Positions 1 through 51,567 of a DNA stretch of 51,567 bases are shown here, one piece after another (position 1 is the stretch's first letter; each line of letters opens with the position of its first letter). The notes under the pieces are model-generated. The model was not told the DNA's origin. It saw nothing but the letters and a program-made list of their open reading frames with translations, and did no database searches. The translations under genes and the position numbers were made by a program. The DNA is from Deltaproteobacteria bacterium (lineage in GTDB: Bacteria; Desulfobacterota; Syntrophia; Syntrophales; Smithellaceae). The stretch spans positions 1 through 51,567 of the forward strand of contig JANYAY010000021.1 of assembly GCA_025361065.1 (NCBI GenBank), read 5' to 3'.

Positions 1-70
1 CTCGTCGCCTCCTTCTAGCCGCCGCGGTATCATCATTGAATTGGAAATGGAACAACCAAAAAGGAGCGAA

Positions 71-541
71 ATGCGGATATTTATCGATGCCGATGCTTTC
101 CCGAATGTAATCAAGGATATTTTAATGCGGGCAGCGGTTCGTCTGAACGTGCCCCTTGTTTTCGTGGCTAATAAACCGGTGAGGGTTGAAAATGCCGCTC
201 ATATCTCCGTCATTCTGGTTCCCGCTGGTCCTGACGTGGCCGATGACCGTATCGCGGAGCTGGCCGGGCCGGGCGATTTAGTGATTACCGCCGACATTCC
301 TCTTGCCGACCGGGTAGTGGCGAAGGGTGCTTTTGCGCTCAACCCCCGGGGCAAGCTTTATACGGAGGAGAATATCAAGGATAGCCTGGCCATGCGTGGA
401 CTGATGAATGAACTGCGCGACGGCGGCATGATTACGGGCGGCCCGGCAACATTCAACAAGAAAGATCGCCAGGCTTTTGCCAATGGGCTGGACAGCTTTT
501 TGATAAGACAGTTGAAAACAGAAAATAACGTAGCGCAATAA
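71..541 (+). CDS. YaiI/YqxD (DUF188) family protein
   Basis: The product of 156 residues has the hallmarks of the UPF0178/DUF188 family: an N-terminal strand with the motif IDADAFPN, a central segment DVADDRIAEL followed by DLVITADIPLAD, and a C-terminal GGPATFNKKDRQAFAN stretch. The acidic residues resemble a PIN/NYN-like metal site, but the family has no settled function. Two upstream starts (TTG at 41, ATG at 47) are possible. I chose the ATG at 71 because AAGGAG at 61-66 sits just before it and the family's N-terminus normally begins directly at this strand. The gene stands alone and is convergent with the 3D-domain gene, with a 15-bp stem between them. Confidence 0.9.
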   Translation: MRIFIDADAFPNVIKDILMRAAVRLNVPLVFVANKPVRVENAAHISVILVPAGPDVADDRIAELAGPGDLVITADIPLADRVVAKGAFALNPRGKLYTEENIKDSLAMRGLMNELRDGGMITGGPATFNKKDRQAFANGLDSFLIRQLKTENNVAQ

Positions 542-576
542 TACTATTGCTAAATCATACCAGTCGTTTAGTAGTT

Positions 577-617
577 TTACCATCCAGGGGTGAGGAGCAT
601 ATACCCCTGGATGGTAA
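577..617. terminator. Long perfect stem-loop between convergent genes
   Basis: Bases 577-591 and 603-617 are perfect reverse complements (15 bp) around an 11-base loop. The stem lies between the stop of the DUF188 gene (541, plus) and the stop of the 3D-domain gene (639, minus), where a shared terminator would be expected. On the plus side the stem is followed by a short T-rich stretch (TTTACTT). The minus side has no T-run, so intrinsic termination is likelier for the plus-strand gene. It could instead be a transcript-stabilising palindrome. Confidence 0.6.
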
Positions 618-638
618 TTTACTTAAGATTTACGCAAA

Positions 639-1064
639 TTAATCAAGAAGACAAACATACTTTTTTCCACCATTTAATGGATTTAATCCTTCCTGGTTTT
701 GTACTAAAGTATATTTTTGTCTTCCAAATCGTAATGCCTTCGCATATGAAGGCATATAAATATCGACATTACCATGATTCCTCCGACTGGTCCGATCTTT
801 GACTACAAAAGTCCCCATATTACTTATTTTAATTTTGGTTCCTAATTTTAGTCCTTTTCGTTCCAAGTCTCGGGAGACAGCTACTATCCCTTCTCTAGTG
901 AGCTCTCCGGACGCTGTCTTACCTTTATTATGGTAACACTCCTTCAATGTGTACGCTGTCACTGATATTTTGATTTCCTCTGCCCATACACTACCAGAAG
1001 AAATACACAGGATACAAATTCCTAAAAGCACAACTCTTGCTACTAATAGGTTTATTCTTGTCAT
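639..1064 (-). CDS. Secreted 3D-domain protein
   Basis: The 141-residue product has a signal peptide (hydrophobic residues about 6-24, cleavage likely after VWA at 28) and then a single 3D domain. Visible landmarks are SVTAYTL, KTASGE, GIVAVSRDL, LGTKIKI, FVVKD (Asp90) and NVDIYM (Asp101). The 3D domain is a double-psi beta-barrel related to RlpA/MltA and is usually found in cell-wall-active proteins, so an envelope role is inferred. The ATG at 1064 is preferred over one at 1097 because AAGGAGGT (complement of 1069-1076) is correctly spaced from it and the signal peptide then starts normally. A strong promoter and a folded leader lie upstream. Confidence 0.85.
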   Translation of the reverse strand: MTRINLLVARVVLLGICILCISSGSVWAEEIKISVTAYTLKECYHNKGKTASGELTREGIVAVSRDLERKGLKLGTKIKISNMGTFVVKDRTSRRNHGNVDIYMPSYAKALRFGRQKYTLVQNQEGLNPLNGGKKYVCLLD

Positions 1065-1082
1065 AATTACCTCCTTGTGTTG

Positions 1083-1174
1083 AAAGAGCAAAAGCACTCT
1101 TTGCGCACAGATTGGGTTATGGCTACCTTAGCCTACCCGTAGCTCCTCTATATAAACACTCTGATTAAAGAGTG
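1083..1174 (-). promoter_or_regulatory. Folded 5' leader of the 3D-domain gene
   Basis: Between the predicted promoter (1274-1302) and the start codon at 1064 the leader is about 200 nt long and contains three hairpins: 1157-1162/1169-1174 (6 bp), 1121-1125/1129-1133 inside an outer 1114-1117/1135-1138 pairing, and 1083-1088/1097-1102 (6 bp) right next to the ribosome-binding site at 1069-1076. I could not match it to the c-di-GMP, c-di-AMP or other riboswitch consensus sequences that I know. Confidence 0.4.
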
Positions 1175-1273
1175 GAATCTGCTAATTTGCCCTTATTGCC
1201 TCATGCTGATCTAGCCCGGAAAAATCGTCAGAAGAAATAGAGTTTTGATAAGAACCTACTTTGAAGTGACAAC

Positions 1274-1302
1274 AGTATATGCAAACCGCTCTCGTATGTC
1301 AA
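1274..1302 (-). promoter_or_regulatory. Sigma70-type promoter (TTGACA-N17-TATACT)
   Basis: Read on the minus strand, TTGACA (1302-1297) is followed after exactly 17 bases by TATACT (1279-1274). This is close to the ideal housekeeping promoter and points at the 3D-domain gene, leaving an untranslated leader of about 200 nt. Confidence 0.75.
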
Positions 1303-1417
1303 TTATTTTTTCCAATACGGGTTTCAGGTAAAAGGTGTTTATTGATTTCTGATTGAAATCAGGCATATTCGTCGATGTTGAATTTTTGCTGACTTATCAG
1401 GAGCATTAAATAAAACG

Positions 1418-1969
1418 TCAGCGGGGGAAAATATGGATATCCGGGGTTGTAATCATCGCCCGCAATATCTCACAAACAACATCTTTATGCTCGACCATAA
1501 CAGTTTTGATTTTGCTGTCTTTATCCGTTATCAAATGGCCGAAAACATCACTGTCCACATTAAGAAGACAGCCCAGCAGCCTTGGTGCGTGTACCTTCAA
1601 CATTTGCTCGATATGCCGGTAAAGACGGCCGGCTCCATCGTTGGAAAATAACAGCAGCCGGGAAATCCGCTTTCCGTAGTGAGCATCTGTGCGTTCACGA
1701 ACTCCGTCTATCCCTATTCTTTCACTTTCCAGCTTAGCGGCAATATCTTCGAACCCGCAGCGAATCTGACCACTGAGCCTTGCTTTCCGAAGCGCAATTT
1801 TCAGTGGGTTCTCCATCTCTATCCGGGCGACAACAAAATCACTATCGGGTCTTAGTTTGACGGTATGGCGAAGCAAAACCTGCCGGATGGTTTCAGCCGT
1901 GTTATCGTTTTCCAGTTCCCGGGGAAACCGGATATCCGCTAAACTCATTTGTGGTTGCTCAATGCGCAT
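1418..1969 (-). CDS. Conserved-looking cytosolic protein of unknown function
   Basis: I do not recognise this 183-residue protein. It has no signal peptide or membrane segment. The middle is rich in charged residues, and the second half alternates hydrophobic and charged residues as in an alpha/beta fold, with a single Cys-containing stretch LLGCLLNVDSDVFGHLI. The start at 1969 has only a weak GGGTGA-like ribosome site. The gene begins 25 bp after the stop of the thioredoxin-like gene on the same strand, so the two are probably co-transcribed and a redox or quality-control link is possible, but that is inference. Confidence 0.6.
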   Translation of the reverse strand: MRIEQPQMSLADIRFPRELENDNTAETIRQVLLRHTVKLRPDSDFVVARIEMENPLKIALRKARLSGQIRCGFEDIAAKLESERIGIDGVRERTDAHYGKRISRLLLFSNDGAGRLYRHIEQMLKVHAPRLLGCLLNVDSDVFGHLITDKDSKIKTVMVEHKDVVCEILRAMITTPDIHIFPR

Positions 1970-1994
1970 TATTTATATCACCCGCGTATCCGGA

Positions 1995-2339
1995 TTAGGT
2001 TACAGAGCAGGAATTAATAAATTCGACAAGCTGCTTTTCCTGCAAGCCGACGCCGGCGGCGCCATCGAGTCTTTTCGCCAGGACACCATTTTCAAAGAAA
2101 AGCACAGTCGGGAAAATCCCGATTGCGTATTTATCGCAAAGGATCTCTTTGTCATCCTGCACCAGCAAGAAATTCCGTGCTTTTCCCTGGGCCTGTTTCT
2201 TAAAGACAGGCAAAAACCGGGAACAAAAAGGACACCAGGAGGCATAAAAAAGAGCTATAATTTTATCCTTCGCCTTCAGTTCGGCAGCAAGATCCTGCTC
2301 ATTACTTAATTGAGCACATTGATTGTTTTCTTCGATCAT
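1995..2339 (-). CDS. Thioredoxin-like protein with a WCPFC active site
   Basis: This 114-residue thioredoxin-fold protein has no signal peptide, so it should act in the cytoplasm as a thiol-disulfide oxidoreductase. The active site is W35-C36-P-F-C39 after the strand IIALFYAS. The cis-proline is in the segment GIFPTVLFFENG, as in thioredoxins. CPFC differs from the classic CGPC and suggests a different redox potential or a dedicated partner. An additional Cys lies in the N-terminus (residue 8), in DKEILCDKY, and near the C-terminus. The start is supported by GGAAGGAG a few bases before the ATG. It is the first gene of a likely two-gene operon with the unknown gene that follows. Confidence 0.85.
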   Translation of the reverse strand: MIEENNQCAQLSNEQDLAAELKAKDKIIALFYASWCPFCSRFLPVFKKQAQGKARNFLLVQDDKEILCDKYAIGIFPTVLFFENGVLAKRLDGAAGVGLQEKQLVEFINSCSVT

Positions 2340-2425
2340 ATTTTCTCCTTCCCTCCTGATGTAAGGCTAAGCCAAGTCTAATTGGTTGCTATATACTCTG
2401 AATGTAATTAGAATAGCAATCATAT

Positions 2426-2701
2426 ATGGGGATAATAATGTTTAAAAACAGTTCAGCTTCCGCGCTCAACTGGTTTGCCGCAATTCTGCTTGGCCTGGGG
2501 TTACTAATGATGTCACCTTCCGGCTCCTTTTTGGTCTTTGTTCTGGCCGCCCTGTTTGCTGCAGCACCAGCCATATTCGGCACAAAGCGGATTCGCATCG
2601 CCGCCCTTATCCTGCTTTTAGCAGCAATCATTCTGGCCGCGAGCCAATACCCGGAATTCCAAAACGAACGGCACCGAATATTAAAAAGCGCAACAAAATA
2701 G
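2426..2701 (+). CDS. Small integral membrane protein
   Basis: This 91-residue product has two or three strongly hydrophobic segments (about residues 14-28, 34-49 and 56-70) and a short basic cytoplasmic tail. It resembles no family I can name. An internal ATG at 2438 is a plausible alternative start, because a GGGG run precedes it. The gene is divergent from the thioredoxin-like gene and lies 147 bp before the first WD40-caspase gene on the same strand. There is no sequence tie to that cluster. Confidence 0.55.
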   Translation: MGIIMFKNSSASALNWFAAILLGLGLLMMSPSGSFLVFVLAALFAAAPAIFGTKRIRIAALILLLAAIILAASQYPEFQNERHRILKSATK

Positions 2702-2848
2702 AGCATATAAAGCAATCAAAGCCTCTGGTTATTCTTAGAGAAATTTCCCCATTTGTGATCAGCGCTAAAGACAATGAAAGAAAAGCTGGTTTTTGCCAGC
2801 GCGCAGTGACACAAATAGACCGCATATAATATTGTAAAAGGGAATAAT

Positions 2849-5800
2849 ATGAATAAAACAAGTTTGACCGCAAAAGCATTGATGGTGGTTTTTGCCTGGG
2901 GAATATTTCTCAACATGGCCTTTGCCGCAGAAAAGACCGCCCCCGCCGGTGGTAAGGGTCCGGAGATTTTCGTACAGACGGGACATTCCAGCAATGTCAG
3001 CTCCATCGACTTTTCGCCGGACGGAAAGTATCTTGCTTCGGGAAGCTCTGATAAAAACATCAAAATATGGGAGGTTCAAACAGGGCGCGAGATCAGAACT
3101 TTCGTCGCCAATGACATGGTTGATTCTGTCGTCTTCAGTCCCGACGGAAAATCCCTGCTTTCTTTAGAATCCAAAGGTGCTGCCAAATTATGGGATGTGA
3201 AGACCGGGAAAGAAATCCGGACACTTCGCCAAGGGGGCAAAGCACTCCTTACGGTCGCGGTTGCTTTTTCTCCCGACGGGGCACTCATTGCCGCAGCATG
3301 CGGTCCGGATGAAAAGGCTTCCGGTGATGATCTTTCTTTCAGAACCATTCAACTGTTTGATGTAAAAACAGGGCGCAGGATTAAGATCCTCACAGGGCAC
3401 ACCTCCAATATTCACACTATCGCCTTCTCGCCGGACGGAAAATACCTGGCATCGGGAAGCGAAACCGAGCTGCTGGGCAAGGCGAAAAAGGATAATACGG
3501 TCAGGCTCTGGAATGTCAAGTCCGGCAAGGAGGTACACCGCTTTGTCGGGCACACCAAAGGAGTCAGCAAGGTTGTTTTTTCTCCCGATGGACAGCTCGT
3601 AGCGTCCATCGGCGAGGACAGGAACATCTTTTTCTGGGACACAAAAAAAGGAGAAAAGGCAAGGTCGCTTGCCGGCTTCCCCTCCGGTGATCTTAAAACC
3701 CGCGGCACCATCGCCTTTTCTCCCGACGGCCGGCGTTTTGTCGCCGCCTCTTCCTTTCCTTCGGCCCTGATCCTCTGGGATGTTGCCACAGGTCAAGTGG
3801 AAGCAACCATGGATGATAACCATATTGACGACGCGGCAATTAGTTTTTCTCCTGACGGCCGGTACATCGCCGTCTGTGCAAGAGATAAGGTTTTGCTCTG
3901 GGATGCCGCCGCGCACCGGAAAATTCGGACATTCGGCGGCGATGTTAAAGGAATCAACAGCGCCTTTTTTTCCGCGGATCAGGAGAAAATCAAAATCGCC
4001 GGAAATGAGGAACTGACGGAATTCGGCCGTAATCTCGGGCATTTCATGGGCCGTAAGAAGATAGAGATATTCGACAACTGGAATAATGGGCGAGAGGATT
4101 GGGGTAACAGGCGTTTCTTTAAGTTAAGCGACAAGGGCTATCAAATTATCGACAGCCAAGCAGACCGCGCAATCATTAATACTTCCACAGATGATTATCC
4201 TACCGTCTATGACAGTCCCCGGCAGACATTCGTTTTTTCACCGGACGGCAGGTACGCTCTCATAACGGACAAAGAACACAAAGAGATAAAACTATTCGAT
4301 GTCAGGAATCACCACACCACCACCCTGGAGAACTTTCCCGGTTATTACAACATAACGGCCGGCGGCTATGCTGCATTTTCACCGAATGGGAGCCGCGTGG
4401 CCGCTGCAGCATACTCGGATGCCGACCAAAGGAACATTCTTGGCCTCTGGGATACATCCACGGGACGGCAAGCCATAAAAATACCGGCGGGTAAAAACAA
4501 AGAGAGTCTCGGTCATTTGGTCTTTTCCGCCGACGGGAAGCAGATTATCGTCGCCCGAGGCAGGAATAAAGGCATCATCGGACTCTGGGATTTAGCCTCC
4601 GGCAAGGAAATAAAGTCGTTTTCCGGTCATTCCAGTTTCATTACCGCTCTGGCCCTGTCCGGCGACGAAAAAATCATCTGCTCCGGCGACTGGGTCGGCG
4701 CAATCAAATTATGGGATCTGCGCACGGGCGGCCAGATAAAAACCTTGAAGGGACACACGGACGAGGTTAAATCCCTGGCATTTTCCCGGGACGGCGGAAA
4801 CGTTCTTTCCGCCAGCAAAGACGGGACCACCCGTTTATGGGACATTGCCGCTGGTAAAGAAATAGCTCAATTCGTGAGCTTTACCGACGGTGAATGGATA
4901 GTCATCACGCCGGAAGGTTATTTCAACGCTTCACCCGGTGGAGATAAACATTTGAATGTCAGAGTAGGCAACAACGTCTACGGCATTGATAACTACCGTG
5001 AATCTTTTTTCCGCCCCGACTTAGTAAAAGTTGCCCTTCAGGGAGGCTCGCTCCAATCACTCCGGAATATTGCCGATGTTAAACAGCCGCCGCAGGTCAG
5101 CATTGTGAATACACCACAGACAACGAATAAAGATGAAATTACCATAACTTTGAAGATCACGGATAATGGCGGTGGTATCGGCGACATAAAACTTTATCTT
5201 AATGGCACTTCCATTATGCTCGATGGCCGGGGCATTCAGATAAAACAGAACCCGAGCATAGGTACTTACAAGTCTTATGGGATCAAACTCTCCAATGGTT
5301 TAAACATCATCAAGGCTATTGCCTTTAATGCCGACAACACCATGCAGAGCAATGAAACCGTCCGGGAGATAACAGCCTCATTCCTGGCGACAGCCAGACC
5401 CAAAATGTACGCACTGATTATCGGGATCGACGATTATGACAATCCCAAACTCAAACTGATGTTCGCCGGAGCCGATGCGGAACTGTTTGCCGACACAATT
5501 AAAGAAACAACCGCCGGATTATTCAGTGAGGCAACGATAATAAAACTGACCGGAAAAGAAAAAACAGCCAAAGAAAACATTCTTCGCGAATTAAAATCAC
5601 TGCAAAGACTGCATCCCGATGACCTGTTTGTTTTTTACGCCGCCAGTCACGGCATCGTTGACAGCGGCGAATATTTTATGCTGACGTCCGACGTCGGTTC
5701 TCTGTCCTCGGCAAAACTCCGGGAAAAAGCAATCAGCCAAACTCAGCTAAAAGAACTGATCGCCAATGTCCCCACAACCAAAAAACTGATCGTGATTGAC

Positions 5801-6160
5801 ACATGCAGCGCGGGAGCTCTGGGAGATGCCATTCAAATGGCCATGATGACCAGAGGTGTCAGTGAAGAGACAGCCATGAAGATTTTAAGTTATGCTGTCG
5901 GCTCGATGGTCATATCCGCGGCAACATCCCAGCAGGAGGCGCTCGAAGGCTACAAGGGACATGGACTTTTTACTTATGTAATTACCGAAGGACTCAAGGG
6001 CAAGGCGGACAGCGATAAGGATGGTTTTATCAAAACTTTGGAGCTGGCCAATTATGTGGATGATGAAGTTCCCGCTCTAGCGGATAAAATATTCCACCGG
6101 AAGCAGTATCCGACTTGTTCACCCAACGGCATGGCCTTCCCCATAGGAAAGGTAAAGTGA
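2849..6160 (+). CDS. Exported WD40-propeller/caspase-like (C14) protein 1
   Basis: The 1103-residue product starts with a signal peptide (hydrophobic core about 9-25, cleavage near 26), so it acts outside the cytoplasm. About 13 WD40 blades follow (roughly 45-690; repeated SPDGKYLASGS...IKLWD pattern), enough for two seven-bladed propellers. Next come a linker domain with GEWIVITPEGYFNASP, an Ig-like segment (about 750-830) and a C-terminal caspase/peptidase C14 domain (about 850-1095). The catalytic pair is visible: His934 in YAASHG and Cys986 in IDTCSAG. The usual Gly before His is Ser. Residues 1054-1065 form an EF-hand-type calcium loop (D-x-D-x-D-G-x-I-x-x-x-E). Caspase-like cysteine peptidase activity is inferred from the family; the substrate is unknown. 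It opens a seven-gene cluster and is paralogous to the protein at 9537. Confidence 0.92.
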   Translation: MNKTSLTAKALMVVFAWGIFLNMAFAAEKTAPAGGKGPEIFVQTGHSSNVSSIDFSPDGKYLASGSSDKNIKIWEVQTGREIRTFVANDMVDSVVFSPDGKSLLSLESKGAAKLWDVKTGKEIRTLRQGGKALLTVAVAFSPDGALIAAACGPDEKASGDDLSFRTIQLFDVKTGRRIKILTGHTSNIHTIAFSPDGKYLASGSETELLGKAKKDNTVRLWNVKSGKEVHRFVGHTKGVSKVVFSPDGQLVASIGEDRNIFFWDTKKGEKARSLAGFPSGDLKTRGTIAFSPDGRRFVAASSFPSALILWDVATGQVEATMDDNHIDDAAISFSPDGRYIAVCARDKVLLWDAAAHRKIRTFGGDVKGINSAFFSADQEKIKIAGNEELTEFGRNLGHFMGRKKIEIFDNWNNGREDWGNRRFFKLSDKGYQIIDSQADRAIINTSTDDYPTVYDSPRQTFVFSPDGRYALITDKEHKEIKLFDVRNHHTTTLENFPGYYNITAGGYAAFSPNGSRVAAAAYSDADQRNILGLWDTSTGRQAIKIPAGKNKESLGHLVFSADGKQIIVARGRNKGIIGLWDLASGKEIKSFSGHSSFITALALSGDEKIICSGDWVGAIKLWDLRTGGQIKTLKGHTDEVKSLAFSRDGGNVLSASKDGTTRLWDIAAGKEIAQFVSFTDGEWIVITPEGYFNASPGGDKHLNVRVGNNVYGIDNYRESFFRPDLVKVALQGGSLQSLRNIADVKQPPQVSIVNTPQTTNKDEITITLKITDNGGGIGDIKLYLNGTSIMLDGRGIQIKQNPSIGTYKSYGIKLSNGLNIIKAIAFNADNTMQSNETVREITASFLATARPKMYALIIGIDDYDNPKLKLMFAGADAELFADTIKETTAGLFSEATIIKLTGKEKTAKENILRELKSLQRLHPDDLFVFYAASHGIVDSGEYFMLTSDVGSLSSAKLREKAISQTQLKELIANVPTTKKLIVIDTCSAGALGDAIQMAMMTRGVSEETAMKILSYAVGSMVISAATSQQEALEGYKGHGLFTYVITEGLKGKADSDKDGFIKTLELANYVDDEVPALADKIFHRKQYPTCSPNGMAFPIGKVK

Positions 6161-6167
6161 GCCGGAT

Positions 6168-6533
6168 ATGGCCTGGAAAAAATTTCAGCGGGAGCGTTCT
6201 GATTTTTTAATTAATACTGATAAGATGAAACGTAAAAGCTCTGTTGTCCGGAAGTCTGTTTATGCGGTTTTATTGCTTCTGGCGTTTTTCGCAATTTATA
6301 CTATTTATGATATGAGACAGGCGAAAAACATGGCGGCTGATGTTTGCAACAGCGCCGTAAAAGGAATTCCTCTGGAAGATTTCTTGTCAAAATTACCCAA
6401 GAATGATTATAAAATAATTAAGGGCACTGAGTATATAATGATCGTGCCGAAAAGAGGCATGGGGCGCAATTCCTGTACAGTTTCTCATAACGGACAGAAA
6501 ATTACAGGATCAAAAACAAGGTTTAATGATTAG
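6168..6533 (+). CDS. Small single-pass membrane protein in the caspase cluster
   Basis: This 121-residue protein of unknown family has a basic N-terminus, one membrane segment (about residues 31-47) and a roughly 70-residue outside domain containing two cysteines that could form a disulfide. The ATG at 6168 has no clear ribosome site. The ATG at 6225 (MKRKSS...) would give a normal signal-anchor and may be the true start. It lies 7 bp after the first WD40-caspase gene and 9 bp before the next gene, so it is almost certainly co-transcribed with both. Confidence 0.65.
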   Translation: MAWKKFQRERSDFLINTDKMKRKSSVVRKSVYAVLLLLAFFAIYTIYDMRQAKNMAADVCNSAVKGIPLEDFLSKLPKNDYKIIKGTEYIMIVPKRGMGRNSCTVSHNGQKITGSKTRFND

Positions 6534-6542
6534 GGAGAGGAC

Positions 6543-7163
6543 ATGAATAAAAACAGTTTTACAGGGAAGATATTAACCGGAGTTTTTGTAATTATTGCAG
6601 TGACAGCCTTTAGTCCTTCTGCTTCCAGGGGATTAGACAAAATGCCGGAATTTGTAAAATACGTATCTTCCGGCGATTACTTTAAATGCAATATTCCGGC
6701 TGACTGGAGCATAGATACCCCGGGGTTCGGTTTATCGGCGGAAGAGAAAAAAGTGTGTGGCGTCACCCTTTTTGGCCCGCCAAATGGCGGCCCGGTTGCT
6801 CCGTTACTCTCCGTTCACTATTACGCGCCGGGAAATCTTCTGCACAAAACAATGGAAGTCTTTATCAATAGACATTCCGGACCTGTTTTGGGTTTTGTAG
6901 CAGAGGGCAAGTCTTACGGCGACGTACGGGAAATAGAATTTGCCGGAAGAAAAGCGCAGACATTTGACAGAATAGATGTCCGTTTTATCGGCGAGCGGGC
7001 CTTACATCCGTTGAAAGTATCAATTTTTGAGAAATTTATCGTCATTCCCGGCATTAAAGATGATGGATTCTATGTTCTGAAGTTATCTGTTCCCGCCGCT
7101 GACAAAGATAAATTTACAGGAATTTTCGAAGAATCCGTAAAATCATTTATACCCCAAAAATAA
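6543..7163 (+). CDS. Secreted PsbP-like protein
   Basis: The 206-residue product has a signal peptide (about residues 9-28) and one domain of the PsbP/DUF1795-like kind: GDYFKCNIPADWS at the start, CGVTLFGPPNGG and LLSVHYYAPG in the middle, and a C-terminal FEESVKSFIP helix. It resembles the N-terminal half of the 391-residue protein at 12876, which follows the second WD40-caspase gene, so the pairing occurs twice. The biochemical role is unknown. GGGAGAGG just before the ATG supports the start. It is the third gene of the cluster and is followed 11 bp later by the TPR gene. Confidence 0.7.
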   Translation: MNKNSFTGKILTGVFVIIAVTAFSPSASRGLDKMPEFVKYVSSGDYFKCNIPADWSIDTPGFGLSAEEKKVCGVTLFGPPNGGPVAPLLSVHYYAPGNLLHKTMEVFINRHSGPVLGFVAEGKSYGDVREIEFAGRKAQTFDRIDVRFIGERALHPLKVSIFEKFIVIPGIKDDGFYVLKLSVPAADKDKFTGIFEESVKSFIPQK

Positions 7164-7174
7164 ACGGAGGAAAC

Positions 7175-8779
7175 ATGTTCAGATTGAAGAGCTTATTTTA
7201 TTCCCGGGAGATCTGCCTGGGAATTATATTCATACTATTCCTGAGTTCGACTTCGGCATTTGCCGGGTCCAAAACATTCATCAAGGAATATACTTATCAG
7301 GCCAGTGAAGACGACAGCCGAAACTCCAGCCGGGTCATTGCCCTGCGGGAAGTAAAAAGGCTCCTGCTGGAAGAGCTGGGAACCTACCTGGAAAGCGAGA
7401 CGGAGGTAAGGAACTTTCAGCTCACTCGCGACCAGATCACGATGCTGACGGCAGGAATCGTGCAGACGGAAATTGTTGCGGAAAAATGGGACGGCCGCCT
7501 GTACTGGCTCAAGTCAAAAATAATGGCAGATCCAGACAAAGTGGCTCAGTCGATCAACGACCTGCGCAAAGACCGTGATAAAACAAAAGAGCTGGAAGCG
7601 ATGAGACAAAAATCAGACGAACTGCTGCGCGAAGTGGAACGGCTGCGCAAGCAAATGGCTTCATCGAATAACGGCAATCGGGTGGCACAGCAGGCGGCTT
7701 ACGACAAGTCGATTAAGGAACTGTCCGCAGCGGAGTGGATTGAAAAGGGGCATGCTGCTTCCGGGCCGGATGATCATTTCCAGGGTGCCGTCGCTGCCTA
7801 CGGCAAAGCCATCGAACTGGACCCGACTAATATCAAAGCATATTATTTCCGGGCACGAATCAGCGAAAAAAACCAGGCGATGTCGGATTTCTACAAAATA
7901 CTGAGCATCGAGGCGGATGATTCAGAGGGGCATCTTATTCGCGCCTGGACATATAAAGAACTCAATCAGCGCGATCCCGCCCTACTGGAATTTGGCAAAG
8001 CGATTGAGAAGGCTCAAGGACAAAAAGAGAAGGCGGCCGCTTATTCCGACCGGGGCAGGTATTACACCCTGTTCCAAAAACGGGATTATGTCGAACCCTC
8101 TGCTAATGATATCCCCGGAGCGCTCGAGCTCTCGGCTAAGGACTTCACGAGCGCCATTGCGCTTGACCCCACTGACCCGTCCTATTTTCATAATCGGGCC
8201 AATTCCTATCTGGGGCTGGGCAAATATAATCTGGCTATTGATGATCTTAACGCGGGGATCAAGCTCGACCCCAAAAATGCTGGACTGTATTCCGCCCGGG
8301 GACAGACTTATCAAATGCTGCAAAAACCGGAGTTGGCAGTTGCCGATTTGAGCCGCGCCATTGAACTGGAGGGCCCGGACAATCTCTTTGTCACTCTTGA
8401 TTATATGCACAGAGCATTTTGCTATGAGAAACTTGGCAAATTCGATCTGGCTATCCGGGATTGGAGCATATTAATCAAGATGCAACCGAAGGATTCATCT
8501 AACTACGCGTCTCGGGCAGATTTGCAAAACGAGCTGGGAAAGTATGATCTTGCCATCAGGGACTATTCGACAGCCATAACAATTGATCCCAAAGCCGGTT
8601 CGTCGATTTATTATGGACGGGCACTGGCCTATGCTGCTAAAAAAAATATGCCAAGAGCCATTACCGATCTGAAAAAGGCAATACAACTTGATCCGTATTA
8701 CAAAGAAATGGCTAAGAAAGAATCACGCTTTGACGCCATCAGGAAACATCCTGATTTTATCGGGCTTATCGGAAAATGA
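7175..8779 (+). CDS. Exported TPR-repeat protein
   Basis: The 534-residue product has a signal peptide (about 12-30), an N-terminal alpha/beta domain (about 33-130), a coiled coil (about 130-165, rich in Glu, Arg and Lys) and then about eight tetratricopeptide repeats (about 190-525), recognisable by repeated AxxDxxxAIxLDP endings. TPR arrays bind other proteins, so it may be a scaffold for the exported caspase-like proteins. Its leader (MFRLKSLFYS...CLGI) is nearly the same as the leader of the second WD40-caspase, unlike that of the first. CGGAGG before the ATG supports the start. There is an 80-bp gap before the next gene. Confidence 0.85.
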   Translation: MFRLKSLFYSREICLGIIFILFLSSTSAFAGSKTFIKEYTYQASEDDSRNSSRVIALREVKRLLLEELGTYLESETEVRNFQLTRDQITMLTAGIVQTEIVAEKWDGRLYWLKSKIMADPDKVAQSINDLRKDRDKTKELEAMRQKSDELLREVERLRKQMASSNNGNRVAQQAAYDKSIKELSAAEWIEKGHAASGPDDHFQGAVAAYGKAIELDPTNIKAYYFRARISEKNQAMSDFYKILSIEADDSEGHLIRAWTYKELNQRDPALLEFGKAIEKAQGQKEKAAAYSDRGRYYTLFQKRDYVEPSANDIPGALELSAKDFTSAIALDPTDPSYFHNRANSYLGLGKYNLAIDDLNAGIKLDPKNAGLYSARGQTYQMLQKPELAVADLSRAIELEGPDNLFVTLDYMHRAFCYEKLGKFDLAIRDWSILIKMQPKDSSNYASRADLQNELGKYDLAIRDYSTAITIDPKAGSSIYYGRALAYAAKKNMPRAITDLKKAIQLDPYYKEMAKKESRFDAIRKHPDFIGLIGK

Positions 8780-8868
8780 TCGACTTGTATTTTGCTGTTC
8801 AGTTCTCGTCCTATACGCTGAAGAAAAGGACGTAAAGATTATTATGAATAAAAAGATGGGTGGTTAAG

Positions 8869-9342
8869 ATGAAAGCAGTAAATCCTTTTCCAAGAATAAT
8901 CCTGCTGATTATTTTTTGTATATGTTCTTATTCCTGCATAGGCCCGGTTCCGGTCGATGTGGTAATGATAGACAATGAATTGTTTTTTGTGCTGGAGGAC
9001 GAGCGTGAAATTACCTACCTGGAGGTAAGCACTTTAATAGATAAAAACAAAAGTGGCCCTGATAAATGGAGGTACGAGAATCTTCAGGTGATGTGGTTGC
9101 TTGGTTATGATGTGAAAACAGAGGTTAAGAAAAGAAAATATCTAAAGTTGCAACAAATAAGATATGGACAGAGGTTTGAAGAGTTTCAAATAACAAAAGG
9201 CCCAGTTGAACTGCAAAAAAACGTGGAATATTTTGTCAAAATCAACATGGGAAACAAATTCTCCATAGAAGAATTTATCATCACCAGCGACAACAAAGTA
9301 ATTATGCCCCGGCGAAAAGCTAAAGGGAAAAGTTCAGAATAG
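8869..9342 (+). CDS. Possible lipoprotein of unknown function
   Basis: This product of about 157 residues starts with a hydrophobic signal-like segment ending in CSYSCIGP. SYSC is a weak lipobox, so membrane anchoring through the cysteine is possible but unsure. The rest is basic and beta-rich (for example KRKYLKLQQIRYG) and matches no family I know. A GTG at 8860 in the same frame is an alternative start; I prefer the ATG at 8869. The gene sits between the TPR gene and the second WD40-caspase gene and is lower in G+C than its neighbours. Confidence 0.6.
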   Translation: MKAVNPFPRIILLIIFCICSYSCIGPVPVDVVMIDNELFFVLEDEREITYLEVSTLIDKNKSGPDKWRYENLQVMWLLGYDVKTEVKKRKYLKLQQIRYGQRFEEFQITKGPVELQKNVEYFVKINMGNKFSIEEFIITSDNKVIMPRRKAKGKSSE

Positions 9343-9443
9343 CGGCCAAAGAAATAAAGTAAGATATTGATTATTTAAAGTAAAAGCTTTGGACGAGATT
9401 TAAGCCGTTGTTCAAAAACAACCCGATCAAAAATTATAGCAAA

Positions 9444-9532
9444 CGGCATAAGGAGCCGTAACGAAATAGAGAAAAAGAACAGGTCTTGCCACCCGCATGG
9501 GTGGTTATTTCGTAACGTCTCCTAAGAGGAGA
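9444..9532 (+). promoter_or_regulatory. Layered hairpin leader with sequestered ribosome site
   Basis: The 194-bp gap before the second WD40-caspase gene carries four inverted repeats. Bases 9444-9447 pair with 9455-9458. Bases 9458-9468 pair with 9506-9516 (10 of 11 positions) and enclose a 6-bp GC-rich hairpin, 9489-9494/9499-9504. Finally 9518-9523 pairs with 9527-9532 around a 3-base loop; its right arm contains the Shine-Dalgarno AGGAG (9527-9531), five bases from the ATG. This suggests translational control. I could not match it to a known riboswitch. Confidence 0.55.
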
Positions 9533-9536
9533 AAAA

Positions 9537-12500
9537 ATGTTCAAATTTAAGAGTTTATTTTATACTTTGTCGGTCTGCCTGGGAATTGCTTTTCTGCCAT
9601 CCATAAGTTCATTTACCGCATCTGCTGCGGAAAAGCCTGCCCCGACAAGTAGTAAGCAGCGGCCAGAGATTTTTGTGCAGTTGGGGCATTCCAGTAACGT
9701 AATCGCTATGGCTATCAGTCCTGATGGTCAGCATGTCGTTTCCGGAAGTTCTGATTCAACCATTAAGCTCTGGAATATTCATTTAAAAAAGGAAGTCAGG
9801 ACAATAAAATTAGCAGGGGGTGTCAATTCCGTCCAATTTTCCAGGGATGGCAAACAGGTTTTAACAGGAGATTCTAATGGAGACTTGATTATCTGGGATT
9901 TTGATAATTGGAAAATTCTCAAAAAATTTAAACATTATTCTAAATATGTGGACAACTTTCAATTATCAGCCAGTGGCAAGTACGCCATATCTTCGGGTGC
10001 CAAACTGACTTATTGGGATATTCAAAGCAGCAGAAAAATATTTGACTACCAAGACCCGGCAGAGGCAAACAACAGCAACCAACAAGTTAACTCAATTTTG
10101 TCTAACAGTGGGAAATACATTGCCATTGGCTATTCTATCTTCAGGGAAAAAGGCGATGCTGGGCGAATTGACATTTTCGATGTTGCCACAAAAAGAATAA
10201 AACGAAAATTTCCGGTAATTAATGGATCGCTGACAGGAATAAAATGGTCGCCCAACGATCAGTACATTGCCGGAATTTACAGGGTTGGAGCGGAAGGCGG
10301 CCTATTGAATGTGCAGGACGCGCAAACTGGCAAAATTATCAAAACCATTACCTATGAAAAGGACTCTCCCTGGTCTGTGGATTTCTCTTTAGATGGAAAG
10401 TATTGCGCAATAGGAACATATGGTAAAGTGTTTTTGTATGATGCGGAAACCTGGCAGCAAATCATGGTATTAGAGGGTGGTGGGCCTGTTTCCTTCAGTT
10501 ACGACTCCAATATTTTATTTTATATGAACTACCGGGCTCATGCCTCCGGCAGGACTAGCGAAGCTATTCATATGAAGAATTTAGCTACGGGGGAGATCGA
10601 TTATATTGCACCCTTCATGAACGTTGAATTCTCAACATTTGCCGAGTATACGGACAACAATAAAATATTAGCACTGGGTGATAGGATTATGTCCTGGGAC
10701 ATCCATTCGGGCATGCCTGATTCATCCTTAAAGCTGGATATTGCCGCAGTGAGCAAAGATAAAAATTACGGGATTGAAAGTTATTCCGTAAGCGGCGTGT
10801 GGAAGGGGATAAGGTTATGGGATATCAAAAACAACAAACTCATTTATCACTGGCCAATGGAAGAATATGTCAGCAATTATACATTCAGTCCCGATGGAAG
10901 ATCTGTTATCGCTTCCCATTATGAACCTAACGAAATTTATGTATTTAATCTGCAAGACTTTTCCATCCGGAAATTCAAACATAAATGTGAAAGCTCAATT
11001 CTAAATTTAAGTTTTTTACCTGACGGCAAGAGAGTTATGTCTGTTGTAGAGTCGAGTCATAATAAAGATGAAGATCGAGCCAAGCAGACAATTTGGGATT
11101 TTGCTTCGGGAAATATCTTAAAAGAATTTACCTATTGGAGTTTAACCGGCGCAATTGATGTATCGGAAGATGGAAGATATATCTTGTTAGGCAGCAATTT
11201 TCCTAGCACTAAAGCTGCGGCGCTTGAATATGGTTTTGTCTTGCAGGATGTCGTCACCGGGAAGATATTAAAGACATTTAAAGGACATAGCGAACAAGTA
11301 TCAAGTCTTGCCATTTATGCTAAGAAAATAATCGCCTCTGCTGATGCCCAAGGTGAAATAAAAATCTGGGATTATGTATCCGGGAAATTGATCAAGACAT
11401 TAAAAGGAAATACAATATGGATAAAATCACTAAAGTTCTCCCCGGACGGCAAGAAACTGCTTTATACATCTGCTGATAAAACCATCCGCCTTTGGGACAT
11501 TGCCACAGGGAAAGAGCTTGCCAAGTTTATCAGTTTTACCGACGGGGAGTGGATTACCATCACTCCCGAAGGCTATTTCAATGCCTCGCCGAACGGCGCG
11601 AAATATATCAATGTGCGTGTCGGCAATCAGGTCTATTCCATCGATAATTTCTATGAAAAGTTTTTCAACCCCGTTTATGTCGCATCTGTATTACAGGGCA
11701 AAAAGGTGGAGGCTGTAGCTGATATCCGGAAGGGTATTCTTTCACCGCCGGATGTCCGGATTACCTCGCCCCCTCCCGGCAGTGAATTAAACCAGGACAC
11801 GCTCACCATCACGGTTGTCGCCAAAGACACGGGCGGCGGCATTGACGAAATAAGGCTTTATCACAACGGCAAGGCCATTGGCGATGATAAGAGGGGCATC
11901 CAGATCGTCTCCAAAGGTAGTGAAGCAATTCGGCAATATACCGTTTCGCTGGTGGACGGCCTCAACACCTTCCGGGCGGTAGGATTCAGCAAGGACAGGA
12001 CGGAATCCAATCCTGATGAGCTTGTCGTCAAACTTTCGGCGCCTTCCAAAGATGTCTCCCTGTATGTCTTTGCCGTCGGGATCAACAAGTATAAGAATCC
12101 CGCGTTGAATCTGAATTATGCCGAGCCGGATGCGCGGGGCATCGCCGACTTTTTCAAGCAGCAACGCAAGGGATTATTTAAAAATATTGAGATCAGGGAA
12201 ATCTACAATGAGCAGGCAACAAAGGAAACTATCGTCTCCAGATTAAGTCAGTTGCAGAACACCAACCCGCAGGACGCGGTATTGATCTATCTGGCGGGCC
12301 ATGGCGAGAATATAAATGACAAATGGTATTTTATCCCTCATGAGCTGACCTATCCGGAAAGAGAAGAGGATGTAAAGGCCAAAGGCATTTCCTCTGATGA
12401 ACTGTCGGGATATATCAAGAACATCAAGGCGCAAAAGATTTTGATGCTCATTGACGCCTGCAAATCCGGTGCAGTGCTGATTGCCTTCCGGGGCTTTGAA

Positions 12501-12797
12501 GACCGCAAGGCGCTTTCGCAGCTTTCCCGGTCAACAGGCGTGCATATCGTGGCAGCATCAACCAAAGACCAGTTCGCCGCGGAAGTAAAAGAACTTGGTC
12601 ACGGGGTATTCACCTATACACTGCTGGAAGGTCTCGGCGGCAAAGCGGCAGGTAAAGGCGAAGCTGTGACTGTGAGAAAGCTGATGGGCTATGTGGAAGA
12701 GAATCTGCCGGAAATCACCAAAAAGTATAAACAGGAAGCCCAATATCCCGTGGTGGATTCCCGCGGGATGGATTTCCCGCTGGTTACAGGCAAGTAA
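9537..12797 (+). CDS. Exported WD40-propeller/caspase-like (C14) protein 2
   Basis: The 1086-residue product has the same architecture as the protein at 2849: signal peptide (about 12-30), a WD40 region (about 48-670, several blades degenerate), the linker with GEWITITPEGYFNASP, an Ig-like segment with DTGGGIDEIRLYHNG, and a C-terminal caspase/C14 domain (about 835-1080). His922 in YLAGHGE and Cys975 in LIDACKSG are the expected catalytic pair. Unlike protein 1 it keeps the classical GHG motif but lacks the EF-hand-type loop (KAAGKGEAVT is in its place). A caspase-like peptidase role is inferred. The ATG is preceded by AGGAG inside a hairpin. Confidence 0.92.
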   Translation: MFKFKSLFYTLSVCLGIAFLPSISSFTASAAEKPAPTSSKQRPEIFVQLGHSSNVIAMAISPDGQHVVSGSSDSTIKLWNIHLKKEVRTIKLAGGVNSVQFSRDGKQVLTGDSNGDLIIWDFDNWKILKKFKHYSKYVDNFQLSASGKYAISSGAKLTYWDIQSSRKIFDYQDPAEANNSNQQVNSILSNSGKYIAIGYSIFREKGDAGRIDIFDVATKRIKRKFPVINGSLTGIKWSPNDQYIAGIYRVGAEGGLLNVQDAQTGKIIKTITYEKDSPWSVDFSLDGKYCAIGTYGKVFLYDAETWQQIMVLEGGGPVSFSYDSNILFYMNYRAHASGRTSEAIHMKNLATGEIDYIAPFMNVEFSTFAEYTDNNKILALGDRIMSWDIHSGMPDSSLKLDIAAVSKDKNYGIESYSVSGVWKGIRLWDIKNNKLIYHWPMEEYVSNYTFSPDGRSVIASHYEPNEIYVFNLQDFSIRKFKHKCESSILNLSFLPDGKRVMSVVESSHNKDEDRAKQTIWDFASGNILKEFTYWSLTGAIDVSEDGRYILLGSNFPSTKAAALEYGFVLQDVVTGKILKTFKGHSEQVSSLAIYAKKIIASADAQGEIKIWDYVSGKLIKTLKGNTIWIKSLKFSPDGKKLLYTSADKTIRLWDIATGKELAKFISFTDGEWITITPEGYFNASPNGAKYINVRVGNQVYSIDNFYEKFFNPVYVASVLQGKKVEAVADIRKGILSPPDVRITSPPPGSELNQDTLTITVVAKDTGGGIDEIRLYHNGKAIGDDKRGIQIVSKGSEAIRQYTVSLVDGLNTFRAVGFSKDRTESNPDELVVKLSAPSKDVSLYVFAVGINKYKNPALNLNYAEPDARGIADFFKQQRKGLFKNIEIREIYNEQATKETIVSRLSQLQNTNPQDAVLIYLAGHGENINDKWYFIPHELTYPEREEDVKAKGISSDELSGYIKNIKAQKILMLIDACKSGAVLIAFRGFEDRKALSQLSRSTGVHIVAASTKDQFAAEVKELGHGVFTYTLLEGLGGKAAGKGEAVTVRKLMGYVEENLPEITKKYKQEAQYPVVDSRGMDFPLVTGK

Positions 12798-12875
12798 ACT
12801 GAAGCCGACAGGTGTTTCCCATCGGACGGTTAAAATAAGACAAATTAAGTATCAGACTACCAGTGGAGAATTCCG

Positions 12876-14051
12876 ATGTTAAAAAATAATATAATTGCAC
12901 CGCTTGTAAAATCAGCACTGGCTATCATGCTGCTCACTGTTTTTATGACGCCCCGGGAACTTCTTGCAGCAGAACCGGCGCTAAAATCATGGACTTCACA
13001 AGGTGGGATTTTCTCCGTATCTGTGCCACAGAATTGGCAGCGCAGTGAAGACTTCTACTTCCACGAAGGCGGAGAATACGGCCTGAAATTATGGGCGCCG
13101 GGCGCCAGAGATCTGTCTTATGTTCTCATCGAGTTTGTCTGCCAGGATGCCGAATATAAGACAGCGGAAAAATTCATTTATGAAAAGCTGCACCCGCATA
13201 TGTCTCCAAAGAATGAAGAACGAAGCTCGGTTGCCGATGCGCTGATTTCCGGCAAACAGGCAAAAACATTTACCGTAAAAACCGGGAGATTCCCTCTCCC
13301 CGGTCAGGACACGGCGGAAGTTAAAATTATGAGGAAGTATGTGGTTTTTCCCTTTTCTTCCGGTTTCGGCTTTGCGCTTTATGAAGCGCCCCTGGATCTG
13401 GCCATTAAGTATGAATCAATATTTGACAAGATGGTCCTAAGCTTTAAACCACTGCAACAAAATGTCCGTTCGCAAGATGATGACGGGATTGAAGATGAAG
13501 AATACACCGTGTTCACCGACTTTCTGCAAATCGAAAACAAACAGATAACTGCTGCCAAAGAAGCTACTCTTTCCCCGGAAGAAAAAAATTACCGGCGGCT
13601 TTTAAAAAACTTTGATCTCCCTGCACTGGGCGATGCCTTTATCGTCATCAGCCAGACAACTGCCAACAGCAGAAAATTGGATAAGAAGCTTACTGGTGCT
13701 CTGGGTATTACCAATGAGGCAATAATTGCCGATTATGCAATAAAAAACCAAAAAACATATAAGCTGAAAGATAAATTTTTAGTGCAGAAAAACATCGCCA
13801 TTCTAACGGAAGAAAAGGCAAGGAATATGTTCAGTTCGCGAGGCGGCTTCGCGGAATTCCACAAGAAATATCCTTTTGCTTCCGGTATTATTTATTTCTC
13901 CCGGATTGGTTTTAATAAAGAAAGAACTCAAGCGGTTTTTTATGTTGCCAATCCCGTGGATTCCGAAATGGGCAGGGGCTATATAGTTCTAATGGAAAAG
14001 AATAAAAGCGGCTGGATATTAGTAAATTTTATTAATCTCTGGATCTCTTGA
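12876..14051 (+). CDS. Secreted PsbP-like protein with an extra C-terminal domain
   Basis: The 391-residue product has a signal peptide (cleavage near residue 31), an N-terminal PsbP-like domain (about 38-190; GGIFSVSVPQNWQ, then YGLKLWAPG) paralogous to the protein at 6543, an acidic linker (about 195-210, DDDGIEDEEY), and a C-terminal domain (about 235-391). The last domain has the pattern YPFASGIIYFSRIGFN...TQAVFYVANP...GYIVLMEK...W, a motif I have seen in uncharacterised secreted proteins, where it often carries cysteines that are missing here. Function unknown. It lies 78 bp after the second WD40-caspase gene and closes the cluster. Confidence 0.7.
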   Translation: MLKNNIIAPLVKSALAIMLLTVFMTPRELLAAEPALKSWTSQGGIFSVSVPQNWQRSEDFYFHEGGEYGLKLWAPGARDLSYVLIEFVCQDAEYKTAEKFIYEKLHPHMSPKNEERSSVADALISGKQAKTFTVKTGRFPLPGQDTAEVKIMRKYVVFPFSSGFGFALYEAPLDLAIKYESIFDKMVLSFKPLQQNVRSQDDDGIEDEEYTVFTDFLQIENKQITAAKEATLSPEEKNYRRLLKNFDLPALGDAFIVISQTTANSRKLDKKLTGALGITNEAIIADYAIKNQKTYKLKDKFLVQKNIAILTEEKARNMFSSRGGFAEFHKKYPFASGIIYFSRIGFNKERTQAVFYVANPVDSEMGRGYIVLMEKNKSGWILVNFINLWIS

Positions 14052-14157
14052 TAAGATAACTTTCCTTTCTCTTTATTTAAAGGTAGTTTCCTTACAGGCA
14101 TGGAGGCTTGAATTATGAAAGACCTTTTGATAAACTCCCCTCATCAACCAGGAAGAA

Positions 14158-15198
14158 ATGGATTTAAAAATGGACGAAAAAACAACAAGAAACTACATGG
14201 GATATTTCGGCGGCAAGCGCGGCGCCGAGAGGAATCCTACCGGTTACCAGCGCCGGGATGACGGCAATCACTTTTACTTGAGCAAAGATTATTATGAGTG
14301 GTGGTATGTCGATGCCTCCTTTGACAACGGCTACCACATGGTGGCAACATTTCATCATATGAACATGTTTTTGAAGCCCATCGTTCCCTCCATCCAGATC
14401 ATGATCTACAAGCCGGATGGAACCCAGGTAAGCCGGTATGCCTTGATCAAACCGGAGGAAAACTACGCCGGAGCGGACTGGTGTGACGTGCGGATGGGAG
14501 AAAACAGGCTCCGGGACATGGGAGATGGAACATACGAAATGTATGTGATGATCAACAAGGTCGGAATCCGGCTGAAGATGACCAATATCGTCCCGGGCTG
14601 GAGACTGGGATCAGGCACGGGGTACAGAAATGAGGAAACCGGCGATGTGGCGGGATGGGCGGTGGCGGTTCCCTATGGCCAGGCCGAAGGGGAAATCTAC
14701 CTGAAGGATGAAACGATAAAAGTCACGGGAGCTGTTTACCATGATCATAACTGGGGAAATTTTCCCCTCCATAAGATGTGCAAAAAATGGTATTGGGGAC
14801 GCCTGCACGGGAAAAAGTACACCATCGATTACGCCCATACGTTCGCCAAGCCGGACGATGCACCGGACATGGGCCAGCTCATGATTGCCAGAGGAAAGGA
14901 AATTGTCCTTTCCTCGACAATTATGGATACCCTGCTTGAAGATGTCATTAAAGATGAAAAAACCGGGCAGGAATATGCAAAGAAATTGACTATAACCGGA
15001 GATGTCCTCGGGGTGGAATTTCAACTTACAATCCAGACAAAGCGGCTGGTGGAAACGATGCAGCTTCCCAAATCGGTTCCGTGGGATCAATATTATTTCC
15101 GTTTCCTTGCTGATTACTCGTTGGATATAAAAATTGATGGCGTGCGGGAAAGCGAAGAAGGAGAACTGCTTCATGAATACATGGTTCTCAATCCATAG
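14158..15198 (+). CDS. CrtC/AttH-like lipocalin-type hydratase family protein
   Basis: The 346-residue protein shows the signature of the CrtC/AttH (hydroxyneurosporene synthase-like) double-lipocalin family: an early EWWYVDA motif (about residue 47) and YHDHNWG (about 194-200) with the conserved His/Asp cluster. Members include carotenoid 1,2-hydratases and Diels-Alderase-like enzymes, and all bind hydrophobic ligands. There is no signal peptide. No carotenoid gene is visible nearby, so a carotenoid substrate is doubtful. CAGGAAG before the ATG at 14158 supports this start; an ATG at 14170 is an alternative. A 42-codon out-of-frame ORF with its own GGAGG (14115) overlaps the start. Confidence 0.8.
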   Translation: MDLKMDEKTTRNYMGYFGGKRGAERNPTGYQRRDDGNHFYLSKDYYEWWYVDASFDNGYHMVATFHHMNMFLKPIVPSIQIMIYKPDGTQVSRYALIKPEENYAGADWCDVRMGENRLRDMGDGTYEMYVMINKVGIRLKMTNIVPGWRLGSGTGYRNEETGDVAGWAVAVPYGQAEGEIYLKDETIKVTGAVYHDHNWGNFPLHKMCKKWYWGRLHGKKYTIDYAHTFAKPDDAPDMGQLMIARGKEIVLSSTIMDTLLEDVIKDEKTGQEYAKKLTITGDVLGVEFQLTIQTKRLVETMQLPKSVPWDQYYFRFLADYSLDIKIDGVRESEEGELLHEYMVLNP

Positions 15199-15256
15199 TC
15201 GACCGGCGCACGAAGAACACGCATCATACTAATGCGAGAATAATAAAGGGGTATAC

Positions 15257-16243
15257 ATGGAATCAATCCATCAGATGGGGATCGCTTGTATTATAGCATT
15301 GCAGGGACTGGGCGGATGGCTGGAAATACCGATGAAGCTGTTTTCCTTCCTGGGATCGGAAGTATTCTTCCTGCTGGCCCTGCCAATTATCTACTGGAGC
15401 ATCAATGCCAATGCCGGTTTACGAATCGGCATGATTTTGCTGGTCTCCGGCAGCCTGAATGACACCCTGAAACTTGCATTCCATGGTCCGCGACCATTCT
15501 GGTTTTCCACACAGGTGCACGCCTTTTCGTCCGAAACTTCTTTCGGCGTCCCTTCAGGACATTCCCAAATTGCCGTAAGCCTTTGGGGCATGGCGGCATC
15601 ACTGGTGGGGCGTCCCTGGGCATGGGCAGTGGCGGTTTTTCTCATTTTCCTGATCGGACTCTCCCGCCTTTATCTTGCGGCTCATTTCCCGCATGATGTC
15701 TTGACCGGCTGGGCGCTGGGAGCGCTGGTGCTGCTGGCTTTTTTACGCTGGTGGGATGCTGTTGCCGCCTGGGCGAAAAAGAAGTCTCCACGTCAGCAGG
15801 TCGGGTTGGCCTTCGCCCTCTCGATGGCGATGCTGGCAATCGAGGCAATTGCCTTCGGTTCATTGCGCGGATGGGTGATGCCCGCCGAATGGCTGACGAA
15901 TGCGAAGATGGCCGGAGCAGATCCGCTTCCGGCACCCGTATCGCTTAACGATGCCGTTACATTTGCTGCGGCCCTGTTTGGTATGCTGGCCGGTATGGTC
16001 TGGATGGATTTCCGGGGCGGATATGCTGCTGATGGGGGATTCGGGCAAAGGATATTGCGCCTTTTGCCCGGGTTGGCAGGCATTCTGATTTTGTATCTTG
16101 GTCTGCGGGCGATATTTCCCCGCGGAGAATCGTTGGTCCCCTATGTATTGCGCTACCTGCGGTTTGCCCTCATAGGTTTGTGGATTTCTGCAGGCGCGCC
16201 CTGGTTATTCATGAAACTTAAACTTGCCCGGAGGAGCCGATAA
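15257..16243 (+). CDS. PAP2 superfamily membrane phosphatase
   Basis: This 328-residue integral membrane enzyme has the three PAP2 phosphatase motifs in order: K72 through R79-P80 (KLAFHGPRP), P99-S100-G101-H102, and S136-R137 through H143 and D147 (SRLYLAAHFPHD). It probably removes phosphate from a lipid phosphate such as undecaprenyl diphosphate or phosphatidic acid, with the active site facing the periplasm. After the catalytic half there are about four more membrane segments (about 185-325), an extension seen in some PAP2 proteins of unknown role. The start at 15257 follows AAAGGGG. No operon link is clear. Confidence 0.88.
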   Translation: MESIHQMGIACIIALQGLGGWLEIPMKLFSFLGSEVFFLLALPIIYWSINANAGLRIGMILLVSGSLNDTLKLAFHGPRPFWFSTQVHAFSSETSFGVPSGHSQIAVSLWGMAASLVGRPWAWAVAVFLIFLIGLSRLYLAAHFPHDVLTGWALGALVLLAFLRWWDAVAAWAKKKSPRQQVGLAFALSMAMLAIEAIAFGSLRGWVMPAEWLTNAKMAGADPLPAPVSLNDAVTFAAALFGMLAGMVWMDFRGGYAADGGFGQRILRLLPGLAGILILYLGLRAIFPRGESLVPYVLRYLRFALIGLWISAGAPWLFMKLKLARRSR

Positions 16244-16374
16244 CGCCCCGGACACCCTCTTCCCGGTCAGGACAAACCGGGGTAAGCAGCAATATCCATC
16301 CGGAAGGCAAAATGAACCCCTTATCCGGCAATTGAGCAGTAATAATTTATTGTTTTTTAGAGAATGGATTGACT

Positions 16375-18033
16375 ATGAGCAAAAGTAAAAAAATTTATGT
16401 AATCGGGCATAAAAATCCCGATACTGACTCAATTGTATCGGCTATTGCCTATGCCCGATTAAAGAACGAGCTCGGTTTTCAAAACTGCTTCCCGGCCCGC
16501 GCGGGAAAAATCACTGATCAAACCGGCTATGTCTTAAACAGGTTCGGATTTGAGCCTCCCGAGCTTATAGCCGATCTCATTCCAAAAGTTGAAAACTATA
16601 TGAGTTTTCAGCCGGTGACGATTTCTTTGAACACCCCACTTTGGCATGCCCTCGCAATTCTCAACAGCAATAATTTTAAAATGCTGCCAATTGTCGATGG
16701 AGACAATCGTTATGTCTCTCTTCTGCACTATAATGCTTTCGCGAAATTTCTGATCACCAACATTCATCCGATAATGAAAATTGCAATTCCCACCTCTATC
16801 CATCATCTCATTGCGGTGCTCACAGCCAAGCCGGTGGTGGTGTTTGACGAGCAGAAGATCTTTAATGCCCAAGTCTGTATTGCGGCATATGATATCGAAT
16901 CTTTCAAGGAACACATCTCCACACTCTCTACTGATGGCCTGATCGTGACAGTCGGAGACCGTTGCGAAATCCAGCGATACGTGATTGAACAGAAGGTGCA
17001 TGCTCTGATAGTCACGGGCAATAAAACAGTGTCGGATGAAATAAAAGAGCTCGCCGGGAAAAACGGGGTCTCTCTTCTGTTGTCTCCGTTTGATACCTCA
17101 GTTACATCAATGCTTATCTTCTATTCGACTCCGGTTCGATATGTCGGTGATAAATCCGTTAAGCCGGTGAAGAGAACCGAGTATATCGATAATATCCGCG
17201 AAGTGTTTTTCGGATCGGTCTCCAAATCAATATGTGTTGTCGACGAAGGAAACGGTGTTATCGGTGTTATTACCTGGAGCGATCTTCTCGAGGAATTAGA
17301 CACGGAAGTGATTATGGTCGATCATAATGAAGTTTCCCAGGCTGTAACTGGCTTGCAGTATTGCAAAATACTCGAGATAATAGATCATCACAGGCTCGGA
17401 AATATCCATACATCATATCCGATCACATTTATTAATAAGCCGGTTGGCTCAACCTCTACCATAATCGCTTCCTTGTATCGCGATTACGGAGTTCCCTTGA
17501 AAAAGGAGATCGCTTCCCTGCTCCTGGCGGGCATTCTCTCCGATACGATCATTCTACGCTCGGATACAACGACGGAAATTGACCGTTCAATGGCGAAGCA
17601 TCTTGCAGAAATCGGATCTCTTTCCATCGCCGAATTCGGAAGAGACATCATGACCTTCGCATCGCTAGTCAGCAAAAGACCGGCCAACGAAATTATCGAC
17701 ATGGATATGAAGAAGTATGAAGAGGGAAAATGCGTATTCACGATAAGCCAGATCGAGGTAAGTTCTGTGGCCGAAATCCTCGACAAAAGAAATGATATTC
17801 TGACAGAGCTGGAGCGAATAAGAAGCATGTATTCGTATTATTTCTCGGCTCTCCTGGTTACCGATATTACGAAGCTCGATAGTGTGTTGTTTATAGCGGG
17901 CGACATGATTTTTATATCCAAACTGGGGTATAAAAAAATGGATGAAGGACAGTTCTTTCTCAAGGGTCTGCTCTCCCGAAAGAAACAACTCGTCCCCCTG
18001 CTGGTCGAAATTATCAAGAAGAATTTGAGGTAG
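16375..18033 (+). CDS. ppaC: Family II Mn-dependent inorganic pyrophosphatase with CBS/DRTGG insert
   Basis: It hydrolyses pyrophosphate in the cytoplasm. The DHH-family metal motifs are all present: GHKNPDTDS near the N-terminus, VDHNE (about 316), IDHH (about 337), KPVGSTST, and LSDT in the middle. The C-terminal DHHA2 domain ends with the substrate-binding SRKKQ. Between motifs 1 and 2 a regulatory insert of about 250 residues contains a first CBS domain (about 72-130), a DRTGG-like domain (about 135-245) and a second CBS domain (about 255-310). In the known family this insert binds adenine nucleotides and controls activity. The ATG at 16375 is chosen over a TTG at 16369 because the protein normally starts just before KKIYVIGH. 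Confidence 0.93.
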   Translation: MSKSKKIYVIGHKNPDTDSIVSAIAYARLKNELGFQNCFPARAGKITDQTGYVLNRFGFEPPELIADLIPKVENYMSFQPVTISLNTPLWHALAILNSNNFKMLPIVDGDNRYVSLLHYNAFAKFLITNIHPIMKIAIPTSIHHLIAVLTAKPVVVFDEQKIFNAQVCIAAYDIESFKEHISTLSTDGLIVTVGDRCEIQRYVIEQKVHALIVTGNKTVSDEIKELAGKNGVSLLLSPFDTSVTSMLIFYSTPVRYVGDKSVKPVKRTEYIDNIREVFFGSVSKSICVVDEGNGVIGVITWSDLLEELDTEVIMVDHNEVSQAVTGLQYCKILEIIDHHRLGNIHTSYPITFINKPVGSTSTIIASLYRDYGVPLKKEIASLLLAGILSDTIILRSDTTTEIDRSMAKHLAEIGSLSIAEFGRDIMTFASLVSKRPANEIIDMDMKKYEEGKCVFTISQIEVSSVAEILDKRNDILTELERIRSMYSYYFSALLVTDITKLDSVLFIAGDMIFISKLGYKKMDEGQFFLKGLLSRKKQLVPLLVEIIKKNLR

Positions 18034-18104
18034 CGGAGATCAGGTTCTCGGCGTAAAGGCCGGAATATTTTTTAAAGCGACTTCTCTGCGAAAGGTATTG
18101 TAAT

Positions 18105-18425
18105 ATGACAGACATACTGGACTATATCAGCACGTGGTCAGTTCTTAAATGGGTTATGATCGTCCTTGTCGCCGGTTTTATCGGCCAGTTCGGAAAAATG
18201 CTGGCTCAGGCCATTGTGAGAAAGATAAGCCGGGCGCGGTCAAAAAAACCGGAAGATTTAATCATTGATTTACCGGCAACAAAAAAAGATTCTGCATTGC
18301 CGGCGGCTGACATCCCAAAGGATATTAAGACTGAAGCGCACTTCCCGCAAGGATATCCGGATAAAAAGGCTTTAAAAATAATGGCCAAAGCCAGTAAGAA
18401 AGCGGCTAAGAAAGGTAAGCTCTGA
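18105..18425 (+). CDS. Small membrane-anchored protein with basic tail
   Basis: The 106-residue protein has one membrane segment (about residues 14-32), a basic patch (RKISRARSKK), a Pro/Asp-rich linker and a very Lys-rich C-terminus. I recognise no family. GAAAGG upstream of the ATG is a fair ribosome site. It follows the pyrophosphatase gene by 71 bp on the same strand and is convergent with the next gene. A link to pyrophosphate metabolism is only positional. Confidence 0.6.
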   Translation: MTDILDYISTWSVLKWVMIVLVAGFIGQFGKMLAQAIVRKISRARSKKPEDLIIDLPATKKDSALPAADIPKDIKTEAHFPQGYPDKKALKIMAKASKKAAKKGKL

Positions 18426-18472
18426 TCAAGGTAAATTAATCGAAGAGCTTCGGGCGATCCCATTATCGTCCT

Positions 18473-19402
18473 TTACAGATCGAATTCAAACCCGGCACCC
18501 AGAATCACATAAAACTGTCCCTGGCGGTTCGGATCTTCCAGATGATAACCGCCCATGATTCCCGCATGTGGACGACTGATGTGCCAGATCGAATCGGCAG
18601 ACTCCCAGTATACGGCGACACCCAACTTCTGCTGAGTAATCTGGGCATCAAAGGCACGGGTTACTTCGTAATATGGCCCGGCAAAAAGTTTTCTTCTTTC
18701 TTTATCCGGAAAAACTGAATAGAGTAATTGAGTCTTGTTACAGACAAGCCAGTCATCATCTTTCATCAGCGTGTTATACCACAACTCGAGAAAATAAGGC
18801 CCGCGTCCGTTAAAGGTATAATAGGCCAAATCTGTCTGATTACGGATAATAAACCGGTCAATTTTCCCCTGAAGTGTCGGCTGAAACATTATGCGGGAAC
18901 CATGCGTTTTCTCTTCGTCACGTCTGTCTTTGCGCACATCATCGCCATAGGGTGAATCAGCCGAGGGGAAAGACAAAAGACCGTCATTGATGCCCGAGTA
19001 TTGAATATAATCATAGCGAATGCGCAGCGGCAAAAATAACCAGGGCATCCATTCAGCATGGACACCGGCCTGCATAAAGGCAGGTGATATTCCGATATCA
19101 ACACCCGTCTGCCAATAGGCGCTTACCGCATCGTATTTTTCATCATAGCGATACGAGTTCCGGTATTTAATCCCTCCCAAAAAAGCCAGACCACGGGGAT
19201 TAATCTTCCCACCCAAATCGCCATAGACCGTAACACGGCCGCCGATGTTCTGCGGGGTGCTTATTTTTATGGCCGAAGATTCTGGTTGTGCTGAAGGATC
19301 AGCGGCAATGGCCTGATTGAATGCAAAAAAAACTATCAGTTGCGAAAGACAGGCCAAAATAAACTTTTTTGCAATGCGATTTGTTACACCTTTTTGTTTC
19401 AA
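18473..19402 (-). CDS. Outer-membrane beta-barrel-like protein
   Basis: The 309-residue protein has a signal peptide (about 10-33, ending AIA) and a mature part rich in alternating aromatic/hydrophobic strands (for example LFLPLRIRYDYIQYS, GPYFLELWYNTLM), ending in GAGFEFDL. That is typical of outer-membrane beta-barrels, although the last residue is Leu rather than Phe. No specific family is recognised. It starts with TTG at 19402, supported by GGGGAGG eight bases upstream; no in-frame ATG gives a better start. It lies 32 bp after the large FAD/FeS oxidoreductase gene on the same strand and is probably co-transcribed with it. Confidence 0.75.
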   Translation of the reverse strand: MKQKGVTNRIAKKFILACLSQLIVFFAFNQAIAADPSAQPESSAIKISTPQNIGGRVTVYGDLGGKINPRGLAFLGGIKYRNSYRYDEKYDAVSAYWQTGVDIGISPAFMQAGVHAEWMPWLFLPLRIRYDYIQYSGINDGLLSFPSADSPYGDDVRKDRRDEEKTHGSRIMFQPTLQGKIDRFIIRNQTDLAYYTFNGRGPYFLELWYNTLMKDDDWLVCNKTQLLYSVFPDKERRKLFAGPYYEVTRAFDAQITQQKLGVAVYWESADSIWHISRPHAGIMGGYHLEDPNRQGQFYVILGAGFEFDL

Positions 19403-19434
19403 GCTAGTGTCCTCCCCATTCCATTATAAACAGA

Positions 19435-22400
19435 TCATTTTGTTTTTCCTGTAAGATAATCAATCATCGGCCCCGTCACCAACGGCACAAGATCACCGAT
19501 CATGTGCGGCATCAGGGTATCCATAACTTTGGGCATCAACGAGGGCATTTGCGCAATCATATAATCGGGCATCGGAATTTGGGCGGCAACCCGTTGGAGC
19601 ATAACCGGCATTACCTTCGGCATCATCATGGGCAACAGGAGGGGAAACAAAATTGGGAACAGCGGTTTCATTAAATTAAGCGCCCCGGGTATTTTGCCCA
19701 TAGCCCGCATCATCGGTCCCATGCCAAAAGGCATGGCTTTGATCAGATCCGGCCACATCGTCCCCATCAGAGAGGCAAAGCCCTGCGGAGTCATTAAACC
19801 AATAAAGGCATCAAAGACTCCCCACTGGCTATGCACATCGGGATTGGGATCAGGAAATTCATAACCCAGGGCATTCCCGGTAAAATGCGCCAGATCAACA
19901 ACTTCAATAGGGATATTTCTACTTTTTGCAGAGACTCGCAGTTGGACTTCGCAGCAGGGGCAAAGAGCCAGCACTTTTTGCGCTCCAACAGCCACTGCTT
20001 CCTCCAGCCTCATTTTACCTATATCGGCGGCTATCGGCGGGTCTTTGATCAAAGTCAGCACAGAACCGCAGCAATGTGCTTTTTCGCGGTTGTGTTCCAT
20101 TTCCACAAAATTAACATGGGGAATGGCCTTGATCATGTCGCGCGGGGCATCATAAACGCCGGATACCCGGCCGATATGGCAGGAGTCATGCCAGGTCACC
20201 GTCACCGGGTTCATATTATTCTCCGGAAAAGCAAATTGCCCGGACTTGATTTGTTCGGCGATAATTTCGGAATAGTGCTTGGCGTGAAAATTAAATTCGA
20301 CCCCCATTTTTTTCGCCCAGGCTGGATAGACATGCCGCCACATCATGTCGCAGGCGGGGCAGGATGTGACAATTGTATCGGCGCCGCAGCTCCGGGCAAC
20401 TTCCATATTCTTCTTCATGGTTTCACCGAAGAGCTCCCATTTCCCCGCCACCAGCATCGGCGTACCACAGCAGTTTTCCGGATTGCCGCCGTAGGTAAAA
20501 TCAACACCGGCGCGATCCAGCAGGCGCACTGTGGCAATGGCAATATCATGCTCCACATAGCTTGCCGTGCATCCGGCAAAATACATTATCGGTGCTTTTC
20601 CACCGGGACCGTGCTTTTCTTTCAGATCATCGGGAAACCAGTCGGAACGGTTTTTCCGGTAACCCGCCCAGATGTTGCCCTGAGTGCGCAGAGCCTCCGC
20701 CATCATTTCAAAAGGCGGGAAAGTCATACGTTTTTGTTCTTCAATCAGCATACCGCGAAGCTTCATCCAGGATGGTTCAATCGGCAGGGAAGCCGAACAG
20801 CGGAGATTGCAAAGTTCACAGGTAGTACACACCAGAAAAGTATCCACCTGCGCCTGATTCCATTCGGCACGGCCTTCCAGATATTCGCGCAGCCAATACC
20901 ACTTGCCGCGGGGACTCTGGCTCTCCCAGCCCCGGCCGTAAAACTGGTCGCATTCTTCCACGCAATAACCGCACTGCGAACAGCTGTAGGCATACCAGGC
21001 CACGTCAGCCGGAATATCCCGCAGCGGATAGCTGGGACGCTCTCCAATTTGCGTGATTACATGATTGCCCAGAGGCCTGATTAAGGGCTCCAGGGCGCTG
21101 CCCAGGCCCATGACCGCATCCATAAGGCCGTAGCCCATAACTTTGCCGGGATTGAAAATCCCCTTCCCGTCAATCTCATTTTTGAATGATTTGAGCCTGG
21201 CCATTCGATCCTCGCCGAATACCTTTTGTGCTTTGGACTTAAAATACAAACCGGTCGCATAAGCACGGCCGCCGTTTCTTTCGGCAATATTCATAATGGA
21301 AAGAGAAAGACTGAAAACAAAATTATAGCTGAACCGCCGCTGATCGGCCGGGATAAACCCCAGAATGACGACTTCCGGCTTGCCGTCTTTTCCTTTGCGT
21401 ATAACGGTTCCTTCTTTGACCACAGGTTGATTGATTTTATTTTTTACTTCCTCCATAAAGCTGCCCAGCGCGGAAAGAGGGATGACAACTTCCGCCGGAA
21501 CAAGACTGGGGCCGAGGCGTTTGACAACCATAATCTTGAAGCGGTTTTTCCATTCGTGTTCGGCTATTTGTTCACTTAAAATTTCTCCCTCAAAGCACTG
21601 CAAAATATCCGGCAGAGCAATCATTACCTGCGCTTGATCTTTTTTACGGAAGGCCAGGGTGGCTATATAGGAAGCGGGCAGCAGCACCCTTTCTTCGGTG
21701 GGATGGCCCATGTGCTCCATCAGGGGAGAAAGGTTTTTCATTTCCGCCATTCGCGGATTAATAAAGACCAGCGACCACAGGGGCAGGTCCGCGTCGATAA
21801 TGGCTTCGACGATTTTCTGCAGATTCCAGGCATCGGCACAGCCTATAGCAATAATCTCCAGATCTTCTTTTAGCTGAACCTTCATTGTCAGGTCCAGAAT
21901 AAATCCGGTAGTGCCTTCGGCATCGGCAATCAAATCCAGATCATCCCCGGCAAAAGTGCGGACGGAACCATCCGGCAGAACAACACGGGCGGAAATGACA
22001 TTTTCGCGAAACCATCCGGATTCAAAAGAACCGAAACCGGCACCGCCCTGGGCCAGCCAGCCGCCGACCGTGGAACCAGGATAGCTGGAGGGATAAAGTT
22101 TTACCGTAAGATTTTCTTTTGCTAAAGCGGCATCAATTTTTTCCCATACTATACCCGCCTGACAGGTAACAGTCAGAGCATCCTTATCAATAGAAACAAC
22201 TTTATTCAGTCGAAAAAAATCAACCACAATACCCTTTTTAACCGGTATAACCCCACCGTAACCGGAAGAAGCTTTCGCCCGTGGTGTTAGGGCAATGTTA
22301 TTTTTATTGGCCCACGAAACAAGCTCCGTAAGTTCCGCTTCATTTTGCGGCTGGACAATGGCATCGGGGAGAGCATCGCCAATCAGTGGTTTGATCAAGG

Positions 22401-22506
22401 AAGGAATAGCTCCGACATCATGGCTGTAAAGCTTGCGCTCCACTTCATCGAAATTCACGCGCTTCCCAAATTTTTCGGTAAGATAAGATATTTGATTTTT
22501 ATCCAT
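19435..22506 (-). CDS. FAD-linked oxidase/iron-sulfur oxidoreductase fusion
   Basis: This 1023-residue protein fuses a GlcD-like FAD-binding oxidase (about 1-480, with PSSYPGSTVGGWLAQGG) to a GlcF/HdrD-like unit. The latter has two 4Fe-4S motifs (CSQCGYCVEEC at about 508 and CTTCELCNLRC at about 560) and two CCG domains with NCCG (about 675) and HCCGS (about 810). Such proteins oxidise 2-hydroxyacids such as D-lactate or glycolate, or pass electrons from flavoproteins to the membrane; which applies here is unknown. The last 125 residues are an unusual Met/Pro-rich tail (PLLLPMMMPKVMP). AGAGGT upstream supports the ATG at 22506. Confidence 0.88.
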   Translation of the reverse strand: MDKNQISYLTEKFGKRVNFDEVERKLYSHDVGAIPSLIKPLIGDALPDAIVQPQNEAELTELVSWANKNNIALTPRAKASSGYGGVIPVKKGIVVDFFRLNKVVSIDKDALTVTCQAGIVWEKIDAALAKENLTVKLYPSSYPGSTVGGWLAQGGAGFGSFESGWFRENVISARVVLPDGSVRTFAGDDLDLIADAEGTTGFILDLTMKVQLKEDLEIIAIGCADAWNLQKIVEAIIDADLPLWSLVFINPRMAEMKNLSPLMEHMGHPTEERVLLPASYIATLAFRKKDQAQVMIALPDILQCFEGEILSEQIAEHEWKNRFKIMVVKRLGPSLVPAEVVIPLSALGSFMEEVKNKINQPVVKEGTVIRKGKDGKPEVVILGFIPADQRRFSYNFVFSLSLSIMNIAERNGGRAYATGLYFKSKAQKVFGEDRMARLKSFKNEIDGKGIFNPGKVMGYGLMDAVMGLGSALEPLIRPLGNHVITQIGERPSYPLRDIPADVAWYAYSCSQCGYCVEECDQFYGRGWESQSPRGKWYWLREYLEGRAEWNQAQVDTFLVCTTCELCNLRCSASLPIEPSWMKLRGMLIEEQKRMTFPPFEMMAEALRTQGNIWAGYRKNRSDWFPDDLKEKHGPGGKAPIMYFAGCTASYVEHDIAIATVRLLDRAGVDFTYGGNPENCCGTPMLVAGKWELFGETMKKNMEVARSCGADTIVTSCPACDMMWRHVYPAWAKKMGVEFNFHAKHYSEIIAEQIKSGQFAFPENNMNPVTVTWHDSCHIGRVSGVYDAPRDMIKAIPHVNFVEMEHNREKAHCCGSVLTLIKDPPIAADIGKMRLEEAVAVGAQKVLALCPCCEVQLRVSAKSRNIPIEVVDLAHFTGNALGYEFPDPNPDVHSQWGVFDAFIGLMTPQGFASLMGTMWPDLIKAMPFGMGPMMRAMGKIPGALNLMKPLFPILFPLLLPMMMPKVMPVMLQRVAAQIPMPDYMIAQMPSLMPKVMDTLMPHMIGDLVPLVTGPMIDYLTGKTK

Positions 22507-22852
22507 GGAAAAACCTCTCTTTCGGGTTTAGGGTATAGTTGATATTTTTTAAAATACTGGAAACAAACCGGAAAGGAATCGGACATATTATATAAGAGGA
22601 AACCGGCTTGCTGGGATTAATGTAATGTCATAAAAGCAAATAGCAAATATATTCTCGTTTCTTTGCACATAACTCGATTGCAACATTATGTATTTTCTTT
22701 GCACCGTAAGTAAATTATGATAGGAGACACGCCTTAATTCCAGGAGGCTGGACATTTTCCAAGACGGCAAATTATCGCATTGATCTTATGCAAGTAAACG
22801 AGATTGAGGAACAAGTGGCTAATAATACAGAGTCTCTTTTCAGACAAAGCCG
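22507..22852. other. Divergent intergenic region
   Basis: This 346-bp gap separates the minus-strand FAD oxidase gene from the plus-strand KamA-like gene. It must hold promoters for both. A TATAAT box can be read on the minus strand about 80 bases before the oxidase start, but there is no good -35 box at the right distance. I see no gene, repeat or strong hairpin here. Confidence 0.4.
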
Positions 22853-23935
22853 ATGAATAAAGCAATATTCAAATTTCCGGAAACGACAAAGACAAACTGG
22901 CAGGACTGGCACTGGCAATTTAAAAACCGTATTACCAGGCCGGAAGCGCCGGGACTTTTTTTAAATAAATCGGCCGCTGAAATGGAAAGAATAAAGCAAA
23001 CTGCAACCGTTTATCCGCTGGCGATAACACCTTATTATTTCTCATTAATTAACCAGGACAACGAAACCGATCCGATAAAACGTCAGTGTTTCCCTGATTT
23101 TCAGGAAATTCTGCCGGATGAGAGCCCCGAAGATCCGCTGGACGAAGACTCTCATATGCCTGTGCCCAAGTTTGTACATCGCTATCCCGACCGTTGCCTG
23201 GCTATTGTAACGGAAATATGCGCCACCTATTGCCGGCACTGCAACCGGAAACGCTTTTGGTCAGCCCCCCGGAAAATCAGCTTAAAAGCCAGGCTTCCGC
23301 AAATGATCCGCTATATTTCCGCCAATCCGCAAATTCGGGAGGTTATTATTTCCGGCGGCGACCCTTTAACTCTGGAAGACCATGTTTTGGAGGAATTGCT
23401 GGTATCTTTGCGCGCTATCCCGCATGTGGAAATTTTGCGCATCGGCAGCCGCGCTCCGGCTGTCATGCCAATGCGTATTACGCCGAATCTTTGCCGGATA
23501 CTTAAACGCTACCGGCCACTCTGGTTTAACACACAATTTAACCATCCTCAGGAAATCACCAAGGAGTCTTCCCGCGCCTGCAACATGCTTCAGGAAGCCG
23601 GCATTCCTGTTTCCAATCAATCAGTTCTGCTCAAGGGAGTCAATGATTCAGCAGAAATAATGAAGAATTTGCTTTACGGCCTGCAAAAGATATCTGTCCG
23701 TCCTTATTACCTTTTTCATTGCGATCCGGTGAGAGGGTGCAAGCATTTTCGCACGGATATAAAAACGGGCATGGCCATGATGGAAAATATCTGGCGACAA
23801 TGCTCTGGTTTGAGCCTGCCGCAATATGTTCTGGATGTACCGGGAAGCACCGGAAAGATTCCCTTGAACATCATGTCCCTGGCAATCAAAAAAGACTTGC
23901 AAAAACATCAACATTTTTTTGACAAGTTTACGTAA
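22853..23935 (+). CDS. KamA-family radical SAM aminomutase (EpmB-like by context)
   Basis: The 360-residue protein has the radical SAM cluster motif C123-x3-C127-x2-C130 and the lysine 2,3-aminomutase signatures SGGDPLTLED and IGSRAPAVMPMRIT. The PLP-binding lysine is K335 in DVPGSTGKIPL. It converts L-lysine to beta-lysine, using a 4Fe-4S/SAM radical and PLP. Because efp and epmA follow directly, its product is probably used to modify EF-P, the job of EpmB in E. coli. Its C-terminus, however, looks more like true lysine aminomutase than like EpmB. The ATG has no obvious ribosome site, and no other start fits. Confidence 0.85.
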   Translation: MNKAIFKFPETTKTNWQDWHWQFKNRITRPEAPGLFLNKSAAEMERIKQTATVYPLAITPYYFSLINQDNETDPIKRQCFPDFQEILPDESPEDPLDEDSHMPVPKFVHRYPDRCLAIVTEICATYCRHCNRKRFWSAPRKISLKARLPQMIRYISANPQIREVIISGGDPLTLEDHVLEELLVSLRAIPHVEILRIGSRAPAVMPMRITPNLCRILKRYRPLWFNTQFNHPQEITKESSRACNMLQEAGIPVSNQSVLLKGVNDSAEIMKNLLYGLQKISVRPYYLFHCDPVRGCKHFRTDIKTGMAMMENIWRQCSGLSLPQYVLDVPGSTGKIPLNIMSLAIKKDLQKHQHFFDKFT

Positions 23936-24006
23936 ATAGATTAGTAAGGGCAAAACAAACCATCATAAGTTTATATTAACAGGAAAATAACGGGAGAATG
24001 AGTTTT

Positions 24007-24570
24007 ATGTACACAGCCAGTGAGTTGAAAAAAGGACTACGGATCAAAATCGATAATGATCCTTATATCCTCACCGAATTTAATTTTGTCAAACCGGGCA
24101 AAGGCCAGGCGTTATACCGCTGCAAGCTGAAAAACATGCTCAACGGCAACCAGTTCGAACGCACTTTTCGTTCCGTAGATACTTTTGAAACAGCCGATTT
24201 GCATGAAAAAAAGATGCAGTATTTATACAAAGAAGAAGGCAAATACTGCTTCATGGACAATGAAACTTATGAGCAGATTTATCTGACGGAAGAGCAGATG
24301 GACGATGCCAAAAACTTCCTGATTGATAACATAGAAGCGGAAATTCTGCTCTTCGAAGACAAGGCTATCGGTATCAGCCTGCCCAATTTTGTTGACCTGA
24401 CTGTCACGGAAGCCGAACCCTGGGCCAAAGGAGATACTGTATCCGGCGCCACCAAACCGGTCAAGCTGCAAACAGGTTATACCATTCAAGTGCCGACCTT
24501 CGTCAACGAAGGCGAAAAGATCAGAGTTGATACCAGGACAGGCGAATATATGACCCGCGTCAAAGGCTAG
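24007..24570 (+). CDS. efp: Translation elongation factor P
   Basis: EF-P relieves ribosome stalling at proline-rich stretches by entering the E site. The protein has the KOW-like domain 1 with KPGKGQA, whose second Lys (K32 from this start) is the residue that carries beta-lysine in EpmA/EpmB organisms. Two OB domains follow, and the C-terminal signature IRVDTRTGEYMTRVK is intact. I use the ATG at 24007. An in-frame ATG at 23998 is possible, but the GGGAG at 23992-23996 would then be one base from the start, whereas from 24007 it is ten bases away and the length (187) matches E. coli EF-P (188). Confidence 0.95.
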   Translation: MYTASELKKGLRIKIDNDPYILTEFNFVKPGKGQALYRCKLKNMLNGNQFERTFRSVDTFETADLHEKKMQYLYKEEGKYCFMDNETYEQIYLTEEQMDDAKNFLIDNIEAEILLFEDKAIGISLPNFVDLTVTEAEPWAKGDTVSGATKPVKLQTGYTIQVPTFVNEGEKIRVDTRTGEYMTRVKG

Positions 24571-24576
24571 CTTACG

Positions 24577-25515
24577 TTGGACAACTCAATATCTGATAAC
24601 ACTTTTTTACTGGCGCGAAAAAGTGATGCTCTGCATCTTCGCGCCAGTCTGATCCAAAACATCCGCATCTTTTTTATCAATAAAAATTTCCTGGAAATTG
24701 AAACTCCTGTAAGGATTCCCGCGCCCGCTCCGGAAGAAAACATCGAAGCACTTCCTTCCGGCGACTGGTTTTTGCAGACTTCACCGGAGCTCTGCATGAA
24801 AAGGCTTCTGGCCGCGGGGTATCGGCTGATATTCCAATTGAGCAAATGTTTTCGCGCCGGAGAAAGAGGAAAATTGCACCTGCCGGAATTCACCATGCTG
24901 GAATGGTATGTTGCCGGATTCGACTATCAGCAGTTGATGAGCCAGTGCGAAGAGATGATCATCAGTGCAGCTTGCGACCTTGGTTTCTCCAATAGACTCC
25001 ATTGGCAGGGTAAACAAATAAATTTGGCCTCACCCTGGGAAAGAATTACAGTGCAGCAGGCATTTGGAAAATATGCCCCTGTAACTATGAAAGAGGCTCT
25101 CCGCAAAGGCATATTTGATGAAATCCTGGTCGAACATGTTGAACCTAATTTAGGTATGAATAAGCCGACATTTCTTTACGATTACCCGGCTTCGCTCGGA
25201 GCACTGGCCAGATTGAAAGAAAGCGATAAATCACTGGCGGAACGCTTTGAACTCTATATCGGCGGCCTGGAACTGGCTAATGGTTTTTCGGAGCTGACTG
25301 ATGGCGGCGAACAACGGCAGCGTTTTGCCAAAGCGCAGAAACTCCGTGCGCAAAAAGGCTATGCTGCTTATCCCCTGCCCGAAAAATTTCTCGTCGCGCT
25401 CAATGATCTTCCCGCCAGCGCCGGTATTGCTGTCGGCATTGACCGTCTGGCGATGCTCTTTGCCGGTGTGTCCAGTATTGATGACATCATCACCTTCCCG
25501 CCGGAATCTCTTTAA
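24577..25515 (+). CDS. epmA: EF-P beta-lysine ligase (EpmA/PoxA/GenX)
   Basis: The 312-residue protein matches the catalytic domain of class II lysyl-tRNA synthetase without the N-terminal anticodon-binding domain, which is the mark of EpmA. Motif 2 reads FRAGERGKLHLPEFTMLEW (about 92-110), and motif 3 GIDRLAMLFAG is near residue 290. The enzyme attaches beta-lysine to the conserved lysine of EF-P. It begins with TTG six bases after the efp stop; no ATG lies near enough, and the ribosome site is weak, so translation may be coupled to efp. The order kamA-like, efp, epmA makes a full modification set. Confidence 0.92.
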   Translation: MDNSISDNTFLLARKSDALHLRASLIQNIRIFFINKNFLEIETPVRIPAPAPEENIEALPSGDWFLQTSPELCMKRLLAAGYRLIFQLSKCFRAGERGKLHLPEFTMLEWYVAGFDYQQLMSQCEEMIISAACDLGFSNRLHWQGKQINLASPWERITVQQAFGKYAPVTMKEALRKGIFDEILVEHVEPNLGMNKPTFLYDYPASLGALARLKESDKSLAERFELYIGGLELANGFSELTDGGEQRQRFAKAQKLRAQKGYAAYPLPEKFLVALNDLPASAGIAVGIDRLAMLFAGVSSIDDIITFPPESL

Positions 25516-25647
25516 TCTGGTCTGTACGGCAACTGCGCCGCCTGCAATTAGATAACGTATAATATTTTACTGCACCACTGATTGCTATTGTGGAGCACTG
25601 TGATATATTGCAGCAAAATAAAATATGGGAAAGGGAGGGATAAGATT

Positions 25648-26106
25648 ATGCCCGCAGCAGCAGTTTTAAAGGAGATGGGGAAATTTATCGGCAAGGAAAT
25701 ATTTCTTTCTGACTGGACAGAAGTGACGCAAGACCAGATTAATCAGTTTGCCGACAGTACCAAAGATCATCAGTGGATTCATGTTGATGCGCAAAAAGCC
25801 GCCCAGGGCCCTTTTGGTAAAACGATCGCCCATGGATTTTTAACTCTTTCTCATTTGCCTTTTTTCGCCTATCAGGTACCGCTGAAGATGGAAGGATCGC
25901 GGATGTTGATCAATTATGGTCTGGATAAAGTGAGGTTTATCAATCCTGTTGTGTCCGGTGCCAAAATCCGTGATCGCATCGTTCTTTCCGCTCTGGAAGA
26001 AAAACCCGGCAACCGGATTCTGATGACGCAAACACATACCATTGAAATTGAAGGACAGGAAAAGCCCGCCTGCGTTGCTGAAATGCTGACAATGAGCTTC
26101 TTTTAG
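25648..26106 (+). CDS. MaoC-type (R)-specific enoyl-CoA hydratase-like protein
   Basis: The 152-residue protein has a hot-dog fold of the MaoC/PhaJ/NodN kind. The hydratase signature is visible as FADSTKDHQWIHVD (Asp40 and His45), followed by GPFGKTIAHGFLTLS. It probably adds water to a trans-2-enoyl-CoA; the exact substrate is unknown. The ATG at 25648 is chosen over an upstream in-frame start at 25582 because GGGAGGGA lies just before it and the family's N-terminus begins here. It follows epmA by 132 bp on the same strand, with no functional link to EF-P apparent. Confidence 0.88.
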   Translation: MPAAAVLKEMGKFIGKEIFLSDWTEVTQDQINQFADSTKDHQWIHVDAQKAAQGPFGKTIAHGFLTLSHLPFFAYQVPLKMEGSRMLINYGLDKVRFINPVVSGAKIRDRIVLSALEEKPGNRILMTQTHTIEIEGQEKPACVAEMLTMSFF

Positions 26107-26130
26107 GATTACGGGATAGCACAGATTTTT

Positions 26131-26403
26131 CCTATATCGCCCTCAGAGCATCCACAATATTCATGCGGGAGGCTCATGGCCGGAAGAAAGCCGCCAACTA
26201 GGACCGTGAGACTGGAGAAAATGAGCGATTCCATGACAATCTTTGCGTTCAACTGCAATTCGAAAGCAAGGGTAGAAAAGGATTGAAAACTCATAAAGTA
26301 GATACGGTAGGGATATAAAGTGCAGGGCAAGCAACTTTCCCGATTCGGTGAGAGTCTACGCATAAGAGTTTTTAAAGAGTTTGTCGATAGCAATGGCCGG
26401 GTT
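26131..26403 (-). pseudogene. Decayed, internally deleted copy of the two FtsX-like permeases
   Basis: Read on the minus strand, 26403-26311 matches the inside of the permease at 33967 (bases about 34376-34465). The frame gives AIDKLFKNSYA, then a TAG stop, then TLTESGKLLALHFIS, against AVDKLFKNSYAETLTESEKLFALHFIS in the intact gene. Then, without the intervening ~1.4 kb, 26310-26131 matches the 3' end of the second permease (about 32793-32975), including MSFQSFSTLAF and LIFSS. A 2-base loss near GFLPA shifts the last codons. The stop, the frameshift and the deletion show it is non-functional. Confidence 0.85.
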
Positions 26404-26563
26404 TGCTCTTCCGCCGGCAACAAACCCGACCATCACCACATATCCTCTGACACATGCCGAACTTCGGCAAATGACTTTTGGGCCATTAACAACTGCTAGA
26501 CGGAGTTTTCATTTCCGCCGCACAACAAGTCATGATGCCCACCTTGCTGTTTTTAAGTCCGCC

Positions 26564-28141
26564 TCATCCGGCTGCTCTCCTCCCGGCAATACGTCCCATG
26601 GTGAAGCAGTCGCCGATCGCCGTGCCGCTCAAGGGATACATATGCGGGAAAGAAAAGCCGGAGGCATTTCCCGCTGCATAGAGACGTTTAATCGGTTCGT
26701 CTTTGGCATCGACAACCTCTCCATGGATGTTGATCTTGGGTCCGCCTGCCGTCCCCCAAAGACCCGGGTAGCCTTTCAAGGCATAGAAGGGTGCGCTGTC
26801 GATGGGCACGAGTCCCAGTTCCCGACCAAACTCGGGATCTTTTTTCTCCGCACAGAAACGGTTCCAGTTGGCGACGGTTTTCTCCAGCACCGCCGGTTCA
26901 ATGCCAATTTTCCGGGCCAGCTCACTTATACTATCCGCTTTGAGTATCCATCCTTTGGCAATTTCCTCGCTGTTGTCCGCGCTCCACTTATAAATGGGCT
27001 TGCCCATCGGGACAGGCGTTCCTGCGGGAGCTTTAGTTCTCGCTTTCTCGTCAAAGATACCCCAGCAGGGGAGATTCGCAAAGTCAAACTTAACCGGGTC
27101 GTAGTTGTACATCGCCTTAGCCGGGACATCATAGGAACCTTGCGCCTCGTCAAAGAACCTTTCGCCATATTTACTCACGAAAATTAAGGACCCAAAAAGG
27201 CCAGCGGCCAGCTTCAGCATGGAAGGATAGGCGACGGGTACTTCCGGGAACTTATGACAGATTGTCGCTGAAGTGCCCGTCATGTGCCAGAGTGCAGCCC
27301 CCGTTTTTGACGAAAGCTTTATCGCATCTCCCGTGTTGCCCGGATTCCCCACGGAATAGTTGGGATACGCCGCAAGGAAATTCTGCTTCATCGACTCATT
27401 GTAATCGAACCCGCCGCAGGTGAGGATAACGCCTTTTTTGGCTTTGATGGAGACACTCTTGCCGCCCTTTTGAACGACGACGCCGGTGACCTCGATCTTG
27501 CCGGGGGCATTGCCCTGTGTGACGAGTTCCACGACGCTCGAGTTGTACATTACTTCGATTTTTCTCTTGGCTACCGCATCAGAGAGAACCTGCCAAAGTG
27601 CGACTCCCGATGTGTCCGGCTTCAACTGCCAGGAAGTATAAGCTGCCTCAGCTCCTTTCACATCAAACCACCCCTTTACGGTAATAGAGAGGTCCTTTGC
27701 GCCCAGAGAGCGTATCCATTTCTCATTCTTCATCGCCTCTTTTACCCAGACAGAAATACGCTCCTTGTCAACGTCGAAATATTTATCACCGCCTGCTTTG
27801 GCACAATACATAAGATAATCGATGGCGCCTTGTTCATCCTGGGGGCTCACAAAAAAACCGCCCGACATATAAGTGGAGCCTCCCCCTTTTTCATTTTTTT
27901 CCAGGATGACGACCTTTTTGCCGGCATCATGTGCCGTGATTGCCGCCGCTGCACCGGCACCACCGTAGCCTACGACCACAACATCTGCCTCGCCGTGCCA
28001 GCGGGCTTCCTTCTTCTGCGCCGCCATCGCTTCGCCCGACACGGCCAAACCGCCCAGAGCCGTAGCGCCAATTCCGATTGCCGCCGTTTTTAGAAAGCCT
28101 CGTCTATTGATCTCTTTGCCTTTTTCCTTTTCACCGGCCAT
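26564..28141 (-). CDS. Tat-exported flavoprotein of the fumarate reductase/flavocytochrome c family
   Basis: The 525-residue protein begins with a twin-arginine signal (NRRGFLK, Arg13-Arg14, then a hydrophobic stretch ending AMA at about 40). The FAD dinucleotide site follows (VVVVGYGGAGAAAA, about 54-67, ending VVILEKN), and a C-terminal flavin-closing segment LYAAGNASGFSFPHMYPLSG. It is a soluble periplasmic reductase that probably takes electrons from the tetraheme cytochrome encoded just upstream. Fumarate, methacrylate, acrylate and urocanate are possible acceptors; the sequence does not decide. Separate flavin and heme subunits resemble the methacrylate reductase arrangement. It starts 81 bp after the cytochrome gene ends. 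Confidence 0.87.
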   Translation of the reverse strand: MAGEKEKGKEINRRGFLKTAAIGIGATALGGLAVSGEAMAAQKKEARWHGEADVVVVGYGGAGAAAAITAHDAGKKVVILEKNEKGGGSTYMSGGFFVSPQDEQGAIDYLMYCAKAGGDKYFDVDKERISVWVKEAMKNEKWIRSLGAKDLSITVKGWFDVKGAEAAYTSWQLKPDTSGVALWQVLSDAVAKRKIEVMYNSSVVELVTQGNAPGKIEVTGVVVQKGGKSVSIKAKKGVILTCGGFDYNESMKQNFLAAYPNYSVGNPGNTGDAIKLSSKTGAALWHMTGTSATICHKFPEVPVAYPSMLKLAAGLFGSLIFVSKYGERFFDEAQGSYDVPAKAMYNYDPVKFDFANLPCWGIFDEKARTKAPAGTPVPMGKPIYKWSADNSEEIAKGWILKADSISELARKIGIEPAVLEKTVANWNRFCAEKKDPEFGRELGLVPIDSAPFYALKGYPGLWGTAGGPKINIHGEVVDAKDEPIKRLYAAGNASGFSFPHMYPLSGTAIGDCFTMGRIAGRRAAG

Positions 28142-28222
28142 TTGACACCTCCCTTTTCTGCCTGGTTTTTTCCCGACATCCTTTGCTTCTCTCCACCGAT
28201 CCCGGACGTATTGTTTTGTCCT

Positions 28223-28657
28223 TTACGGCACTTTCATTTCAAAGACGTGGCACTTATTGCAAAACAAGACTGATTCCTTGTGCTCCTTGTGGCATTTGCC
28301 GCATAGAAGATCGCCCACATGTGACTTGTGCGGATTGTGTGCGGCTTCGGCAGGTGTTGCTTTCTTACCCATATCGCCATGGCAACTACTGCACTTTTCC
28401 GCCTGAGGCGTTGTGGAGGGCTCGGCTGACTCGTGACAAACAATGCATTTTACCCCTTTGCGGGCATGCTTCTCGAGCCGTAAAGTCGGACTGGATTTGG
28501 ACAGGGCGGCATCAGGTTGGCGCATTGGAACGGGATTGGATGTATCCTTACCGGGGATGTTTTGCTCCGCGGGGCGGTCCGCCGCTCCCAGATAGAGCGG
28601 GATCAGGAAAAAGACGCCAATCAGAAACGAAATAATGGTAAGCTTCCGAATATTCAT
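28223..28657 (-). CDS. Periplasmic tetraheme c-type cytochrome
   Basis: The 144-residue product has a signal peptide (about 7-25) and four CXXCH heme sites: CIVCH (71-75), CSSCH (89-93), CGKCH (119-123) and CNKCH (133-137). It resembles the tetraheme part of flavocytochrome c3 and should deliver electrons to the flavoprotein gene downstream. An ATG at 28660 directly before is equally possible. An ATG at 28702 would start inside a repeat and is rejected, since AAAGGTGAG lies just before the two ATGs used here. The promoter is at 28816-28845, and a ~100-bp repeat fills much of the leader. Confidence 0.88.
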   Translation of the reverse strand: MNIRKLTIISFLIGVFFLIPLYLGAADRPAEQNIPGKDTSNPVPMRQPDAALSKSSPTLRLEKHARKGVKCIVCHESAEPSTTPQAEKCSSCHGDMGKKATPAEAAHNPHKSHVGDLLCGKCHKEHKESVLFCNKCHVFEMKVP

Positions 28658-28690
28658 CATACTCACCTTTCCGCAGCCGGTTGTTCTTTT

Positions 28691-28793
28691 TATCCCGCTC
28701 ACGCGGGATGAGCGTTAATTCTCGTGAGCTCGCTCGCGATATAATTGACGTTCATTTCATATCTCAAAAGCGAGCCAGCGAGGTGGTTGATTA
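28691..28793 (+). repeat. Dispersed multi-hairpin repeat, copy A
   Basis: This ~100-bp unit occurs again inverted at 45415-45516. Shared blocks are GCTCACGCGGGA, GAGCGTTAAT, GCGATATAAT, GACGTTCATTTCATA and GAGGTGGTTGATT. It can fold into at least two hairpins: TCCCGC/GCGGGA with a 4-base loop, and CGTGAGC/GCTCGCG. It lies between the promoter and the start of the cytochrome gene, so it should be transcribed as part of that gene's leader. Confidence 0.8.
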
Positions 28794-28815
28794 AAATATG
28801 GTTCTCTTTAACGGA

Positions 28816-28845
28816 AGTATAGGACAGCACACTCCTCCATGTCAA
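28816..28845 (-). promoter_or_regulatory. Sigma70-type promoter (TTGACA-N18-TATACT)
   Basis: On the minus strand TTGACA (28845-28840) and TATACT (28821-28816) are 18 bases apart. It should drive the cytochrome and flavoprotein genes. The untranslated leader would be about 150 nt and would include repeat copy A. Confidence 0.7.
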
Positions 28846-28904
28846 TGGAATAATTACCAAAAAAGTGCCGAATGACCTGCCTGTGATTAATGATACATTT
28901 TAAC

Positions 28905-28922
28905 TATCAGATAAAACTGATA
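28905..28922. promoter_or_regulatory. Short operator-like palindrome
   Basis: TATCAG and CTGATA (28905-28910 and 28917-28922) flank an AT-rich 6-base centre. The position, between the divergent cytochrome and cti genes, fits a repressor site, but an 18-bp palindrome could be chance. The rest of the gap up to 29121 shows no gene. Confidence 0.25.
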
Positions 28923-29121
28923 TTAATGCTGGCGCTTGGCCTGGATAAGGGCTATAAGAAGAAATAGTCCTTGCCTGCAGCATCTAACGTGAAACAAGAA
29001 GAGCTGGTCAGATTAGATCCTCAATGTCCTGACTCTGTAGAAGCACTTTAGTTACAGTTTCCATTACCATTTAAGCATCAATGCCACGAAAATATTGTTC
29101 CGTTTTAAGGGGGAGTAATCC

Positions 29122-31479
29122 ATGAGGAATGTTGCAGCTGTTGTTTTGGTTATGGCCGCACTTATTGTCGGATGTTATTCGGCGAAAGTTTTGGCGCCGG
29201 TGGCTTTCCAAATCCCGACGAGAAATATAGATTACCTCAAGGAAGTAAAACCAATACTGGACAGGCGCTGTGCCGTTTGCCATTCCTGTTACAATTCGCC
29301 CTGTCAGCTGAAGCTCGACTCTTTTGAGGGGTTGGATCGTGGCGCCACAAAAAAGGCCGTTTACAATGGCTCGCGACTGACGTCCATGGACCCAACACGT
29401 CTCTTCACAGACGCTCAATCGACCGGGGAGTGGCGTCGGAAAGAGTTTTTCAGCGTTACCGACAGTAAGGTTTCCGGCGGGTCCAATGACTCTGTCATGA
29501 TCGAAATAATTTCCCATAAGATGAATAATCCGAAAAGTATCGGGGAGTATAAGCCGGAAGCCGATGACCTGACCTGTTCGGAGAACAAGGAAGAGCTGGG
29601 AGGGTATCTGGAAAAACACCCGAATCGAGGTATGCCTTTCGGTTTTCCTCCGTTAAAACAAGATGAATTCGATATTGTTGCAGGCTGGCTGGGCCAGGGT
29701 GCCAGGGGACCTGATGCCGCCGAGCAGAAGATGCTAACCTCACCCAAAGCAAGCGACGCCGTCGCCATAAAACAGTGGGAGATTTTTTTTAACCTCGATG
29801 ATGCCAAACACGCCATGACGGCACGCTATATTTATGAACATCTTTTCCTGGCTCATTTAAAATTCGGCACACCAACTCTTGAGTATTACGAACTCGTCCG
29901 CTCGAAGACCGCACCCGGCAAGCCCATTGATTTGATTGCCACCGTGCGTCCTTATGACGACCCCGGTGTTGAGCGCGTCTATTATCGTTTCAGAAAGATT
30001 CATTCCACAATCGTCCATAAAACTCATATGGTATTTGAACTCGATGATGCCAAGCTGCGGCGATTCGAGGAACTTTTTATCCAGCCGCAATGGCTACAGA
30101 CCCCGCACCAGGAAGGATATGAAACGAAACTGAGCGCCAATCCTTTTGTAGCATTTGAACAGATCCCCCCCCGATCACGCTATCAGGTCTTATTGGACAA
30201 CGCACATTATATCATCATGACCTTTATCCACGGTCCGGTCTGTAAGGGTCAGATTGCCCTTAATGTGATCAACGATCATTTCTGGATCATGTTTATGGAT
30301 CCCGATCATGATCTTGCCACTTTGTATCCGGCCTTCCTGAAGCTGCAAAGCAAAAGCCTGCGCATGCCCATTGAAATGGGCAGCGACACGCGAATCTTTA
30401 ATGCACTGAAAGATGAACATAGAAAAGCAGCCGCGGAGTTTTATAAAGACCGGCAGGACTATTACATGTCCCACCACTACACCGGTCTTGGCTATGAGTC
30501 CGTCTGGAAGGGCAATAATGCCTCTGACGCTCCGCTGCTTACCGTCTATCGCCATTTCGACAGCGCCTCCGTGTATAAGGGGGCGTGGGGAAACCTGCCC
30601 AAAACAATGTGGATTATTGACTATCCCTTGTTGGAGCGTATCTATTACGCGCTCGTTGCCGGATTTGATGTATATGGCAATGCCGGCCACCAGTTGGCTC
30701 TCCGGTACTATATGGATCAACTGCGTGTTGAAGGCGAGAGCTACTTTCTGGAATTAATGCCTCAGTCAAAAAGAAATGCGATCATGCAGTCGTGGTATCA
30801 GGGGGTTGATCTGGAGAAGATTCATTACTATCCTTCGGCGATGCCGGCGAAAATTTCCTTCCGCAGTAATGACCCGAAGCGCGAGTTCATAGAATATGTC
30901 GTGAACAAGCATATTTTGCCTCAAACAAAAATTGCTTTTGATCCCGTGAACTATGATCAGACAGGAACCGGCTATACGCCGCTGCCTGAGAAATTTAAAA
31001 CCAACGATGACTACCTGAAGGCTTTTCGTTCTATTACCAAACCGGGCATGCCCTTTTTCTCCTTGGCCAAAGACTATAATGCCAACGTTATTTACACGAG
31101 AATACGCCTGAAAAACGGAAAAGATCTGGCGTTCTCCATCGTGATCAATCAATGGCACAACAATGTTACCCATCTGTTCAGTGAAAAAGGCGAGCTGGAT
31201 ATATCCAAGAACAGTGCTGATTTTCTTTGGGGCCTCATCGGATCATACCCCAACTACTTCTTTGATGTCCAGGAAGGGGACCTGCCGGACTTTTTCGATA
31301 TCCTCGCCCATTATGAGAAAGGCCCGAGAGACGAAGCGAGGCTGGCCAAATACGGCATTAACAGAGCGGAGGACCGCCTCTGGGATGCGTACGACTGGTT
31401 TCAAAAACGCTTTTATGAAGACGAACCGGTGCATGCGGGACTGTTCGATTTGAACCGCTACTACTACCTGGCTCGCTAA
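29122..31479 (+). CDS. cti: Fatty acid cis/trans isomerase
   Basis: Cti converts cis-unsaturated fatty acids of membrane phospholipids into trans forms without saturation, a fast response to solvents or heat that rigidifies the membrane. The 785-residue length is that of the family. A hydrophobic export signal ends in IVGC (Cys18), a good lipobox, so the protein may be lipid-anchored in the periplasm. The single cytochrome c heme site is C50-A-V-C53-H54, in the segment ILDRRCAVCHSC, followed by more cysteines at 56 and 61. The remaining domain matches the Cti family in several blocks such as SRYQVLLDNAHYIIMTFIHGP. GGGGGAG lies before the ATG. Confidence 0.9.
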   Translation: MRNVAAVVLVMAALIVGCYSAKVLAPVAFQIPTRNIDYLKEVKPILDRRCAVCHSCYNSPCQLKLDSFEGLDRGATKKAVYNGSRLTSMDPTRLFTDAQSTGEWRRKEFFSVTDSKVSGGSNDSVMIEIISHKMNNPKSIGEYKPEADDLTCSENKEELGGYLEKHPNRGMPFGFPPLKQDEFDIVAGWLGQGARGPDAAEQKMLTSPKASDAVAIKQWEIFFNLDDAKHAMTARYIYEHLFLAHLKFGTPTLEYYELVRSKTAPGKPIDLIATVRPYDDPGVERVYYRFRKIHSTIVHKTHMVFELDDAKLRRFEELFIQPQWLQTPHQEGYETKLSANPFVAFEQIPPRSRYQVLLDNAHYIIMTFIHGPVCKGQIALNVINDHFWIMFMDPDHDLATLYPAFLKLQSKSLRMPIEMGSDTRIFNALKDEHRKAAAEFYKDRQDYYMSHHYTGLGYESVWKGNNASDAPLLTVYRHFDSASVYKGAWGNLPKTMWIIDYPLLERIYYALVAGFDVYGNAGHQLALRYYMDQLRVEGESYFLELMPQSKRNAIMQSWYQGVDLEKIHYYPSAMPAKISFRSNDPKREFIEYVVNKHILPQTKIAFDPVNYDQTGTGYTPLPEKFKTNDDYLKAFRSITKPGMPFFSLAKDYNANVIYTRIRLKNGKDLAFSIVINQWHNNVTHLFSEKGELDISKNSADFLWGLIGSYPNYFFDVQEGDLPDFFDILAHYEKGPRDEARLAKYGINRAEDRLWDAYDWFQKRFYEDEPVHAGLFDLNRYYYLAR

Positions 31480-31507
31480 AATATTCACACATTTGCCTGC
31501 ACTGCCG

Positions 31508-32680
31508 TCAAACGCGTTCGAAAATTGTCGCCGGCGCCTGACCGCCGCCGGTGCATAAAGTCACCAGCGCATACTTTGCTTTTCTTCTCTGCAACTCGTG
31601 GATTGCCGTAATGGTCAGACGGCATCCCGAATTGCCCACCGGATGCCCCAGGGCCATGGCGCCGCCGTTGACGTTCAGTTTATTCAGATCGGCCTTCAAT
31701 TCTTTCGCCCAGGCCAGGGGAATGGGCGCGAACGCTTCGTTGACCTCAAAAAGGTCGATATCATCCATTTTCAATCCGGCTTTTTTCAATACCACAGGAG
31801 TAACCGGAATGGGACCCGTCAGCATAAGAACCGGGTCCGAACCGACAACGGCGTTGGCAACTATTCGGGCCATCGGCTGCAGTTTAAGTTCTCTAACTTT
31901 CTCTTCGCTCATGAGAATAACTGCCGATGATCCGTCCGTAATAGTGCTCGAAAGGCCGGGCGTCAGCCATTCGCTATTGGGCAACACTTTCAGAGATTCG
32001 AGCTTTTCGAGCGTTGTGTCCGGTCTGATGGTCTCATCGGAATCCCTGGTGATCTCGTTGCCCTCTTTATCGAGTCCTTTCATGGGCATTATTTCTTTTT
32101 TAAAATATCCACCCTGTGTCGCCTGATGGGCTTTCTGATGACTCGCGACGGCAAACTGCTGACACTCCTGCTTGGTAATGCCGTATTTGTTGGCGATCTT
32201 CTGGGCGGATGCTATTTGATCGGGAATGCCGAATCTTTCGATATATGCCGGCGTAATCGGATGGTTCATCGGCTGGCCTGTATACAACGTACCGTTCATG
32301 TCGGACATGATGGTATATTTCGACATAATCTCGCAGCCGCTGGCAATGACAACGTCCATGTTGCCGGAGGCGATCATCATGTGTGCGATCTGAATAGCCG
32401 TGAGACTGCTGCCGCATTGCCTGTTGACCGATACTCCGGGAGTAGAGATAGGCAGTCGGGAGGCAAGGATTCCCATTCGCGCGATATTGAACCCCTGCTC
32501 GCCTAATTGATACACGCACCCGGTAACAACTTCATCCACCAGCCCCGGATCGAGATCTATCCGCTGGAGAACCTCATCTAAAACCACCCCTAAGAGATCC
32601 GGCGCAGTGTATTTGCGCAGATATCCGTTATGACGCCCGATGGGCGTTCGCGCAGCACTTACTACAAATACATCTTTCAT
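31508..32680 (-). CDS. Thiolase (acetyl-CoA acetyltransferase family)
   Basis: The 390-residue thiolase has the nucleophile Cys89 in VNRQCGSS, the segment NEAFAPIPLAWAK, the catalytic His in NVNGGAMALGHPVGNSG, and the second Cys in CTGGGQ. It either joins two acyl-CoA units or cleaves beta-ketoacyl-CoA during fatty acid or aromatic acid degradation; the direction cannot be told. The upstream in-frame start at 32758 is rejected, since CAGGAGGCG lies just before the ATG at 32680 and the family N-terminus is MKDVFVVSAARTPIG. It stands alone with its own promoter and is convergent with cti. Confidence 0.93.
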   Translation of the reverse strand: MKDVFVVSAARTPIGRHNGYLRKYTAPDLLGVVLDEVLQRIDLDPGLVDEVVTGCVYQLGEQGFNIARMGILASRLPISTPGVSVNRQCGSSLTAIQIAHMMIASGNMDVVIASGCEIMSKYTIMSDMNGTLYTGQPMNHPITPAYIERFGIPDQIASAQKIANKYGITKQECQQFAVASHQKAHQATQGGYFKKEIMPMKGLDKEGNEITRDSDETIRPDTTLEKLESLKVLPNSEWLTPGLSSTITDGSSAVILMSEEKVRELKLQPMARIVANAVVGSDPVLMLTGPIPVTPVVLKKAGLKMDDIDLFEVNEAFAPIPLAWAKELKADLNKLNVNGGAMALGHPVGNSGCRLTITAIHELQRRKAKYALVTLCTGGGQAPATIFERV

Positions 32681-32728
32681 GAAACGCCTCCTGTTTTGGT
32701 TTATAAAGCATTGCCTTTTCGCGGAGGA

Positions 32729-32758
32729 ATCATAAATCAATTCGACCTGGTATGTCAA
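32729..32758 (-). promoter_or_regulatory. Sigma70-type promoter (TTGACA-N18-TATGAT)
   Basis: On the minus strand TTGACA (32758-32753) is followed after 18 bases by TATGAT (32734-32729), about 50 bases before the thiolase start codon. It lies in the gap between the permease operon and the thiolase gene. Confidence 0.65.
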
Positions 32759-32794
32759 TGGAAGAATGACCGGAAAACAACCAATACCATTTTC

Positions 32795-33964
32795 CTATAT
32801 TGCCCTCAGCGCATCCACAATATTCATGCGAGAGGCTCTGATGGCAGGAAGAAAACCGCCAACCAAACCCATGAGACTGGAGAAAATCAGCGATTCCAGA
32901 ACAATCTTTGCGCTCAACTGAAATTTGAAAGCAAGGGTAGAAAAAGATTGAAAGCTCATAAAAGTTGATACGGTAAGATTCTGCATGAAAGAAGCAAAAA
33001 TAAGGCCGATGCAGCCGCCGACAAAACCCAGCAACAATGATTCCATGAGGAAGGCTGCGAGAATATTGCGGCGCCGAAAACCAATCGCCCGCAAAGTGCC
33101 GATTTCATTGGTGCGATTAGCTACGGCGGCATACATGGTGATCATTGCCCCGATAATCGCTCCTAAAGAAAATATTATGGTAATCGTCATCCCGAGAATG
33201 CGAACAAACTTAGCCATATCCTCCGACTGTTCCTGATAGTATTTTACTTCCCGTTTTGCTTCGAGCGTCAGGCGCGGGTCGGATTCGATCCGCGCTTTCA
33301 GAGCCACAAATGTTCCGGCATCCTGCAACCGGAAAGTCAATGAGGAATAAACCATCCGGCGGAATGCCGGCATGACCTGATGGACATCGCCCCATATTTC
33401 TGAACTAAAGCCGGTATTGCCGGCATCGAAAATGCCCACGACAACCCAGTCGCGCACTGCAAAATGCAGCACATTATTAATTTCACAATTCTGAAACTGG
33501 TTGGCTATGCCGTTGCCGACAATCACTTCATTGGTTCCGGGTCGGGCCATTCGTCCGGCAACAATTGTTAATTGAGGCCTCAAGGCCAGAGAATTTTCCG
33601 TAATGCCCCGGATAATTATATTGGAAGACTTTTTGCTGTCCTTTTTGAGCAGGTTAATCAGGACGACAGATTCTTTGGTCAGGAGCTTAGTTCCATTGAC
33701 GCCCACAGCTATTTCCGGATACGATTCAATGAGAGAGGCATCGCTGTATAGAACATAGCTTTGCATTTCCGCACCGGACCCTTTCCGGCTGACGATAACG
33801 TTGTCATACGAACCTGTGTCCACCAGCGTCTTCTGAAATCCATCGGCAAACATGAGAACGGCGGCAAAAACAAAGACCACCAGCGCCATGCCGGAAGCTG
33901 TTAATATGGTTGTCAGCCGGCGTGTCCAGAGGTTGCGAAAGCTATAGGAAAAGGGAATTGCCAT
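32795..33964 (-). CDS. FtsX/MacB-like ABC transporter permease (distal)
   Basis: The 389-residue permease has one N-terminal membrane helix (about 18-40), a large periplasmic domain (about 45-240) and three C-terminal helices (about 255-380). This is the MacB/LolC/FtsX layout. The family couples ATP hydrolysis in the cytoplasm to movement of lipoproteins, lipids or peptides in the periplasm, not to passage through the membrane. It starts 2 bp after the preceding permease, so the two are translated together and probably form a heterodimer with the shared ATPase. Its last ~60 codons exist also as a decayed copy at 26131-26310. Confidence 0.9.
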   Translation of the reverse strand: MAIPFSYSFRNLWTRRLTTILTASGMALVVFVFAAVLMFADGFQKTLVDTGSYDNVIVSRKGSGAEMQSYVLYSDASLIESYPEIAVGVNGTKLLTKESVVLINLLKKDSKKSSNIIIRGITENSLALRPQLTIVAGRMARPGTNEVIVGNGIANQFQNCEINNVLHFAVRDWVVVGIFDAGNTGFSSEIWGDVHQVMPAFRRMVYSSLTFRLQDAGTFVALKARIESDPRLTLEAKREVKYYQEQSEDMAKFVRILGMTITIIFSLGAIIGAMITMYAAVANRTNEIGTLRAIGFRRRNILAAFLMESLLLGFVGGCIGLIFASFMQNLTVSTFMSFQSFSTLAFKFQLSAKIVLESLIFSSLMGLVGGFLPAIRASRMNIVDALRAI

Positions 33965-33966
33965 TT

Positions 33967-35124
33967 TTACTGTATTCTCCTCAAACCATCGGCAATGCGG
34001 ATATTAATGGCCTGCCAGGTGGGAAACAAGGCCGAAATGAATGCAATAATCAATGCAGCGGCAATATCGAGATAAATGGTTTTAGGCTGTATGATAAACT
34101 CCGGAAAAGTTGATCCGACAGTCCGGGAAAAAATACTGGCCGCAGGAAAGGTCAAAGCGATACCCAGAATGCAGCCCAATGCACTGATAACAAAAGATTC
34201 TCCGAAGATTATTGTGGCGATGTGGCGTCCACCGAAGCCCATCGTCTTCATCACCGCATACTCGCCGATTCTTTCCCTCGTCGTCATGGCCATGGTATTA
34301 GCCATAACTGCCATAATAATAATGATGATGATATAAGATACTATTTGAATGGCGACAATAATAGCCTCCATCATGGATATAAAGTGCAGGGCAAATAACT
34401 TTTCCGATTCAGTAAGAGTTTCCGCATAAGAGTTTTTAAAGAGTTTGTCTACAGCAATGGCCACATCCGTTGCTTTATCGGGGTCTTTGACGGAAATGAA
34501 AAAAAAGCCGACCTGATCGGCACGCGGCTTGACTGTTTTTTTCATTTTTTCATTGAGGTAATCGTACTGAAAGAAAAATTGGGTTTCATCGGTATTCTTA
34601 TCACGGCCTTTATAAATACCGCGAATGGTGAAATCCCACTTGCCGGTAAAAATTGTTCCATCAAGCGTAACGGTATCCCCGACTTTCCAGCCAAAGCGGG
34701 CGGCGGTTTTCCGGCCGACGACGCAACCCTTGCGATCTTTGATAAACGCCATTTTTTCCACCGGAGTTAATAGAAATTCCGGGCACATTTCCAGAAAGGT
34801 GGCCGGTTCATAAGCAAAGTTGGGAAAGAAATTCTTTCTGTCTTTATAGATGCCGCCAAACCACCAGCCGGGTGTAACTGCTTTTACCCCATCGATCATC
34901 CGGATTTTTTCTTTATAGGAAAGAGGCATCGGGTGGGCAAGCGAGATGGCATTGCGAGTTACCAGACGGCTGGCTGATGAGGCATCAATTCCGGAATACC
35001 AGGCGGTGAGAACTGTCCGCAAAAGCCCGAAGGCCAGGATGGCAATGGTTATGCCCAGGATAGTCAGGAAGCTCCTAAGCTTATGGCGGAAGGCATTTCT
35101 AAGGAGCAGCTTGAGTATCAGCAT
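33967..35124 (-). CDS. FtsX/MacB-like ABC transporter permease (proximal)
   Basis: The 385-residue protein has the same layout as its partner: helix at about 15-37, periplasmic domain (about 40-245), then three helices. The motif TTRERIGEYAVMKTMGF after the second helix is the coupling region of the family that touches the ATPase. Its start overlaps the end of the ATPase gene by 26 bases, and the second permease follows after 2 bp. It should be the first half of a permease heterodimer. Part of it (near bases 34376-34465) is copied in the pseudogene at 26311-26403. Confidence 0.9.
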   Translation of the reverse strand: MLILKLLLRNAFRHKLRSFLTILGITIAILAFGLLRTVLTAWYSGIDASSASRLVTRNAISLAHPMPLSYKEKIRMIDGVKAVTPGWWFGGIYKDRKNFFPNFAYEPATFLEMCPEFLLTPVEKMAFIKDRKGCVVGRKTAARFGWKVGDTVTLDGTIFTGKWDFTIRGIYKGRDKNTDETQFFFQYDYLNEKMKKTVKPRADQVGFFFISVKDPDKATDVAIAVDKLFKNSYAETLTESEKLFALHFISMMEAIIVAIQIVSYIIIIIIMAVMANTMAMTTRERIGEYAVMKTMGFGGRHIATIIFGESFVISALGCILGIALTFPAASIFSRTVGSTFPEFIIQPKTIYLDIAAALIIAFISALFPTWQAINIRIADGLRRIQ

Positions 35125-35800
35125 TGTATAAGATTCCCTTGTCCAGATGCGAGATAATGTGGGCCTTGCCTGCCGCCCGCGGATCGTGGGTAACCATGAT
35201 AATGGTCATTTTTGATTCCGCATTCAGGCGTTCCAGTAAATCCAATATTTCTTCGGCGGAGGTGCGGTCGAGATCGCCGGTAGGTTCATCGGCGACTAAA
35301 ATTGTGGGATCGGTCACCAGCGCCCGGGCGATGGCCACCCGCTGCTGTTCACCGCCGGACAATTGATTGGGATAATGATCGGCCCTGTGCGTCAGATTGA
35401 CTATCCGCAGCGCCATTTCGACATGTGTTCGCCAGGCCCTGCGGGGCAGGCTGGTAACATGCAGGGGAAGTTCCACATTTTCATAAGCTGTCAGCACGGG
35501 GATCAGGTTGTAAAACTGGAAGATGAATCCGACATGAGATGCCCGCCACAAGGCCAGTTCAGTCTCCGACATCGTTGTAATCTCGGTATCTTCGATACGA
35601 ATCGTTCCGCTGTCGGCTTTATCGATACCGGCAATTAAATTCAGTAAGGTGCTCTTGCCCGATCCGGATGGGCCCATGAGCGCCATAAATTCGCCATTTT
35701 TGATATCAAGATTTATATCCTGCAAAACAGGTATAACATAGCTACCCCGTTGGTAGCTTTTCTTGATATTCCTGATCTCCACAATCGGGTCATTCATCAT
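35099..35800 (-). CDS. ABC transporter ATPase (MacB/LolD-like)
   Basis: The 233-residue cytoplasmic ATPase has a Walker A motif GPSGSGKST (43-51), the signature LSGGEQQ (147-153), and Walker B ILVADEPTGDLD (167-178). It provides the energy for the two permeases that follow. LolD-type ATPases are short, single-domain proteins like this one. The start overlaps the last four bases of the membrane fusion gene (ATGA), so translation is coupled. The presence of a fusion protein instead of LolA/LolB favours a MacAB-like export system over lipoprotein release. Confidence 0.94.
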   Translation of the reverse strand: MMNDPIVEIRNIKKSYQRGSYVIPVLQDINLDIKNGEFMALMGPSGSGKSTLLNLIAGIDKADSGTIRIEDTEITTMSETELALWRASHVGFIFQFYNLIPVLTAYENVELPLHVTSLPRRAWRTHVEMALRIVNLTHRADHYPNQLSGGEQQRVAIARALVTDPTILVADEPTGDLDRTSAEEILDLLERLNAESKMTIIMVTHDPRAAGKAHIISHLDKGILYNADTQAAP

Positions 35801-37014
35801 CGTTCCCCTATCTTCACCGGGGAGCGGTTTTTTAATTTATTCAGAGGCGAGACGGCAACTTTATCGCCTGGTTTCAGACCTTCCAGGAGCTCAACCATTT
35901 CTCCCCATTCCCGGCCGGTTTGAATTGGTGTTTCGAGAACGTGTTTACCTTGAACAAGGAAGGCGGCTTTGTGTTTGTCCCGATTAATTACCGCCGTCTT
36001 ATTGATGGCAATGAAAGGCTTCCGATCATCCGGCGTAGTAGACCGCGACAGGAAAGCAACCTTCGCACTCATCTCCGGTAAAATACGTCCATCTTTTTCC
36101 AGAAACTTAATTTTGACCATGACTGCGGCCTTGCTGCGATCGGCGGTCGGAACGATTGTCTGAACAACTCCGCGAAAACGTTTATCGGGAATGGCATCAA
36201 TTTGAATTTCGCAAGGCTGAGCTATCTTGACAGCGGAGAGATTGGCCTCGGAGATATCAGTTTCTACTTCCAATGAACCCATATCGGCAATGGTAATGAC
36301 TGCCGCCTTGGAGTTTGCCGCTGCACCGAGGGGTGTAATAATATCTCCGATATCGGCGTTCTTTGTCAATACTACCGCATCAAAGGGCACCCTGATGAAA
36401 CTGTTTTCATGGGCAACCCGCGCCGCATCACCCAGGGCACTGGCGGCTTTAATTGCCGCCGCAAAAGAATTAACAGCAAACTGCGCCCTCTTGTATCTGG
36501 ATTCGGCATTATCAAATTCCGCTTTTGATACTGAACCTTTCTCCGACAGGGCTTTGTAACGATCATACGTAAGAGCTGCCAAATCCAGTTCCGATTTTGC
36601 CTGTTCATAATTAGCCCTGGCCATATTCAGATTCGCCTGGGCCTGATTGACATTGGCCTGAGTATCCTCGTTTTCCAGCCTTGCAACTATCTGCCCCTTG
36701 CGAACAAGGTTACCTTCACCCACCGTAAGAGAAACAAGCCTGCCGGTTATTTTCGCAGCCAATGCCGCCTTGCGTTGCGCGACCACATAACCGCTGGAAT
36801 TGAGCACGGTAAAAGTCTGCGATGGATGCATCTCGGTCACAGTGACTATGTCTATCGTCACTGCCGGGGTCAGATAACCCTTGACATACAGCACACTCAG
36901 AATTGCCAGCACAACAACACCGGCAATAATATAGAAAAGCCGTTTGCTCTTTTTAGGCCCGTAAATCATAGCCTGCTTGTCAATCTTCAGTTTACTTAAA
37001 TCTTCCGTGGCCAT
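35797..37014 (-). CDS. Membrane fusion protein (MacA/HlyD-type)
   Basis: The 405-residue periplasmic adaptor has a cytoplasmic N-terminus, one membrane helix (about 26-45), two half-lipoyl segments (AKITGRLVSLTVGEGNLVRKG and the later FIRVPFDAVVL) around an alpha-helical hairpin rich in Ala, Gln and Glu, and a beta-barrel domain at the C-terminus. It links the inner-membrane permeases to an outer-membrane channel; none is visible in the operon, so it may use a TolC encoded elsewhere. The ATG at 37014 is chosen over 37074 because GAGGGAG lies nine bases before it. It starts 20 bp after the YyaL-like gene ends. Confidence 0.9.
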   Translation of the reverse strand: MATEDLSKLKIDKQAMIYGPKKSKRLFYIIAGVVVLAILSVLYVKGYLTPAVTIDIVTVTEMHPSQTFTVLNSSGYVVAQRKAALAAKITGRLVSLTVGEGNLVRKGQIVARLENEDTQANVNQAQANLNMARANYEQAKSELDLAALTYDRYKALSEKGSVSKAEFDNAESRYKRAQFAVNSFAAAIKAASALGDAARVAHENSFIRVPFDAVVLTKNADIGDIITPLGAAANSKAAVITIADMGSLEVETDISEANLSAVKIAQPCEIQIDAIPDKRFRGVVQTIVPTADRSKAAVMVKIKFLEKDGRILPEMSAKVAFLSRSTTPDDRKPFIAINKTAVINRDKHKAAFLVQGKHVLETPIQTGREWGEMVELLEGLKPGDKVAVSPLNKLKNRSPVKIGER

Positions 37015-37034
37015 TGAATATTCTCCCTCAATTC

Positions 37035-38813
37035 CTATTTCGTCTGCCGTATCCGGCATGTTCCCCTGTAACAATCGGTTTGTTGTTTGCCGCGCATTTG
37101 CAGTGTGTTAGCCGGTAATTGGGACCAGGGGACAGCGCGTTCAGATGTAATCAGATGGAAAAGCCCGTTATGCATCATAATGGTGATGTTAAAAAAATCA
37201 GCCTGGTAAGGCGACAGATAGGATCGGGCGTTCGTTTCCTTCCCGGCAAGCAGATCGACGCGTGTCAGGCCCATTTCGGCCAGACTTATACTGGAAGGAA
37301 TAGGATGATCGAACCAGGATGCAAATACCGGTCGAAAATCAGCCGCTCTTGATTCCACCCATTGTTCGCCGTCTTGGAATGATGCAACATAAGCGGCCAT
37401 TGCAGTCATGATATTATCCCAGGAGAAGTCATCTTCCAGGAGCATGCTGATGGCGGTAAGCAATGCCGCTGCATCGAATAAAAAACTCTGAGTTTGCTTT
37501 GCTCCATTGTAATAAGAGTGTCCCAGGGATTTACCGTCCCAGAACAGATCAATCAATCGCCGGATTGTCTGCGCCGCTTTTTCCTCCAGTTCCGGCATCT
37601 CCATGTTTCGGCCTGCCTGGATAAGGGCAATGGCAACCAGTGCATTTATCCCGCAAAGAATTTTATCGTCCCGTGCGGGCTGTGCCCGTTTTTTGCGTAA
37701 GGCGAGAAGCTTTCCTTCAACATCCGGAAGGGGAAAATCATTTTTTCTGATCAGGTGGATAAGGCCTTCAAAGTTGCCCTGCTCATCAACATAGTACGAT
37801 TCAGAAAATTGTGCAAATTCGGCAGGCGTCAGGACATCTTTAAGTTCAGCATAACTCCAGACATAGGTCGCCCCTTCCACATGTTCCGTATCGGCATCAT
37901 GCGCCGAAAGAAATAATCCATTATCCGCAAAACACTCATCAAGACAGCGGACAATACTTTCGGCCATTTTTTTATACTCGCTTTTTCCCATGACCTTATA
38001 GGCCAGGGCATAACCCCACAGCGCCATGGCCTGATCATAAAGCATTTTTTCAAAATGCGGAATCGTCCATTTACGGTCTACGCAATAGCGGAAAATGCCG
38101 CCTTGCAGATGGTCGTTGAGCCCACGCCTTCGCATAGCATCAAGAGTTTCAGTGCAAATTGCCAGAACGTCAGGGTCATTTTCCACTGAAAGGAAAAACA
38201 GAAGGTATAGTAGCGTGGAATGAGGAGGAAATTTCTGTCCCGAACCAAAGCCGCCATAAATGCGGTCGGAATAGGATAACAGACTCTTGACCAGGGACTC
38301 TTCCGCAGCGACTGTCGGCTGTTCTACCGGCACTGTGAACGGCGGAATATCAGCAGCGTTTTTTTTATAATAATCATAAACCATTTTAGCTATGTTGAGA
38401 AACGAATGTTGCGCCCCGCTTGCGCGCGCAGGTGCATAGGTCATTGCATAGACAGGGCGAAAATCGGCAGTCAGAAATACATTCAGAGGCCAGCCGCCGT
38501 TTCCGCTCTGCACGGCAAGAAAATGCATCAAAAACTGATCAATGTCCGGCCTTTGTTCCCGATCTACTTTAATACAGATATAATGACTGTTAAGAAAGTC
38601 GGCTGTGTCTTCGTCCGAAAAAGCCTCGGCAGCCATTACGTGACACCAATGACAGGTTGCATAGCCAACGGAAACAAAAAGCGGTTTTTTCTCGTCAACT
38701 GCGCTCTGGATTGCTTCCGAACTCCATTCCTGCCACCAAACAGGATTGGCCATATGCTGGAGAAGATAAGGGGAGAGTGATCTATCAAGATTATTTCGCT
38801 TCAGGTCGGGCAT
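37035..38813 (-). CDS. Thioredoxin-domain protein of the YyaL/SSP411 family (DUF255)
   Basis: The 592-residue protein opens with the family's thioredoxin-like domain: SPYLLQHMANPVWW, then VSVGYATCHWCHVM with the CHWC pair, then KVDREQRPDID. The rest is an alpha/alpha toroid like that of N-acylglucosamine 2-epimerases, with FPHSTLLY and MLYDQAMALWGYALAY. Members reach 650-700 residues, so this one is somewhat short at the C-terminus. Biochemical role unknown. The start at 38813 follows AGAGGAG; in-frame starts further upstream lie in a hairpin. It is the first gene of a run ending with the export operon. Confidence 0.88.
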   Translation of the reverse strand: MPDLKRNNLDRSLSPYLLQHMANPVWWQEWSSEAIQSAVDEKKPLFVSVGYATCHWCHVMAAEAFSDEDTADFLNSHYICIKVDREQRPDIDQFLMHFLAVQSGNGGWPLNVFLTADFRPVYAMTYAPARASGAQHSFLNIAKMVYDYYKKNAADIPPFTVPVEQPTVAAEESLVKSLLSYSDRIYGGFGSGQKFPPHSTLLYLLFFLSVENDPDVLAICTETLDAMRRRGLNDHLQGGIFRYCVDRKWTIPHFEKMLYDQAMALWGYALAYKVMGKSEYKKMAESIVRCLDECFADNGLFLSAHDADTEHVEGATYVWSYAELKDVLTPAEFAQFSESYYVDEQGNFEGLIHLIRKNDFPLPDVEGKLLALRKKRAQPARDDKILCGINALVAIALIQAGRNMEMPELEEKAAQTIRRLIDLFWDGKSLGHSYYNGAKQTQSFLFDAAALLTAISMLLEDDFSWDNIMTAMAAYVASFQDGEQWVESRAADFRPVFASWFDHPIPSSISLAEMGLTRVDLLAGKETNARSYLSPYQADFFNITIMMHNGLFHLITSERAVPWSQLPANTLQMRGKQQTDCYRGTCRIRQTK

Positions 38814-38826
38814 GCTTGCTCCTCTG

Positions 38827-38854
38827 GCCTGATTGCCGGCACAGGCAATCAGGC
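38827..38854 (-). promoter_or_regulatory. Perfect 11-bp hairpin just before the YyaL-like gene
   Basis: Bases 38827-38837 and 38844-38854 are perfect reverse complements with a 6-base loop. The hairpin ends within a few bases of the AGAGGAG ribosome site of the YyaL-like gene. There is no T-run, so it is not an ordinary terminator. It may shape translation or protect the transcript end after the LpoB-like gene. Confidence 0.45.
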
Positions 38855-38925
38855 TGCTGGCTTCAAGACAATCCGGTTCAATCACAAGATTGACCCGGTA
38901 ATAAAATCATCCTTTTGCGTTAATA

Positions 38926-39522
38926 TCAACGAAATAGTGCTTTGCTGGTCAGGCGCTGGATTTCCTTTTCGTCAGTCCAGACAATTTCTCCGGTTTGGAT
39001 ATTAACCAGCTGCAAGGTAATGTTATAGTAAATGATATCTTTCCGGTCTGATTTTTTGCGGATGCTGGAAATGGTGCCTCTTAAGATCAGCTTCGCTCCA
39101 ACTAATTTTCCGACCTGGGCAACTGTTTTACTGTCGAATAATCCCGATTGCTGCAGTTTCATCTGATTCAAAATGTCTTCCACGGCCTGATCGTCAATGA
39201 AAGTGGCGATACCTCCGTTTATCAATCTGGTCCTGATTTTTTCCATAATGGTCCGTGTGTTGACATGCTCATCCGTCTCATTTTTCATATCGCGGGCCAG
39301 CATCCAGCGCGGTTTTTCATTGTTATATTGCGTGGTGGCTATAAAAGCAGCTTGCTTGACGGAACCGGCCATGTAATCACTGACATCTTTCAAGTCTTTG
39401 GCCGACCAGTCCGAACCGGTTACCGTTTCTTCATCTTTTATCTCATATTTGATAGATGGTGCGCAACCAGCCACGAAACTGATTATGATAATTAATAAAA
39501 ACAAATTGAATCTGTTTTTCAT
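38926..39522 (-). CDS. LpoB-like lipoprotein (penicillin-binding protein activator family)
   Basis: The 198-residue protein has a signal peptide with lipobox VAGC (Cys20), then a domain like LpoB: KDVSDYMAGSV, MLARDMKNETDEHVNTRTIMEKIRTRLI, and LILRGTISSI...YYNITLQLVNIQTGEIVW. LpoB in enterobacteria stimulates PBP1B from the outer membrane; in other phyla the role is unproven. GGAGGAG before the ATG supports the start. It lies 21 bp after the COG3014-like gene, an arrangement common in Gram-negative genomes, and suggests a cell-envelope complex. Confidence 0.88.
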   Translation of the reverse strand: MKNRFNLFLLIIIISFVAGCAPSIKYEIKDEETVTGSDWSAKDLKDVSDYMAGSVKQAAFIATTQYNNEKPRWMLARDMKNETDEHVNTRTIMEKIRTRLINGGIATFIDDQAVEDILNQMKLQQSGLFDSKTVAQVGKLVGAKLILRGTISSIRKKSDRKDIIYYNITLQLVNIQTGEIVWTDEKEIQRLTSKALFR

Positions 39523-39543
39523 TTTCTCCTCCGAAAATTAATT

Positions 39544-40788
39544 CTATTTAGCAAACGAAAAATAAGCAATCCCGATTTTGTCCTTTTCCAGCTTGACTAT
39601 TTTCTCCTGCATACCACTTCCATAATCGATTTTAATCAGCTGTTCACCGGGAACAAGCCCGTTGATACGTAAATAATTAATCTTTGCGGGCAGCGTTGAC
39701 CAACTGCGTAAATCCGCCTGTTCGACTGCAATCCAGACCGCACTGCCAATATTAACCAGTGACTTTAATAAAAATCCGGCCAGTGGATTATCTTTGGCTA
39801 CTCTATCTGCGGCGGCATGGGCGGAAACTTGCGTTGCCGCCTTGGCCGTCATGCGGCCGACGAGTTTGGCGATTATTGCCGCTTTATCTTTTTCATACTG
39901 CGTGAGAACGGTATTTTCCAGATCGTAAAGAAGGCGAGCTTGGCCCACAGGATTACCGTCCAGGCTGACATCGCGTCTCGAAACGGCGGAAACTGTCGGT
40001 TCGTAAGAAGCATAGGCAAAGCCTAACTGAATAGTCGTATCTTTCGACACTACCGGCAGGGGGCCCCATTTCACTTGATATTTATGCGGCGCCAATCCGG
40101 TATCAATCAGTATCACCAGATCGGTAGACTTTTTCCTCTCCTTCGCAAGCCTTGCCGCTTCCGTATCCCATTTCATTTTCCGGTATTCGATTTTCGCATC
40201 GTCCGGTTTGTCTTCCATTTCATACATGATGGCGGCAAGCAGACGGGCAAAGGGATTTTCCAGATAGCCGCGCTCCGGACTTGCTTCAACGTACTGGTTG
40301 ATCTTGTTCATTGTCCTGTTGCGCTCAACCAGAGCTCCCGCAAAATCACCCTTCCCTAAATACGCCAGAACCAGATAAGGGCTGATCATTATTTTTTCGT
40401 GCATTTCCGCTTCATACTCTTGTGTCGTATCATCCGTAATAATTGAACCGAAACCTTCCGTCAAAGAAATCGTGCCCTCAATCGCGAGAAATCTTCTTTC
40501 GGCTTCCTGCAGATCGGCAATAGACTGATCATAACGCCCGGCGTTGAGAGCGATTTTCCCGCGCTCCAGCAGGGCCAGATATCTATTTTGTTTTACTTTG
40601 CCGGAAGTTTTTGTCTGCAAAACAAAAGAGTCGGCATATTCCAGTGCCGATTCCGCATTATCATTCCTCAGCGCTGTCAAGAAAGACCTGTTTTCTTCCG
40701 TATAGAGAGTTGCCGCAAGGCAGATGGAGGCTTGCCAGAATAGTAATAAAAAAATTAAGGAAATTGCAATCCGCTTAAAGATTATCAT
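39544..40788 (-). CDS. Exported TPR-like protein of the COG3014 type
   Basis: The 414-residue protein starts with a signal peptide (about 5-25, ending LAA), followed by helical repeats of the TPR type (about 30-215; NRYLALLERGKIALNAGRYDQSI) and a C-terminal half of beta character with QLGFAYASYEPT. This matches the uncharacterised COG3014 family, which is usually found with LpoB-like lipoproteins. The start lies 40 bases after a good promoter. Translation probably continues into the LpoB-like gene 21 bp later. Function not established. Confidence 0.8.
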   Translation of the reverse strand: MIIFKRIAISLIFLLLFWQASICLAATLYTEENRSFLTALRNDNAESALEYADSFVLQTKTSGKVKQNRYLALLERGKIALNAGRYDQSIADLQEAERRFLAIEGTISLTEGFGSIITDDTTQEYEAEMHEKIMISPYLVLAYLGKGDFAGALVERNRTMNKINQYVEASPERGYLENPFARLLAAIMYEMEDKPDDAKIEYRKMKWDTEAARLAKERKKSTDLVILIDTGLAPHKYQVKWGPLPVVSKDTTIQLGFAYASYEPTVSAVSRRDVSLDGNPVGQARLLYDLENTVLTQYEKDKAAIIAKLVGRMTAKAATQVSAHAAADRVAKDNPLAGFLLKSLVNIGSAVWIAVEQADLRSWSTLPAKINYLRINGLVPGEQLIKIDYGSGMQEKIVKLEKDKIGIAYFSFAK

Positions 40789-40827
40789 AGATTCAAATCT
40801 TCCCCAATAGGCATTTAATGCACAAAG

Positions 40828-40856
40828 AGCATAAGAAAAGCTTTCCGGTATGTCAA
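40828..40856 (-). promoter_or_regulatory. Sigma70-type promoter (TTGACA-N17-TATGCT)
   Basis: On the minus strand TTGACA (40856-40851) and TATGCT (40833-40828) are exactly 17 bases apart. They lie 40 bases before the COG3014-like gene and should start a transcript that also covers the LpoB-like gene. Confidence 0.7.
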
Positions 40857-40963
40857 CATCATTTTAAATCCTTCCCCATCGGCTCAGATAAAACATTACT
40901 CAGATTGGGATAAAAATGAATGTTAACTGATAATTCAAAGGAATAATAACTATTATACGGGAA

Positions 40964-43210
40964 TTATAGTCCGAATTTTCCTAAACCGGTTAGCGATAAT
41001 TTCAGGATAAATCTGGTATCGGATACGACCTCGGAATCCAATCCCACCGAATCGGACCGGGTGATTTCCAGTCCCACCGCCCAACATTGCTTATGATAGA
41101 TTAAACCAATAGTGTTTTCAATATTTCGGGAATTAAACTGATCCCGCCGCGAAATAAACGTACCATCAATTTTATCCGTAATAACTGCCTTTAAATTAAA
41201 ATCGATTTCTTCAATGGCGTTTAAAGTGTATCGATAACTCAATGTTGCATTATCACCGCGCCAATCGCTGATATTCAAGTCATAATTCGCTACTGTCCAG
41301 CCATTATAAACACTGTATTGATTCCGGGCGGCAAATGATAAATATTTGTACGGTCGGAAATCCACTTCCACGCCCATATCGGATAAGTAACGTCTTTCGG
41401 CCGCGCCTTGCATTTCCTTTTTGGCCTCGTTGATATCATAAGTCTGAAAAAGTTTTACACGCAGGAACTCCAGATAACTATAGGCGCCTTTAGCGTCTCT
41501 TTGTTTGGCGGTAAATGTGTTAGTCACGCCCCAGGCAACTGCATTTTGCTCCATTATGGCGTTTGTTGTGGCCGCCACAACAGGCGTGACGGCAGGCGTG
41601 ACAACCGGCGCAAAGTCAGGAAGGCTGCTTTGCGGGACAGAAGGAATATAAGAATAAGTTATCTCCGGTTTAATTTCATGGCGAATTTTATCCCAGCTTT
41701 GCACATTGACGTCAAAAACTCGGGACACCTGGCTGCTCAGAGCCAGAGAAAAATTATAAATGCTTCTGGTTCCGCTTTTATTATCTCCCTGGGCTTGCTC
41801 ATCATCCCGGTTCCAGAATGTTTCTCTTAAGGCAACCTGCGGGATTACTTTTGCATAACGGGAAATGTTGAAGGGTACGGAAAAAGTCGGACTAACATCG
41901 ATAAAATGTCCTTTTTGCCCGGCGCCACGGTAAAAATAATCATAAACTGCCGTGAACTCATAATACAGAGGTGATTTTAACAGTGGTTGTTTAATTCCTG
42001 TAAAAGTGATTTCCGGATATCTTTGCAAAGTGCCGTCATTGTTCGTCAGAGAAAGATTGTCTGTTGAACTGACTAATGCTGTTAAATTGTAATTTGACCA
42101 TCCTTTGTACAGACGTGCGGTTGATTCTAAAGAACCCAGGGATTCATCGCCGTAAAAAGGAACTTTTTTAAACGGGTCCAGCTCTGTTTGAGCATAGTGG
42201 TCAGTATAATAGTTGTGGGCTGAAAAATCCCGGAAATACCAGTTGTCGGACACTCTGCGCAAATCAGTACGGAGATAGGACTGGGAATCAAAATTTGTCT
42301 GATGATTCAGATAATACGACCAGCGTTTATTTAAATCCTGCCGATTAGGATTAATACCAGCGGTACTTCCGATTGTATCCGTAACATGCTTGTTGTCGTC
42401 CAGATAATCTCCATAGAAAGTACCGAAAGATTTTTCTCCGGCATAATAGCGTAATTCCACACCTTCTTTTAATCCTCTTTTTTCAATATAACGCGAATAA
42501 AGCGTCGCATCCATCTGAGGTGAAATAACCCAGAAATAGGGGACTTCTATATCAACACCATCCTTGTCTTGAGAATAAGAAAGATAGGGGAAAAGAAATC
42601 CTGATTGTCGTTTGGTCTTGGCGGGAAAAGGCAGGAATGGTGAATAAAGGACCGGTATATTATTGGTAACTAACCGGGCATCTTTCATTAATCCGTAACC
42701 TTCAATGGTCATTTTCATTTCACTGCCGGCAATTTCCCAATCGGGCTTGTCGCCGTCACACGTCGTTGCCACCGGTTGTGTTATTCTGTAGGTCAGTTCC
42801 CCGGTCTTTGCGATTTCGTCTCCCCTGATATAAAAATGATTCTTCGCATAAAACGCCCGGCCTTTATAGGCAATGCCGGTTTTATTTTCCACATTAAAAA
42901 CTATCTTATCGCCGGCAAGAGTATCTTCGCCCATTTTCAGCAAAGCATTGCCGCGGGCGGTAGCTATATTGTTCTTCTTGTCAAACTCCACATCATCCGC
43001 ATTTAAAACACCTCCGTCGTAGGTTATCACTACGGATCCCTGAGCATGATAAATATCGCTGGTATTATTGTAATCCATGGTGTCGGCATCAATATTGACG
43101 GGACCTTTACTGTTTTTCGTCTCATCTGCTGATAATAGAGGACAAGAGAAAAAGACGATTATTAAAGACAGCAAGGCAACCATTGAGTTATTTCTTCGCC
43201 GATTAACCAA
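40964..43210 (-). CDS. lptD: LPS-assembly outer-membrane protein LptD
   Basis: LptD inserts lipopolysaccharide into the outer membrane. The 748-residue protein has a signal peptide, an N-terminal LptA-like OstA domain (about 37-130: NIDADTMDYNN, ARGNALLKMGEDTLAGDKIVF), and a long C-terminal barrel with the landmarks NIPVLYSPFLPFPAKTKRQSGFLFPYLSYS. The start is a TTG at 43210 with AAGGGG upstream; the first in-frame ATG is at 43183 and would clip the signal peptide. It follows folC by 18 bp, in line with a folC-lptD operon. It shows that this organism has an LPS-type outer membrane. Confidence 0.93.
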   Translation of the reverse strand: MVNRRRNNSMVALLSLIIVFFSCPLLSADETKNSKGPVNIDADTMDYNNTSDIYHAQGSVVITYDGGVLNADDVEFDKKNNIATARGNALLKMGEDTLAGDKIVFNVENKTGIAYKGRAFYAKNHFYIRGDEIAKTGELTYRITQPVATTCDGDKPDWEIAGSEMKMTIEGYGLMKDARLVTNNIPVLYSPFLPFPAKTKRQSGFLFPYLSYSQDKDGVDIEVPYFWVISPQMDATLYSRYIEKRGLKEGVELRYYAGEKSFGTFYGDYLDDNKHVTDTIGSTAGINPNRQDLNKRWSYYLNHQTNFDSQSYLRTDLRRVSDNWYFRDFSAHNYYTDHYAQTELDPFKKVPFYGDESLGSLESTARLYKGWSNYNLTALVSSTDNLSLTNNDGTLQRYPEITFTGIKQPLLKSPLYYEFTAVYDYFYRGAGQKGHFIDVSPTFSVPFNISRYAKVIPQVALRETFWNRDDEQAQGDNKSGTRSIYNFSLALSSQVSRVFDVNVQSWDKIRHEIKPEITYSYIPSVPQSSLPDFAPVVTPAVTPVVAATTNAIMEQNAVAWGVTNTFTAKQRDAKGAYSYLEFLRVKLFQTYDINEAKKEMQGAAERRYLSDMGVEVDFRPYKYLSFAARNQYSVYNGWTVANYDLNISDWRGDNATLSYRYTLNAIEEIDFNLKAVITDKIDGTFISRRDQFNSRNIENTIGLIYHKQCWAVGLEITRSDSVGLDSEVVSDTRFILKLSLTGLGKFGL

Positions 43211-43228
43211 AACTAAAATATGCCCCTT

Positions 43229-44554
43229 TTATTTAAGTTGAGCAGGGTGTTGAAAAACACCCGATTTGCAGACTGTTGGCTTCTTATCATAAGATGCCGG
43301 TTCAGGGAAAGCTTGTTTTAACTCTCCGATCAAATAAAGTGAGCCTGCTGCACAAATCATATCCTCTTCTCCGGCCAGTTCCAACGCCAGTTCAACAGAT
43401 TTCGTCACATTTTCCGTAATTACAGCCTTATAGCCGATTTTTTTCACATACTCATAAATATTTGACACCGGCACGGCGCGCCCGGTTTGCAGTTGTGTGA
43501 GAATTATTCGTTCGGCCAGTGGTGCAATTTTTTGGATCATTTTGCGATAATCCTTATCGGCCAGTGCGCTAAAAATGAGAATTAACCGGCGATAGGTAAA
43601 ATCATTTTTCAGCGACCGGCATAAAACACTCATACCGGCCGGATTATGCGCTCCATCTGCAACGAAAAGCGGACGATGGCTCAGGACTTCCAGTCGCGCC
43701 TCCCACTTTGTATTTCTCAGCCCGCTCGCAATTGCCGCAACATCGACCGGAAAGCCTTTTAGACCGGCGATTTCGAGAGCCGCTAAAGCCAATGCCGCAT
43801 TATCCAGTTGGTGACTGCCCGGCAAAGGAACGGTCAAATTATCCAATCTACCGTATAGTCCGGAATAAGTAACCAATCCATCTTTTTGCCGCTTGATTTT
43901 TATATCTTTACCTAACCGGTAGAGACGAGCCTTATTGCGGTGACAGACGGTTTCCAGCACTTCGAGAACTTTTTTTTGTTTTGCCGCCGTAACACAAACA
44001 CCGCGTTGCTTGATGATGCCTGCTTTTTCTCCGGCAATCGCTGTTAAAGAGTTCCCTAAATAAGTTGTGTGGTCAAAACCAATATTGGTGATTACCGCAA
44101 CAAGCGGCCGGCAGACATTGGTTGCATCCAACCTGCCGCCCAAGCCCACTTCCAGCACGGCTATATCAATTTTCCGGCGTTGAAAATAAAGGAGAGCCGC
44201 CGCCGTCAATACTTCAAAATAAGTTGCAGGCTGTTTAATCGCTTTCTTTACCGTGGCGATAATTTGACTAAAATCATTGCGGGAAATTTCTTTTTCATTA
44301 ATTTTGATTCGCTCCCGCACATCGACCAGATGCGGCGACGTGTAGAGACCGGTTTTGTAACCGGCCGAGTGCAGGATCGACGCGGTCATAGCCGCTGTTG
44401 ACCCTTTCCCGTTAGTACCGGCAATCAATAATGTTTTATAGGAATTCTGTGGATTGCCCAGGCGCAATAAAAGATCAGATATTGCTGTGAGCCCGAAGCG
44501 CATCACGTCAATATTTAAACCGGCAATATAGGCAGTGGGATCAAATTTTTTCAT
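43229..44554 (-). CDS. folC: Folylpolyglutamate/dihydrofolate synthase
   Basis: FolC adds glutamate to dihydropteroate and to reduced folates, using ATP. The 441-residue protein has the P-loop GTNGKGSTA (46-54), the loop TSPHLVDVRERI, the metal-binding segment LEVGLGGRLDATN, and HTTYLGNSLTAIAGEKAGI. The C-terminal domain carries VADGAHNPAGM. The N-terminus begins at 44554 with a weak ribosome site, 13 bp after the upstream MBL gene, so it is translated from the same transcript. lptD follows directly. Confidence 0.94.
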   Translation of the reverse strand: MKKFDPTAYIAGLNIDVMRFGLTAISDLLLRLGNPQNSYKTLLIAGTNGKGSTAAMTASILHSAGYKTGLYTSPHLVDVRERIKINEKEISRNDFSQIIATVKKAIKQPATYFEVLTAAALLYFQRRKIDIAVLEVGLGGRLDATNVCRPLVAVITNIGFDHTTYLGNSLTAIAGEKAGIIKQRGVCVTAAKQKKVLEVLETVCHRNKARLYRLGKDIKIKRQKDGLVTYSGLYGRLDNLTVPLPGSHQLDNAALALAALEIAGLKGFPVDVAAIASGLRNTKWEARLEVLSHRPLFVADGAHNPAGMSVLCRSLKNDFTYRRLILIFSALADKDYRKMIQKIAPLAERIILTQLQTGRAVPVSNIYEYVKKIGYKAVITENVTKSVELALELAGEEDMICAAGSLYLIGELKQAFPEPASYDKKPTVCKSGVFQHPAQLK

Positions 44555-44567
44555 TATTTCGTTGAAA

Positions 44568-45335
44568 TCAAATACGAATCTTCTGGCCGTCTTCGATTAT
44601 GTGAATTTTCCTGTCTTTTATCAGTGCAACTTCTTTACTGATAGTCTCACGGTAACTTGGCTTCATATGATAGAGGTAAATTTCCGGATTTACTTCCGTT
44701 AGTTTTTTTAGTTCGACCGCAAGTGAAAGTGGAGTAAGATGACCCGTAATATTGGCGATATCCTTCAATTCGTCAGGCAAAGAAGTTTCAATAAATACTG
44801 CCTTGAGCCCTGCGGTTTTCGTTGCTACTTGCCATGCTTCTTCCGTCGGTCCCGTATCTCCCATAAAGAACACGGCTTTCCCTTTCTCTTCAACTATGTA
44901 ACCGACAGTTTCCACCACATGATGAAGATCGACGGCTCTTACCTGTAAATCACCTATTTTTTGTTTCCGGCCCGGCTTGATAATCTGAAATTTTATCACC
45001 GGTGCTTTGGGGCTTGGTATTTTAGAAAAATCAGGCCAGATAACATTGTTAAATAAGTGCCGGTGAATTGCATCAATAATACCTTTTGTGCTGACAATCA
45101 CCACCGGTTTTTCCCGCCGCTGATGGCAGATGTTATCGGCAAGAAACGCAATATCACGGACATGATCCAGATGGGCGTGGGTAATGAAAATATAATCAAT
45201 CTTCAGTTGATCTTTTAGACTCAGAACAGCAGTGATTGTGCCCGCATCAACCAGGACATTCTGACCGATGAGGAAGCTTGTTGTATTGTAATTAGGAAGC
45301 TGTGAACCGTGACAACCCAGAACCCTTATGTTCAT
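44568..45335 (-). CDS. MBL-fold phosphodiesterase (class II cAMP phosphodiesterase-like)
   Basis: The 255-residue protein begins MNIRVLGCHGS and carries the metallo-beta-lactamase metal motif H53-A-H55-L-D57-H58, with GDTGPTEE, ETSLPDE and GHLTP further on. The last of these is typical of class II 3',5'-cyclic nucleotide phosphodiesterases (CpdP/PDE1). It should use two zinc ions to hydrolyse a phosphodiester; the true substrate is not known. CAGGAGC before the ATG at 45335 settles the start against one at 45374. It is the first gene of the folC-lptD operon. Repeat copy B lies 80 bp upstream. Confidence 0.85.
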   Translation of the reverse strand: MNIRVLGCHGSQLPNYNTTSFLIGQNVLVDAGTITAVLSLKDQLKIDYIFITHAHLDHVRDIAFLADNICHQRREKPVVIVSTKGIIDAIHRHLFNNVIWPDFSKIPSPKAPVIKFQIIKPGRKQKIGDLQVRAVDLHHVVETVGYIVEEKGKAVFFMGDTGPTEEAWQVATKTAGLKAVFIETSLPDELKDIANITGHLTPLSLAVELKKLTEVNPEIYLYHMKPSYRETISKEVALIKDRKIHIIEDGQKIRI

Positions 45336-45414
45336 TGATAGCTCCTGACGGATAATTTCGCTGTAAAATAGCATACCTTCATCTTCCAGGCAATAAATTT
45401 ATCATCGGATTTAC

Positions 45415-45516
45415 AATCAACCACCTCGCGAGCTCGCTGTTGATGTATGAAATGAACGTCATTATATCGCAGCTGGCTGCGGAGGATTAACGCTCTTCCC
45501 GCGTGAGCAGGATTAA
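45415..45516 (-). repeat. Dispersed multi-hairpin repeat, copy B (inverted)
   Basis: This is the reverse-strand counterpart of the unit at 28691-28793, with five conserved blocks in the same order. The hairpin CGCAGC/GCTGCG in this copy occupies the place of CGTGAGC/GCTCGCG in copy A, so the sequence differs but pairing is kept. The GCGAG-CTCGC palindrome near the GAGGTGG block is perfect here and degenerate in copy A. Confidence 0.8.
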
Positions 45517-45786
45517 ACATTTACTGTTTTACGTAAACTGTCTTATTTTCTAATCTATTCGAAAGGAGAGTTCTGCGAGAAATATCACAGCACTTATTTG
45601 TTATATCAGGAGTTTAATTAATTACGACTTTTTGATAAAGAAAAAGAATACTGGATTACTAAACGATAAACATTGAACTGCTGGACTTCTGCCGAAGAAC
45701 ATTTTAAACTATTTAAAGATGCCGGCTGCAAGATTTTTGGCAGGCACAGGTGCAGGCAGGAGTTTCCGCATTGAAAGGATAAGAGC
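45517..45786. other. Intergenic region without recognised gene
   Basis: This 270-bp AT-rich stretch lies between the repeat and the HXXEE gene. A TTG-started reading frame of 33 codons ends at about 45775 (residues like TSAEEHFKLFKDAGCKIFG) but is too short and lacks a ribosome site, so I do not call it. It must hold the promoter of the plus-strand pair, which I could not locate. Confidence 0.3.
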
Positions 45787-46272
45787 ATGTTTAACAGTTA
45801 TTTATTGTTGTTTTTCCCTCTGGCCATTACTTTGCACAACATCGAAGAAGCGCTCTGGCTGCCGCATTGGTCTCAACATGCCGCCAAATATCATCGCCCG
45901 GTAGAAAAAAACGAATTTCATTTTGCCCTGATTATAATTACCGCCCTCGCCTATCTGGTAACTTTTTTCAGAATAATTTTGCCTGATGTTGTCTTCATCG
46001 GCTGGATATTTTACGGTTTCTTGGGCGTCATGATTATCAATGCCGTATTTCCCCATCTGGTGGCAACCGTAGTCCTCAAAAAATACGCGCCCGGCCTGTT
46101 CACCGGCCTGTTCTTAAATATCCCCGTCAACGCCATATTAATTTATCGGGCAATAAATATCGGCATTACAACCATCACGGAAGTTGTTATTGCCACTGCT
46201 ATCGTGGGCATTTTATTAATCCTGATCATTCCGCTGTTATTTAGAGCGGGCCGTAGATTGATTAATTACTGA
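45787..46272 (+). CDS. HXXEE-domain integral membrane protein
   Basis: The 161-residue protein has about five membrane segments and the name-giving motif of the HXXEE family, H17-N-I-E20-E21, at the end of the first segment, followed by HWSQHAAKYH with further histidines. The His/Glu set could bind a metal, and the family has been proposed to be membrane enzymes, but no activity is proven. GAAAGGA before the ATG supports the start. The PhzF-like gene follows 8 bp later, so the two form an operon. Confidence 0.82.
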   Translation: MFNSYLLLFFPLAITLHNIEEALWLPHWSQHAAKYHRPVEKNEFHFALIIITALAYLVTFFRIILPDVVFIGWIFYGFLGVMIINAVFPHLVATVVLKKYAPGLFTGLFLNIPVNAILIYRAINIGITTITEVVIATAIVGILLILIIPLLFRAGRRLINY

Positions 46273-46280
46273 GGTAAAAA

Positions 46281-47171
46281 ATGAAATCGTTCCCCTTTAA
46301 AAAGATTAACGCATTTACGAAAGGATTATCCGCGGGCAACCCCTGCGCCGGCATTTATTTAAACGGCGTTAATGATATAGCGGATCGGGAAATGCAGATA
46401 ATTGCCGGAGAGCTGAAAGGCTTTGTCAATGAAGTGGTTTATCTCTTCCCGGAAGAACAACACTTTTTCCTGAAGTATTATTCAGCGGAATGCGAAGTCG
46501 CTTTTTGCGGGCACGGCACCATCGGCATCATGTATGACCTTATTGGCGGCCGCGAAGATTTGTTAAGTCAGGAAATCATCAAGATTAGAGTGAAAGATAC
46601 TTATCTGAATGTCTATAATAAGATCAAGGAAAGCGACTCTATTTTCATTACGGCACCACCGCCAGTATTTCATGAGTTAAAACTGAAGAAGGAAGTGATT
46701 GCCAGGGCCCTTAATATCGAAGCAAACGATATTGATAACAATTTTAAATTGGCCTTGATCAACGCCGGTTTAAACACTTTGATTGTTCCGATAAATAATT
46801 TGAAATCATGTCTCGCCATTCTGCCCAGCCAGTTTAAGCTGAAAGAATTCTGTCTGAAAAATGGAATCGATATTATTCTGGTCTTTACCGATGATGTCGC
46901 CGATAAAAAGAATGAATTCCGCACCCGAGTCTTTGCTCCTAAATTCGGCTATCTGGAAGATCCGGCAACCGGCTCCGGAAATTCCGCCTTCGGCAACTAT
47001 CTGCTGCAAAATAATTTATGGGACGGTGCATTGCTCAGTATTGAGCAAAACAGCAGTTATCAATATCCCAATATTGTCAGACTGGATACGGCATCAAACA
47101 AAGAAAATAAAGATGTAATTTTTGGCGGTGCCGCCGTGGTTAAAATTCAGGGTGTCTATAAACTTACTTGA
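46281..47171 (+). CDS. PhzF-family isomerase-like protein
   Basis: The 296-residue protein is a PhzF/DapF-fold member: GNPCAGI (19-25), FVNEVVYLF with the likely catalytic Glu51 (position of Glu45 in PhzF), SAECEVAFCGHGTIG (69-83), and DPATGSGNSAFGNYLL near the C-terminus. PhzF isomerises dihydro-3-hydroxyanthranilate in phenazine synthesis, but no other phenazine gene is present and most family members have unknown substrates. GAGGT precedes the ATG, 8 bp after the HXXEE gene. Confidence 0.87.
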   Translation: MKSFPFKKINAFTKGLSAGNPCAGIYLNGVNDIADREMQIIAGELKGFVNEVVYLFPEEQHFFLKYYSAECEVAFCGHGTIGIMYDLIGGREDLLSQEIIKIRVKDTYLNVYNKIKESDSIFITAPPPVFHELKLKKEVIARALNIEANDIDNNFKLALINAGLNTLIVPINNLKSCLAILPSQFKLKEFCLKNGIDIILVFTDDVADKKNEFRTRVFAPKFGYLEDPATGSGNSAFGNYLLQNNLWDGALLSIEQNSSYQYPNIVRLDTASNKENKDVIFGGAAVVKIQGVYKLT

Positions 47172-47289
47172 TACCGTTTCGTTTTAATAGATCACAGACG
47201 GTGCATGAGCATTTTAATTCTGCCGCTTCCTCCCGGTGATGATTAATCGTGGCAATGTCTCGTTTCCCCATATAGTGCAGGAAATTATG

Positions 47290-47323
47290 AAAAACGCCCC
47301 GGGTAAAATACCGCCCCGGGGTG
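47290..47323 (-). terminator. Intrinsic terminator of the porin gene
   Basis: On the minus strand a GC-rich 9-bp stem (47323-47315 with 47303-47295, one G-U pair) with an 11-base loop is followed directly by TTTTT (47294-47290). It sits 24 bases after the stop of the porin-like gene. Confidence 0.85.
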
Positions 47324-47346
47324 CTTAGTTGGAACGTTTGTCTGTT

Positions 47347-48675
47347 TTAGAAGGTCAGTGTCAACTTATTGATGACCATAAAATCATTTTGCACGGCAGC
47401 CGTGGCACTGGCTCCCTTGAAATAATCACCGGTCCAGAGATAACCGGCGCCCAGCATGTAGGTCAGGTTATTGGTTATCTTATATGTTGCCGTAACATCC
47501 AGTTCATAACCATACGGGTCGGAGACATAGTTAGCCGGTTTCTTCTCGGCATTGGCGTAGGTAAAGGAAGTCATTACGTCCAGTTTGTCAGTGGGCTTCA
47601 CTCCAACCCGGCCCTGATACAAGAAAGCATTGGCCATACCGGAGGTGCCAAAACCGGAGCCTGCGGCCACACTGCTGGAACGCAGTTCACCTATCCACAT
47701 ACTGCGATCGTAATTCCACATAATTAAATTGGGACTCCAGTCACGCCCACCGTTTAATGTGCCACCTTCTCTTTTATCGGTAGTAGTAGGATCATCGCCG
47801 GAAACATAAGCGAATGTGCCTCCGAAATAGATTGGGCCAAAAGTTGCTGTAGCGTCAATCCAACCACTAATATTTTCCATCTTGACGTCGCCGATACCGG
47901 AATCGGTTTCAGTATATTTGCCTGTAGCCCAGTTAAATTCGGCTTGCAGGTCTAAGAAACCGAACTTGGCAATGGTATAGGGTGTGAAAATGTAATAGGT
48001 TCTTTTACTATTTGGTGTAGTTGATGTTGCCGGTCTAAGCTCGGCATAACGGTAGTAATTGACATTTATGCCGGCCAAACCGCCTTTCCATTTATAAACT
48101 CCTTCAATGCCATATTTATCATTGTCGGCATCACTATAGGCAGCGGCAGTATTAGCCGTGTAACTTTGCTCTTTTACTTTGGTATAAGCCAGATTGAGGG
48201 TTGCCGGACCGACGGTGTAGGAATATTTTATCCGGGCGGCAGGAGCTAAACCGTTGCCGAAAATTGTTCCCGTACTGCCGTCATTCATTATGCCGACATT
48301 GAAAATACCGATTGGTGACCGGTAATCGATATATACCCAGTCAAAAGCAATATTTTCATTTTCTGCCGTAGTACCTGCGGAATCAACGGCAAGTGTCGTA
48401 ACCGTTCCGGATCGTGCCGCACCCAACACTCTTTCCATGGCATCTACGCGGGTAACCAGAGTAAGTCCGGGAGAAACAATAAAATCAGTCCGGAGACGCA
48501 ATCTCTGGTAATAGAACGCTGTGGAAGGACCACTATCTTTTGTTAAACTTGTTTTATCCCAATAAACACCAGCGGCAGAGAACTCGCCGCTGAACTTTAA
48601 ATCAACGGCAAAAGCCGCCGTGCTGAAGATTATCAAAAGACCAATCGACAACAAAATCAACCATAATCTCTTCAT
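47347..48675 (-). CDS. Porin-like outer-membrane protein under a Pho-type promoter
   Basis: The 442-residue protein has a signal peptide (about 4-23, ending AFA) and then many amphipathic strands of alternating residues with aromatic girdles, ending in LTLTF with terminal Phe, the classic barrel ending recognised by BAM. It is probably a substrate-specific porin. It lies in the same stretch and strand as phoR and phoU, and its promoter carries a Pho-box-like site, so phosphate-limited expression is likely; uptake of phosphate is inferred. I start at the ATG at 48675, since 48729 would put a charged segment before the signal. Confidence 0.82.
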   Translation of the reverse strand: MKRLWLILLSIGLLIIFSTAAFAVDLKFSGEFSAAGVYWDKTSLTKDSGPSTAFYYQRLRLRTDFIVSPGLTLVTRVDAMERVLGAARSGTVTTLAVDSAGTTAENENIAFDWVYIDYRSPIGIFNVGIMNDGSTGTIFGNGLAPAARIKYSYTVGPATLNLAYTKVKEQSYTANTAAAYSDADNDKYGIEGVYKWKGGLAGINVNYYRYAELRPATSTTPNSKRTYYIFTPYTIAKFGFLDLQAEFNWATGKYTETDSGIGDVKMENISGWIDATATFGPIYFGGTFAYVSGDDPTTTDKREGGTLNGGRDWSPNLIMWNYDRSMWIGELRSSSVAAGSGFGTSGMANAFLYQGRVGVKPTDKLDVMTSFTYANAEKKPANYVSDPYGYELDVTATYKITNNLTYMLGAGYLWTGDYFKGASATAAVQNDFMVINKLTLTF

Positions 48676-48768
48676 CTTTCCTTTTTCCTCCTTCATCTTA
48701 ATTTTAATTTCAGCCATAAAAACGGGCATTTTCAGGCTACCGCATTTTTAATTCTGTAATCGAGGAGG

Positions 48769-48802
48769 AATATACAGATAAAATGTTACACTATGATGAC
48801 AG
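48769..48802 (-). promoter_or_regulatory. Pho-box-like promoter of the porin gene
   Basis: Read on the minus strand, CTGTCAT-CATA-GTGTAAC (48802-48785) fits the two-half Pho box: the first half equals the consensus CTGTCAT and the second agrees at 4 of 7 positions, at the required 11-base period. TATATT (48774-48769) lies 10 bases after it, the spacing seen in PhoB-activated promoters, where the box replaces the -35 region. Between this and 48963 I see no other gene. Confidence 0.6.
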
Positions 48803-48963
48803 TTTGATTAAAATATAGAAAAATGAATCGGTATTAAAAATTTACTCGCTGATTCTTCGGCCAATTGTTTGTTTTTAATATAAAAAAGATGGGAAGGATA
48901 GATAAGACTGATTGCCGATCATCTTTTGAATTGCATTTCTTTCTTTGACGAAACTACATAAAG

Positions 48964-50709
48964 TTATATTTTTGCCAAAGGAAAAAATAAAGAAACCTTT
49001 GTGCCGCGTCCCAGCTGACTGGCTATTTCCATTTTCCCGCCGTGAGCAGTCATTAAATGTTTGACAATTGACAGGCCCAAACCGGTGCCGCCCAGTTCCC
49101 TTGATCTGTTTCTATCTACGCGGTAAAAGCGTTCCCCCAGTCGCTCTATTTCTTCCTTGGGAACGCCAATTCCCGTATCACTAACCCTTATTACAGCATA
49201 GCCGTTTGCTTCTTCTGCGGCTATACTGACTTTCCCGTTTTCCGGAGTAAACTTGACGGCATTGTCCAGGATGTTGACAAATATTTGCACCAGTCTGTCT
49301 CTATCCGCCTTTATCAAAGGAAATTTTTCCGAAACCAGATTTATAATTTCGATATTTTTTAATCTTGCTTTCGGCTCAATCAGCGGCAAAACATTGTTTA
49401 CGGCATCGCTTATAGAAGCATTTTCAAAATGAAATTTAATTTCTCCCAACTCAATTTTCGATATCGTTAATAAATCTTCCACGAGACGGTTCAATCGCTG
49501 TGCATGCTTTAATATTATATCAATAAACTTTCTCGCTTCATCCGGATTTGCGATTGCACCATCTCTGATGGTTTCCAGATAACCGAGAATCGCTGTGAGG
49601 GGCGTCCGAATTTCGTGCGTGACATTGGCAACAAAATCAACTCTTACCCGCTCTAATTTCTTCAGGAGCGTGACATCATGAAAGACAACCATGGTCTTTC
49701 CATCATCCGTGTTTCCTTTAACGCCGGAGATGCTCACTCTTAGTATAACCGGCTGCAGATTTCCCAAGGCAATTTCCTGTGATGTCGGTTCCCGTGTTGC
49801 CTTGAACTGCAGAAAAGCTTTCTGCAAATCCACATTGCGGAAGGCTTCCATCAGAGTTTTGCCGATAACATCACCATACTGCATCGCCATTATATTGCTC
49901 ATGGCCTGATTGACAACTTCAATCCTGTCCGCCGCATTAAGGATCATAACACCTTCGGTCATGCTGGCAAAGGCTGTTACCAATTTGCTGTTTTCTTCAT
50001 TGGCGATTCTGATTTTATTCTTCAGTTCGTCCACCAGGTAATTGATGTTATCGGCCAGTTTTTCTGTTTCATCCGCCGTCTTAAGTAAGATTGCGCCCTC
50101 CGGATTTCCATGGCGCAATCTTTCCGTAAATCTTTCCATTGCCTTGATCGGTGCCGTAAGGCGGTAAGAAAATATGATGGCAATAATTAACGAACAAACG
50201 GCAACGATAACTAATGCCAGAAAAAATGAATTATATGTTTTCTCGATCGCATCCTTTACATCATGAAGAGGCCGCGCCAGACGGACATAGCCTTTTATCG
50301 CCGCAACATTCATGATAGGGACGGCGACATAGAGCATATCCACACCGATGGATGTACTGAAGCGGATGGATTTGCCAATACCTCTGACTCTCGCTTCCTG
50401 TATCTCCGGCCGGTCGATATGATTTTCCAATCCGGCAACTTCTTTTTCCGAATCGGCAAATACGTTTCCCCGGGCGTCAACCAGTGTTACCCGCGCACCG
50501 GATATTTGAACAATTTGCTTCAGTTGATGGGAAATATCCTGCGGCGCATTCAAATCAATCAGCTGAGCGGAAGTCAGCAATTGCTGTTCGATTTGTCCGA
50601 TCATAACTTTTTTGATTTCAGCGCGCTCAAACAGATTCAAAACTAAAAAGGAAAGGGCAATAATAACCAGATAGGTGGCGAAGATCTTATAAAAAAGATG
50701 TCGTTTCAA
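48964..50709 (-). CDS. phoR: Phosphate-regulon sensor histidine kinase PhoR
   Basis: The 581-residue inner-membrane kinase has a helix (about 9-27), a periplasmic sensor domain (about 28-158), a second helix (161-182), a HAMP domain (183-235), a PAS domain (about 243-345), then HisKA with the phospho-accepting His365 in NVTHEIRTP and an HATPase with N, G1 (DTGIGVPKEEIERL) and G2 (GTGLGLSIVKHLM) boxes. It should phosphorylate a PhoB-type regulator, not in the window. The extended periplasmic domain is typical of PhoR outside enterobacteria. Its start overlaps the phoU stop by four bases, so the two are coupled. Confidence 0.92.
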   Translation of the reverse strand: MKRHLFYKIFATYLVIIALSFLVLNLFERAEIKKVMIGQIEQQLLTSAQLIDLNAPQDISHQLKQIVQISGARVTLVDARGNVFADSEKEVAGLENHIDRPEIQEARVRGIGKSIRFSTSIGVDMLYVAVPIMNVAAIKGYVRLARPLHDVKDAIEKTYNSFFLALVIVAVCSLIIAIIFSYRLTAPIKAMERFTERLRHGNPEGAILLKTADETEKLADNINYLVDELKNKIRIANEENSKLVTAFASMTEGVMILNAADRIEVVNQAMSNIMAMQYGDVIGKTLMEAFRNVDLQKAFLQFKATREPTSQEIALGNLQPVILRVSISGVKGNTDDGKTMVVFHDVTLLKKLERVRVDFVANVTHEIRTPLTAILGYLETIRDGAIANPDEARKFIDIILKHAQRLNRLVEDLLTISKIELGEIKFHFENASISDAVNNVLPLIEPKARLKNIEIINLVSEKFPLIKADRDRLVQIFVNILDNAVKFTPENGKVSIAAEEANGYAVIRVSDTGIGVPKEEIERLGERFYRVDRNRSRELGGTGLGLSIVKHLMTAHGGKMEIASQLGRGTKVSLFFPLAKI

Positions 50710-51404
50710 GCTGGCTCCTTATCGTTTAGGGAACAGGTTTGATGACGAACGCATTGGCCGGTTACCATATACGTCACCATATCGGCCATGCCTTTGGCGT
50801 GATCGGCAATCCGCTCCAGATTTTTTGATATTTGCATAATCACTATAGCCCGATGAATCGTCTTGGTATCTTCTATCATAAATGTAAGTAATTCACAGAA
50901 TATCTGTTCATTGAGGTTATCAACATCCTGCTCGTTTTGCCGGACTTTTTCCGCCATCTCCAGATCATTTTTAATCAATGCATCCAGAGACAACTTAATC
51001 ATTTCTCTGACGAGGTCCGTCATTCTGGGCAAATCAATATAAGGCTTGAGCTGCGGTTCTTTGTTCAGAAGAATTGCTTTCTCCGCTATATTTACCGCCA
51101 TGTCACCGATTCTTTCCAGATGTCCGGTTATCTTAATGGCCGTTGTTATAAATCTTAAATCTATCGCTGTTGGTTGGCGCAGCGCCAGTATGCGGATACA
51201 TCTTTCTTCCAGATCTGTATCCAACCTGTCAATTTCGCAGTCATCTTTAATAACTTTATCAGCAAGATCGGAATTGCGCGCCAGTAGAGATTTCATCGCG
51301 GCATGAATCGCCTTTTCGGTCAGAGCGCCCAGATATATCAGGCCGTTTTTGATTTCCTGCAGTTCATTTTCGTAATGCGAACTGGTATGCTTTCTTTCTT
51401 CCAT
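50706..51404 (-). CDS. phoU: Phosphate transport system regulator PhoU
   Basis: The 232-residue protein has two PhoU repeats, each a three-helix bundle with the metal-binding signature ERIGDMAVNIAE in the first and ERIADHAKGMAD in the second. PhoU tunes the Pst transporter and inhibits PhoR when phosphate is plentiful. The ATG at 51404 is chosen over 51440 because GAGAGGGAA lies just before it. phoR follows with a 4-base overlap. Pst genes would be expected further upstream, beyond the window. Confidence 0.93.
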   Translation of the reverse strand: MEERKHTSSHYENELQEIKNGLIYLGALTEKAIHAAMKSLLARNSDLADKVIKDDCEIDRLDTDLEERCIRILALRQPTAIDLRFITTAIKITGHLERIGDMAVNIAEKAILLNKEPQLKPYIDLPRMTDLVREMIKLSLDALIKNDLEMAEKVRQNEQDVDNLNEQIFCELLTFMIEDTKTIHRAIVIMQISKNLERIADHAKGMADMVTYMVTGQCVRHQTCSLNDKEPA

Positions 51405-51567
51405 GATGTTCCCTCTCCAAAAAATTATTCGTAATGTCAAAATTTCTTTAATATTTTCATTGAAACATCTATATTATTAAGCTGTTATCAGAAGAAAGTT
51501 TCCCTCCCCCATGTGAGAGTTATCCATAGCCATGCCTGCGGCCCATCTAGAGCCAGGCAGGTACGGC
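51405..51567. other. Region upstream of phoU at the window edge
   Basis: AT-rich sequence follows to about 51490. I see no complete gene, no convincing Pho box and no strong hairpin in these 163 bases. Upstream Pst genes, if present, would be outside the window. Confidence 0.3.

Follow-up and report, generated by a model that had tools for sequence, protein, structure and literature searches.

Gene content of the cluster

The window analysed here is a stretch of 51,567 nucleotides from an anaerobic Smithellaceae bacterium (contig JANYAY010000021.1). Seven open reading frames, all checked in the window, lie on the + strand at 2849-14051, where the first-pass annotation had placed a same-strand cluster with two WD40-caspases (Table 1). 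The gaps between the genes are 7, 9, 11, 80, 194 and 78 bases, in order. A terminator-like site at 9488-9505 lies between the lipoprotein gene and CASP2, so the seven genes may not share one transcript; such sites occur at similar frequency in shuffled sequence. No clear excess over shuffles was observed for terminator-like sites (17 versus 15.2, sd 4.3) or promoter-like sites (26 versus 19.1, sd 4.3). An RNA element or a tRNA-associated island was rejected, since the window contains neither a tRNA nor a sequence that reaches an Rfam gathering score. Genes for phage, toxin or secretion functions that would link the cluster to conflict were not seen.

Table 1. Genes of the cluster and the two halves of each caspase, with positions in the window
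Feature	Position	Strand	Description
CASP1 (1103 aa)	2849..6160	+	WD40-caspase, predicted exported; signal-like N-terminus, propellers, linker, Ig-like domain, caspase
CASP1 propeller (sensor) half	2924..4885	+	GC 0.519
CASP1 effector half (linker, Ig-like, caspase)	4886..6157	+	class C2, GC 0.469
121-aa protein (P0002)	6168..6533	+	single-helix membrane protein, internally deleted P274 relative
206-aa protein (P0003)	6543..7163	+	predicted exported, weakly PsbP-like
534-aa TPR protein	7175..8779	+	predicted exported
160-aa protein (P0005)	8860..9342	+	probable lipoprotein
CASP2 (1086 aa)	9537..12797	+	WD40-caspase, predicted exported; two predicted propellers, linker, Ig-like domain, caspase
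CASP2 propeller (sensor) half	9612..11540	+	GC 0.405
CASP2 effector half	11541..12794	+	class C0, GC 0.502
391-aa protein (P0007)	12876..14051	+	predicted exported; N-terminus similar to 206-aa protein

Domains and predicted fold of the WD40-caspases

Both large proteins match WD40 in Pfam (E 1.7e-67 and 7.5e-37), and their scores with Peptidase_C14 (PF00656), 62.4 and 59.0 bits, are above the cut-off of 21.4. The catalytic residues are His934 and Cys986 in CASP1, and His922 and Cys975 in CASP2. The proposed identity as WD40/caspase proteins with intact His/Cys pairs was therefore confirmed, and with 31% identity (E 5e-141) the two are true paralogues, as had been suggested. About 650 residues of WD40 propellers in CASP1 are followed by the DGEWIVITPEGYF linker. 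For CASP2, the AlphaFold model and its Foldseek/VIA matches indicate a double WD40 propeller.

The model of the CASP2 effector half (pLDDT 84.9, pTM 0.87) aligned with the MALT1 paracaspase (Z 21.2, 2.8 A, 198 residues), caspase-7 (Z 19.5) and the Geobacter caspase 3bij (Z 18.9). The CASP2 effector thus has a predicted caspase fold. A PDB sequence search with the effector half returned one weak match only, to a glycoside hydrolase. The PADLOC 'caspase' model matched the two proteins (E 4.4e-9 and 1.2e-13) in the caspase domain only, over about 165 of its 453 positions. Among 50 aligned effectors, the catalytic His is present in all 50 and the Cys in 49, with Tyr replacing Cys in the remaining one.

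Predicted export

A crude signal-peptide rule flagged all seven cluster proteins, consistent with the earlier claim that most of them have signal peptides, and the flag of the 121-aa protein is better taken as a membrane helix. The same rule flagged 94 of 473 other ORFs (at least 150 aa, from 52 loci, with at most one membrane helix required) versus 46 of the 473 shuffled N-termini. All six long WD40-caspases in this genome have signal-like N-termini. Judged from these N-termini and from homology, the caspases and their cluster partners are predicted to be exported or, for the 121-aa protein, membrane-bound.

Exported bacterial caspases would not be unprecedented, because the portions of PMC3501461 considered here report N-terminal helices that are possibly signal peptides, membrane and extracellular caspase classes, and 20 multi-caspase operons. 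The suggestion that an exported caspase module would be something different is not supported as stated, since probable precedents for export and for caspase pairs are both found in those portions.

Partner proteins and their recurrence

The two proteins annotated as PsbP-like are related to each other (E 5e-7), the similarity being N-terminal in P0007. Their mutual kinship stood, but PsbP membership was rejected: P0003 scored 15.1 bits with PF01789, below the cut-off of 23.5, and P0007 had no Pfam match at E<=0.1. P0002 and P0005 likewise had no Pfam match under any name at E<=0.1. The small membrane protein does contain a membrane helix, but is actually an internally deleted relative of P274, a 274-aa multi-helix membrane protein that sits near WD40-caspases in related genomes. 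Weak CRISPR-like matches (Cas5f for the 121-aa protein, E 1.1e-4; Csx9 for P274, below cut-off) were judged to be chance because they are confined to the helix-rich part. The 160-aa protein, listed earlier as a possible lipoprotein, is a probable one; the Cys of its Y-S-C-I-G-P-V is kept in three orthologues near caspases. The TPR assignment was borne out by Pfam, and the N-terminal domain of the TPR protein is also found in DUF4384 proteins adjoining caspases.

Caspase matches are patchy, being found in 28 of 59 genomes. The lipoprotein was found in 4 of the 59 (its own counted), each time adjoining a WD40-caspase or a few kb off. The TPR protein's N-terminal domain was found in 27; among five loci inspected, four (L073, L077, L087 and L088) have no caspase and one (L081) has a caspase about 8 kb off, so the TPR protein is not tied to caspases alone. 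Matches to the 206-aa protein occurred in 3 and to the 391-aa protein in 5 of the 59 genomes, some of these matches covering one domain only. Among the copies inspected, which excluded those of G027 and G042, the ones in G007 adjoin no caspase seen.

The 391-aa protein has an orthologue with 73% identity in a same-genus genome, at the syntenic position. The syntenic site of one same-genus genome carries a different caspase and fewer partners; the corresponding flank has no WD40-caspase in G001, and in G002 the contig ends early there. Elsewhere, with neighbours inspected in 18 of the 49 loci of the wider cross-genome set, homologues of the membrane protein, the PsbP-like proteins and the lipoprotein lie near WD40-caspases, including in another phylum (Nitrospirota). 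The neighbourhood analysis proposed in the first-pass annotation thus showed partners that recur near WD40-caspases in related genomes and in Nitrospirota, but no fixed seven-gene unit, and TPR and PsbP-like proteins are found at sites lacking a caspase too. DUF4384 is the commonest partner elsewhere: in 35 genomes, at least 8 of 28 PF14326 matches are within 7.5 kb of a listed caspase and at least 7 within 3 kb. It is absent from the window cluster and was rejected as a partner here.

Discordance between sensor and effector halves

Effector halves (linker, Ig-like domain and caspase) form a few classes, C0-C3, and the propeller halves follow these classes only partly. The comparison drew on ORFs over 500-600 aa fitting a motif pattern, narrow and then looser, and took in 55 of the 91 effector-matching ORFs longer than 600 aa. 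Among the 36 left out, L149 was added later and 35 miss the motif pattern of their set, often by one residue. Five loci duplicating ones already in the set were excluded from the pair and tree counts.

A further 20 effectors, drawn from several phyla, share 71-86% identity with that of CASP2. The propellers on these 20 effectors are 24-37% identical to the CASP2 propeller, near background. Of 155 genomes searched within the order, the other 154 gave no match to the CASP2 propeller at E<=1e-60 with at most 8 candidates scored per genome, limits at which weaker relatives would escape. Some of the cross-phylum records are short MAG contigs and may be misbinned. Among 1485 pairs from the 55 proteins, which are not independent, 28 have effectors at least 85% identical; their propellers are below 40% in 18, at 40-50% in 2 and at least 50% in 8. 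In added pairs, which include pattern-missed proteins that could be split, propellers fell below 40% in 19 and reached at least 50% in 21 of 45 with effectors at least 75% identical, and fell below 40% in 54 of 70 with effectors at 60-75%.

A wrong blade register was rejected as the cause of the low propeller identity. The best local match of at least 80 aa had a median of 28% both in 84 discordant pairs (effectors at least 75%, propellers below 40%) and in 825 control pairs, pairs without an 80-aa match counting as 0.

The reverse situation was also observed. Two further genomes of the family encode propellers that share 66-67% identity with that of CASP1, and these are joined to two different effectors. 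In two same-genus genomes, loci L051 and L149 encode propellers that are 90% identical although their effectors differ (41%), and the identity falls between the last blade and the linker. Their DNA is 89% identical over 2062 bases, and the match stops 125 bases beyond the start of the linker motif. Other cases have propellers and effectors at 67% and 37%, 65% and 42%, and 62% and 49%. A GC step above 0.04 between the halves was found in 15 of 50 proteins, the CASP2 step being the largest; since such steps are common and average -0.001, they give side support only. PDZ domains were matched by phmmer, with PDZ queries from two relatives, in 13 of the 55 heads, at E above 1e-5 in 4 of them, and thioredoxin domains were matched in 4 of the 55; the two window caspases matched neither.

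Trees were built from 50 of the 55 proteins, excluding four truncated ORFs and one fragment. On the effector tree, C0-C3 are each one clade (SH-aLRT 98-100), partly by construction, since the classes were drawn by identity of at least 55%. On the propeller tree, C0, C1, C2 and C3 show 9, 4, 6 and 4 changes, of which the starred branches force 4, 2, 4 and 3. Equally low counts occurred in 2, 0, 31 and 7 of 500 label shuffles; the propellers thus keep some grouping by effector class, which makes swapping an occasional event rather than a free one. The propeller tree gave warnings on long branches and odd composition. The propeller data rejected a single clade for the C2 rows (p-AU 1.7e-43), and the effector data rejected the pairing that the propellers show (p-AU 0.0002, for a pair picked after inspection). 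For the aligned sequences, one history for both halves is rejected by these tests. At the level of sequence, our results showed both the domain architecture and the swapping of sensors. The swapping goes beyond the reading in the first-pass annotation.

Comparison with known systems

Prokaryotic metacaspases and orthocaspases combine Peptidase_C14 with WD40 repeats, often 14 in cyanobacteria, according to the sections of PMC3501461 and PMC2853523 used here. In those sections they resemble the window proteins in the His/Cys caspase domain fused to WD40, the signal-like helices and the multi-caspase operons. They differ in that the proteins here run from signal through propellers, linker and Ig-like domain to a C-terminal caspase, with constant effector classes, exchanged sensors and recurrent partners predicted to be exported. 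Such sensor exchange was not found in those sections of the two papers. The EACC1-caspase system (System 4, Kaur et al. 2020, PMC7159879), in the parts of that paper considered, has an N-terminal caspase with variable C-terminal domains. As in the cluster here, the caspase described there stays constant while the domains fused to it vary greatly, it is accompanied by a small membrane protein with a single helix, and a role in conflict close to the membrane has been proposed. In contrast, the window caspase domains are C-terminal and the proteins are predicted to be exported. The EACC1 system was rejected as an identification, given the opposite domain order and scores of 68.1 and 77.6 bits with NF047832 (EACC1-associated caspase), below the cut-off of 140.

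In Apaf-1, a pair of WD40 propellers senses the ligand, and caspase activation follows downstream. An alignment of the CASP2 model with Apaf-1 spans about 550 residues, but the overall rmsd is 13 A, so the two propellers are set differently, and in CASP2 the caspase lies within the same chain. No STAND/NB-ARC NTPase was present among the best 25 of 66 and best 25 of 56 Pfam matches or among the NCBIfam matches. In the models, the CASP2 chain is filled from signal to C-terminus by propellers, linker, Ig-like domain and caspase. DegS and DegP (HtrA) are exported sensor-proteases, and PDZ domains of HtrA type occur in cluster relatives. Unlike these serine proteases, the window pair would be caspase-fold cysteine proteases, and they have no PDZ match.

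Proposed mechanism and alternatives

We consider it somewhat more probable than an even chance that these proteins are exported sensor-proteases with exchangeable sensors, serving to sense envelope damage or conflict. A signal peptide would lead each WD40-caspase across the inner membrane. The N-terminal half, in most cases a single or double WD40 propeller (PDZ or thioredoxin in relatives), may bind an envelope ligand, and binding would be relayed through the conserved linker and the Ig-like domain to the C-terminal His/Cys caspase. The activated caspase may then cleave itself or a neighbour, with the TPR, lipoprotein, P274-like and PsbP-like proteins as candidate adaptors, anchors or substrates. 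Recombination between the last blade and the linker would move sensor halves among the few effector classes. Effector halves may have spread among distant bacteria, giving a repertoire of interchangeable sensors mounted on constant proteases.

To our knowledge, most proposals place bacterial caspase relatives in the cytoplasm or at its membrane. A constant effector with a variable sensor is a theme of other conflict systems, and this theme would reach the cell envelope if our reading is true. The pattern looks as if bacteria recombined alarm sensors for the cell envelope, with effectors related to animal cell-death proteases. If the proteins are exported with exchangeable sensors, natural swaps exist (one head on two effectors, one effector with many heads), and these offer a direct test of whether the trigger depends on the propeller and the output on the caspase. 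The novelty lies in modular sensor exchange on constant effectors; exported caspases and caspase pairs are already known from the portions of PMC3501461 considered. A bolder version, which we put forward tentatively and would not favour at present, is an undescribed form of envelope immunity or self-recognition, in which exported caspases receive heads recombined from a cross-phylum pool onto a few constant effectors, as a periplasmic counterpart of NLRs or the apoptosome.

Envelope quality control in the manner of DegS/DegP, in which the heads would detect envelope proteins that are misfolded or mislocalised and the caspase would remove these or release a signal, is a serious competitor that we nevertheless regard as unlikely. 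It would agree with the HtrA-type PDZ and thioredoxin domains in relatives' sensor heads, with partners that look exported or membrane-bound, and with a diderm genome (LptD at 40964-43210). However, housekeeping is usually conserved, and here the occurrence is patchy (28/59 genomes), one locus is variable, sensors are swapped and relatives cross phyla; the window proteins also lack a PDZ or thioredoxin match. Improbable in our judgement is a role as scaffold-type WD40 proteins whose caspase is mainly self-processing, without signalling. The literature sections considered list WD40 as a domain for protein interaction, but 49 of 50 effectors retain the dyad even though the propellers diverge, a pattern that favours selection for catalysis.

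Against sensor exchange, it could be argued that propellers merely evolve much faster than effectors on one tree. PMC9218822, in the part considered, describes new propellers as often amplified from single blades, the blades of one relative share 42 identical residues, and the propellers retain part of the effector signal. This explanation is very improbable, and faster propeller evolution alone was ruled out by the AU tests and the reverse chimeras, in which similar propellers sit on different effectors (90%/41% down to 62%/49%) and the DNA match ends near the linker. Faster evolution could nonetheless account for some of the divergence among propellers.

Propeller and effector halves are neither locked together nor independent

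WD40-caspases were divided into a propeller (N) half, the sensor head, and an effector (C) half at the motif DGEWIxITPEGYY/F, the junction of the last blade and the linker. The motif is common to many WD40-caspases, and since it served as the selection pattern, its occurrence in the set is no result. Its Trp and Gly were invariant in 33/33 effectors of alignment A2, whose rows came from the relatives' search. The CASP2 effector was 71-86% identical to those of 20 other proteins, and the propellers of the same 20 shared 24-37% identity with that of CASP2, which is near the background propeller identity (32.5%, sd 5.0; 258 pairs with C below 45%). Column identity in the CASP2 class alignment stayed at 0.2-0.3 for most propeller positions, rose to 0.34-0.50 within the first and the last blade, and reached 0.79 from residue 661 onward. 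Among the 1485 pairs of 55 motif-selected proteins, 28 had C identity of at least 85%, and N was below 40% in 18 of these, 40-50% in 2 and at least 50% in 8. With C at 75-85% (102 pairs), the counts were 78, 8 and 16. Local matching did not mend the low propeller identity: the median was 28% for 84 discordant pairs, the same as for 825 controls. The split became milder when proteins outside the motif pattern were added (45 pairs with C at least 75%: N below 40% in 19, at least 50% in 21).

In the effector tree, classes C0 (with CASP2), C1, C2 (with CASP1) and C3 formed clades of 20, 10, 8 and 6 rows (SH-aLRT 98-100), partly by construction because the classes were drawn by identity. On the propeller tree they required 9, 4, 6 and 4 changes; 4, 2, 4 and 3 of these were forced by branches with good support. 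Six groups taken jointly required 15 changes; this lies between the minimum of 5 and the shuffled mean of 25.2, so the coupling of the two halves is partial. C2 as a single clade was rejected on propellers by the AU test (p 1.7e-43), as was CASP1 with L051_9799, from genome G007, as a single clade on effectors (p 0.0002).

Propellers 90% alike carry different effectors

The CASP1 propeller, queried against 155 genomes of the order, had two relatives at 66% identity. In these, from genomes G007 and G081 of one genus, the propellers are 90% alike and the effectors 41% alike. The G081 effector is C2-type (63% to CASP1), and that of G007 is C0 (82% to CASP2). Their DNA matches at 89% along 2062 bases, ending 125 bases beyond the motif start. 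In 20-codon blocks, most values as far as residue 640 were 88-100%, apart from residues 461-520 (68-77%); identity was then 68-75% until residue 700 and 32-63% thereafter. The breakpoint runs from the last blade to the linker. The two caspases probably occupy the same locus because identity between the caspase genes upstream is 81% across 1019 bases, despite differing downstream genes and a 122-aa gene between the tandem caspases of G081, with none at that place in G007.

The CASP2 effector class occurs in records from several phyla

No match to the CASP2 propeller was found at E<=1e-60 in the other 154/155 genomes of the order. GC content was 0.405 in the CASP2 propeller and 0.502 in the CASP2 effector; none of the 50 proteins compared had a larger step between halves. 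At 70-86% identity, the effector class occurs in records titled Nitrospirae/Thermodesulfovibrionia, Candidatus Tenebribacter and Cloacimonadota, Delongbacteria, Calditrichaceae and UBP2, as well as Desulfobacteraceae, Smithellaceae or Deltaproteobacteria; the cross-phylum records are MAGs, some on short contigs. Kinship did not predict identity: of four Nitrospirota effectors, three stood at 85-86% and the fourth at 82%, and those of the same family or genus at 76-82%. As a control, TrmD of the Nitrospirae scaffold of locus L101 was 54% identical to TrmD of this genome, far below the 82% of the effectors. Both observations fit a horizontal spread of the effector class, although a single control gene leaves room for unusual constraint.

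In two loci, L096 (Thermodesulfovibrionia title) and L113 (Deltaproteobacteria title), the CASP2-type caspases seemingly have two upstream genes in common, judged by identical starts and lengths, which may reflect recent transfer or misbinning of one. At two contig starts of one genome (L058 and L075; G024:C8, C42), apparently the same caspase end is followed by different genes; these may be near-identical paralogues or strain variation.

The caspase locus recurs with variable content

The first-pass annotation had described a same-strand run of seven genes with two WD40/caspase paralogues. All seven ORFs were present as claimed, and WD40 repeats and an above-cut-off Peptidase_C14 domain were found in both CASP1 and CASP2, paralogues with 31% identity across their full length. 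The first three intergenic gaps are 7, 9 and 11 bases, and the others 80, 194 and 78. Given these sizes and a terminator-like site before CASP2, the first part of the cluster may plausibly form a single transcript, which is uncertain for all seven genes. The draft genome to which this contig belongs (3.95 Mb, 97% complete) has ten Peptidase_C14 matches. Six are of the long WD40-caspase kind (997-1401 aa), arranged as two pairs and two singles.

The idea of a conserved neighbourhood held in part: the locus is real and its partners recur near WD40-caspases, but gene content varies between genomes. The lipoprotein was present in 4/59 genomes (own included), always adjoining a WD40-caspase or at most a few kb from one. 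P274, a 274-aa membrane protein, matched in 8/59 genomes and lay next to a WD40-caspase or 1-2 genes off in six (G000, this genome, and G001, G003, G024, G028, G034). No WD40-caspase was seen around P274 of G010, and no caspase among the matches listed lay on the G041 contig with a weak P274 match. The search of 59 genomes showed no intact P274 copy in this genome. Further recurrent neighbours were an ankyrin-repeat protein whose N-terminus is signal-like, a membrane protein of 181 aa and exported DUF4384 proteins. Neighbours were read in 18/49 loci of the CASP2 effector's relatives, several from other phyla: DUF4384 proteins occurred in six by strong match and one more by weak match, PsbP-like proteins within ~3 kb of caspases in four, all titled Nitrospirae, and P274 and the lipoprotein in one each. 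The syntenic site of G003 (same genus) retains flanking DUF188 (92%), w1418 (77%), PsbP-like (73%) and PAP2 (81%) genes, but its long caspase is not the window's and has a PDZ-thioredoxin head; a 519-aa ORF on the opposite strand is weakly similar to caspase. At the same flank in G001 no WD40-caspase was found.

Domain architecture, predicted export and proposed role

Head domains were sought by phmmer in 55 heads, query proteins included, with PDZ and thioredoxin domains taken from two relatives. PDZ was found in 13/55 (four with E above 1e-5), spanning C0, C1, C2 and C3, where the classes of the truncated L072_1 and L057_16811 were taken from an earlier pairwise comparison. Four C1 proteins had a PDZ-thioredoxin-propeller head, and phmmer found neither domain in the CASP1 and CASP2 heads, where propellers were the sole domains found. 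The CASP2 model (25 sequences, pLDDT 79.7, pTM 0.77), with domains named by secondary structure and structural matches, contained two propellers, then linker, Ig-like domain and caspase; 2ymu and Apaf-1 are among the double propellers that its predicted propeller region resembles. For the effector (33 sequences, pLDDT 84.9), the model matched MALT1 paracaspase, metacaspase 4 and Geobacter GSU0716, with a fibronectin-III-like module matching at the Ig-like part.

By a crude rule, signal peptides were flagged in 7/7 cluster proteins versus 94/473 other ORFs in 52 loci, although the flag of the 121-aa protein more likely marks a membrane helix. Signal-like N-termini were present in 6/6 long WD40-caspases of the genome. 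LptD is encoded in the window; the cell should therefore be a diderm, and exported proteins would reside in the periplasm or outer membrane. PDZ and thioredoxin domains are common in envelope proteins (HtrA, thioredoxin-like families), a point in favour of export and sensing. The cluster's WD40-caspases are most likely exported sensor-proteases. The head would bind a ligand, the linker and Ig-like domain would relay the signal, and the caspase might then cleave itself or a partner. The patchy distribution, the variable locus, the swapping and the spread across phyla speak for a role in conflict or self-recognition, and heads with PDZ and thioredoxin point to damage sensing; the two roles may go together.

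Among the matches listed in a literature search covering few subscription journals, no paper described propeller exchange between exported bacterial caspases. The available passages of published work report WD40 as the commonest extra domain (73/671 proteins), transmembrane helices in 104/671, many perhaps signal peptides, and 20 multi-caspase operons, some in Deltaproteobacteria (PMC3501461). They also describe cyanobacterial metacaspases carrying 14 WD40 repeats (PMC2853523), a constant caspase with variable fused domains (PMC7159879), propellers amplified and turned over with a tie to innate immunity (PMC9218822), conflict systems with diversified sensors, some predicted periplasmic or secreted (PMC10907252), and YS pseudo-orthocaspases with TAT-like signals (PMC6426788). 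For some cyanobacterial orthocaspases, extracellular WD40 and cytoplasmic caspase were proposed in passages that also treat prokaryotic WD40 proteins (PMC7475262, PMC5587647).

Coordinates of cluster features and of minor observations at related loci
Feature	Sequence	Position	Remark
Seven-gene run	window	2849-14051	
121-aa protein	window	6168-6533	retains P274's first ~15 and last 98 residues
Terminator-like site	window	9488-9505	upstream of CASP2
Fatty acid cis/trans isomerase	window	29122-31479	PF06934, E 7.7e-252; envelope-stress enzyme in other bacteria
Fragmented P274 gene	G000:C47, within L011	36263-36795	the genome's second caspase cluster
122-aa gene	L149, G081:C142	7590-7958	start presumably resembles DUF559-type endonucleases
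Caspase adjoining swapped WD40-caspase	L149	2139-3842	C-terminal part has sub-cut-off matches to GldK, EgtB and similar models
CASP2-type effector fragment	L067, G032:C417	185-2268	84% identical; beside a 574-aa gene that resembles a transposase gene
Propeller with two identical 42-residue stretches	L097	2263-5994	recent blade duplication
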